In this document: positions 1-41,350 of the stretch, piece after piece
How positions within the stretch are numbered: position 1 is the first letter of the stretch
Layout: every line of letters starts with the position of its first letter
Assembly: GCA_944323345.1 (NCBI GenBank)
Contig: CALUSC010000015.1
Coordinates: 1-41,350, forward strand
Reading direction: 5' to 3'
Origin: an uncultured Bacteroidales bacterium
GTDB lineage: Bacteria; Bacteroidota; Bacteroidia; Bacteroidales; UBA932
DNA length: 41,350 nucleotides
Translations under genes and position numbers: made by a program
The notes under the pieces: generated by a model
Databases searched by the model: none
Seen by the model: only the letters and a program-made list of their open reading frames with translations
Told to the model about the DNA's origin: nothing

Positions 1-20
1 TTTTTAAACTTGCGTTTATT

Positions 21-239
21 TTATTTGTACCTGAATGAAATTCTTCCTTTAGTCAAATCGTAAGGTGACATTTCGACCCTGACCCTGTCTCCAGGAAGAA
101 TTTTGATATAATGCATTCTCATCTTGCCTGAGATGTGAGCCAGAATCACATGGCCGTTTTCCAGCTCGACCTTAAACATTGCGTTCGGAAGCGTTTCAAT
201 GATTACGCCTTCCTGTTCTATTGCTGACTGTTTCGGCAT
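21..239 (-). CDS. infA: translation initiation factor IF-1
   Basis: IF-1 binds the 30S A site during initiation. The 72-residue product has the family's usual length and is a single S1/OB-fold domain, with recognisable blocks [16 protein letters not shown] near the N terminus, [17 protein letters not shown] in the middle and YDLTKGRI near the C terminus. It lies 12 bases after map on the same strand and is the last gene of the ribosomal run before the window edge. In relatives rpmJ and rpsM follow, but those would be outside the window. The identification is by sequence recognition and is very secure. Confidence 0.97.
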
Positions 240-251
240 TCAAATATCACT

Positions 252-1028
252 TTAAAATTCAACACCAGACTTTTCAATATAATCAAAGGTAGACAGTACT
301 TCGGGGGCGCCTTTCCGGACAACAACCGTAAGTTCGAAATGTGCTGATTTCCTGTGGTCCGCAGTATGTACTTCCCAACCATTTTTAGCTAAGTACACGT
401 TGCGGGTACCCGCATTGATCATAGGTTCGATACAGATCGTCATCCCGTCGATCAGCCTTGGGCCGCTGCCCATCTTGCCGTAATTCGGGACTCCCGGATT
501 CTCATGCATGTGCTTGCCGATACCATGACCTTCAAGCTCACGGACAACCGAAAATCCGAACGATTCCGCATACGATTGCACCGCGTGTCCTATATCGCCT
601 ATCCTGTTCCCGTCCACTGCTTTCTCTATACCTTTATACAAAGACTCCTTGGTGACATCCAGAAGTTTCCGGGTCTCTGCATCTACTTCCCCGACAGGGA
701 AAGTATATGCAGAATCACCGTTGTAGCCTTTATATAACGTACCGCAATCCACCGAAACTATGTCACCTTCCTTAAGCACATAACCTGAAGGAAAGCCGTG
801 GACTACGACATCATTTACAGAAATACAGAGAGCAGCGGGAAAGCCTTCATAACCTAAGAAGCTCGGTATAGCTCCGTTGTCTCGGATAAAGGTCTCTGCC
901 AGCCTATTCAACTCAAGAGTTGTCACACCAGGGGCGACAGCCTTACCGACCTCAGCCAATGTCTTTGAAACGAGAATGGCATTCTCGCGCATCAGCGCTA
1001 TCTCTTCTTCTGTCTTTGGCCTTACCAT
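252..1028 (-). CDS. map: type I methionine aminopeptidase
   Basis: This enzyme removes the initiator methionine from new proteins. The 258 residues form one pita-bread fold. The dinuclear metal ligands of the family can be placed at D94 (SVDCG), D105 (NGDSA), H168 (EGHGIG), E201 (IEPM) and E232 (HFELTV), and the substrate-binding H77 is in VVHGFP. There is no N-terminal zinc-finger extension, so it is the compact type Ia form. It sits between secY and infA, the usual order at the end of the Bacteroidota spc operon, 20 bases after secY. Confidence 0.97.
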   Translation of the reverse strand: MVRPKTEEEIALMRENAILVSKTLAEVGKAVAPGVTTLELNRLAETFIRDNGAIPSFLGYEGFPAALCISVNDVVVHGFPSGYVLKEGDIVSVDCGTLYKGYNGDSAYTFPVGEVDAETRKLLDVTKESLYKGIEKAVDGNRIGDIGHAVQSYAESFGFSVVRELEGHGIGKHMHENPGVPNYGKMGSGPRLIDGMTICIEPMINAGTRNVYLAKNGWEVHTADHRKSAHFELTVVVRKGAPEVLSTFDYIEKSGVEF

Positions 1029-1048
1029 ATTCCAATGACCTGTTGAAA

Positions 1049-2386
1049 TTACATTCCAGAGCGCCCTTTCAGACGGCCGGTCTTCATCAGACCGTCATAG
1101 TGACGCATCAGCAAATGACTCTCGATCTGCTGGAGAGTATCCAGAACGACACCGACAAGGATCAGCAGCGAAGTACCGCCGTAGAAACTTGCAAACTGGT
1201 TGTTCACGCCCAACAGCATGGCAAATGCCGGCAGGATGGCGATCAGAGCCAGGAAAATGGAGCCCGGAAGAGTTACTCTCGACATAATTGAGTCAAGATA
1301 CTCGACAGTCTTCTTTCCCGGTTTCACACCAGGGATAAACCCTCCGTTTTTCTTCATATCTTCCGCCATCATGGTAGGATTTACCGTGACCGCAGTATAG
1401 AAATATGTGAAAATCACAACGAGAAGTCCGAATATGAGATTATACCAGAAACCGGTATAGTTGCTTAAAGTCGCAGCAAGTCCTCTTGTAGCATCGAACT
1501 GAGAGAAGATCAGCGGGAAAAGCATCAGCGCCTGGGCGAAGATTATAGGCATGACGCCCGCAGCGTTGATCTTCATCGGAATGTACTGACGAACTCCGCC
1601 GTACTGTTTGTTGCCGACTATTCTCTTTGCGTACTGTACCGGAACTTTCCTTACGCCCTGGACAAGAGCGATGGCGGCTACGAATACGAAGAACAGAATG
1701 ACGAGTTCCACGATAAGAAGCAGCACGCCTCCGGCAGTATTGTTCACTTTCTCTCCGATTTCAGCTGTAAGGGCATAAGGGAGACGGGCGATGATACCGA
1801 CCATGATTATGAGCGATATACCGTTTCCGATACCTCTGTCCGTAATCCTTTCGCCGAGCCACATCACGAACATCGTTCCGCCTATAAGAATTATGGTGGA
1901 GACAAAGTTGAACATGAAGTTGCTCCAGCCGAGGTTATGCACAGCCAGGAACGCACTTTCAGGAATCTGATTGTGAAGAGCCGCCATATAGGCAGGACCC
2001 TGGATAGCGAGAATGGCGATGGTCAGATATCTTGTCAGCTGATTCATCTTTCTTCTTCCGCTCTCGCCTTCCATCTGAAGTTTCCTGAAATAAGGCACGA
2101 AAACGCCAAGAAGCTGGATGACGATTGATGCCGAAATGTACGGCATCACACCCAGCGCAAAAATTGAAGCATTGCCGAAGGCACCTCCAGAGAACATGTT
2201 GAGAAGACCTACGAGACCTTCCTGGGTATTGTCCTGAAGATTTGCCAGCTGTGCGGAGTCTATTCCCGGCAGCACGATGAATGAACCGAGACGATAAACC
2301 AGCAGCAAAAGAATCGTATACACGATCCTCTTGCGCAGTTCTTCAATTTTGAAGATGTTCTTTATAGTCTGTATAAACTTCTTCAT
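1049..2386 (-). CDS. secY: preprotein translocase subunit SecY
   Basis: SecY is the membrane channel of the Sec translocon. The 445-residue protein has about ten hydrophobic segments starting with RKRIVYTILLLLVYRLGSFI, the plug-region sequence GLLNMFSGGAFGNASIFALG, and the cytosolic loops RKVPVQYAKR and GVKPGKKTVEYL that contact the ribosome and SecA. The length is normal. Its ATG overlaps the rplO stop by one base (TAATG), which suggests translational coupling. Confidence 0.97.
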   Translation of the reverse strand: MKKFIQTIKNIFKIEELRKRIVYTILLLLVYRLGSFIVLPGIDSAQLANLQDNTQEGLVGLLNMFSGGAFGNASIFALGVMPYISASIVIQLLGVFVPYFRKLQMEGESGRRKMNQLTRYLTIAILAIQGPAYMAALHNQIPESAFLAVHNLGWSNFMFNFVSTIILIGGTMFVMWLGERITDRGIGNGISLIIMVGIIARLPYALTAEIGEKVNNTAGGVLLLIVELVILFFVFVAAIALVQGVRKVPVQYAKRIVGNKQYGGVRQYIPMKINAAGVMPIIFAQALMLFPLIFSQFDATRGLAATLSNYTGFWYNLIFGLLVVIFTYFYTAVTVNPTMMAEDMKKNGGFIPGVKPGKKTVEYLDSIMSRVTLPGSIFLALIAILPAFAMLLGVNNQFASFYGGTSLLILVGVVLDTLQQIESHLLMRHYDGLMKTGRLKGRSGM

Positions 2387-2838
2387 TATTTCTCGATTGT
2401 AGTTGCAGTTCCACCCTGAGCTTCAATCTTGGCAACGGCACTCTTGGAGAATGCATTGGCTGAAACCTCAAGTTTTGCAGTAAGATCCCCGTTACCGAGA
2501 ACTTTTACCAGAGCCGTCTTGGAAACGATACCGTGCTGCTTCAGAAGCTCTACATCGATAGATGTCACACCGAGTTTCTCGGATATGGCCTGAAGTGCGG
2601 CAACATTCACCGGAACATACTCTATTCTGTTGATATTATTGAAGCCGAACTTAGGAAGACGCCTCTGGATAGGCATCTGACCGCCTTCGAATCCAAGTTT
2701 ACGGGAATAACCGGAACGAGCCTGGGCACCTTTGTGACCACGGGTGGAAGTACCACCATGCCCTGAACCCTCACCACGGCCGATTCTCTTCTGTCTACCT
2801 CTGGAACCTTCTGCAGGTTTTAATTCATGCAATTTCAT
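2386..2838 (-). CDS. rplO: 50S ribosomal protein L15
   Basis: L15 is a late-assembling large-subunit protein. The 150-residue product has the diagnostic basic, glycine-rich N-terminal extension (MKLHELKPAEGSRGRQKR followed by a GRGEGSGHGGTSTRGHKG block) and a globular C-terminal part with KLEVSANAFSKSA. It lies between rpmD and secY, as in most bacteria, and its stop codon overlaps the secY start. Confidence 0.97.
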   Translation of the reverse strand: MKLHELKPAEGSRGRQKRIGRGEGSGHGGTSTRGHKGAQARSGYSRKLGFEGGQMPIQRRLPKFGFNNINRIEYVPVNVAALQAISEKLGVTSIDVELLKQHGIVSKTALVKVLGNGDLTAKLEVSANAFSKSAVAKIEAQGGTATTIEK

Positions 2839-2854
2839 TTCTCGATCCTCCTAT

Positions 2855-3034
2855 TTAAATTTCCTCTACTTTAACAAGGTGGAGAACCTTCTGAACCATA
2901 CCCTGTGTAATAGGCGTAAGCTCTACTTCTACGGACTGGTTCAACTTATGGATACCGAGGCTCTGGAGATTTGCAATCTGCCTCTTGGTCGCTCCGTTCT
3001 TGCTCTTGATTTGGGTTATCTTGATTTTTGCCAT
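2855..3034 (-). CDS. rpmD: 50S ribosomal protein L30 (59 aa)
   Basis: This small gene fills the gap between rpsE and rplO. I translated it by hand: the product begins MAKIKITQIKSKNGATKRQ, contains LQSLGIHKLNQSVEVE and GMVQKVLHLVKVEE, and is 59 residues long, the normal size for bacterial L30. The helix and strand pattern and the G-I-H-K-L-N block match L30 (usual form GLRKMN). The stop TAA is at 2855-2857 and the ATG at 3032-3034, 13 bases after rpsE. The position in the spc order is exactly right. Confidence 0.95.
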   Translation of the reverse strand: MAKIKITQIKSKNGATKRQIANLQSLGIHKLNQSVEVELTPITQGMVQKVLHLVKVEEI

Positions 3035-3047
3035 TTCTTCGTCCTCC

Positions 3048-3566
3048 TTAACCTTTAAATACTCTGCTCATAGGAATACCGCGAAGTCCGGCAATAGTGT
3101 AGGCATCCCTCATTTCCACCAATGCGGCAACAGTAGCCTTCACCAGATTGTGAGGATTTGACGAACCCTTGGATTTGGCCAGGACATTCTGGATACCTAC
3201 AGACTCGAATACGGCACGCATTGCACCACCGGCCTTTACTCCGGTACCCGGAGCTGCAGGTTTCATGAATACCCTTGCGCCACCGAATTTGGCTTCCTGC
3301 TCATGAGGAATGGTCTTGTTGAGAACCGGCACCTTCACCAGATTCTTCTTTGCATCCTCTATGCCTTTTGAAATCGCTGTAGTCACTTCGTTTGCCTTTC
3401 CAAGACCATAACCTACAACGCCGTTCTCGTCACCGACCACAACAATGGCAGCAAAGCTGAAGTGACGACCACCCTTGGTAACCTTTGTCACTCTCTTGAC
3501 CGCTACCAGTCTGTCTTTAAGTTCAAGATCAGAAGTCTTTACTCTTTTAACATTTGTATTTGCCAT
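3048..3566 (-). CDS. rpsE: 30S ribosomal protein S5
   Basis: S5 is a decoding-site protein that affects translational accuracy. The 172 residues carry the N-terminal dsRBD-like S5 domain ([20 protein letters not shown], then [16 protein letters not shown]) and the C-terminal domain with [14 protein letters not shown] and the [16 protein letters not shown] block. The length is normal. It lies between rplR and rpmD with gaps of a few bases, so it is within the spc transcription unit. Confidence 0.97.
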
Positions 3567-3570
3567 AGTC

Positions 3571-3933
3571 TTAGAATATTAGGCCACCTTCACGGGCAGC
3601 TTCAGCCAAACTTTTAACTCTACCATGATAAAGATATCCCCCACGGTCAAATGAGATGGTGGTAATACCTTTTGCTATACTGCGCTCTGCTATGGCTTTG
3701 CCTACCAAAGCGGCCGCTTCCTTACCTGACTTGCCTTTGCATTCTGCAGCAAGAGCCTTGTCGTTCGATGCAGCTGAAACCAGAGTTATGCCCTTCGTAT
3801 CATCTACGACCTGAACATAAATCTGCTTGTTGCTTCTGAAAACAACCATCCTAGGCCTCTCAGCAGTACCATTGACAACCTTGCGGATACGGTAATGAAT
3901 TCTTTTTCTTCTTTCTATTTTATTCAATGCCAT
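3571..3933 (-). CDS. rplR: 50S ribosomal protein L18
   Basis: L18 binds 5S rRNA in the central protuberance together with L5. The 120-residue product shows the basic N terminus ([16 protein letters not shown]), [20 protein letters not shown], and the conserved C-terminal block [20 protein letters not shown]. The length is normal. It lies 14 bases after rplF and 4 bases before rpsE. Confidence 0.97.
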
Positions 3934-3947
3934 AACTCAATCTCCTA

Positions 3948-4508
3948 TTATTTAGCACCTGCTGACTTACCGGCCTTGCGGCGAATCTGCTCACCGACAA
4001 ATCTGATACCCTTACCCTTGTACGGTTCAGGCTTACGCAGAGAACGTATCTTGGCGGCAACCTGGCCAATGAGCTGCTTGTCGATGCTCTTCAGCACGAG
4101 GACAGGGTTCGCGCCTTTCTTCACAGGCTCTGCCTCACCTTTCACTTCTGCAGGAAGCATGAAATGAACATCGTGGGAGAAACCGAGTGAGAACTCAAGG
4201 ATCTGGCCTTTGACGTCCACACGATAACCTACACCGATAAGTTCCTGTTTGATAGTATATCCTTCTGAAACTCCGACCACCATGTTATGGATAAGCGCAC
4301 GGTAAAGACCGTGAAGCGAACGGTGTCTTGGAAGATCGGTAGGACGGGTCAATTTAACTTCATTTCCCTCTACGGTCACAGTAATGTCGGAGTCAACCTT
4401 CTGGCTGAGCTCACCGAGAGGTCCTTTAACCTTGACAACGTTGCCAGGGAGCACCTCGACGGTGACTTTGGCAGGAAGGTGTACAGGCAATTTACCAATT
4501 CTTGACAT
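3948..4508 (-). CDS. rplF: 50S ribosomal protein L6
   Basis: L6 lies near the GTPase-associated centre of the 50S subunit. The 186-residue protein begins MSRIGKLPVHLPAKVTVEV and has the two tandem L6 domains; the second ends with the signature KIRSLRKPEPYKGKGIRF. The tail is basic. The length is normal and the gene order (rpsH-rplF-rplR) is canonical. Confidence 0.97.
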   Translation of the reverse strand: MSRIGKLPVHLPAKVTVEVLPGNVVKVKGPLGELSQKVDSDITVTVEGNEVKLTRPTDLPRHRSLHGLYRALIHNMVVGVSEGYTIKQELIGVGYRVDVKGQILEFSLGFSHDVHFMLPAEVKGEAEPVKKGANPVLVLKSIDKQLIGQVAAKIRSLRKPEPYKGKGIRFVGEQIRRKAGKSAGAK

Positions 4509-4526
4509 TATTCGATACTTTATAGA

Positions 4527-4922
4527 TTAATATACATAACATAAAACCTCGCCGCCGACATTCAGCTCTTTGGCTTCCTTGTCAGTGATGACTCCCTTAG
4601 AAGTGGATACGATGGCTATTCCGAGTCCGTTGAGCACTCTCGGCATAGTCTCCACACCTGCATATTTCCTGAGACCCGGCTTTGACACGCGCTCGATCTT
4701 CTTGATAGCGGCAGTCTTGGTCTGAGGATGATACTTGAGGGCGATCTTGATAGTGTTTACAGGCTGTCCTTCCACTACCTTGTAGCTGAGGATGTAACCT
4801 TTTTCGCAAAGGATTTTTGTGATGGCCAGCTTCATCTTGGATGACGGGATCTCTACGATCTTTTTTCCGGCCAGATACGCATTGCGTACCCTTGTAAGAT
4901 AATCTGCGATTGGATCAGTCAT
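4527..4922 (-). CDS. rpsH: 30S ribosomal protein S8
   Basis: S8 binds the central domain of 16S rRNA and in some bacteria also represses the spc operon. The 131 residues begin MTDPIADYLTRVRNAYLAG and end with the conserved block STSKGVITDKEAKELNVGGE followed by VLCYVY. The length is normal. The gap to rpsN upstream, 4923-5001, is about 80 bases, the longest within this cluster, and I see no separate promoter or clear hairpin in it. Confidence 0.97.
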   Translation of the reverse strand: MTDPIADYLTRVRNAYLAGKKIVEIPSSKMKLAITKILCEKGYILSYKVVEGQPVNTIKIALKYHPQTKTAAIKKIERVSKPGLRKYAGVETMPRVLNGLGIAIVSTSKGVITDKEAKELNVGGEVLCYVY

Positions 4923-5001
4923 TTCTTTTCTGTTTTAAGAACCGGCACATATCCATGTGCCCGATATCCATTATTATTAATATTAAATGTATAGTCTCTT
5001 G

Positions 5002-5271
5002 TTACCAGCTTGCCTTCTTTACGCCCGGAATGAGACCGTTGCTGGCCATCTCACGGAACTGGATACGGCTGATACCGAACAGACGCATATATCCCTTTGG
5101 TCTTCCAGTGAGAGAACAGCGGTTGTGCATCCTGCAAGGGCTGGAATTCTTAGGGAGCTTGTCAAGTGCCACCCAGTCTCCCGCCTCTTTGAGGGCCTTC
5201 CTCTTTTCAGCGTATTTGGCAACTAATTTCGCGCGTTTTACTTCGCGTGCTTTCATAGATTCTTTTGCCAT
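5002..5271 (-). CDS. rpsN: 30S ribosomal protein S14 (zinc-free type)
   Basis: S14 is in the 30S head. The 89-residue length and the sequence ([20 protein letters not shown] at the start; [20 protein letters not shown] in the middle; [18 protein letters not shown] at the end) mark the longer form that lacks the two CXXC zinc pairs of the 61-residue type. It follows rplE by 12 bases, as expected for the spc order. Confidence 0.97.
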
Positions 5272-5283
5272 ACCAGTTCTCCT

Positions 5284-5886
5284 TTAGTTGTTATTCTTTT
5301 TGAAAGGCAGACCGAATTCACGCAGGAGCGCGTGTGCTTCCTCATCCGTCTTTGCTGTTGTTACGAAAGTGATTTCCATTCCGAGAATCCTGGATATCTT
5401 GTCGATGTCGATTTCAGGGAAGATAATCTGCTCTTTCACTCCGAGTGTATAGTTTCCTCTTCCGTCCATCTTCTCGGAAATACCGTTGAAGTCTCTGATA
5501 CGAGGGAGGGATACACGGATAAGCCTCTCCAGGAATTCATACATCTTGGTAGCGCGGAGTGTGACTTTCACGCCGATAGGATTTCCCTTACGGAGTTTGA
5601 AGTTGGAGATATCCTTTCTGGAAAGGGTAGCCACAGCTTTCTGTCCCGCAATGGCAGTAAGTTCCTGCTGGGCGTTCTCCACGAGCTTCTTGTCGTTCGT
5701 CGCATCGCCGACACCCTGGTTTATAGTAATCTTGACAAGCTTCGGAACCTGCATCACCGTAGTGTAAGAGAATTCCTTCATCAGCTTGGGAACGATCTCG
5801 TCCTTGTATAATTTCTTCAGTGTCGGAACATATCCTGCAGGTATTGCAGTGTCCACAACCTCTGCTGTCTTCTTAGTCTTTGCCAT
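5284..5886 (-). CDS. rplE: 50S ribosomal protein L5
   Basis: L5 binds 5S rRNA and contacts the P-site tRNA. The 200-residue product contains [38 protein letters not shown], and the signature [20 protein letters not shown]. It is about 15 residues longer than the typical protein because of an N-terminal extension ([18 protein letters not shown]) before the usual start region [10 protein letters not shown]. The ATG overlaps the rplX stop by one base (TAATG), which supports the upstream start. Confidence 0.96.
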
Positions 5887-6203
5887 TATTTTATCTCCTC
5901 TCCAGATTTTTTAGAATAACGGACTTTCTTTCCATCCACGAACTTGTAGCCGATTCTTGTCGGACCTCCCTTCGCAGGGTCGACGAGCTGAAGATTGGAA
6001 ATGTGTACTCCCGCCTCTTGTTTAACAATACCTCCTTGAGGATTCTTAGGATTCGGTTTGGTATGCTTGCTTACCATGTTGACACCTTCCACGATAACGC
6101 GGTCCTTGTCACGAATCACCTCAAGCACCTTGCCGGTCTTTCCCTTGTCATTTCCGGCATTGACATAGACTGTATCGCCTTTCTTGATATAAAATTTCTT
6201 CAT
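5886..6203 (-). CDS. rplX: 50S ribosomal protein L24
   Basis: L24 is an assembly-initiator protein of the 50S subunit. The 105-residue product has the N-terminal KOW motif ([20 protein letters not shown]), then [20 protein letters not shown] and a C-terminal block ending [12 protein letters not shown]. The length is normal. It is coupled to rplE through a TAATG overlap. Confidence 0.97.
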
Positions 6204-6214
6204 AATGATTTCAA

Positions 6215-6580
6215 TTAAAGGACCTCAGGTGCCAGTGAAACGATTTTCATATAATTCTCACGAAGTTCCCTTGCGACCGGGCCGAAAATACGTGTTCCAC
6301 GGACCTCACCCTGGTTGTTGAGAAGAACGCAAGCATTGTCATCGAAACGGATATACGAACCGTCAGGTCTGCGTATCTCCTTCTTTGTGCGGACTACTAC
6401 AGCCTTGGATACTGAACCTTTCTTGGCATCCCCACCCGGGATTGCACTTTTCACGGCAACGACGATCTTGTCGCCTACCCTAGCATAACGGCGGCGGGTA
6501 CCACCCAGCACACGGATGCAAAGGACTTCCTTCGCACCGCTGTTGTCTGCCACCTGTAAACGTGTTTCCTGCTGTATCAT
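6215..6580 (-). CDS. rplN: 50S ribosomal protein L14
   Basis: L14 lies at the subunit interface (bridge B8). The 121-residue protein shows [20 protein letters not shown] at the start, the L14 signature [19 protein letters not shown], and [14 protein letters not shown] near the end. The length is normal. It is 2 bases after rpsQ and 11 bases before rplX. Confidence 0.98.
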
Positions 6581-6582
6581 TG

Positions 6583-6837
6583 TTATTTAACTTTTTCTAC
6601 AATTTCTACTAATCTCCACTTCTTGGTCTTGCTCAACGGACGGGTTTCCATGATGCGGACCGTATCGCCCTCGCTGCACTCGTTCTTTTCATCGTGAGCT
6701 ACGAACTTGGTGGTCTTCTTTACGAACTTGCCGTAAATAGGATGCTTTTCTTTAGTTGCTACCGCAACAACGATAGACTTGTCCATCTTGTTGCTGACCA
6801 CGATTCCTATCCTTTCCTTACGAAGATTTCTTTCCAT
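6583..6837 (-). CDS. rpsQ: 30S ribosomal protein S17
   Basis: S17 is a primary 16S rRNA-binding OB-fold protein. The 84-residue product contains [38 protein letters not shown] and [20 protein letters not shown], all typical of the family. It lies between rpmC and rplN. Confidence 0.97.
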
Positions 6838-6849
6838 CGGACTGAGTTT

Positions 6850-7044
6850 TTAGTTCTGTTTTTCCTTTTCTGCCAGAATGGTAATCATTCTTGCAATGTC
6901 CCTTCTGGTCTTAGCTATTTTAGACGTATCCTCTATAGGAGAAATCGTGTGATTTATCTTCATGGTGTCAAGAGCAGCCTTCTCGGCCTCGATACGGTCG
7001 CGCAGATCGCTGATTGACATTTCGCGTATTTCAGATGCTTTCAT
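6850..7044 (-). CDS. rpmC: 50S ribosomal protein L29
   Basis: L29 is near the polypeptide exit tunnel and contributes to the docking site for trigger factor and SRP. The 64 residues form the expected helical hairpin (MKASEIREMSISDLRDRIEA and a C-terminal KIAKTRRDIARMITILAEKE). The position after rplP is canonical and the length is normal. Confidence 0.96.
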   Translation of the reverse strand: MKASEIREMSISDLRDRIEAEKAALDTMKINHTISPIEDTSKIAKTRRDIARMITILAEKEKQN

Positions 7045-7058
7045 TTTTTCTCCTTTAA

Positions 7059-7478
7059 TTATTCAACATAATCTCTACGTACGACAAACTTTGTAGTGAC
7101 CGGAAGTTTCTGGGCACCGAGGCGGAGAGCCTCTTTTGCGATTTCCATAGGAACACCTTCAGCCTCGATAAGTACACGCCCTGGAGTAACCGGACATACG
7201 AAGCCCTCAGGGTTACCCTTACCTTTACCCATTCGCACTTCGGCAGGCTTCTTCGTATAAGGCTTGTCCGGGAAAATCCTGATCCAGATCTTACCCTCAC
7301 GCTTCATATAACGCACAACAGCCTGACGCGCAGCCTCGATCTGGCGGCCGGTAAGCCAGCAATTTTCCAGTGTCTTGATGCCGAATGAACCGAACACAAG
7401 CTGGTTGCCCCTCTGGGCAAGGCCTTTCATGCGGCCTTTCTGCTGCCTTCTAAATTTTGTTTTCTTCGGTTGTAACAT
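7059..7478 (-). CDS. rplP: 50S ribosomal protein L16 (first gene of this ribosomal run)
   Basis: L16 shapes the A site of the 50S subunit. The 139-residue protein shows [20 protein letters not shown], the L16 signatures [20 protein letters not shown] and [20 protein letters not shown], and a normal length. In nearly all bacteria rpsC lies directly upstream. Here the upstream 300 bases are non-coding and hold a promoter, then a gene on the opposite strand. rplP therefore starts this operon, which is unusual. Confidence 0.97.
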
Positions 7479-7565
7479 TGTCTATTACTTTTAAAAATTT
7501 ATTTCTGATTCCTAAATAATTGAGTATCAGCTGGTTGGGCGGACTTATCCTCAATTAAGGGACTG

Positions 7566-7595
7566 CAAAGATAGTCAATTTTTCTGAATTGCAAA
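7566..7595 (-). promoter_or_regulatory. promoter of the rplP-infA operon
   Basis: On the minus strand a -33 box TTTG (7592-7595) and a -7 box TATCTTTG (7566-7573) are 18 bases apart, a full match to the Bacteroidota primary-sigma consensus TTTG/TAnnTTTG. Transcription would begin near 7559, giving an untranslated leader of about 80 bases before rplP. No other minus-strand gene lies upstream, so this promoter probably drives the whole ribosomal run. Confidence 0.75.
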
Positions 7596-7718
7596 TATTT
7601 TTTCAATAAAAAACCAACATTTTCGACCAATATTATGAATAGTTAAAATCGGGAAAATCATATAGTTATGAATCATGTTAAAAAATATTTGCCTGCATTT
7701 TCGACCGCAGACGCAGAG

Positions 7719-7748
7719 TTCGGATTGCAAGTATTTTTTATAAATTTG
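7719..7748 (+). promoter_or_regulatory. promoter of the DUF4294 gene
   Basis: A -7 box TAAATTTG (7741-7748) matches TAnnTTTG, with a near-consensus -33 box TTCG (7719-7722) 18 bases upstream. The start would fall around 7755, about 23 bases before the ATG at 7778. It is divergent from the rplP promoter. Confidence 0.6.
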
Positions 7749-7777
7749 CGCCCTGGATACGAAAATCCCGCGAGGGC

Positions 7778-8461
7778 ATGGGAAAAAGATTCAATACAAA
7801 AGCCAAATACCTGACAATCTGTCTGCTGTCTGCCGTATTCATCCGGACGGCAGCGGAAACACGGGCCCAGACCCCGGAAAGCATGTACATGCACTTCAGG
7901 GTAGAAGGCCGCGATACAGTGTTCACGGACGAGCTGCCGCCGGCCAGAGTATATTCGAAACTGCCCAGACAGAAAGGCCGCGAATGGCGAAAGTACTACA
8001 GACTCGTCCACAACTTCAGCAAGACATATCCATACGCCCTGGCAGCGAGACATCTTGTACACGAAGTGGACAGTACGATAGCTGCCGACAACCTGAAAAG
8101 AGGCAAACGCGACAAATACATAAACCGGATGCAGAAACAGCTGTTCGACGATTTCGAACAGCCGATGAGGAACCTGACGGTATCGCAGGGTGCACTCCTG
8201 ATGAAACTCATTGACCGGGAGGTCGGAAAATCCTCATACCTTATAATAAAGGACTATAAAAACGGCATGGCCGCAGGATTCTGGCAGGGAATCGCCAAGA
8301 TTTTCGGAACGGACCTGAAAAAGCCTTACGACCCGGACGGCGAAGACAGACCGATAGAAGAACTCGTGGAACTCTGGGACACAGGACAGTTCGAAGGCCT
8401 TTACTTCTCCCTGTTCTGGAAATTCCCTCCTGAAATGGAAATCCCGTCGAAATACAGGTAA
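7778..8461 (+). CDS. DUF4294 family secreted protein
   Basis: The function is unknown; the family is Bacteroidota-specific. The 227-residue protein has a signal peptide (KYLTICLLSAVFIRTAAETRAQ), then the DUF4294 core: KYYRLVHNFSKTYPYALAAR, a basic stretch RGKRDKYINRMQKQLFDDFE, LTVSQGALLMKLIDREVGKS, and a C-terminal part ending near FWQGIAKIFGTDLKKPYDPD. The last 61 bases overlap the 3' end of the lpxH-like gene on the other strand, so both C termini are encoded by the same DNA. It is a single-gene transcription unit that faces away from rplP. Confidence 0.85.
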   Translation: MGKRFNTKAKYLTICLLSAVFIRTAAETRAQTPESMYMHFRVEGRDTVFTDELPPARVYSKLPRQKGREWRKYYRLVHNFSKTYPYALAARHLVHEVDSTIAADNLKRGKRDKYINRMQKQLFDDFEQPMRNLTVSQGALLMKLIDREVGKSSYLIIKDYKNGMAAGFWQGIAKIFGTDLKKPYDPDGEDRPIEELVELWDTGQFEGLYFSLFWKFPPEMEIPSKYR

Positions 8462-9153
8462 GGCGACGAATCCATCCAGTCTTTCAGGACGAAAAGGTCG
8501 GCACCTTCCGGAGTACGCATCCTGACATCCGCATGATAGTGTCCGAAGATAAAATAATCCACATGGTGCGTCTTCTCGAACTCTTCGGCAAACTTGTACA
8601 GCGGTTCGTCTTTCCCCTTGAAGAAATATTCATGACGTCTGGCCAGCCTGTTGCGCTTCGACCACCCTGTTCCCAGCCTGAAAGCTATCCACGGATGGAG
8701 CATACTGAAAAGAGTCTGCAGCACCCTGCTGTGGAATATGCCACGCAAAACCCTGTAGCCGAACGGCACAGGACCGAGTCCGTCACCATGACCGAGGCAG
8801 AAATCCGTCTCGCCTATCCGGACACACGCCGGCTGTATAAGGCGGACCATACCGAGTTCCTCGAAATACCGGTATGTCCACACGTCATGGTTTCCCTGGA
8901 AGAAATACACCCTGACCCCGGAATCCAGCAGATCCATCAGGGCATTCAACACGCGGACATAGCCCTTGGGGACCACATCGCGGTACTCATACCAGAAATC
9001 CCAGATATCTCCGAGAAGATAAAGTGCCTCCGTCTCCTCCGGCAATGATTTCAGGAACGACACGAAACGGGCTTCCCTGTCGGCCGGATTCTTGACATTC
9101 AGGCCCAGGTGCACATCTGCGACAAAATATGTCAGATTCCGGACTTTATCCAT
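8401..9153 (-). CDS. lpxH: UDP-2,3-diacylglucosamine diphosphatase-like metallophosphoesterase
   Basis: LpxH converts UDP-2,3-diacylglucosamine to lipid X in lipid A synthesis. The 250-residue product has a full calcineurin-type metal site: D13 and H15 (VADVHLG), D49 and D52 (LLGDIWDFW), N88-H89-D90 (QGNHD), H122 (LGHGDG), and H205 and H207 (FGHYHAD). The D-x-H, GD-x2-D, GNHD, H and GHxH series with the WYEY segment fits the LpxH branch, but other cytosolic metallophosphoesterases cannot be excluded. It is the last gene of the ftsX operon, 30 bases after uppP, and converges with the DUF4294 gene. Confidence 0.82.
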   Translation of the reverse strand: MDKVRNLTYFVADVHLGLNVKNPADREARFVSFLKSLPEETEALYLLGDIWDFWYEYRDVVPKGYVRVLNALMDLLDSGVRVYFFQGNHDVWTYRYFEELGMVRLIQPACVRIGETDFCLGHGDGLGPVPFGYRVLRGIFHSRVLQTLFSMLHPWIAFRLGTGWSKRNRLARRHEYFFKGKDEPLYKFAEEFEKTHHVDYFIFGHYHADVRMRTPEGADLFVLKDWMDSSPYLYFDGISISGGNFQNREK

Positions 9154-9183
9154 ACCCGATCAAGAAATTCCGGCAAAACCGTG

Positions 9184-9993
9184 TCAGCTGAAAAGGAAGA
9201 TAAGCAGGGCGACTACGGCGCAATAGAGGGCGAACCATGAAAGCTTGGCCTTTTTCACCAGGGCGATCATGACCTTGCAGGCGAACAGCCCTGAAAGGAA
9301 AGCCGACACGAAACCGAGAATGATAGGCATAGCCCCGATGGAAGAACCGCTCATTTCACCTCCGACGAGCTGCAGGAACGCTTCGCCCAATATGGGAACA
9401 AGCACCATGAGGAATGAGAACTGCGCCATGACTTCCCTCCTGACACCGCATATCAGACCGACAGAAATCGTAGTGCCTGAACGCGACAGGCCCGGGACGA
9501 CTGCAAAAGCCTGGCCTATGCCTACGGCCAGAGCCTGCCAGTAGGATATGCCGTTCCTGTGGGTATTGGCCGGCATGGATGAAGCCTTGTGAGGATTCGA
9601 AGCCATGTCGGACAGGAAAAGCAGGGTGGCAGTCATCAGAAGAGCCACGCCGACCACGAAAATGGACTCGAACAGGCCTTCTACGAAAGATTTGAAAAAG
9701 ACACCTATTATGAAAACAGGTATCATCGACACGCATATTTTCAGAATATAATCGGTCTCGTCGTTATACTTGAACCGGAAAAGACCTTTCAGGAGATTCC
9801 ATATCTGGTGCCTGAATACCACGATGGTGCTCAACACGGTGGCGGCATGCACCGCAACTTCGAAAACCAGATCGCCCGATTCCTCCACGCCGAGAATCTC
9901 ACGGCCTATTACAAGATGTCCGCTGCTGCTTACCGGCAGAAATTCGGTCAGACCCTGGACAAGGCCGAGAATTATAGCTTCAAACCATTCCAT
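9184..9993 (-). CDS. uppP: undecaprenyl-diphosphatase UppP (BacA type)
   Basis: UppP recycles undecaprenyl pyrophosphate, the lipid carrier for peptidoglycan and O-antigen precursors. The 269-residue membrane protein has the two family motifs: EFLPVSSSGHLVIG (E17, H26) and PGLSRSGTT (catalytic arginine R171). It has about eight hydrophobic segments. It lies 8 bases after the DUF3098 gene, an order (ftsX-DUF3098-uppP) shared across Bacteroidota; truB and queA, which often follow, are absent here. Confidence 0.95.
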   Translation of the reverse strand: MEWFEAIILGLVQGLTEFLPVSSSGHLVIGREILGVEESGDLVFEVAVHAATVLSTIVVFRHQIWNLLKGLFRFKYNDETDYILKICVSMIPVFIIGVFFKSFVEGLFESIFVVGVALLMTATLLFLSDMASNPHKASSMPANTHRNGISYWQALAVGIGQAFAVVPGLSRSGTTISVGLICGVRREVMAQFSFLMVLVPILGEAFLQLVGGEMSGSSIGAMPIILGFVSAFLSGLFACKVMIALVKKAKLSWFALYCAVVALLIFLFS

Positions 9994-10001
9994 AATTATC
10001 C

Positions 10002-10259
10002 TTATTTCACATTTTCACTTTCATCGCCGCGATTCATTATTCCGGCTATGATGACCACTACTCCCGACAGAATCACGACAGGAGCAGCCACAAGCCGCCT
10101 GAAATCGAACATGGCATAATTGAACACCTCAGGATCTTTCACACCGCCTCCGGCAAGCAGGATATATCCTGCGACCATCACGATGAGCCCGGCCAGAACA
10201 AATCGGAGACCTTTCGGTGTTATAGGCATATTTTCCATAAAATCAATAATATAAATCAT
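10002..10259 (-). CDS. DUF3098 family small membrane protein
   Basis: This 85-residue protein of unknown function has two transmembrane segments (around LRFVLAGLIVMVAGYILLAG and APVVILSGVVVIIAGIM) joined by a polar loop GGVKDPEVFNYAMFDFRR. The short N-terminal MPITPKGLRF block and the G-x-K-D-P-E-x-F-N loop are typical of DUF3098. Its start overlaps the end of ftsX by 17 bases, so the two are probably translationally coupled and functionally linked to division or envelope synthesis. Confidence 0.88.
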   Translation of the reverse strand: MIYIIDFMENMPITPKGLRFVLAGLIVMVAGYILLAGGGVKDPEVFNYAMFDFRRLVAAPVVILSGVVVIIAGIMNRGDESENVK

Positions 10260-11121
10260 CCTTATCCAAAGACACCAGCTTGTTCACCACGAACCATGTG
10301 CTGACGAGACATATCAGAAGGCCTGAAACCAGAACTATGGCCATGACTATCAGCAGAAGATCCAGGCTGAATATCTCGAAGAGCTGCGACACCTCGCTTC
10401 TGATGAAATACAGAAGGCCGATGAGTCCCAATATGGCTATCATGGCTGAAAATATTCCCTGGAAAGCCGACTGCAGCAGGAAAGGGGCACGGATGAAGGA
10501 CCTGGTCGCCCCCACGAGCTTCATGGTATGTATGGTAAATCTCCTGGCGTAGACATTCAGACGGATAGTGTTGTTTATCAAGACAAATGACACAAAAAGC
10601 AGCAATGCGATGAAGACTCCGAGCACAAGCGAAATCTTGCTCAGATTGGCATTCAGGGCCTCGACCAGAGAACGCTGATAGACCACCTCCTCCACAAGCG
10701 GTGAAGCCGCAATCTCTTTTCTGACCATGTCCAGACTGTCAGCGGATACGTAATCCGCCTTCAGCGTAACGTCAATGGATATGGGAATGGGGCTGGTTTC
10801 GAAGACATCCAGAAAATCCTCCCCCAGCATCAGGGCCATCTCGCGTTCCCCCTGCTCCACTGAAATGAATTCCGTAGACTTGATGAAACGTTCGGAGCCG
10901 AGATCCAGAAGGAAATCCTTCGCTTTCTTCTCACCCACATCCTGTTTCAGCATCACGGAAATCTGCATGTTCTCCTTGAAATAGTCCGAGACGGATTTCG
11001 CATTGACCAGCAGAAGGGCCGCTATACCTACGAGCAGCAGCACCAGACTGATGCTGATTACAGTCGAAAGATATGCATTTCTAATCCTGCTGCCGATTAT
11101 GCCGCGGTCTTCTTTTCCCAT
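10243..11121 (-). CDS. ftsX: cell division protein FtsX
   Basis: FtsX is the permease-like partner of the ATPase FtsE and activates peptidoglycan hydrolases at the septum. The 292-residue product has a first membrane segment (STVISISLVLLLVGIAALLL), a periplasmic loop of about 110 residues with SVMLKQDVGEKKAKDFL, and three C-terminal membrane segments including LGVFIALLLFVSFVLINNTI. The cytoplasmic motif IHTMKLVGATRSFIRAPFLL is characteristic. ftsE is not adjacent. It starts the operon ftsX-DUF3098-uppP-lpxH. Confidence 0.93.
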   Translation of the reverse strand: MGKEDRGIIGSRIRNAYLSTVISISLVLLLVGIAALLLVNAKSVSDYFKENMQISVMLKQDVGEKKAKDFLLDLGSERFIKSTEFISVEQGEREMALMLGEDFLDVFETSPIPISIDVTLKADYVSADSLDMVRKEIAASPLVEEVVYQRSLVEALNANLSKISLVLGVFIALLLFVSFVLINNTIRLNVYARRFTIHTMKLVGATRSFIRAPFLLQSAFQGIFSAMIAILGLIGLLYFIRSEVSQLFEIFSLDLLLIVMAIVLVSGLLICLVSTWFVVNKLVSLDKDDLYY

Positions 11122-11153
11122 GATAAATACGTCTACAGCTATCCATTCGGGGT

Positions 11154-11161
11154 CAAAGATA
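11154..11161 (-). promoter_or_regulatory. -7 box upstream of ftsX
   Basis: TATCTTTG on the minus strand matches TAnnTTTG. It lies 32 bases before the ftsX ATG, giving a leader of about 25 bases. The -33 region is AT-rich and has no clear TTTG at the right distance. It is nearly back to back with the plus-strand box at 11184. Confidence 0.5.
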
Positions 11162-11183
11162 GTGAAATATCAAAAATATTTAT

Positions 11184-11191
11184 TACATTTG
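11184..11191 (+). promoter_or_regulatory. -7 box upstream of the starch-synthase-like gene
   Basis: TACATTTG matches TAnnTTTG and lies 28 bases before the ATG at 11220. The -33 region is AT-rich without a clear TTTG. The two divergent promoters share about 30 bases. Confidence 0.45.
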
Positions 11192-11219
11192 TTGAGTTTT
11201 TGTCTTTAATACCTTGATT

Positions 11220-12038
11220 ATGGGGGATAGTGCTAAGAAAATTCTGTTTGTCAACTCGGAGATATTCCCGTATCTTCCGGAGAGCGACATTTCCAAGATA
11301 GGGCGTTTTCTTCCACAGGGAATCCAGGAAAGGAAAAAGGAAATCCGTTCATTCATGCCAAGATACGGCTGTATCAACGAAAGGAAAAACCAGCTCCATG
11401 AAGTGATCCGCCTGTCCGGAATGAATATTATAATAAATGATGTAGACAGGCCTCTCGTCATCAAGGTAGCGTCCATATCGGCGGCGCGGATGCAGGTATA
11501 CTTCATCGACAACGAAGACTACTTCCACCGCAAGCAAGTATATTGCGACGAACAGGGCAAATTCTTTGAAGACAACGGCGAACGTGCCGTCTTTTTCGCA
11601 AGGGGTGTCCTCGAAACGGTAAAGAAGCTCCGGTGGGCTCCGGACATCATCCACTGCCAGGGCTGGATCTCGCAGGTCCTGCCGCTGTATCTTAAAAAGG
11701 TGTATTCGGACGATCCTATATTTTCCGGCAGCAAAGTGATCCTGTCGCTGTACGGAGACATAAGGGACGAAAAGTTCTCGGATGATTTCAAAGAAAAAAT
11801 AATGTTCGGAGACATTGTCGGAGACGACATGGAAATCATGAAAGAACCCGATGGCATAAATCTTGCGAAACTGGCTGTCCGCTATTCGGACGGCATCATT
11901 CTGGGGTCAGACAATATCGATAAGGAAATCCTGGATTACTGCAATGAATCCGGGCTTCCTATGCTTCCGTTTGATGCCGAAGCTCTTGAGACAGGAGCTT
12001 ATATCGATGTTTACAACAATTTTTACGACCGGTTTTAA
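11220..12038 (+). CDS. starch/glycogen-synthase-like protein, N-terminal domain only
   Basis: The 272-residue product resembles the N-terminal (acceptor-side) domain of GT5 glycogen synthases: KKILFVNSEIFPYLPES, IRSFMPRYGCINER, NIIINDVDRPLVIK, VYFIDNEDYFHRK, and PDIIHCQGWISQVLPLYLKK match the order of that domain. The usual K-x-G-G-L nucleotide-sugar motif is changed to KIGRF, and the C-terminal Rossmann domain is missing. Catalysis as a glycogen synthase is therefore doubtful. An in-frame TTG at 11214 is an alternative start; I chose the ATG. The stop is 3 bases before the DUF4270 gene. This pairing with DUF4270 recurs in Bacteroidota, as far as I recall. Confidence 0.8.
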   Translation: MGDSAKKILFVNSEIFPYLPESDISKIGRFLPQGIQERKKEIRSFMPRYGCINERKNQLHEVIRLSGMNIIINDVDRPLVIKVASISAARMQVYFIDNEDYFHRKQVYCDEQGKFFEDNGERAVFFARGVLETVKKLRWAPDIIHCQGWISQVLPLYLKKVYSDDPIFSGSKVILSLYGDIRDEKFSDDFKEKIMFGDIVGDDMEIMKEPDGINLAKLAVRYSDGIILGSDNIDKEILDYCNESGLPMLPFDAEALETGAYIDVYNNFYDRF

Positions 12039-12041
12039 AAA

Positions 12042-13712
12042 ATGCAGATGAAATACATTCACCTCGCGGCGGCACTTCTGGCCGGAATGTGCAGTGTGCT
12101 GTCATGCGTGAAAATCGACGACGAACTTGGAAAAGAATATATCCCGACAAGACATCAGTATGATATCCATATAGATACCGTCTATCTCCATGACATACGC
12201 ATGGACTGTACCGACAGCCTTTCCGGATACAGTTCGGAGAGAATCACCATAGGGGCGGTCAGGGACAATGTCTTCGGTCTCACGACCAGGGGCAGCGCCT
12301 TTCCTCTCATTCCCGTAAGCAAGGATATGGATTTCGGCGAAAATCCGCGCTGCACGCAGTTCCACTTCAGCGCCATAAGGGATACTCTTTCGTGGCCCGA
12401 TGAAAATCAGGCCAATATCATACAGAATGTAAATGTATACAGGCTGAACAAGGCTATCGACGAAAAAGCCGGTTACCTGGGAAGGGGCGACAAGCTGGAT
12501 ATCGGAGGCAGAGTAGCGCCGGTATTCAATTATTTCGGTCAGGATTCACTGGCATTCAATTTCGATCCTGCATTCGGAGATGAATATATTACGGCCATCC
12601 GCGAAATGGAACTGGATTCCGTAAGCGACTACGTAAAGAAACTTCCGGGAATATACATCACCATCGATGCCCCGGTTTCCGAAGGCGGAAGAATCAACAT
12701 GTTCGAACTGCCGATATCGGTGACGGAAAGCTACTACATCGGCGGGAACTATGCCGAACTGAAATTCCGTGCCGACTACGGTTCCAGGAAAGACGTGGAC
12801 TCATCGTTCCTCTTCTTTTTCGGCGCACAGGCCATGCAGGTGTACCAGGACACCGAAAACGAATATATAGAACCTGAGCAGACGGAACAATATGCGCTGA
12901 ATGTATCGAGTACTGAAGGCCTGATATCCGGCATCGGTACCGACAAGCTATACATCGAAGGAGGAAACGGAGTGAAGCCTGTACTTTCGTCCAGGGAAAT
13001 AAAGGAAAGCCTTACGGAAATCTTTTCCGAAAAAGGCATAGATCCGTCGAAAGTAATCATACACAAGGCGACCGCCATACTTCCGTACGACTTCCAGACA
13101 GAAAGCTACGACAAAATGTATCTCTATCCGGACAGGCTGAGCCCTACATGCAAGCTTTCGCTGAAAGATGAAGAGACCGGCGATGACTACGTGACATTCG
13201 CAGGTCTGACAGATTCCAGTGTAGAGAGTGAAAACCAGGGAGACATAAACAGGTCCACATGCTGCTATTCCCCGGACATCAGCCACCACGTACAGGAAAT
13301 TCTCAGAAGAACAGACGAATCGAACTACAGCAACTACGATATATGGATGCTGACGATGGCAAATGAAACAGTGGAGGAAGAATCGGACAACTCCAGCAGC
13401 GCCCTCAGCCAGTACTACCAGAATCTCGCCTACTACGATTACTACAACAGCATGTACAATCCTTACGGATACGGAGGATACTACGGCGGTTATTACGGAT
13501 ACGGATACAACAGCTATTACGGAATGAGCAACTACTACAACTACATACTTGCCGCCCAGTATGCGAGTCAGGCATCAAGTTCCGGGACGACAGTTTCCGT
13601 CCAGCTGGACAAGGACAGATACTACAGAGGCGTACTTTGCGGCCCTGATTCCGAAGGCCGCGTACCTATGATGGTAGTCACCTACTCAGTATCCAAGACC
13701 TCAGGAATGTAG
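12042..13712 (+). CDS. DUF4270 family lipoprotein
   Basis: The function is unknown. The 556-residue protein has a lipoprotein signal (hydrophobic LAAALLAGMCSVLSC, lipidated Cys22) followed by VKIDDELG, an acidic start often seen on surface-exposed Bacteroidota lipoproteins. The body matches DUF4270: a DTVYLHDIRMDCTDSL block, IGAVRDNVFGLTTRGSAF, then beta-rich sequence. Residues about 456-509 are a low-complexity Tyr/Gly segment with many YY and GGYYG units, followed by a normal C terminus (VSVQLDKDRYYRGVLCGP). It is cotranscribed with the upstream starch-synthase-like gene. An ATG two codons downstream is an equally good start. Confidence 0.85.
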   Translation: MQMKYIHLAAALLAGMCSVLSCVKIDDELGKEYIPTRHQYDIHIDTVYLHDIRMDCTDSLSGYSSERITIGAVRDNVFGLTTRGSAFPLIPVSKDMDFGENPRCTQFHFSAIRDTLSWPDENQANIIQNVNVYRLNKAIDEKAGYLGRGDKLDIGGRVAPVFNYFGQDSLAFNFDPAFGDEYITAIREMELDSVSDYVKKLPGIYITIDAPVSEGGRINMFELPISVTESYYIGGNYAELKFRADYGSRKDVDSSFLFFFGAQAMQVYQDTENEYIEPEQTEQYALNVSSTEGLISGIGTDKLYIEGGNGVKPVLSSREIKESLTEIFSEKGIDPSKVIIHKATAILPYDFQTESYDKMYLYPDRLSPTCKLSLKDEETGDDYVTFAGLTDSSVESENQGDINRSTCCYSPDISHHVQEILRRTDESNYSNYDIWMLTMANETVEEESDNSSSALSQYYQNLAYYDYYNSMYNPYGYGGYYGGYYGYGYNSYYGMSNYYNYILAAQYASQASSSGTTVSVQLDKDRYYRGVLCGPDSEGRVPMMVVTYSVSKTSGM

Positions 13713-13750
13713 GAGTGCGGCAGTCCGGGACAGACACCGGACAGGACATA

Positions 13751-13783
13751 AAAAAACCGGCCTTTCATCGAGACCGGTTTTTT
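13751..13783. terminator. bidirectional terminator between DUF4270 and acpP
   Basis: A perfect 10-bp stem AAAAAACCGG / CCGGTTTTTT (13751-13760 and 13774-13783) with a 13-base loop. The A-run on one side and the T-run on the other allow it to work for both converging genes. It starts 39 bases after the DUF4270 stop and ends 24 bases from the acpP stop. Confidence 0.85.
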
Positions 13784-13806
13784 ATGCTATTCTGTTGACT
13801 ACAGGA

Positions 13807-14049
13807 TTAAGCCTTAAGCTTGTTTTCGATATAGTCTATAGCGTCTTTTACAGTAGAAATCTTCTCACCTGCATCCTCATCCGGAATAGTGATGTTGAAA
13901 GCTTTTTCAAACTCCATGATAAGTTCTACCGTATCAAGAGAATCTGCGCCAAGATCATTTGTAAAGCTTGCAGTCTCTGTAACTTCAGATTCGTCAACGC
14001 CTAATTTGTCAACGATAATTGCTTTAACTTTAGATGCAACTTCTGACAT
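13807..14049 (-). CDS. acpP: acyl carrier protein
   Basis: AcpP carries growing acyl chains in fatty acid synthesis. The 80-residue acidic helical protein has the phosphopantetheine attachment motif [18 protein letters not shown] (Ser in DSL) and [17 protein letters not shown] at the N-terminal end. The length is normal. fabF, its usual partner in relatives, is not next to it: downstream is the shared terminator and the converging DUF4270 gene. A consensus -7 box lies upstream, so it is probably transcribed alone. Confidence 0.96.
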
Positions 14050-14114
14050 AATGTTAAGAATTTAATTAATTAAAAAGTTTATGTTTAAATACACTTGTAA
14101 TCAAATTATCGGCG

Positions 14115-14122
14115 CAAAGATA
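14115..14122 (-). promoter_or_regulatory. -7 box of acpP
   Basis: TATCTTTG on the minus strand, a full match to TAnnTTTG, 65 bases before the acpP ATG. A weak -33 element (TTCG) lies 19 bases upstream. The leader of about 60 bases is AT-rich. It lies between the uvrC stop and acpP, and separates acpP from the upstream operon. Confidence 0.6.
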
Positions 14123-14149
14123 TGAAAATTTTGCAAAAAAACGAATAAA

Positions 14150-15940
14150 TCAGGAATTTAAAGCAGAATGTATCCTTTCAGCCAGCTCTTTCCCTACCAG
14201 GCCGGACAGGTCCTCCACCGACGCCGCAGCTATCCTGGCGACACTTCCATAATGAAGGATAAGCCTCTGCTCAGTCTTCTCCCCGACACCTCTGATCTCC
14301 CTGAGCGCGGACTGTATCTGAGCCTTGCTTCTGAGATTCCTGTGGTGCGTAATGCCGAATCTGTGCGCTTCGTCACGGATATGCTGCATAAGCTTCAATG
14401 CCTGTGAATTCCTGTCCAGGAACAGCGGATGCGGGTCTCCCAGCCGGATAATCTCCTCGAAACGTTTGGCCAGCCCCACAACAGTCAGGCTGTCGGCTAT
14501 ACCCAGCTCATACAAAGCCTCATACGCACTTCCGAGCTGCCCTTTACCGCCATCGATGACTATCAGCTGTGGCAGATCGTCAGGAGCTTCACGCAGCATT
14601 CTGGAATAACGCCTGTTCACGATTTCTTTCATGGAGGCATAATCGTTCGGACCGACTACAGTCTTGATATTGAAGTGTCTGTAATCTTTTTTGGAAGGAG
14701 CGCCGTCCCTGAACACTACGCATGAAGCTACAGGATTGGTCCCCTGTATGTTGGAATTGTCGAAACACTCTATATGCCTCGGAAGCTGCGGCATTCCCAG
14801 GGCGGACTGCAATTCTTCCATGACCTTTCTGCGGAACTCGTCGGGATCCGTATGCTCTTTCTGCTTCAGGGCATTGAAACGCATCTCCTTGGCATTCTTC
14901 AGACTAAGCTCCATAAGAGCCAGCCTGTCGCCCTTTACCGGCAGACGGAACTCCACACCGGAAATCTCGACATCCGGCTTGAACGGGACCAGGACCTCAT
15001 GCGACAGATTCCCGAACTTGGACTGTATTTCCGCTATGAACATACCAAGGACAGCCGGATGGTCCTCCTCTATATTCATCCTGAACCCCAGGTTCAATGA
15101 CTGTATCACGGCCCCGTCCCTCAGCCTCATGAAATTTCCGTACGCTTCATTGGAATCGAATACCAGCGAGAATACATCCAGACTCCCCATGACGCTGTTC
15201 ACGATAAGAGACTTGCTGTAATGCTTCTCAAGAGATGCCATCTTCTTCCTGAACTCCTCGGCAGCCTCGAAATCGAGCCTTTCCGCAGCCTCCGCCATCT
15301 GCTCCTCAAGATGTCTGATCATTTCCCTGCCGCCACCTTTCAGGAGTCGGACAATATCCTCTATATTGTCGTTGTACTCTTTCACCGAGATACCGCCCAC
15401 ACAACATCCACGGCACCTTCCGATATGGAAATTCAGGCATGGACGGAACTTTTTGCGCAGGACCGACTCTCCGGTAATCTTAAGATTGCAGCTTCGCAGA
15501 GGGTACAGTTCGGAAAACAGTTCAAGAAGATTCCTCGCATGCATTACGGAACTGTACGGGCCGAAATATCTCGACCCGTCCCGCACCATCCTCCGGGTCA
15601 GATAGACCTTTGGAAATTCATCCGCACTTACACATATCCAGGGATATGTCTTGGAATCTTTCAGAAGGATATTGTACTTCGGCTTGTACTGTTTTATAAG
15701 GTTGTTTTCCAGCAGAAGGGCATCCGCTTCCGTATCGACTACCGAATACTGGGCATCGGCGATTTTGGATACCATTATGGCAGTCTTGCGCGTAAGCCTC
15801 TCAGGGGAAACGAAATACTGGGCCACCCTCTTGTGCAGATCCTTGGCCTTCCCGACATAAATGACATTCCCCTCGGCGTCATAATACCTGTAGACGCCGG
15901 GGGAATGAGGAAACAATGATATTTTCTCCTTTACCGTCAA
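14150..15940 (-). CDS. uvrC: excinuclease ABC subunit C
   Basis: UvrC makes the two incisions in nucleotide excision repair. The 596-residue protein has the N-terminal GIY-YIG nuclease (GVYRYYDAEGNVIYVGKAKD), a Cys-rich segment (FHIGRCRGCC), a UVR domain near residues 205-240 (EAAERLDFEAAEEFRKKM), the RNase H-like C-terminal nuclease (IECFDNSNIQGTNPVASCVV; IVIDGGKGQL), and a C-terminal helix-hairpin-helix pair (LREIRGVGEKTEQRLILHYG). The length is normal. Its ATG overlaps the stop of the S46 peptidase gene (ATGA), so a repair gene is coupled to the end of a TonB/peptidase operon. Confidence 0.96.
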   Translation of the reverse strand: MTVKEKISLFPHSPGVYRYYDAEGNVIYVGKAKDLHKRVAQYFVSPERLTRKTAIMVSKIADAQYSVVDTEADALLLENNLIKQYKPKYNILLKDSKTYPWICVSADEFPKVYLTRRMVRDGSRYFGPYSSVMHARNLLELFSELYPLRSCNLKITGESVLRKKFRPCLNFHIGRCRGCCVGGISVKEYNDNIEDIVRLLKGGGREMIRHLEEQMAEAAERLDFEAAEEFRKKMASLEKHYSKSLIVNSVMGSLDVFSLVFDSNEAYGNFMRLRDGAVIQSLNLGFRMNIEEDHPAVLGMFIAEIQSKFGNLSHEVLVPFKPDVEISGVEFRLPVKGDRLALMELSLKNAKEMRFNALKQKEHTDPDEFRRKVMEELQSALGMPQLPRHIECFDNSNIQGTNPVASCVVFRDGAPSKKDYRHFNIKTVVGPNDYASMKEIVNRRYSRMLREAPDDLPQLIVIDGGKGQLGSAYEALYELGIADSLTVVGLAKRFEEIIRLGDPHPLFLDRNSQALKLMQHIRDEAHRFGITHHRNLRSKAQIQSALREIRGVGEKTEQRLILHYGSVARIAAASVEDLSGLVGKELAERIHSALNS

Positions 15941-18180
15941 TTCATTCCTATCTCATCGAGAATATAATCCATTCCGGCATATCTGTCCAGAACCCACAGT
16001 ACATATCTGATATCCACGCAGACGCACTTGGTATATCCGTCGACATAATATACGTCGGAAGCCAGAGACTCCTTGTTCCCGTCGAATGCCAGGCCGATGA
16101 GCTCTCCTTTCGCATTCATGACAGGAGAACCGGAATTTCCTCCTGTGATGTCGTTATCAGTCAGGAAATTCACATACATGCTTCCGTCCTTGTCTGCCCA
16201 GCGGCCCCAGTCAGCCTCTTCCAGAAGTTCTTTCTGTCTGTCTTTCAGTCCGAACTCATATACGGAAGGATCGTATTTTTCGAGGATACCTGCAGTCGTG
16301 GACCTCCAGGACCAGGTAACGGCATCATAAGGCTCTATGTCGCCGACCGTCCCGTACGTTATCCTCATGGTGGAGTTCGCATCAGGATACTGTGCCAGAC
16401 CGTCCTCCACAGACTTGCGGTATCTGGCATGCGTGTATTCCCTGTCCAGTGACGATATAGAAGGGGCCCCCTCGACGGCTGCCACACGCCTGTTCAGCGT
16501 GATTATCCTGATATCCTGATAAAAACGGAACAGAGGATCTGCAAAATATTCGTCGAGAGTATGTTCCGCCCCGATAAATTCCTCAAGTCTCGCCCTGTCC
16601 GTAAGGAAACTGCCGTTCCAGAGATATTCAGTCATGGCGTCATAATCGCATTGCCCGTCAGGGCACGAATATTTTTCCAGAAGCTCTTTCTGGTATGGTC
16701 CGAGTACGGAATGGCTGATATTCTCATAGAACTCTTTCACCGAATATTTGAAAAGGTCTTTCTCGACATCCAGCACGATATTGTCATACTCGCGGAGAAG
16801 ATTGGTTTTTATCGCGTTATAATCGCGCCCGCAGAACCTGAAATGTCTGCAGCAGTTCACTTCCGCAGAGTCCGGACCGCCCGGCTGGACTGCCGTATGC
16901 ATCCGTATGCGGTTCTTTGTGAGGACTTCCCTTTTCAGAAGATTCAGACGGGAAATCATCCTGGACAGCGTGGTCCCGCGCACGAGAGTCTCCCTGTAAT
17001 AATTGATATCGCGTTCTGCATCTTCCACATCCTGATATTTCTCATTCAGCAGCGGGATGACATCTCCCCACTGCGCCTGGCGGTCGGGATCTGCATCGAT
17101 CCATGCCTGGAGTTCCTGCTCTTCAGCGGCTTTCTTGCCTATCACGTCGAACCTGCGGATATTCTTTTCCTTGCCGCAGTTCAGTTCCTGTACATTGCTC
17201 AGACTGAAGTAATAATCCGAATACTTGAGCCTTATGGCAGGATCGGCATTCATCCACCTGTTTACGATGGCCATCTGTTCGCCGCGGATTCTGTTCGAAA
17301 TCGGCAGTGTGATATTCTCGTCGAAACTCACTTCGGCAGATGAACTGTACCTGTTCGTACGTCCGGGATAACCGATGACCATAGTGAAATCCCCCGGCTT
17401 GTACCCGTCAGTGGAAACAGTCAGTCTGGCTTCAGGTTTCAGAGGAATATTCTGTCCGTCATATTCAGCAGGAGAACCGTCCGGAGCCGTATAAATACGG
17501 TACATGGCGAAGTCGCATTTATGCTGAGGCCATTCCCAGTTGTCTATGTCACCGCCGTAAGCAGCGAACGACACCGGAGGAGCAGCCACCAGCCTGATGT
17601 CGGAATATACCTTGTAGAACATCATATAATATTTCTCCCCTCCCCACATCGAAGACAGAGAAGCCTCCAGTCCGTCAGCCCCGTCGGAATATTTCTTTTC
17701 CATCAGGAAAGTGATCTTCCTCATACCGAAAGGCTTGCCCTGCTTCCGCAGATCTTCCTGCATGGCCAGGACCTCGTCAGTCACATCGAGGACCTTCTTC
17801 AGGAAATACATGTTCTTTCCCGGAATCGGAATCTCTTCATCGCGGGACAATGCCCAGAAACCGTCTTCAAGATAGTTTTTCTCGTCCGTACTCAGGGCAT
17901 GTACGTCACCGTAAGCACAATGATGGTTCGTAATCACAAGGCCTTCATCGGATATGACGCTGCCGGTACAGCCGAAATCGAGGGAAACGACGGCATCCGA
18001 AATGGTCGCACCCCCGGCATCGGCGTTATAAATCTCGTTAGCCGAAAGTTTCAGCCCGCGCTTTTTCATCTGCTTTTCGAGAGCCTTGTCTATACCGTTT
18101 ATCATCCACATGCCCTCGTCTGCCCAGGACAATGTCAGTCCCAGGCAGAAGACGGCCAATACAGATATTATTCTTTTCAT
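15937..18180 (-). CDS. S46 family dipeptidyl-peptidase, DPP7-like
   Basis: S46 enzymes remove dipeptides from the N termini of peptides in the periplasm and feed amino-acid fermentation in Bacteroidota. The 747-residue protein has a signal peptide (MKRIISVLAVFCLGLTLSWA) and a chymotrypsin-fold catalytic set: His in TNHHC (86 or 87), Asp in the DNWEWPQHKCDF block (near 223), and Ser683 in GGNSGSPV. The residue 18 positions after the serine, which sets specificity in P. gingivalis DPP7 (Gly) versus DPP11 (Arg), is Gly701 (AFDGN), favouring DPP7-type preference for hydrophobic residues. It starts 1 base after the polyferredoxin stop. Confidence 0.93.
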   Translation of the reverse strand: MKRIISVLAVFCLGLTLSWADEGMWMINGIDKALEKQMKKRGLKLSANEIYNADAGGATISDAVVSLDFGCTGSVISDEGLVITNHHCAYGDVHALSTDEKNYLEDGFWALSRDEEIPIPGKNMYFLKKVLDVTDEVLAMQEDLRKQGKPFGMRKITFLMEKKYSDGADGLEASLSSMWGGEKYYMMFYKVYSDIRLVAAPPVSFAAYGGDIDNWEWPQHKCDFAMYRIYTAPDGSPAEYDGQNIPLKPEARLTVSTDGYKPGDFTMVIGYPGRTNRYSSSAEVSFDENITLPISNRIRGEQMAIVNRWMNADPAIRLKYSDYYFSLSNVQELNCGKEKNIRRFDVIGKKAAEEQELQAWIDADPDRQAQWGDVIPLLNEKYQDVEDAERDINYYRETLVRGTTLSRMISRLNLLKREVLTKNRIRMHTAVQPGGPDSAEVNCCRHFRFCGRDYNAIKTNLLREYDNIVLDVEKDLFKYSVKEFYENISHSVLGPYQKELLEKYSCPDGQCDYDAMTEYLWNGSFLTDRARLEEFIGAEHTLDEYFADPLFRFYQDIRIITLNRRVAAVEGAPSISSLDREYTHARYRKSVEDGLAQYPDANSTMRITYGTVGDIEPYDAVTWSWRSTTAGILEKYDPSVYEFGLKDRQKELLEEADWGRWADKDGSMYVNFLTDNDITGGNSGSPVMNAKGELIGLAFDGNKESLASDVYYVDGYTKCVCVDIRYVLWVLDRYAGMDYILDEIGMN

Positions 18181-18181
18181 A

Positions 18182-20197
18182 TTACTTCTCGACAGGTTTT
18201 ACAATACCCTTCTTTTCGAAACCGATCTTTGCCGGAGTCTCGCGTACATCATCCTTTGCATAGGTGATATACCATGTCTCCTGCGTCATCTGTTTCCAGA
18301 GTTCATCCTCGGTCATCGGCTCGGCATAGCGGATCCTGATGGCAGGAACCAGATCCTCGTTCAGCACGAGATAAATGCCGATGATACCGTCGTTCTTCGA
18401 CAAATGATTGCTAAGATACGGCATATTTCTGAGAATAATAGGCTTTTCATAGTTATGATCGGCTATTTCGTAGAAATATTGCGGCACGCCCTCATATTTC
18501 TCCACCCGGCTCTTGAACTCAGCCTTGAACGGATTGAAAAGCATGCGTATCAGATCTTCCGTAGGAATATAGCTGACAGTGTCTTCCATATCCACGAATT
18601 CATAATCCACCTCAGTATCCTTGGTCCCGCCGCCATGAACAGGCATCGAGAGGACTTTCATTTCGACCACATCCCTGAACCAGTCGCGGTCCAGGTTTTC
18701 GGAAGGGTCCAAATAGACATGGACAATGAGAGGGCAGGCGAATTCGGAAGTCAGCCCGTAAATTTTCTTTCCGGTCAGCCTCATCTGAAGACCGAGATAA
18801 TTAAGATCCATCTTGTCATACATCTTCTCAGTCCTGATAGTGAGAACCTTCACACTGTCGACTACTGCCGGGTCAGGAGTATTCACTCTGAATTTGGAAG
18901 GGACAAAGATATTTTCCAGAATCTTTTCAGGCGTAATCCTGGCAGGATCGTATGTAACGATGGCATAATGATGGTTTACGTATGTCCTTACTCCGTAAAT
19001 TCCGGGTATCTTCTGCAGTTTCGCCTTGAAAGCCATGGAACTGCCGAAACATTTTACAGAACGCAGACCGTCTATTCTGGTCTCTGCCAGAGTTTCAGGA
19101 TCTATAAGCCGGGTTACGGTGCCGTCTTCAGCGACAGATTCTATTCCCCACTGCTCATCGATCGTAGGCAGTTCGAACTTGTTCCCTATCCACATGCCCA
19201 GGATTATGAGCAGCACAGCAAGAATCGCAGGAAGGAATCTTCCGAAGCCGGATTTGTTCTTCTGGCATGCGCCGATATGAAGCGCATCAGTCGGACAGAC
19301 AGCCACACATTCGCCGCAAAGCGTACAGTCTACGGAATTCAGTCTTCCGCCGCTCAAGGCATCCACATCGATACCGTATGGACATTTCTTGTTGCAGATT
19401 CCGCAGTGGGTACATGAACTTGCCGTCTTTATAACGTTAAGTATCTGATATTTAGGTTTTCTGTTCAGGATTTCGAGCAAATATCCTGCAACACAGAACA
19501 CTGCCAGAAGCACCCACCACGGGATGTTTGCGCCCAGCAGATCCAGAATCCACCACAGGCCAAAGAGGACAATAATCCATATCCAGAACTTGAGAGAGTT
19601 CGAAATCGCACCGAGCGGACACAGATATTTGCACCAGAACATGTTTATGACCAGTCCGCCAAGCACGAGGAGAACGATAGTCACGATGGACATCCAGAGC
19701 GTAATTTCTCCCTGGAAACCTGTAGCTGCCGCATAATACGGATCCAGATTCTTGCAGAACAGCTCGCTCGCGGTAGCTGTCATATAGAATATCCAGAATA
19801 CGAGGCCGTACTTGAAAATTCTCAGGACAGAGTCGGCCACAGAACCGTTCCTGACTGTGATGCCTTTTATGTTCAGGCTGTTGCGGAGCTTTATCAGCAA
19901 GTCCTGGACAGTCCCCAGCGGACAGATATAGCCGCAGAACAGTTTGCTGAAAAGCACAACTGCCGCAGCAAGCATGATTCCCATCATTATCTGCAGGGAA
20001 CTCATGCTGCACGGAAGCGATCCGTTTACGAAAAACGTGGTCAGAGCCTCCAGACCGCCCATAGGGCAATATGCTTCCGGGTCAGCCGGCTCCTTGCTCG
20101 GTATGATTCCAGTCAGGAACACTACCAGGGCCGCAAGCACTCCCCACTGAAGGAGATATTTCGGCCAATTCTTGATGATGGTGGATTTTTTTGCCAT
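18182..20197 (-). CDS. membrane polyferredoxin (NapH/CcoG-like) with C-terminal HMA-like domain
   Basis: This 671-residue protein is a putative inner-membrane electron-transfer component. The N-terminal half has about five to six membrane segments with the NapH/NosR-type motifs FCGYICPLG (C88, C92) and WCKYLCPLG (C189, C193). Two [4Fe-4S] ferredoxin motifs follow (C262-C265-C268-C272 and C291-C294-C297-C301), then another membrane segment near 322-338. Residues about 376-435 look like a heavy-metal-associated (HMA) domain, but the metal-binding CxxC is reduced to a single C383. The rest has no family I recognise. A metal or haem reductase role, by analogy with the cupric reductase CcoG, is inference. 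It lies 22 bases after the M16 gene. Confidence 0.8.
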   Translation of the reverse strand: MAKKSTIIKNWPKYLLQWGVLAALVVFLTGIIPSKEPADPEAYCPMGGLEALTTFFVNGSLPCSMSSLQIMMGIMLAAAVVLFSKLFCGYICPLGTVQDLLIKLRNSLNIKGITVRNGSVADSVLRIFKYGLVFWIFYMTATASELFCKNLDPYYAAATGFQGEITLWMSIVTIVLLVLGGLVINMFWCKYLCPLGAISNSLKFWIWIIVLFGLWWILDLLGANIPWWVLLAVFCVAGYLLEILNRKPKYQILNVIKTASSCTHCGICNKKCPYGIDVDALSGGRLNSVDCTLCGECVAVCPTDALHIGACQKNKSGFGRFLPAILAVLLIILGMWIGNKFELPTIDEQWGIESVAEDGTVTRLIDPETLAETRIDGLRSVKCFGSSMAFKAKLQKIPGIYGVRTYVNHHYAIVTYDPARITPEKILENIFVPSKFRVNTPDPAVVDSVKVLTIRTEKMYDKMDLNYLGLQMRLTGKKIYGLTSEFACPLIVHVYLDPSENLDRDWFRDVVEMKVLSMPVHGGGTKDTEVDYEFVDMEDTVSYIPTEDLIRMLFNPFKAEFKSRVEKYEGVPQYFYEIADHNYEKPIILRNMPYLSNHLSKNDGIIGIYLVLNEDLVPAIRIRYAEPMTEDELWKQMTQETWYITYAKDDVRETPAKIGFEKKGIVKPVEK

Positions 20198-20219
20198 GGT
20201 TCAGATATTTTGATTGTTG

Positions 20220-23051
20220 TTATTCTTCACGGTATATTGAAACGAACTTGTCGCCTTTTACAAGTCCGGCGGCGAATTTCCGGATATCCGATGCGGAAAC
20301 GCTGCCGATCGCCGCTTCATAATCATAATCATACGGTACGCCATAGACGACGTGGTTTCTCAGTTCCGTATTCCGTGCCCTCAGAGAATTCTTGTCGGCC
20401 GCTTCCTTTTCTCCCCTGTGCTTTACGAGATACTTCGCGGCTTCTTCCATCTCCTGGCCGGAAGGCCCTTCAGACGCCATTTCCGCCATGACATCAGCGA
20501 CATCCTGCACCAGTATGTCGATCATTTCCGGCCTGGTCTGAAATGCCACCACGGATTCGAAAGCGCCTCCGGATGAATATGGGATATCAGTACCGAAACT
20601 TACATGATATGTTCCGCCGCGGGCCTCGCGTATCTGGTTGAGATACCTGGCAGACATCATATAATCCAGCATCTCTATCATTGCCAGATTTTCGGGATCG
20701 AGACTGGTTTTCCCTTTGAAATAATAAGTGACATTGCCTTTCGGCACAGTTTCCACATCATAGCTGCGGTCGAACACCACTTCCCCTTCATATACCGGGA
20801 GAGGCGCCTCCGTCTTATCCTTTTCCACATTATATTCACCGGACAACGACGCTATATATTTTTTCACCAGAGATTCTATCTCGGTCTTGTCCAAATCGCT
20901 GGAAATATATACGGTCATATTGGAGAAATCGCCGAATGTCCTGTGGAACATATCCCGGACAAACTCCATGTCGACCGCTTCCACGGCCGAACTGTCCACT
21001 TCCGCAAGCCACGGATGACTGCCATACCTGAGATCCTTCACCTCCCTGGCGAACAGATCGGAATTCTCCTTCTTCTTTCCGAGGAAACGGAGATTATCCT
21101 GCTTCATTTTCTCCAGGGCTGACTCTTTCGCAAAATACGGATCGGTCAGAAGGCCGTAAATCATCCGGAAACCGGTTTCCAGGCTTTTCCTGTCCGCCGA
21201 CAATGAAACAGACGCCTCCGTCTGTCCCAGATCGATGGAAATATTGGCTCCTGCACACTCAGGGCTGTTCCTTATCTCGACAGCATCGTAGCTGCCGAAA
21301 CCCGTATATCTGAAAATATAATTGGAAGCAAATCTGGCTGACGGCACGTCTTCCGGAGAATAAACCTTGTAACCGGTATCGAAAAACATCATCATGGACA
21401 GATGCGTATCCGACTTTACCGGCTCCGACGGGGTCCAATACACGGTAGCACCATTGCCCAGCTCCCATTTTTCGCTTCCGGTCCCCTTCACTGGAGAGAC
21501 CTTGTCCACGGAGCCCGGAGCCGGACTGTAATCCATGCTGATCTTTTTGAAACTCAAGTATGCCGGCTGAATATCCTTTGCGGAAGTCTCCGCAATGATT
21601 TCCTTCATCCTTTCGGGCGCCGGAAGTCCTGCTTCCTCTTTTTCATTCACACACCAGGAATATATCTGCTCGCAGTCGGAAAACATTTTTTTCGGGTAAT
21701 CCTTCACGTCATCGATAGTCATTCCCCCGATAATCATCTTCTGTATCCCTTTCAGTTCATACGGATCGGCTGCGGCATATCCCCGCAGGAAATTCTCAGT
21801 ATATGCATCCACGATCTGCCTGTTCTTGATATCTGACGGGAAAATCTCGACATTCAGGCGGTTTTTCTTCATCACCTTGAATTTTGCCGCCTCGAATTCA
21901 TCCTCCGATATGCCATACCTCAACATCCTTTCCGCCGCTTCCACATAAAATGCCAGCGCTGCCTCCGCATTCGAAAGGTCTTTCATGGCAAGAGTGACAA
22001 GTGAAATATAAAAATCATCGCTGTACGGGCTTGTCACCATGACGCCGGAAGACAGAGGACTGCCTTTCTTCCTGGCATCCTTGCTGATTCTTTCGTCAAA
22101 CACAGTCGTTATGATCTGCCTGGCATAAAGGTCCTTGTAAAACGCCTCGGTATTTCGGACCTCCCGCGACGGGAACGGCTGCTTGTTGATGACTTTCAGG
22201 ACATAATACTTTATCTGAGGGTCCAGCATATTCTCAAAAAGCGGCTCCTGCAGTGCCGGGACAGTATAAGTTTCCTTAGGCTGGGGATTCTCTGCGGCAG
22301 GAATATCCGAAAACATTTCACGCACCTTTTGCTCCATAGCCTCTGCATCGAAATCCCCGACTACTGCTATAGCCTGCAAATCAGGACGATACCACCTGTG
22401 ATAAAAATCCAGTATCTCGTGAGGCTTGAAACCGTTTATGACTTCAAGAGTTCCGAGAACAGTCCTTTCGGTATGCTTCGCACCTTTATAAATCAGGTCA
22501 TTCTGCTTGGTCATCATCCTCATCAGCGGCTCATCCTTCCTGCGCCATTCCTCGCTTATCACACCCCTCTCGGCATCGAGAGCCTCCGGTTCGCAGGATA
22601 TGTCGCACGACCAGTCGTGCAATATCATCAGCACCGAATCCACGAATGATTCACGCACCAGCGGCACAGACGAAATATTATAGACAGTCTCCGTCCTGTT
22701 CGTATAGGCATTCACATTGTACCCGAACCTGACACCGTCCTTTGCCAGGAAATTCAGGATTTCCTTATCCGGATAATGTCTGGTCCCGTTGAAGGCCATG
22801 TGCTCCAGAAAGTGGGCGAGCCCGTTCTGGTTGTCTTCCTCCTGAAGGGCGCCGACATTGTGGATAATATAAAAATCCGCACACCCTTCCGGATTGGAAT
22901 TGTGGCGGATATAATACGTCATACCATTGTCGAGCCGTCCTTTTATAAGCTGAGGGTCATCGGGGATGATATCCTGCGCCTGTGCAGGAATCACTGCCAG
23001 CACCGGCAATATTGCAGCCAGAAAGGCTGCAGCTTTGAAAACTTTTTTCAT
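20220..23051 (-). CDS. M16 family zinc peptidase (pitrilysin type), secreted
   Basis: M16 peptidases degrade unfolded peptides in a closed chamber. The 943-residue protein has a signal peptide (MKKVFKAAAFLAAILPVLA) and the inverted zinc motif HFLEH (H80, E83, H84) with the third ligand E161 in DAERGVISEEW. The second, non-catalytic M16 half follows (ELGNGATVYW to the C terminus), with RYLNQIREARGGTYHVSFGT. The length fits the two-domain periplasmic type. It lies 53 bases after the DUF6850 gene and 22 before the polyferredoxin gene, so it is part of the TonB operon. Confidence 0.94.
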   Translation of the reverse strand: MKKVFKAAAFLAAILPVLAVIPAQAQDIIPDDPQLIKGRLDNGMTYYIRHNSNPEGCADFYIIHNVGALQEEDNQNGLAHFLEHMAFNGTRHYPDKEILNFLAKDGVRFGYNVNAYTNRTETVYNISSVPLVRESFVDSVLMILHDWSCDISCEPEALDAERGVISEEWRRKDEPLMRMMTKQNDLIYKGAKHTERTVLGTLEVINGFKPHEILDFYHRWYRPDLQAIAVVGDFDAEAMEQKVREMFSDIPAAENPQPKETYTVPALQEPLFENMLDPQIKYYVLKVINKQPFPSREVRNTEAFYKDLYARQIITTVFDERISKDARKKGSPLSSGVMVTSPYSDDFYISLVTLAMKDLSNAEAALAFYVEAAERMLRYGISEDEFEAAKFKVMKKNRLNVEIFPSDIKNRQIVDAYTENFLRGYAAADPYELKGIQKMIIGGMTIDDVKDYPKKMFSDCEQIYSWCVNEKEEAGLPAPERMKEIIAETSAKDIQPAYLSFKKISMDYSPAPGSVDKVSPVKGTGSEKWELGNGATVYWTPSEPVKSDTHLSMMMFFDTGYKVYSPEDVPSARFASNYIFRYTGFGSYDAVEIRNSPECAGANISIDLGQTEASVSLSADRKSLETGFRMIYGLLTDPYFAKESALEKMKQDNLRFLGKKKENSDLFAREVKDLRYGSHPWLAEVDSSAVEAVDMEFVRDMFHRTFGDFSNMTVYISSDLDKTEIESLVKKYIASLSGEYNVEKDKTEAPLPVYEGEVVFDRSYDVETVPKGNVTYYFKGKTSLDPENLAMIEMLDYMMSARYLNQIREARGGTYHVSFGTDIPYSSGGAFESVVAFQTRPEMIDILVQDVADVMAEMASEGPSGQEMEEAAKYLVKHRGEKEAADKNSLRARNTELRNHVVYGVPYDYDYEAAIGSVSASDIRKFAAGLVKGDKFVSIYREE

Positions 23052-23104
23052 TACAGTTCAGATCCTTAAGTACAACAATAATCTCACCGGCGTCCGGGAT
23101 GGCA

Positions 23105-24715
23105 TCAGAATGCACAGCCGAGAGTGACTGTAAAGACATTCCGGAAACCGTCTGCGAGGAATTCAGGCTTTTTCAAGGTATGGTTATAGGTATCCCTTAC
23201 ATCTATGTACGCGGCAATTTTGTCGCCGAACAGTCTCGTATATCTGAAACTCAGGGTTCCGGACACTCTGGCTGCCGTATCATATTCGAAGTCGCGGTTC
23301 AGATAGTCGTCATTTGTCCTGAGATTGCTGGAAGAACTCGAAGCCAATGCCCCGTCGCTGTTCTTAGTGCCGAAACCGGTAAAATAATCAGCCGATACTC
23401 CGACGGTGAAGATATTCTTTCCTGCAGCTATATTCCTCCTGCCATGCAGGATAATGTCAATATCAGTAATATTCTGATCTCTGTAATACGGATAATATGT
23501 AGCTCTGAAAGTCTTGTACGAACCATCCGCCTCTATACCGTATTCCCATACCGGGCGATGCTGCTCTATACCGAGATATCCTGTATAAGAAAGACTGGCT
23601 TCGATATCAGTCCGTGACAGAGTTTCTCTCTGCCCGAAATACTCTACGACAGTATTCTCGCCTGGGACTGTCGTCTTTTTATAAATATTTTCATTATTGA
23701 CCAATCCGGCATATTCAGCGTAAAGGCTTATTCTGTGAAGATTATCTAGACGGCTTATATCGAGGACTCCGTTATAGCTTATGATATTTCCCCCGAATTC
23801 GCAGTAAAGGACATTCGTAGAAGCCTTTTCACCGTAAAAGCCGGTTCTCTTTTTGTAAGTCAATTCGTTAAAGAAAAGTACATTCTGACTGTTCCCGAAC
23901 TGAAGCTGCAAAGCACCGCCGTAAAACGTATTCAGCATAGGACGGTAGTCGGAAGTGGAGACATAACCGTCATCCCCGTCCAGAATTTCCACATACCCGA
24001 AATATCCTCCGAAATCGATGAAATTATAATACTGCCGGTCTGCCGTCCCGAAAGTCTTGCAGTTGAGCCGTTCGACAGTTCTTGCATATTCGAGATTTAA
24101 TCCTATTGCAAAACGGTCCGACGGCTGGAACTTCGTACCTGCCTGTAAACTGAGATCCATCCATGAAACAATCGGACGAGGGTCCTTGCGCTTCGCATAA
24201 TTTGCTGTCCCGTATTTTACATTGGCGCCTACAGACCATTTCGGACCGAAAGAATACGATATTCCGCCGAGCATATCGTACGACTCATTCGTTTTCGTAC
24301 CTGGATTGGCGTCAGTACTTTCTACGAAATTTACAGGATTATATGAGGGGTCCATAAGATAATGGCCCCCCATATTCTTCCCGTGAAAATAAGAATAAGA
24401 CAACTTCCCGTGGAAAGCTATCCGATCGGAAATCCTGACAAACGACTCCGTAAGTGCACCTGCAAGCAGACTGTTATCCGATCCCTCGACCGGAATCAGA
24501 CCTCCGTCTTCCTTGTTGAAATAAGCCTCTACGAAAGACGACCGGTCGACCTGAAGGGTCCCTATACCGGCTGCATTGGAACTGGTCAGCCACGGATTCG
24601 ATGCCTTGATGAAATCGAATTCGTAGACATTTCTCTGTGGCTGCTGGCCCCTTGAGGGCAGGCAAAAGAGAAATCCCAGGAGGAATATTGATGTGAAAGT
24701 CTTGCAGTTATACAT
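23105..24715 (-). CDS. DUF6850 family outer-membrane beta-barrel protein
   Basis: The 536-residue protein has a signal peptide (SIFLLGFLFCLPSRGQ), then alternating amphipathic strands over most of its length, and ends in phenylalanine (VTLGCAF), as outer-membrane barrels do. The early block FDFIKASNPWLTSSNAAGIG and the strands YSYFHGKNMGGHYLMDPS fit DUF6850. Its function is unknown. It follows the DUF4876 lipoprotein gene by 29 bases. The receptor, lipoprotein and barrel order suggests that they act as one outer-membrane unit (inference). Confidence 0.85.
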   Translation of the reverse strand: MYNCKTFTSIFLLGFLFCLPSRGQQPQRNVYEFDFIKASNPWLTSSNAAGIGTLQVDRSSFVEAYFNKEDGGLIPVEGSDNSLLAGALTESFVRISDRIAFHGKLSYSYFHGKNMGGHYLMDPSYNPVNFVESTDANPGTKTNESYDMLGGISYSFGPKWSVGANVKYGTANYAKRKDPRPIVSWMDLSLQAGTKFQPSDRFAIGLNLEYARTVERLNCKTFGTADRQYYNFIDFGGYFGYVEILDGDDGYVSTSDYRPMLNTFYGGALQLQFGNSQNVLFFNELTYKKRTGFYGEKASTNVLYCEFGGNIISYNGVLDISRLDNLHRISLYAEYAGLVNNENIYKKTTVPGENTVVEYFGQRETLSRTDIEASLSYTGYLGIEQHRPVWEYGIEADGSYKTFRATYYPYYRDQNITDIDIILHGRRNIAAGKNIFTVGVSADYFTGFGTKNSDGALASSSSSNLRTNDDYLNRDFEYDTAARVSGTLSFRYTRLFGDKIAAYIDVRDTYNHTLKKPEFLADGFRNVFTVTLGCAF

Positions 24716-24744
24716 TTTTCCGGATTTAATCTGTCAGATACTGG

Positions 24745-26055
24745 TTATTTCTTTATCGAAGGCACAGCTCTCTGGTGGAAATCGGCAGAGGAATTGTTCG
24801 TATCCTTGTAAATGATATGCGCTCCATTGGCTATCGACGCCTCTGCATCTATGCCGGAAGGATCAGTATTGCCATATACCTCATCGAGCATATCCGTTCC
24901 TCCTGCGTAGTTATATACCAGTTTTCCTTCGTTTTCAGGCAAAGCCTCCGTAGCCTCTTTATCCACATTTCTGTAAAGAGAATACCCTTTGTCCCCAGTC
25001 ATGTAAATCGATCCTGCATCCACTGATGCCGGAAGTCTTTTCTGGTTGTCATCTTCCTTGCCCACCTGGAAGACTTCAATACCGTCGACAGTCCACTCGG
25101 TCTTCACCTTTATGGCAGTAGTGGCCGTACCCAACGTATTGTCGGTATTGTTCGGATCTTTGACGAATGCTTCTATATCCGCATTTTCCAGAATAAAGAA
25201 AGCCGGACTGTTGACTGACATCGTCCACGCATTGGCCTTTCCGTATTTATACGTTTTCAGATAATGCGACTCGGGGATTCCGTCTGCCACGGCATATTTC
25301 GCATTGGTGTACCCTGACTCTATGTCATACATGACATAATTATCCGGACTGCTCAGATCTACGGAATTCATATAGGTTTCCGTATGGTTGATGGCACCGA
25401 ACAGGGCGACCACTATCTGAGAATATGCCGGAATCCTGACATCGGAAGTAAACCACCATACACAGTGATTTGCAGGGAGCCAGCCTTCATTGAAATATAA
25501 CGGGGTCGTACCGTCTACGATATATTTATTTGACTGACCGCTATTATACGGCAGGGCTGTAGTAAAGCCTACATCGCTTACATCGATTTCAGCATCGCTG
25601 TTATTGTACAGTATTACATAAGCGTCATTCCTGTATGCTTTCTCGCCGTTATTATCCATGCATCCTGCAAAATACAGTTCCTTGATGACAAGCTGGCTCG
25701 TCTTGGATTCAGTCAGGCTCAGCTCGAATGAATTCTCGCCGGCAGCCGACACCGTTACAGCAACATTCCCGTTATAAATGAAAATATCACCGTCCACCGA
25801 TGTCCTGTAAGAAGCAGAAGCATTATACAAGCCAGGTATTACCTTGAAAGTAGCTACACCGGCTACTGTTTTTGCCTCGTATGAAGCGGTATTGTCAGTA
25901 GTGGTAAGCGTAACCGTCACGTCGTCCTCAGCGAAAATCTCATCACCCTGCATCAAGGTAATATATATCTCAACCGGAGGATTTTCCGACTTCGGATCAC
26001 ATGATGAAGCTACAAGTGCTGCAGCTGCCATCAGAAAAACAACAATCTTTTTCAT
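24745..26055 (-). CDS. DUF4876 family lipoprotein
   Basis: The 436-residue protein begins with a lipoprotein signal (VVFLMAAAALVASSC, Cys19) followed by DPKSENPP. Next is an Ig-like or carboxypeptidase-regulatory-like domain (EDDVTVTLTTTDNTASYEAK, about residues 30-110). The main body resembles a lamin-tail-like beta domain (SQLVIKELYFAGCMDNNGEK; NDAYVILYNNSDAEIDVSD). It ends YKDTNNSSADFHQRAVPSIK. The role is unknown; as it is encoded directly after a TonB receptor it may act as a surface ligand-capture lipoprotein (inference). Confidence 0.85.
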   Translation of the reverse strand: MKKIVVFLMAAAALVASSCDPKSENPPVEIYITLMQGDEIFAEDDVTVTLTTTDNTASYEAKTVAGVATFKVIPGLYNASASYRTSVDGDIFIYNGNVAVTVSAAGENSFELSLTESKTSQLVIKELYFAGCMDNNGEKAYRNDAYVILYNNSDAEIDVSDVGFTTALPYNSGQSNKYIVDGTTPLYFNEGWLPANHCVWWFTSDVRIPAYSQIVVALFGAINHTETYMNSVDLSSPDNYVMYDIESGYTNAKYAVADGIPESHYLKTYKYGKANAWTMSVNSPAFFILENADIEAFVKDPNNTDNTLGTATTAIKVKTEWTVDGIEVFQVGKEDDNQKRLPASVDAGSIYMTGDKGYSLYRNVDKEATEALPENEGKLVYNYAGGTDMLDEVYGNTDPSGIDAEASIANGAHIIYKDTNNSSADFHQRAVPSIKK

Positions 26056-26085
26056 GTTTTGTGGATTTAGTTAAACAATATGTCG

Positions 26086-29076
26086 TCAAAATTTAAGTCT
26101 TACCGTAAGCCCGTAATAAAACTTAGGGATATATCCGTTTATAGATGAATAGTTTCCTGTCTTGGAAGAGTAGACCTGTCCGAAATTATTGAAGAAATTG
26201 TTTGCATAGAACGAAACCGATGCTATATCTCCGATTTCTTTGGTTATGCTGAAATTCATCGAAAAATAAGGAGTTATATAATCCTCCTTGAACCACCATG
26301 TAGAGGTGGTCACGTATGCCAGATTCGAAAGGTCCGCATACAGATCCCGGTCATTTTCCTTTGCCCAGACAAGTGTTTCCAGATAGTCTTTCGGGGTCGG
26401 GTCGTCAAATGATGTGAAATATTCGGGAAAGACCACCGTATATCCGCTGCCGTCATAAATGGACTGGTCAGTAAACGACAGGATATCGTTGCTATCGGAA
26501 ATCCTGTAAGAGCGGATACCGTCGGCAGATTCACTCAATGAACGGGAATATCTCAGCAAAGTGGCCTCAAGTTTCAAAGATACGATCATCCGGACTTTCG
26601 GGATATGGGTCGTCACGGTAACATTGGTGCTGAGTCTCTGTGACTCAGTCCCGTTTGAGTAGTCCCGGCCTCCGATGAAATATCCCACGTAAGGATAATG
26701 ATCATTATTTGCCGCGCCGGCTGTATTTGACGGATAATACGCTTCTATATTTTCATCAACCCCCTTGTATCCGTAAAATGACCCGTCCAGACGGATCGTA
26801 GTATTTATCGGCCTTATCCTTTTAAAATCGATGACCCATTCTACCCCATATCTTGTTATGGGGTTTATATTGTTGTCCGGAGTAGTCTGTGAAACGAACA
26901 TGTTCCTCTGCCTCGATGCGAGTTCTTCTGACGGCAGCGCGCCTGTTGCATCGGAAACAGTTACGACTCCTGTTTCCCTGTCAATGCTATAGACTCTGTT
27001 TTCAACCGGTATGGAACATGCCGCACTGGTAGAAGTATACGTATATGAGAATGGCTCAAATCCTGTACTCAGCCGGTATGCATTGACCGTTCTGTTATAG
27101 TATCCGGCAAGAGATATCTTGTACCCTGCAAGATCTATGTCGAACCCGACTTCCGTCTGCTTGTTTTTCTGCCACTGCAATTCCGGATTATACACTATCG
27201 TACGCGGCATGATATAATATGCATAACATGCCGTACCGGTAGATGATGTCGTGGAACGGAACGACTCTATCGTCGCATAAGTCGGCACGGGATAAAGAAT
27301 GGAATATGACGGAAGCTTCGCGGAAATACCCCAGCTTGCCCTCACCGACAGTTCTCTGACTGTCTTGTTCCAGCGGTCTTTCGGTGAAAATATGGTGTAC
27401 TTCATATTGAATCTCGGAGACAGGCCGGATGTCGTACCGTAAGCGGAATTGCGGATGACAGTATTGTCATTTCGTAGACCGGCGATGAGATTCAGCCGTG
27501 TCTTCCCGATAGGAATCGTAATATTTTCTTCTATATAAGCCGCTATATTGTTCATGAACGGCACGTCACAGTAACGGTATTCCCAGAAACTCGGTGCTGT
27601 AACCATATTCTCGGTGTACTGCCCTATACCGAGATTCCCGTCTGCAGACCAGTCCACTCCGACTTTCACCTTATTGTTTATCTCGCCGAACTGACGCGCC
27701 CAGTTCGCTTTAAGTTTAAGTCCGTAATTGATAGGCTTGTCATCCACACACATGGTAGTATAGCCATACCCCTTCGGGTTCAGAATTACGGCTGCATCAG
27801 GATTGTCCTCATAATACTGGCCGATAAAATAACCTTCCTCGCGGCCATGAATTGCAGGAGAATCCTGCACCCAGCTTTTACTTGCATGCTCGCGACTTAA
27901 TTTATCACTATATACGACTGAGCCGCTGAACTCGATATTGGTTATCCATTTTTTACTTAAAAGCCAGTCGAAATCGAAACTTCCTCTGAATGAATTGTCC
28001 TTTGCCGTCGTTCTGTTGTCGAGGAATGTGTCAGGGTCTGCTTTCGTATCCAAGCCGCCGAGATTCCCTGAAGCGCTGACAGAAAATCTGAGCGGAGCCT
28101 TGGCGAGAATCCCTCTGTCGAAAAGATTGCTGTACGTCAGCTGCATCTGTTTCCTGTCGTATGACGAAAAAGGAGAGCGCTGGTCTCTGGTAGCCTTCGT
28201 ATATTCCAGGCTGGCGTTGAGTATACCTTTGGAAGCCCCTGACCTTGTTTCGCCCAGACCGAATCCCTTGCTGATGGATACCTGCTTCATGTTCGGATTC
28301 GTGGACATTGTAACAGTGTACGGGGTACGCCCTTTTCTGGTATTGATTTTCACCATTCCGGAAGTCATGTCTCCGTATTCTACGGACGGAACACCCGAAA
28401 TCACCTCGATGGACTCGATATTTGTAGAGGCTATATTGTTGACGGCTGATCCGGAGACTCCGGATGTGCTGAAAGTCGCAAAACTGCCGTTATTGGACAG
28501 ACGGACTCCGTCTACTTCGACAGCCGTACCGAATGATACGTTTCCTACTTCATTTGTTCCGACTCCGGACCTGATGCTGAATACCTGGTCACTGAGCAGC
28601 GACGGATCTCTTTTTGTCACCCCCCCCGGTAACAGACTTGCAGCATCCGACACATTGATAAGCTGCACATGGTCGAGCGCCGTTCTGTCTATAGTCCTGC
28701 TGGTAGTGGCACTGTTGCTGTTGTCCTGAGCCGTAACGACGACACTGTCGAGGGTCAGATTATCGTCTGCAAGGAATATCCTGTAGTTCGTGATATCCTT
28801 GCTGACCATGATTTCTTTCGTATCGGTCACATAGCCGAGACATGATATGCTGATGGTATTCTTTCCCGGCTGGACATTCTGTATCGTAAAACGCCCCTCT
28901 CCGTCTGCTACAGCCCACTGCTCGGTAGCGGTAAGGACTACCGTAGCATATTCCACGGGTTTTCCGGTATCCTTGGACAGAACGACACCGCTGATGGAAT
29001 AGGTGGAACGATTCTGTGCATAAGACAATGCCAGGGATACCGCAAAAGACAAAAAGACTAAAAAGAACCTTTTCAT
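26086..29076 (-). CDS. TonB-dependent receptor with N-terminal carboxypeptidase-like domain
   Basis: The product is an outer-membrane active transporter of 996 residues. It has a signal peptide (MKRFFLVFLSFAVSLALSYA), a carboxypeptidase-D regulatory-like domain (about 27-105), a TonB-box-like segment LDSVVVTAQ (109-117), a plug domain with VSFGTAVEVDGVRL and SIEVISGVPSVEYGDMTSGM, and a 22-strand-type barrel ending LTVRLKF. I chose the ATG at 29076 because it gives a good signal peptide; upstream in-frame codons reach 29142 but pass through the likely promoter. The neighbours are DUF4876 and DUF6850 genes, not susD, so it is not a SusC/D pair. The ligand cannot be read from sequence. Confidence 0.93.
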   Translation of the reverse strand: MKRFFLVFLSFAVSLALSYAQNRSTYSISGVVLSKDTGKPVEYATVVLTATEQWAVADGEGRFTIQNVQPGKNTISISCLGYVTDTKEIMVSKDITNYRIFLADDNLTLDSVVVTAQDNSNSATTSRTIDRTALDHVQLINVSDAASLLPGGVTKRDPSLLSDQVFSIRSGVGTNEVGNVSFGTAVEVDGVRLSNNGSFATFSTSGVSGSAVNNIASTNIESIEVISGVPSVEYGDMTSGMVKINTRKGRTPYTVTMSTNPNMKQVSISKGFGLGETRSGASKGILNASLEYTKATRDQRSPFSSYDRKQMQLTYSNLFDRGILAKAPLRFSVSASGNLGGLDTKADPDTFLDNRTTAKDNSFRGSFDFDWLLSKKWITNIEFSGSVVYSDKLSREHASKSWVQDSPAIHGREEGYFIGQYYEDNPDAAVILNPKGYGYTTMCVDDKPINYGLKLKANWARQFGEINNKVKVGVDWSADGNLGIGQYTENMVTAPSFWEYRYCDVPFMNNIAAYIEENITIPIGKTRLNLIAGLRNDNTVIRNSAYGTTSGLSPRFNMKYTIFSPKDRWNKTVRELSVRASWGISAKLPSYSILYPVPTYATIESFRSTTSSTGTACYAYYIMPRTIVYNPELQWQKNKQTEVGFDIDLAGYKISLAGYYNRTVNAYRLSTGFEPFSYTYTSTSAACSIPVENRVYSIDRETGVVTVSDATGALPSEELASRQRNMFVSQTTPDNNINPITRYGVEWVIDFKRIRPINTTIRLDGSFYGYKGVDENIEAYYPSNTAGAANNDHYPYVGYFIGGRDYSNGTESQRLSTNVTVTTHIPKVRMIVSLKLEATLLRYSRSLSESADGIRSYRISDSNDILSFTDQSIYDGSGYTVVFPEYFTSFDDPTPKDYLETLVWAKENDRDLYADLSNLAYVTTSTWWFKEDYITPYFSMNFSITKEIGDIASVSFYANNFFNNFGQVYSSKTGNYSSINGYIPKFYYGLTVRLKF
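28620..28627 (-). repeat. G8 homopolymer inside the TonB receptor gene
   Basis: Eight consecutive G on the coding strand (eight C on the plus strand) encode part of PGGV at residues 150-153, in the plug domain. Loss or gain of one base would end the protein soon after. Such tracts are classical slipped-strand hotspots; whether this one varies is unknown. Confidence 0.9.
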
Positions 29077-29139
29077 GGATGGGGAGTTTAGCAAATTCAT
29101 TTGTTTATGCCGAGGCACAACAGTATATGTGCAGCAGGT

Positions 29140-29147
29140 CAAATATA
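29140..29147 (-). promoter_or_regulatory. -7 box of the TonB-receptor operon
   Basis: TATATTTG on the minus strand matches TAnnTTTG, 63 bases upstream of the chosen ATG at 29076. A good -33 TTTG is not visible. This supports the shorter receptor start. Confidence 0.5.
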
Positions 29148-29217
29148 TGAATTTTCGAATAAATAATATTACGATTTATCAGCATTTTTCGTACCCTCTC
29201 CGATTATATTACGAAAA

Positions 29218-29338
29218 GAGGTTGACACAAAAGGAGGAATTTCAAGGCTTGCGAAGATAAGAAAACCGCAGTGTACTGATGTACATGAGGATTTTCGAAT
29301 CGAGCGTAACGCAGAAAATACCCTTTTGAGTCGGCCTC
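29218..29338. repeat. 121-bp palindromic repeat element, full copy
   Basis: The element is bounded by imperfect 17-bp terminal inverted repeats: GAGGTTGACACAAAAGG at 29218-29234 and, inverted, GAGGCCGACTCAAAAGG at 29322-29338 (14 of 17 match). The centre is a further palindrome, TGTAC-TGAT-GTACA at 29272-29285, flanked by GAAAACC and GGATTTTC, so the whole can fold into a long hairpin. It has no ORF. A shorter, inverted relative lies at 40130-40183. It sits between the TonB operon promoter and the C69 gene's 3' end. It resembles a MITE or REP-like intergenic repeat. Confidence 0.8.
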
Positions 29339-29403
29339 TAACAATATGTTATGATTCCAATGTCGATTTTTACGATTCGTCAATCGGTTCTGTCCCCTTT
29401 CGT

Positions 29404-31203
29404 TTAGAGACTTTTCAGGACATCGCCATGGTCACGGACTACAGCTTCTTTCCATTTGTCCGTATAACCGGGATTCGTGATGCCGTCAGGAATGCGGTCG
29501 GAATATCCGTTCGTGACAAAAGAGCCGTCCGGATTCTGGGCCTTGACGTTTCCGTCCATGAATTTCACAAGCAGGAAAGTTTCCAGGGCGACCCATTCTT
29601 CGAACACGCCCTGCGCGGTGCCGACAGAGTAGTCTGTCAGAAAATCCTTTACCTCCGTAAACGGATCCAAGACCTTCTGCACTTCGTCATTCCTCCTGAT
29701 CTGCTTCCGCGGGGTATCGAGGGCTTTCTGATACAGATCCAGAGCCTGGCTGTCTATCTCAGGAATCATTTTCATCTGGCTGTTCTCGAAATCATCAGCT
29801 TTGGCCATGACTGCAGGAGCCATGACATTGTACATTCTGTAGCAGGCATTGGCCACACGGTTGCATATCCAGAATGCGGAAGTCGGGGAATATTCGAGGA
29901 TACTGCCATTGCCCTCTGCGAAGCAGTCGGGCACCATATTAATATTAGTATATATCGGTGTCAGATATGAGGTGGCTGCATCGTCGGTGCCGAACCAGAG
30001 CAGTCCGCCTATCACGTCAGGGAGCCAGCCGCGGGACTGTCCCACGAACCAGAATCCGGTCTGCTGCGTGGCTATGGCGCGTTCGTTCACGTAAATCTGT
30101 CCCTCATACTCGAAATCCATCGGTCTCCAGCGGTAAGGGAGGGCATTGCCACCGGCACCTATATCGGTGGTCATGTCCATAGGGGTGCCTTCGAAATGGT
30201 CGCGCATCACGTCTGCCACATCTTTCATGGTGAGTTTGCGCGAAGGCTTCACGAAAAGAGGGAAACGCTTCGATGCGTCATATCCCATGGCATAGTCGAT
30301 ATATTCGTATGCATCTACGGTCGCTTCTTTTCCGGTCTCGTCCACGAATGTGAACTGTCCGTCGCAGAGAATGTTGAATGCTGACCAGGCACGGGCTTCA
30401 CAGCCGCGCATAGCTCCGAAGTTCAATGGGTTATACGCATCGCAGAAGCTGAAATCCTCGTCTTTTCCGTCAAAATAGCCCATCTCGCGGGCAAAGGAAA
30501 TCACGTCCGGGGCATAGAGGCAGTTCTCCGGATCGTCGAGTGGGAAGGTGCTGATTCTGGACTGGTTGGCATGTGCGCAGATGTAGCCTTCCGGAAGCCT
30601 CCTGGCCACCCAGACTATACCTCTGTTCGCATTCTGTCCGTTTTTCTCCTTGAAGCCTTTCCCAATGAGGTCCATGACCCAGACTTCATCCTTGTCCGCG
30701 ATGGAGAATGATTCTCCGCTGGAATAGTAGCCGTATGTATTGGCGAGGTCCACTATGATGTTTATGGCTTCCCGTGCAGTCCTGGCTCTCTGGAGAGTGG
30801 TATATATGAGCGAGCCGTAGTCCATAATGCCGGTAGAGTCGAAAAGTTCGGCCCTGCCTCCGAAGGTGGATTCTCCGATGATGAGCTGATGCTCGTTCAT
30901 GTTACCGACTGTCTGGTAAGTGTATGGGACCTGAGGAATCTTTCCGAGGTACTTTCCTGTGTCCCATTCGCGGATTTCCAGCATTTCGCCTTTTTCATGA
31001 CGGGCTGCAGGGCGGAAATAGAGTTCTCCGAAAAGGGTGTGTGAGTCTGCCGCGTATGAGACCATGCATGAGCCGTCTGCAGTGGCTCCTTTTGAAACGA
31101 GGACATTCGTACAGGCATCCGCGTCTTGTGCCGCTGACAGGCATATAAGTGCGGCCGCAAAAGCGGCAAGCGCCGGGGAGATGAATGATGTTTTCTTGAC
31201 CAT
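29404..31203 (-). CDS. C69 family dipeptidase, secreted
   Basis: C69 peptidases are N-terminal-nucleophile hydrolases that cleave dipeptides. The 599-residue protein has a signal peptide (ISPALAAFAAALICLSAAQDADA) followed at once by the nucleophile C31 in ACTNVLVSKGATADGS. Cleavage before C31 would expose the needed N-terminal cysteine. Further family blocks are NEHQLIIGESTFGGRAE, REAINIIVDLANTYGYYSSG and VWVARRLPEGYICAHANQSR. The residues before the Cys (ADA) do not form a lipobox. It is a single-gene unit with its own promoter. With the S46 and M16 peptidases it suggests a peptide-using lifestyle. Confidence 0.93.
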   Translation of the reverse strand: MVKKTSFISPALAAFAAALICLSAAQDADACTNVLVSKGATADGSCMVSYAADSHTLFGELYFRPAARHEKGEMLEIREWDTGKYLGKIPQVPYTYQTVGNMNEHQLIIGESTFGGRAELFDSTGIMDYGSLIYTTLQRARTAREAINIIVDLANTYGYYSSGESFSIADKDEVWVMDLIGKGFKEKNGQNANRGIVWVARRLPEGYICAHANQSRISTFPLDDPENCLYAPDVISFAREMGYFDGKDEDFSFCDAYNPLNFGAMRGCEARAWSAFNILCDGQFTFVDETGKEATVDAYEYIDYAMGYDASKRFPLFVKPSRKLTMKDVADVMRDHFEGTPMDMTTDIGAGGNALPYRWRPMDFEYEGQIYVNERAIATQQTGFWFVGQSRGWLPDVIGGLLWFGTDDAATSYLTPIYTNINMVPDCFAEGNGSILEYSPTSAFWICNRVANACYRMYNVMAPAVMAKADDFENSQMKMIPEIDSQALDLYQKALDTPRKQIRRNDEVQKVLDPFTEVKDFLTDYSVGTAQGVFEEWVALETFLLVKFMDGNVKAQNPDGSFVTNGYSDRIPDGITNPGYTDKWKEAVVRDHGDVLKSL

Positions 31204-31266
31204 TTGAATAAACGATATGATTAATTATGCACCGATGCATCCGAGCCGATGCCGGCCCGGAGGGAA

Positions 31267-31299
31267 CAAATATAGTGATAATTCGGCCTTGTCGACAAA
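31267..31299 (-). promoter_or_regulatory. promoter of the C69 dipeptidase gene
   Basis: On the minus strand, a -33 box TTTG (31296-31299) and a -7 box TATATTTG (31267-31274) are 21 bases apart. The leader to the ATG at 31203 is about 57 bases. Confidence 0.6.
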
Positions 31300-31674
31300 T
31301 TTCGTGATGTTTCTCCGTTCCGACTCTGCTGCGACCTGCAACGTTTTGGCGGGATTTCGTGACAGGTCGAAAGTATCTGACGTGAACAGCTGGTTAAACA
31401 TGATACTATTGGCGTGTGCTTGACCTGTACTGAATCTTAACTGGGAGCAAGTATAGTTAAAGAGACTCATATTCCAACTCTACCCGCATGCTTATCCGGA
31501 ATGAGACCCAGCATTTTTAATGGAATAGCAGTATAGTTAATAGGTGGTGCCTCCAAATCAGTTCTGAACTTTTTGGGTAAATTCACACAGGAATATCTAA
31601 AGGACAGATTCTCCTATATACAACAAACCCTCCTACATTGCTGCAAGAGGGCGTATCGTTAAGTGTGTATACTG
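31300..31674. other. non-coding stretch upstream of the C69 gene and downstream of vapD
   Basis: I see no convincing gene here. An 81-codon minus-strand frame (31225-31470) overlaps the C69 promoter and resembles nothing. The stretch holds two copies of AGTATAGTTAA (31450-31460 and 31530-31540) and a hairpin with CCCTC/GAGGG arms (31628-31632 and 31647-31651) that, read on the minus strand, is followed by TTTGTTGT and might be a weak vapD terminator. Confidence 0.5.
31450..31541. repeat. two copies of an AGTATAGTTAA repeat, downstream of vapD
   Basis: The copies are at 31450-31460 and 31530-31540. The second sits in a longer block, TGGAATAGCAGTATAGTTAAT (31521-31541, written here as TGGAAT, AG, CAGTATAGTTAAT), that matches a block upstream of the toxin module at 32190-32208 except for a 2-base indel. 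Confidence 0.6.
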
Positions 31675-31956
31675 TCACTGCTCCTTGAATACTGGTGTAA
31701 AGTCGCTCCAGTCTTCGACCTTGAATGCCCGTATGTCTCTGACGGAATCTCTAAACCACGCCGTATTTTTCAATGCGTCTATCGCTCTGTAAAGGTTTGC
31801 CATATCGTTCCACTCCGTAAGGTAGACACTTCCTTGCGCATTGTAGAATCCATATTTACGCAGGATTACCCCTATCGCGAAATAAGCGTTGTTGTATGGC
31901 TCTCCGTAATTCTTTTTAAGGTCTGACACGACCATATCAAATGCTATCGCAAACAT
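31675..31956 (-). CDS. vapD: VapD family toxin (Cas2-like endoribonuclease)
   Basis: VapD proteins are small RNases structurally related to Cas2 and act as toxins of type II modules. The 93-residue product begins [20 protein letters not shown], with [28 protein letters not shown] and [20 protein letters not shown], matching VapD along its length. D7, Y45 and D74 occupy the positions of residues reported as functionally important in Helicobacter VapD (D7, Y48, D76, from memory). There are no cas genes nearby, so a CRISPR Cas2 is unlikely. The start is 4 bases after the stop of a 59-codon gene, the likely antitoxin. Confidence 0.88.
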
Positions 31957-31960
31957 CTCC

Positions 31961-32140
31961 CTACAATTTTACTGGCTGGAAATATCTCTCCTCGCCAAAG
32001 AATATCCTCCCCACTTTGTCTTTAATGGCAATGACAATACCCTTAAACGGATTCTGTTCAATGTCAATAACTTCTCCCTCTACCCAATCGGTTTCTCCTG
32101 TGAGTTGAGGCGAGGCTTTCGCTTTATCTCCTACTTTCAT
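31961..32140 (-). CDS. 59-residue protein upstream of vapD, candidate antitoxin
   Basis: I found this gene by hand translation. The product begins [20 protein letters not shown], continues [20 protein letters not shown] and ends [15 protein letters not shown]. The alternation of Gly and hydrophobic residues suggests a small SH3- or KOW-like beta barrel. It is not recognisable to me as VapX, the antitoxin paired with VapD in Haemophilus. The 4-base spacing to vapD and the shared upstream -7 box indicate an operon with the antitoxin-first order typical of type II modules. The function is inferred from position only. Confidence 0.75.
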
Positions 32141-32164
32141 GGCTTTCTGCGTTTATGTGATTCG

Positions 32165-32172
32165 CAAATATA
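32165..32172 (-). promoter_or_regulatory. -7 box of the vapD module
   Basis: TATATTTG on the minus strand, 24 bases before the ATG at 32140. The -33 region has no TTTG but overlaps the AGTATAGTTAA repeat copy at 32197-32207, which could be an operator (inference). Confidence 0.55.
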
Positions 32173-32189
32173 GTCTTTTTATCTGGATT

Positions 32190-32208
32190 TGGAATCAGTA
32201 TAGTTAAT
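32190..32208. repeat. third AGTATAGTTAA repeat, upstream of the vapD module
   Basis: TGGAATCAGTATAGTTAAT matches the block at 31521-31541 apart from two bases (AG) missing here. With that copy it brackets about 650 bases that hold exactly the antitoxin-vapD pair and its promoter. Confidence 0.6.
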
Positions 32209-32343
32209 GGAATCCATATCAATTTTCAAGTGTTCATGAGTTGATTAGATGCTGTATTACGGTTTACTTCTCGGTTTACATGAAACCATCTGCAAGCGGC
32301 CAAAGCCATATAGTCACTGCTCCGACAAACACCGTCATATACG

Positions 32344-32374
32344 AAAAAAGCAGTCAGATTTTCATCTGACTGCT
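32344..32374 (-). terminator. terminator of the CAU tRNA
   Basis: Read on the minus strand, a perfect 10-bp stem AGCAGTCAGA / TCTGACTGCT (32365-32374 and 32349-32358) with a 6-base loop is followed by a run of six T. It lies about 33 bases after the tRNA 3' end. Confidence 0.88.
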
Positions 32375-32406
32375 TAGTCATAAAGGCTTCTGAAAGCCGT
32401 TTCCAG

Positions 32407-32481
32407 TGGTCCCAATAGGGCTTGAACCTATGACCCCCTGATTATGAGTCAGGTGCTACTAACCAACTGAGCTATGGGACC
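32407..32481 (-). tRNA. tRNA with CAU anticodon (elongator Met or Ile2)
   Basis: The minus strand folds as a cloverleaf: acceptor GGTCCCA / TGGGACC, anticodon stem CCTGA / TCAGG with loop CTCATAA (anticodon CAT), T arm around GGTTCAAGC, discriminator A. CCA is not encoded. The D arm reads GCTCAGTTGGTTAGTAGC, one T more than the usual GCTCAGTTGGTTAGAGC form, which weakens the D stem by one pair. Sequence alone does not distinguish elongator Met from lysidine-modified Ile2; the CTCATAA loop occurs in both. It lies between rpsJ and the vapD module and has its own terminator. Confidence 0.93.
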
Positions 32482-32623
32482 GTCTACTCGTTTCTTTTAG
32501 GTAATAACTGCGTCAGACTGCGTACCGTCGGTCGGTCATTTACACAAGTAAACTCCCTCTTTCCGGACTTGTCTTCCTTGTCCTGACCTAAAATAAACTT
32601 CGTATTATAAAGAACTTTTTCAA

Positions 32624-32661
32624 GCATTCCTGCCCGTCTCGCGGACAGGAATGCAAATATA
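32624..32661 (-). promoter_or_regulatory. hairpin and -7 box between rpsJ and the tRNA
   Basis: A perfect 9-bp inverted repeat GCATTCCTG / CAGGAATGC (32624-32632 and 32646-32654), with an extra CCG/CGG inside, lies 32 bases after the rpsJ stop. Only a weak T-tract follows on the minus strand, so it is an uncertain terminator. A -7 box TATATTTG (32654-32661), with ATTG 19 bases upstream, abuts it and probably drives the tRNA, giving a leader of about 165 bases. Nothing else is recognisable at 32482-32623. Confidence 0.5.
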
Positions 32662-32685
32662 GCAATTATTTTTTAAACTGCAATA

Positions 32686-32991
32686 TCAGACTTTGATCTC
32701 GACCTCAACACCGCTTGGAAGCTCCAGCTTCATCAGGGCATCCACTGTCTTCTGTGTTGAATCATAGATGTCAAGCAGACGGCAGAATGAGTTGAGCTCG
32801 AACTGTTCGCGTGACTTCTTGTTTACAAAAGTCGAGCGGTTCACAGTAAAAATCTTCTTGTCGGTAGGAAGCGGAATAGGACCATTCACGCGAGCGCCGG
32901 TAGAAGATACTGTATCAACGATCTTCTTGGCAGACTTGTCCACCAGCATGTGATCGAATGATTTGAGTTTAATTCTTATCTTTTGGCTCAT
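32686..32991 (-). CDS. rpsJ: 30S ribosomal protein S10
   Basis: S10 is in the 30S head and is also the NusE antitermination factor. The 101-residue product begins [20 protein letters not shown] and has the signature [20 protein letters not shown]. The length is normal. It follows fusA by 33 bases, as in Bacteroides, but the next gene is a tRNA and not rplC: the S10 operon stops here. Confidence 0.97.
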
Positions 32992-33024
32992 ATCAATAAT
33001 ATTCTACAAATTAAACTTTCCGGA

Positions 33025-35139
33025 TTATTCATCCTCATCAACATTCTTGTAACCGCTCTTCTCGATGATCTCCTTGGCCAGGTTAGCAGGAACCTCAGCA
33101 TAGTGATCGAAGGACATCGTACTTGTAGCACGTCCTGAAGATATGGTTCTCAAGATAGTCACGTAACCGAACTGTTCAGCAAGCGGAACGAAAGCCTTCA
33201 CAATCCTGGCGCCGCCCGTAGTCGCATCCATGGCGTTGATCTGTCCGCGACGACGGTTAAGGTCTCCTACGATATCACCCATGTAATCTTCCGGAGTCAC
33301 GACTTCGAGAGACATGATAGGTTCGAGAAGTACCGGTTTGGCTTTCGGACAAGCATGACGGAAAGCCTGGCGTGCGCAGATTTCGAAAGACAGCTGGTCT
33401 GAATCGACAGGGTGGAACGAACCGTCTTTCAGTGTAACCTTGAGGGATGGAACTTCGTATCCTGCAAGGACTCCGTTTGCCATAGCCGACTTGAATCCTT
33501 TCTCTACTGACGGTATGAACTCCTTAGGGACGTTACCGCCTTTCACCTCGTCGATGAACTGGAGTCCGGTAACACCTTCGTCGGCAGGTCCGATCTCGAC
33601 TATGATATCGGCGAACTTACCGCGGCCACCGGTCTGCTTCTTGAAGACTTCGCGGTGATTTACGACAGATGTAATAGCCTCCTTGTAGTTAACCTGAGGT
33701 GCACCCTGGTTGATTTCCACACCGAATTCACGGCGGAGACGGTCCACGATGATATCCAGATGAAGCTCACCCATACCGCTGATGACTGTCTGGCCTGTCT
33801 CGTGGTCTGTCTTCACGGTAAATGTAGGGTCTTCCTCTGCAAGCTTCGCAAGAGCGATGCCCAGTTTGTCCAGATCTTTCTGAGTCTTAGGCTCTACAGC
33901 AAGTCCGATAACCGGATCAGGGAACTCCATAGACTCAAGAGTGATAGGAGAAGTCTCCACGCAGATGGTATCGCCAGTGCGCAGATCCTTGAATCCTACG
34001 GCTGCGCAGATATCGCCGGCCTCCACGAATTCGATAGGGTTCTGCTTGTTGGAGTGCATCTGGTAAAGACGGGCTACACGCTCTTTCTTTCCGGATCTGG
34101 TATTGAGAACGTATGAACCGGCATCAAGACGGCCTGAATATGCCCTGAGGAATGCCAGACGACCTACGAACGGATCGGTAGCAATCTTGAACACCAGAGC
34201 GCAGAACGGCTCTTTTGCATCAGGCTTGCGTTCCTCTTCTTCGCCGGTATTAGGATTCGTACCTGTTACGGCACCCTTGTCGAGCGGAGAAGGAAGATAA
34301 CGCATCACTGCATCGAGAAGGAACTGGACACCCTTGTTCTTGAATGAAGAACCACAGCAGGCAGGTACGATAGACATATCGATCGTAGCCTTTCTGAGAG
34401 CCGTGATAATCTCATCTTCCGAAATGGAATCCGGATCCTCGAAGAACTTCTCCATCAGAGACTCGTCATACTCTGCAGCGGCTTCGATAAGTTTCTCGCG
34501 CCATGCAGCGACATCAGCCTTCATCTCTTCGGGAACGTCAGTGATCTTGTAGTTTACGAGCTCTTCACTGTTATCATAGATTATAGCCTTGTTCGCTATG
34601 AGGTCTACGATACCCTGGAATTTATCTTCTGAACCGATAGGCAGGCAGATAGGGACAGCCCTTGCACCGAGCTTTTCCTTGATTTCATCCACTACTGCGA
34701 GGAAATCGGCACCTACACGGTCCATCTTGTTCACATATGCAATCTTCGGAACCCCGTACTTGTCTGCCTGACGCCATACGGTCTCCGACTGCGGCTGAAC
34801 ACGGCCTACCGCGCAGAAAGTGGCGACAGTACCGTCCAGCACACGGAGAGAACGCTCGACTTCGACAGTGAAGTCCACGTGGCCCGGAGTATCGATCAAG
34901 TTAATCTGATAAGTATCCCCTTTGTAATGCCAGAAAGCGGTAGTCGCAGCTGAAGTGATGGTAATACCACGCTCCTGCTCCTGAACCATCCAGTCCATAG
35001 TGGCAGCTCCTTCGTGCACCTCTCCTATCTTGTGGGTCTTCCCGGTATAGTAGAGAATACGCTCTGAAGTAGTAGTCTTACCGGCATCGATGTGGGCCAT
35101 AATACCGATATTCCTGGTGAATTTAAGATCTCTTGCCAT
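33025..35139 (-). CDS. fusA: elongation factor G
   Basis: EF-G catalyses translocation. The 704-residue protein has the G-domain motifs [19 protein letters not shown] (P loop), [13 protein letters not shown] (switch I), DTPGHVDFT and NKMDR, then domains II to V; domain IV contains [20 protein letters not shown]. The length is normal. The segment [20 protein letters not shown] and the C terminus ([20 protein letters not shown]) are as in bacterial EF-G. It lies in the str operon, 22 bases after rpsG. Confidence 0.98.
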
Positions 35140-35161
35140 TTGTTCTTAACTTAATTGGGGA

Positions 35162-35638
35162 TTAGAAACGGAAATGTGCAAATGCCTTGTTGGCCTCTGC
35201 CATCCTGTGCATATCTTCTTTTCTCTTGAATGCCGCACCCTCGCAGTTGTATGCAGCGATGATTTCGGCACAAAGTTTTTCTGCCATCGAGTGGCCGGAA
35301 CGCTTGCGGGCGAATACGATCATATTCTTCATGGAAAGCGAAATTTTTCTTTCCGGGCGCACCTCGGTAGGCACCTGGAAGTTAGCTCCACCGATCCTGC
35401 GGCTCTTCACCTCGACCTGAGGCGTCACATTCTCAAGAGCTTTCCTCCATATATCCAGAGGAGCCTTGTCAGAATCTTTCATCTTCTCGCCTACCATGTC
35501 TATGGCATCATAAAAAATAGAATACGCGATACTCTTCTTCCCCTGCAACATAAGATTGTTCACGAAACGCGTAACCATCACGTCGTGATACTTAGGATCT
35601 GGAAGTAGAATCCTCTTCTTAGGCTTCGTTTTTCTCAT
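35162..35638 (-). CDS. rpsG: 30S ribosomal protein S7
   Basis: S7 nucleates assembly of the 30S head. The 158-residue product has [40 protein letters not shown], the signature [20 protein letters not shown] and the C-terminal block [20 protein letters not shown]. The length is normal. It lies between rpsL and fusA. Confidence 0.98.
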
Positions 35639-35666
35639 TGTTCTGAAAAATTAAAATAAATGATGA

Positions 35667-36050
35667 TTACTTCTTAGATTTCTTCGGTCTCTTGGCACCG
35701 TAGAGAGAACGTGACTGAGTCCTTCCCTCGACACCTGCCGTATCCAAAGCTCCTCTAAGGATGTGGTAACGTACACCCGGAAGGTCCTTGACACGACCGC
35801 CCCTTACGAGCACGATAGAGTGCTCCTGGAGGTTGTGTCCCTCGCCCGGAATGTAAGCATTGACCTCTTTGGAGTTGGTAAGACGTACACGGGCTACCTT
35901 ACGCATCGCTGAGTTAGGTTTCTTAGGTGTCGTAGTGTAGACACGCACGCATACGCCTCTCCTCTGAGGGCAAGCATCCAACGCACGAGATTTACTCTTG
36001 ATTTCGATAACCTCGCGCCCTTTGCGAACTAATTGTTGAATTGTAGGCAT
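35667..36050 (-). CDS. rpsL: 30S ribosomal protein S12
   Basis: S12 monitors decoding accuracy. The 127-residue product has [20 protein letters not shown], the [13 protein letters not shown] block and [20 protein letters not shown]. The lysine pair in TPKKPNSA, the site of streptomycin-resistance substitutions, is the ordinary sensitive form. It is the first gene of rpsL-rpsG-fusA-rpsJ and has a consensus -7 box upstream. Confidence 0.98.
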
Positions 36051-36101
36051 AAATGATTGTAAATCTTTAATTTATGTTTCCTTTCCCAAACTTTGGGGCT
36101 G

Positions 36102-36109
36102 CAAATATA
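36102..36109 (-). promoter_or_regulatory. -7 box of the str operon
   Basis: TATATTTG on the minus strand, 52 bases before the rpsL ATG, with GTTG 19 bases upstream as -33 element. The -33 element lies within the right-hand half of the inverted repeat at 36124-36159, so a hairpin or a bound protein there could affect this promoter (inference). Confidence 0.6.
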
Positions 36110-36123
36110 CTTATAAAAATTTA

Positions 36124-36159
36124 ATTATCAACAATTTTTGCGTCAAAATTGTTGATAAT
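36124..36159. repeat. perfect 15-bp inverted repeat upstream of rpsL
   Basis: ATTATCAACAATTTT (36124-36138) and its exact complement AAAATTGTTGATAAT (36145-36159) flank a 6-base loop, TGCGTC. It covers the -33 region of the str promoter. It could be an operator or a transcribed hairpin. Confidence 0.8.
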
Positions 36160-36270
36160 AAAAATCCTCCTAACCCCCGGCACCCCCTATTAGGGGGAAT
36201 TTCGCTCCTTCCTGTCGCGGTCCCTCCGGGACTTGTTAAGTTTGCGTCAAAATTGTTGATAATAAAAATC
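36137..36270. repeat. 30-bp direct repeats in the rpsL/ChaN intergenic region
   Basis: An exact 30-base sequence occurs at 36137-36166 and 36241-36270, beginning TTTGCGTCAAAATTGTTGAT. Each copy is followed by a C-rich stretch and later by CTATTAGGGGGAAT or CTATCAGGGGGAAT, so two similar units are arranged in tandem. Within them lie palindromes: CCCCCTA-T-TAGGGGG (36183-36197), GTCCC-TCC-GGGAC (36220-36232) and GAATGTCC-ACA-GGACATTC (36296-36314). The 300-base region 36051-36353 holds no gene that I can support. Confidence 0.75.
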
Positions 36271-36353
36271 ATCCCGACCCCGGCCGTTCACTTTCGAATG
36301 TCCACAGGACATTCTCATAAACCGTTCACGACCTATCAGGGGGAATCCCGGAG

Positions 36354-37253
36354 CTAATAACTCATCGTCATATCCACAGGGACGCAGACTATGAAGTCCG
36401 CCCTTCCCAGATTCTCCTCGCCGAGGGCACTGATATCGTCCTGACGGACACAGCAAACCGTCATGACAGTCTTTCCAGGACAATATTTATGGAAATACGG
36501 AATAATCCCGCCATGAAAATCCGAATGGAAGTTCCCGTTGTAATGAATGAACCTGCGTCCGGGATTCTGAGCTATGCTCCAGGCCATGGTGGCATCCTTG
36601 AGAGCCTGGGCTTCCGCAAAATACGATTTCTCACCGTCGGAACCGCTGATAAGTTTCATGAAGCCGAACATCGCCTCATCCTCCTCCGAAGCCTCGAAAT
36701 CTATCGGAAGCGGCGCCATCAGTGACCGTGCCTCCGCCGGCAGTTTCTCCAGTGCCTCCAGACCATGGTCCTTCACATACGAAGCGTAACGCCTCGGCAC
36801 ATTGGTAGCCACGAACTCCAGGCCTTTCTCCCTGGCGAAGGACAGCAGAGGATAATAATCCGTATAATAATTGTCCCATAGCTTGGCCTCGCTCTCGAAC
36901 TTGTCGGAAGATATCATACCGGTCACGTACTCATTCACCAGAAGCTGGTTATCGGTCTCGAACATCTCGGCTCCGAGGACCAGTCCGTCCGGATCCTTCT
37001 CCCATAAGTCGCGCGTAAGTTCATATTCTATCCAATGCGCGACAGGGCAGTTGTGCGTCTCACCTATAAATATTACGTCCGCACCAGCCAACGCTTTCAG
37101 CATCAGACCGTAATCCGCCCGTTTCCCGTCTCCTTCAAACACGGCATAAGCCGGCTTGTCCTGTGCCTGTACGGCAATATTGGCGGTCATGACCGCCAAT
37201 ATCAAAAATAAAATCTTTACCGTCTTTTCCATCGTAACAGTATGTTTAGCCAT
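36354..37253 (-). CDS. ChaN family haem-binding-like protein, secreted
   Basis: ChaN (PF04187) is an iron-regulated, haem-binding protein described in Campylobacter next to a TonB receptor. The 299-residue protein has a signal peptide starting at the second ATG (MEKTVKILFLILAVMTANIA) and the family blocks IFIGETHN (61-68), LVLGAEMFETDNQ (91-103), QALKDATMAWSI (216-227) and HYNGNFHSDFHGGI (237-250). The first ATG overlaps the M16 stop by 8 bases; the second (37232) is a good alternative and leaves the signal peptide intact. The predicted location is the periplasm or envelope. Haem binding itself is not shown by the sequence. Confidence 0.88.
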   Translation of the reverse strand: MAKHTVTMEKTVKILFLILAVMTANIAVQAQDKPAYAVFEGDGKRADYGLMLKALAGADVIFIGETHNCPVAHWIEYELTRDLWEKDPDGLVLGAEMFETDNQLLVNEYVTGMISSDKFESEAKLWDNYYTDYYPLLSFAREKGLEFVATNVPRRYASYVKDHGLEALEKLPAEARSLMAPLPIDFEASEEDEAMFGFMKLISGSDGEKSYFAEAQALKDATMAWSIAQNPGRRFIHYNGNFHSDFHGGIIPYFHKYCPGKTVMTVCCVRQDDISALGEENLGRADFIVCVPVDMTMSY

Positions 37254-40107
37254 TGTCCTGGAAAGGACCTATAGACAATATCATATATCTGTCAGTATCA
37301 AAGCAATTCCTGAATTCATCCCTGAGTTCTGAGGCAGTAATGCTTTCCAGGACAGCCTCATACATATCCATTTCCACGAGTGTCTCGTCATTACGCAACT
37401 GGCGGACAAGATGGCTCTTCCAGTTCGCCGTGGCATCTTCCTCCAGATACGAACGCTTGTTTACTATGAATATCTGTTTCAATGTGTTCAATTCCTTGTC
37501 CGACACCTTTTTGCGCTGCAGTTCCTCTATGATCTCGTCGAGGATTTCATGCACGCGGCCTGTGTTGTTCCTGTCCACGGAAGCATTGATATCCATATAG
37601 AAAATGCTGTCAGGAGAGGCATTGTAGAAAAGTGAGGCATACGGAGAATATACCAGTGATTCCTGCTCCCGCAGGACTGTCAGCAGCCGGTTCCTGATAA
37701 GGTTGTTCATCAGCTTGAGTTTCAGTCCGGAGCGCAATGACGGCTCATACTTGCCGAACCTTATGTAGTCGAACATCGTCTGCGACTCGTTCGCATTCGG
37801 GAACTCACGCTTCACCGTGACTTCCGGCAGAGTAAAATGGGACGGGCCCATCCTGTTCGGACTGTCACTGCGCGGAATCCGTCCGAATACAGGAACAGCC
37901 TCTCTGAGAAGACTGTCCACATCGAAGTCCCCGCAGATGACACACGTCATGGCGTCAGGATTCGAAAAAAGATCCTTGTAACAGACAGCCAGGGAGTCGA
38001 GGCTGAGCGTCTCCAGCTCCTCTTTCGTCATCCGGGTCCGCCTGCCGTACATCAGGTTTCCCATAAGACTGTCTATCTGCATATTGAGCTGCCTCACCAC
38101 ATCCTGTTTCATAAGTCTGGTCAGATAGGACTCTTCCCCGAATCTTTCCAGTTCTTCCTGACGGATTTCTTCAAAACCCTCATAGTCGAGAGACGGATTC
38201 ATCATGCGCTCATATACAAGGTTGAAAAGCAGGCGCATATTCCGTGTCGGGGCTGACGCTATCATCCCGTGCCAGTAAGACTCGATGCCGAGCAGCAGTC
38301 CTATGCCGTTTTCGGCCATGACCGACCTGTAGACATCATCGTCCACGCCTTCGATTCCGCCCAATTCCATATAGCCTGCCAGTCCCTCATATCTCGCGTA
38401 TTCATCTTCCGGCACCCGCGAAAGTCCGCCAGGCGCGAAAGTCTGCATCTGAATCCTGCCTTCCTCGTCACGGGTAGGTCTCAGGACCAGGCGGAATCCG
38501 TTTTTCAGGAGGACATCCGTAACGGCAATGTTCCGGTAGAACAGCATATTCGCTATCATATCCTCGCCTGACGGCCTCTCTTCCAGCAGGAAAGCAGGGA
38601 TAACAGTCCGCGCAGCCTCATCCTGCGGCTCGTCCGGCACGAAAACATAAGGCTCGCATTCTGTCTCCGAAGCCTCCGCCATAAGGGCTTCAACATCGGC
38701 ATCATCGAAACCGGAAGTGGAAAGAGGACTGTATTTACAAGCCACCAGGGCACATTTCCCCGCAGCATCCAACCATTCAGACAGAATCTTCCGCAAATCT
38801 TCCGAAGTGGTGGACCGCAGTTCTTTCTCCACGAAAGCCACCTGCGCAGGATCCGTCACGTCAATGTCTCCGAAAAGCACGGCATCGGCTATGTTGTCGC
38901 AAATCATCGACGAACTGGAGGAAGACGGAACATAAATCCCCACGGACTCCCTGAGCTGCTCCATCTCCCCGTCCTGGAATCCGTCGCGGGAAAGACGGTA
39001 CAGTTCCGCCATCACATCCGTAAAGCATTCAGACACATCTTCTTTTCCGTCGCCAGAGATGGAAACCACGAAATGTTCCTTGTCGGCAAAATACCAGTTG
39101 TTCGAAATGGTGGCATACCTTCCGGTCTCATACAGCCGGGAAGAAATTCCCTTGACCAGCATCCTGTTCCGTCCGAACATTACGGCATCCCCCAGAGTCC
39201 GCCTCATCACCGCTGTATGAGGGACTATGAGTTCGAAGCTCATGCTGCGCGCCATGGTATCGGTGACATTCTTCACTGTCACTCCATCCGCATATTCCAG
39301 AAGAGACTCGTCATATTCCGGCGAGACCGTCGGCTTCAGAGGGCCGAGAATCTTTTTTATCCTCATCTCCACGTCATCGCCATACACATCACCCACAACG
39401 GCCACTGTAGCCCTGTCGAGAGTGTACCACGTATCATGGAAATCCCTCAATATCTCCGGAGTAATCCTGTCTATATCTTCTTCAGTACCCAGAGGAATAC
39501 CTTCGCTGTAGCGTCCCGTGCCTATCTTAAGGTCATAAAACTCATCCCCGACATCATATCCGCGCAGTTCCTCCTTGATCACGCCCTTTTCTCTCTCCAC
39601 CTTCTGTCTTGCGATAGTGATATCCGTGAGCCAGTCCTTGAGAATCAGCAGCGCACGGTCCAGATTCTCCGGGTCGTCGGAAGGCATGGAAAACATGTAG
39701 ATAGTCCTGTCATAGCCGGTAAAGGCATTGATACCTATACCGTACTGGACTCCCAGAGACTCCAGATACTCCACCAGCTTCCGCTTCGGGAAATGACGTG
39801 TCCCTCCGAAAGCCATGTGCTCCAGAAAATGCGCAGCCCCCCTGTTCCCGTCAGTCTCCATCATCGATCCTGTCCTGAAAATCAGGCGGAATTCGATCAT
39901 CCTCGACGGGGACTGGTTTTCGACTATGACATAATCCAGGCCGTTGGCCAATGTATTCTCCACTATTCCTGCCGGAGGCAATACCGGCTCTTCCCATGTT
40001 TTTCCGTACGCACTGCCCTCAGAGAAAGACTGCTCCGAGGCACCGGCCCCGAAACAGTCCATCATGGCAGCGACAGCTGCAGCTGTCAATATCAGTTCTT
40101 TCCTCAT
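37246..40107 (-). CDS. M16 family zinc peptidase, secreted (second copy)
   Basis: The 953-residue protein has a signal peptide (ILTAAAVAAMMDCFGAGASE) and the zinc set H93, E96, H97 in HFLEHMAFGG with third ligand E173 in EREKGVIKEE. The second domain includes GLKLKLMNNLIRNRLLTVLR and ESLVYSPYASLFYNASPDS. It is a different paralogue from the enzyme at 20220-23051, sharing architecture but not close sequence. It is flanked by a lipoprotein gene upstream and the ChaN-like gene, overlapping it, downstream. Confidence 0.94.
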   Translation of the reverse strand: MRKELILTAAAVAAMMDCFGAGASEQSFSEGSAYGKTWEEPVLPPAGIVENTLANGLDYVIVENQSPSRMIEFRLIFRTGSMMETDGNRGAAHFLEHMAFGGTRHFPKRKLVEYLESLGVQYGIGINAFTGYDRTIYMFSMPSDDPENLDRALLILKDWLTDITIARQKVEREKGVIKEELRGYDVGDEFYDLKIGTGRYSEGIPLGTEEDIDRITPEILRDFHDTWYTLDRATVAVVGDVYGDDVEMRIKKILGPLKPTVSPEYDESLLEYADGVTVKNVTDTMARSMSFELIVPHTAVMRRTLGDAVMFGRNRMLVKGISSRLYETGRYATISNNWYFADKEHFVVSISGDGKEDVSECFTDVMAELYRLSRDGFQDGEMEQLRESVGIYVPSSSSSSMICDNIADAVLFGDIDVTDPAQVAFVEKELRSTTSEDLRKILSEWLDAAGKCALVACKYSPLSTSGFDDADVEALMAEASETECEPYVFVPDEPQDEAARTVIPAFLLEERPSGEDMIANMLFYRNIAVTDVLLKNGFRLVLRPTRDEEGRIQMQTFAPGGLSRVPEDEYARYEGLAGYMELGGIEGVDDDVYRSVMAENGIGLLLGIESYWHGMIASAPTRNMRLLFNLVYERMMNPSLDYEGFEEIRQEELERFGEESYLTRLMKQDVVRQLNMQIDSLMGNLMYGRRTRMTKEELETLSLDSLAVCYKDLFSNPDAMTCVICGDFDVDSLLREAVPVFGRIPRSDSPNRMGPSHFTLPEVTVKREFPNANESQTMFDYIRFGKYEPSLRSGLKLKLMNNLIRNRLLTVLREQESLVYSPYASLFYNASPDSIFYMDINASVDRNNTGRVHEILDEIIEELQRKKVSDKELNTLKQIFIVNKRSYLEEDATANWKSHLVRQLRNDETLVEMDMYEAVLESITASELRDEFRNCFDTDRYMILSIGPFQDNG

Positions 40108-40129
40108 CCTGTAGGTTTATCCGTCTTTC

Positions 40130-40183
40130 GAGGCCGACTCAAAAGGGTATTTAAGCCTTGAAATTCCTCCTTTTGGGCCAGCC
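40130..40183. repeat. short, internally deleted copy of the 121-bp repeat element
   Basis: Bases 40130-40152 are the exact complement of the right end of the 29218-29338 element, and 40153-40174 match the complement of its left part (AAGCCTTGAAATTCCTCCTT). The last few bases diverge. About 65 internal bases, including the central palindrome, are missing. It lies between the M16 gene and the upstream lipoprotein gene, in opposite orientation to the full copy. Confidence 0.75.
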
Positions 40184-40192
40184 CGATATTTT

Positions 40193-41350
40193 TTATTCGT
40201 TAGGAGTGTATGTAGCTACGACTTTCGAATAGTCATATTCATTGTAGTTGTAGATACAGAAAGTGAATGTCATCTTTTCAGCTGAAATTTCCGCACTGGA
40301 AGCTGTCCAGTTCCCGCATTCATAGTAGTCTTCGGAAACATCATCCGTGTTCAGATAAAAATCCGGATTCACAGTGGCGTCATACAGCCAGTCAGGATAT
40401 GCTTCGGTTCCGATAGTTCCGGCTTCCAAAGCAGCCTTTTCCCTATCGTATGCAGAGAATGCAAATTCAAACGGCACTTTATGCTGCGTCACCTCATCAC
40501 CGTAACTGTCGGTAAATGTAACATCGGTCAGGAATTCCACTTTTTTGTCTGTCCCCGGCATGATACCATCCAGAGACATGGAGAAGATTTCATCCGAATC
40601 GGCTGTCCAGTTTATGGCCTTGAGAAGCTGCGTATAACTCGGTGCGTATTCGGCTTCCGATTCAGCCCAGTAAGGATTGTCGATAGTATTTGCCTTCAGC
40701 TTGCTGTACAGAGTTTCCTGAAGTCCCATAGGATTATCGGTCATTTTCAGCACAGGCTGGTCTGTTGTGGATTCTTCAGCAAGCGTAATGGCTGTAATAC
40801 CCGTCAGAGTCACTGCAGGAAGAGGAATGTCTGAATCCTGGCTTGAAGCCGTATAGACAGTGCTGACTTTCACCAGACCCAGATACTTCGACAGGTCGAT
40901 ACCCGTAGCGGTCTTGTAGGCTTCGATGATAGCCATCTGATCATCGGTCAGGTCCGGCACTGCAGAAGAATTCACAGTGAATGTGAAGTCTTTGTCCCAC
41001 TTGACATTCTCAGGAAGTACGGTGGACTCGTCCAGTGAAATCCTGAAATTCATGGAATTCTCCGTGAGCTCGGCACTCTTCACGGTCACGGACCCGGACC
41101 TTTCTCCTGCAGGAATCGTCACAGGATTCCCTTCGAGAGTTATGATGCCGTCAGTATCGTCAGTTTTCAATGTCAGTGTCAGATCCTGGTCCAGCGCAGT
41201 GGTCAGGACTACCGAAATTTCGAGAGACGCATTGTCATACATCGAGCTGGATTCAGAATCCAGATAAATGTAGTTGGTTCCCTCATAGCCTGTCTCAGGC
41301 TCTTCGCAGGAAGTCATTCCTGCGGACATTGCTGCGGCCACGCAGCACCA
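40193..41350 (-). CDS. lipoprotein of unknown function, 5' end beyond the window
   Basis: The readable part is about 385 residues. The reading frame continues to the window edge through the signal peptide (CCVAAAMSAGMTSC), so the true start is outside. The lipobox cysteine is followed by EEPETG. The first domain (TNYIYLDSESSSMYDNASLE to about residue 110) resembles a Calx-beta or BACON-like beta fold. The C-terminal half (about 130-382) has a TDDQMAIIEAYKTATGIDLS helix and a beta-rich tail ending VVATYTPNE. I do not recognise the family with confidence; a DUF4929-like lipoprotein is possible. It is probably cotranscribed with the M16 and ChaN genes. Confidence 0.7.
   Translation of the reverse strand, partial: WCCVAAAMSAGMTSCEEPETGYEGTNYIYLDSESSSMYDNASLEISVVLTTALDQDLTLTLKTDDTDGIITLEGNPVTIPAGERSGSVTVKSAELTENSMNFRISLDESTVLPENVKWDKDFTFTVNSSAVPDLTDDQMAIIEAYKTATGIDLSKYLGLVKVSTVYTASSQDSDIPLPAVTLTGITAITLAEESTTDQPVLKMTDNPMGLQETLYSKLKANTIDNPYWAESEAEYAPSYTQLLKAINWTADSDEIFSMSLDGIMPGTDKKVEFLTDVTFTDSYGDEVTQHKVPFEFAFSAYDREKAALEAGTIGTEAYPDWLYDATVNPDFYLNTDDVSEDYYECGNWTASSAEISAEKMTFTFCIYNYNEYDYSKVVATYTPNE

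Follow-up and report, generated by a model that had tools for sequence, protein, structure and literature searches.

A modular Bacteroidales outer-membrane uptake cassette with peptidases and a membrane 4Fe-4S protein, a candidate importer of metal-bearing polypeptides

Import systems that pair a TonB-dependent receptor with an M16 protease are known in Proteobacteria as FusA-FusC and YddB-PqqL. The FusC/PqqL-type protease is described as narrowly specific, acting on one discrete protein after its import, and some Fus clusters carry a redox protein in place of the protease (PMC6793856). Receptors adjoining a DUF4876 protein have been described separately: the loci BT3625-33 and BT1933-39 of B. 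thetaiotaomicron and PG1019-22 of P. gingivalis are iron-responsive and rise upon iron depletion (PMC10434189). Here we describe a gene run that shares features with both groups, located in a 41,350-nt contig of an uncultured Bacteroidales bacterium (the whole stretch is hereinafter designated the window).

The run comprises six genes on the minus strand, encoding a TonB-dependent receptor, a DUF4876 lipoprotein, a DUF6850 barrel, an M16 protease, a membrane 4Fe-4S protein and an S46 dipeptidyl-peptidase. The open reading frame coordinates give intergenic gaps of 30, 29, 53, 22 and 1 bases from the receptor to S46 and Pfam supports each assignment, in agreement with the preliminary description of six one-strand genes spaced by 1 to 53 bases; we infer that they are co-transcribed. 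The absence of susD asserted there also holds, as a Pfam scan of ten window proteins, the whole run included, gave no SusD match, and the SusC/SusD pair of a Sus-type polysaccharide utilisation locus was thus not found. Three neighbouring features had gone unmentioned. The uvrC gene (14150-15940, minus strand) overlaps S46 by 4 bases (15937-15940), suggesting that the transcription unit probably runs on past S46; uvrC also follows S46 in seven related loci (L051, L053-L056, L058 and L060) and is probably a hitchhiker. A C69 dipeptidase gene, supported by Pfam, lies on the same strand just upstream of the receptor (29404-31203), and the gap between the two holds a dispersed repeat (29266-29287, minus strand) with nine exact copies in this assembly and none of the reversed-pattern control.

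A single -7 box had been proposed to serve the whole run. The putative box TATATTTG is indeed present ahead of the receptor (29140-29147, minus strand), and TANNTTTG, which we take to be the -7 consensus, is absent from the gaps preceding the M16, 4Fe-4S and S46 genes. No -33 TTG/TTTG at suitable spacing was found for the receptor box. Two of the 13 minus-strand copies of TANNTTTG in the window lie inside run genes, one in the receptor gene (26582) and one in the 4Fe-4S gene (18911), so that separate promoters may exist. The C69 gene has its own copy at 31274. A conserved promoter motif was considered and rejected because alignment of the upstream sequences from ten relatives was poor.

The receptor, with CarboxypepD_reg and plug domains (plug, 33.1 bits against a Pfam cut-off of 23.9), occupies an open reading frame spanning 26086-29142 (minus strand); translation more likely starts at ATG 29100 or 29076, the TTG at 29142 being an unlikely start. 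It is directly followed by the DUF4876 protein (24745-26055, minus strand; 71.8 bits, cut-off 27.9), a homologue of the solved structure 4q1z in which the lipoprotein cysteine, Cys19, is invariant in all 55 aligned sequences. The PDB codes 9LDY and 4Q1Z yielded no mention in the open PMC literature. The DUF6850 protein (23105-24715, minus strand; 166.5 bits, cut-off 27) is a predicted outer-membrane barrel of about 18 strands. Foldseek gave its model weak TM-scores, at most 0.43 among the 50 matches listed, VIA pointed to porin-like barrels with no single close relative, and a search of the open PMC literature for DUF6850 found no paper, compared with three for DUF4876 and one for DUF4857.

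The M16 protein (20220-23051, minus strand; 943 residues; M16_C, 116.3 bits, cut-off 23) is a two-half zinc protease that matches PqqL over residues 29-874 (E = 1.3e-55) and, over residues 17-881 (E = 1e-39), PDB entries that we take to be FusC. Its HXXEH zinc motif is intact (HFLEH, residues 80-84) and a signal peptide is recognizable by eye. An M16 paralogue outside the cassette also matches the PqqL/FusC type, and the M16 tree has PqqL as its sole outside reference, with M16b and PqqL forming long branches. The S46 protein (15937-18180, minus strand; 633.9 bits, cut-off 22) resembles DPP7 and DPP11 in its whole-length match and in retaining His, Asp and Ser at the presumed catalytic positions in alignments with DPP11 and with 71 relatives. 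The position presumed to define S1 carries Gly instead of Arg, for which reason a DPP11-type enzyme was rejected in favour of the DPP7 type; the protein differs from the characterized enzymes in being operon-linked and in scoring below the NCBIfam Dpp7 equivalog cut-off (530.9 against 1200).

The membrane 4Fe-4S protein (18182-20197, minus strand; Fer4_5, 45.8 bits, cut-off 22) has the membrane core, CxxxCP motifs and two 4Fe-4S motifs of CcoG and NapH, but scores far under the cut-offs of both families (62.0 against 213.05 for NCBIfam NapH/MauN; 17 against 316.7 for CcoG). Its C-terminus carries HMA-like domains where CcoG has an Ig-like domain. These domains match copper chaperones and copper-transporting ATPases, are predicted to adopt a metallochaperone fold and would be periplasmic; the Pfam HMA score of 17.8 lies below the cut-off of 24.8, and the motif is CXXS, not CXXC, with an invariant cysteine. 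The protein model returned no Foldseek match at E ≤ 0.001.

The preliminary description would have been refuted by an order peculiar to this genome with the families otherwise unlinked; instead, the families turn up jointly in several genera, two Butyricimonas genomes among them. Among 20 loci fetched with this DUF4876 subfamily as anchor, DUF6850 is present in all and the receptor in 19, the 20th being truncated where its contig stops. The gene downstream of DUF6850 is variable: M16 in eight loci, S46 in five, an ABC/DUF4857 module in five and another gene in two. With the 4Fe-4S protein as second anchor, the 41 named loci include 28 with DUF4876 and 20 with the C69 dipeptidase. Both sets of loci indicate that the cassette is modular, a receptor-lipoprotein-barrel core being accompanied by the ABC/DUF4857 module, by HEAT-repeat proteins or by peptidases and the redox protein. 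The idea of one six-gene system therefore survives only as families that recur together; a fixed system is rejected, M16, S46 and the 4Fe-4S protein each being missing from many cassettes. In the other DUF4876 branch, we do not call the HEAT-repeat proteins C25 peptidases, as only one of the seven scanned, encoded by the second gene of L131, exceeded the Pfam C25 cut-off (27.2 against 23).

Compared with Fus, the cassette likewise places a TonB receptor next to a two-half FusC/PqqL-type M16 protease, and the coming and going of M16 and the 4Fe-4S protein recalls the exchange of protease for redox protein there. It differs in belonging to Bacteroidales rather than Proteobacteria, in adding DUF4876, DUF6850, S46, C69 and the 4Fe-4S/HMA protein, and in having neither a TonB-like FusB gene nor an ABC protein gene in the run. 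The receptor matched only 9gbc among all PDB chains (phmmer, E ≤ 0.01), with no FusA or YddB match, while E. coli YddB queried against the same chains recovered 6ofr as well as 4zgv, a receptor for ferredoxin (5.4e-79); BLASTP against YddB gave a best E of 0.21. Membership in Fus is rejected on this sequence comparison, and Fus is kept as a working analogy, by which the cassette may operate in a similar way. The iron-responsive loci share the receptor-DUF4876 pair (PMC10434189), and the ABC and DUF4857 families of BT3625-33 are also carried by relatives of this DUF4876 subfamily, whereas the processing genes here are M16, 4Fe-4S/HMA and S46. The system is accordingly less novel than first proposed, since both DUF4876-receptor loci and receptor-plus-M16 import are in print; what appears new is the combination, for the open PMC literature yielded neither a DUF4876-receptor locus with M16, 4Fe-4S/HMA and S46 nor S46 together with M16 and a TonB receptor.

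We favour, at a probability of about 45%, the reading that an outer-membrane uptake cassette and a periplasmic processing set import a metal-bearing polypeptide, most likely carrying iron, degrade it and reduce the metal. The receptor, aided by the surface-type lipoprotein DUF4876, would bring in the protein or peptide, which the M16 protease would then cleave in the periplasm. S46 would take off dipeptides for the C69 dipeptidase to split, and DUF6850, whose predicted fold resembles that of porins, may let small fragments through. Electrons would pass across the inner membrane via the 4Fe-4S protein to the metallochaperone-fold domains, where the freed metal would be reduced, Fe(III) most likely becoming Fe(II); FeoB, encoded elsewhere in the genome, could then import the Fe(II). 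A metal-bearing peptide, the kind of ligand suggested in the preliminary description, or a metal-bearing protein would suit the proteases, the HMA fold and the iron control reported for related loci, while its identity is one that we infer. More speculative, and rather unlikely, is a Bacteroidales importer of intact metalloproteins with an origin separate from Fus, in which proteolysis is coupled to a transmembrane 4Fe-4S wire ending in metallochaperone-fold domains, and cutting, reduction and hand-over occur in one periplasmic assembly.

The metal could instead be copper, imported with a peptide or protein and reduced by a CcoG-like cupric reductase, in line with the proteins that the HMA-like domains match; we consider this unlikely, as the motif is not CXXC and we know of little copper demand in strict anaerobes of this kind. 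An ECF sigma factor (over the Pfam cut-off) and a Cys-rich LTXXQ-type sensor upstream of six distinct cassettes outside this family would also suit copper; CnrYXH-type metal signalling comprises an ECF sigma factor, a CnrX-like sensor and a small membrane protein. One such sensor (L087, from Butyricimonas synergistica) matches Metal_resist and LTXXQ, both below cut-off, and another (L139) has no Pfam match. It has further been reported that CcoG is a reductase of Cu(II) and not of Fe(III), that A. fulgidus CopZ couples an HMA-type chaperone with Fe-S (PMC7558416), and that a TonB importer of copper is found next to a PepSY_TM protein in Bordetella (PMC13038864), but iron is what the DUF4876 loci in print respond to (PMC10434189).

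Nor is a metal strictly needed to account for two peptidases within the run, a third adjoining it and a peptidase after DUF6850 in 13 of 20 loci (14 counting a transglutaminase-fold protein): peptides might serve as carbon and nitrogen source, the 4Fe-4S protein reducing their disulfides via C383. This, too, is improbable given an HMA fold with an invariant cysteine, the iron control of related loci (PMC10434189) and loci of the same DUF4876 subfamily in which the ABC/DUF4857 module, twice also with PepSY_TM, replaces the peptidases. The ligand might also be a peptidic metallophore, a small siderophore or other carrier of that kind that the peptidases break to release its metal, which would leave an identical anatomy; we judge this quite improbable, because the narrow specificity of FusC/PqqL-type M16 enzymes suits a discrete protein better (PMC6793856). 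That envelope genes merely share an operon is very improbable, even though uvrC sits in the run as well and composition differs between genomes. Although 131 of 149 genomes have S46, at one to five copies each, the gene is directly adjacent to that of the 4Fe-4S protein in 33 of the 41 named loci, and members of the set stay together in opposite-strand arrangements (L041, L049, L052 and L103-L105); chance grouping is rejected because the set recurs across several arrangements of gene order and strand.

Import of a metal-bearing polypeptide can be probed through the exchangeable processing genes, which make the question testable. If it is correct, a group of gut Bacteroidales known mainly from metagenomes would draw its iron, or copper, from proteins that it takes in and digests, a route to metal that has been described to date in Proteobacteria. 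DUF4876, DUF6850 and the membrane 4Fe-4S/HMA protein would each gain a function, and it would become partly clear why DUF4876 loci in species of the human mouth and gut rise so strongly when iron is depleted.

The six genes run on the minus strand in the order TonB receptor, DUF4876 lipoprotein, DUF6850 barrel, M16 protease, 4Fe-4S protein (a predicted membrane protein with a NapH/CcoG-like core and C-terminal HMA-like domains) and S46 peptidase, separated by intergenic gaps of 30, 29, 53, 22 and 1 bases. Gene calls bear out the coordinates (15937-29147) and family assignments of the preliminary description, which left out uvrC, overlapping the S46 gene by 4 bases, and a C69 dipeptidase gene ahead of the receptor. 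A -7-like box occupies 29147-29140; no -33 element was found at proper spacing from it. Between C69 and the receptor promoter, 29266-29287 (minus strand) is a 22-base piece of a dispersed intergenic repeat; the assembly contains 9 exact copies of it, each on a different contig, and 14 copies at ≤2 mismatches, with 0 matches to a reversed-pattern control. The window spans all of contig G000:C15, part of an assembly of 2.1 Mb that is 88% complete. The host is likely Cryptobacteroides or close kin, because, among named sequences, its 4Fe-4S protein is closest to those of uncultured Bacteroidales and of Candidatus Cryptobacteroides intestinipullorum (83-89% identity; L053-L058 and L060 among the loci fetched from related genomes).

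This is a real operon, both conserved and modular. Of the 149 genomes of the family, 82 have DUF4876 and 86 have DUF6850, and the DUF4876 matches split into a strong-scoring and a weak-scoring group (boundary set by eye at about E 1e-22), the latter including that of the window. The weak-scoring group comprises 24 places, excluding the fragments G143:C76 and G050:C21; 20 form the counted set, and the remaining four are the window and the later additions L099, L117 and L120. All 20 loci contain DUF6850 and 19 contain the receptor, the 20th ending at a contig end. The gene following DUF6850 is M16 in eight loci, S46 in five, an ABC/membrane/DUF4857 run in five (assigned by similarity to L033), and a transglutaminase-fold protein and a TypA-type GTPase in one each. 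Several cassettes carry, after DUF6850, a gene for a fimbrillin-like protein that has a Fib_succ_major domain, recognized by Pfam in L063 (8320-9906) and L127 and by BLAST similarity in L082 (8390-9985), L090, L092 and L116.

The M16 gene represents a cassette-linked subfamily. A profile search yielded 78 matches in 61 of the 149 genomes, and the 11 scoring ≥1366 bits, values raised because 7 of these were profile seeds, all lie 10-212 bases from DUF6850. Nine of the 11 matches at 721-851 bits sit 26-3001 bases from a 4Fe-4S gene and the other two 3.6 and 7.2 kb from DUF4876. Among the 56 weaker matches, compared by eye with four recounted, two are near (G003 and G140) and the other 54 lie >50 kb away or on another contig. 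In the tree, 30 of 32 M16 proteins linked to a cassette or a 4Fe-4S gene group in a single clade (100/99), separate from PqqL, from the own-genome paralogue on contig C16 and from the second M16 of the window; those of L148 and L157 fall outside and have long branches. The HXXEH motif is conserved in 31/31 aligned M16 proteins. The second M16 protease, outside the cassette (37246-40107, minus strand), matches PqqL and FusC and has its own long branch.

The 4Fe-4S protein served as a reverse anchor, occurring at E ≤ 1e-40 in 30 of the 149 genomes of the family and at E ≤ 1e-60 in 41 of 393 from the order. DUF4876 or DUF6850 lies within 9 kb of 23 of the 32 near-full-length matches (37 rows minus the 5 shortest), with about one or fewer expected by chance, as estimated from 1-3 cassettes per 2.2 Mb. 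The 41 named loci (44 minus 3 without a full-length protein), which are not independent in that at least 5 share contigs with earlier-fetched loci and many contigs are cut, contain DUF4876 in 28, DUF6850 in 30, M16 in 15, C69 in 20 and a directly adjacent S46 gene in 33; one, L078, has none of these five. Of the 99 distinct full-length copies pooled, part of them fetched via DUF4876, the 28 most distant (400-640 bits) have DUF4876 near them in only three cases and S46 in one, which counts against exclusive linkage to the cassette. Partial second copies of the HMA-like C-terminal part stand directly beside the full gene at L102 (8048-8944) and G048:C5:14585-15298. In L139, the gene at 4693-7092, situated between those for the 4Fe-4S protein and the receptor, encodes a BNR-repeat protein that has a type IX secretion tail; in L140 and L141 this position is taken by genes of 896 and 797 aa.

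The cassette may work like Fus, the proteobacterial protein import system. Its M16 protein, of 943 residues, matches PqqL over residues 29-874 and FusC over 17-881, most of its length, although the best PDB match is 9ldy. As in Fus, the protease and redox genes are present in some clusters and missing from others. Fus clusters pair the FusA receptor with the M16 protease FusC, and multiple clusters lacking FusC were found to have a gene for cytochrome c peroxidase, proposed to release the cofactor by reduction (PMC6793856). Unlike in Fus, the cassette receptor has no sequence match to FusA or YddB, although YddB as query retrieves FusA from the same PDB sequence file; membership in Fus was therefore rejected.

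As for the metal, iron depletion raises BT3625-33 (receptor, two DUF4876, PepSY, ABC and DUF4857) 37-128-fold, PG1019-22 21-215-fold, and BT1933-39, which includes a HEAT-repeat protein, 3.5-7.4-fold (PMC10434189). Under excess haemin, a P. gingivalis DUF4876 gene is among the most under-expressed (log2 -5.42; PMC10470040), and PG_1019-1020 rise in the comparison made in another study (PMC10101095). ABC and DUF4857 families stand behind the window's DUF4876 subfamily in 5/20 loci, two of them with PepSY_TM. HEAT-repeat proteins accompany the other DUF4876 branch in L129, L131, L133 and L134, and BT1933-39 may be of this kind. Next to the cassette, mostly downstream of DUF6850, these four loci encode two or three paralogues 620-755 aa long; most have HEAT repeats, and one has a C25-like match over the cut-off. 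FeoB is encoded in the genome. Genes for an ECF sigma factor and for a membrane-anchored sensor whose CxxCx3-4C tail is conserved precede the cassette or the 4Fe-4S gene in six distinct loci outside the family (L087, 2710-4260; L089; L138, counted once with L091, which is the same contig; L139; L140; L141). A small single-helix protein follows them in all except L140, where gene picking chose an opposite-strand ORF. This arrangement also suggests a metal but does not tell which. CcoG, related to the core of the 4Fe-4S protein, reduces copper, not iron, in vitro (PMC7558416), so copper stays a possible candidate. Because the three published DUF4876-receptor loci found are all iron-responsive, kinship would favour iron here. 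Judged by kinship and anatomy, import of a metal-bearing polypeptide is the best supported reading of what the cassette would do.
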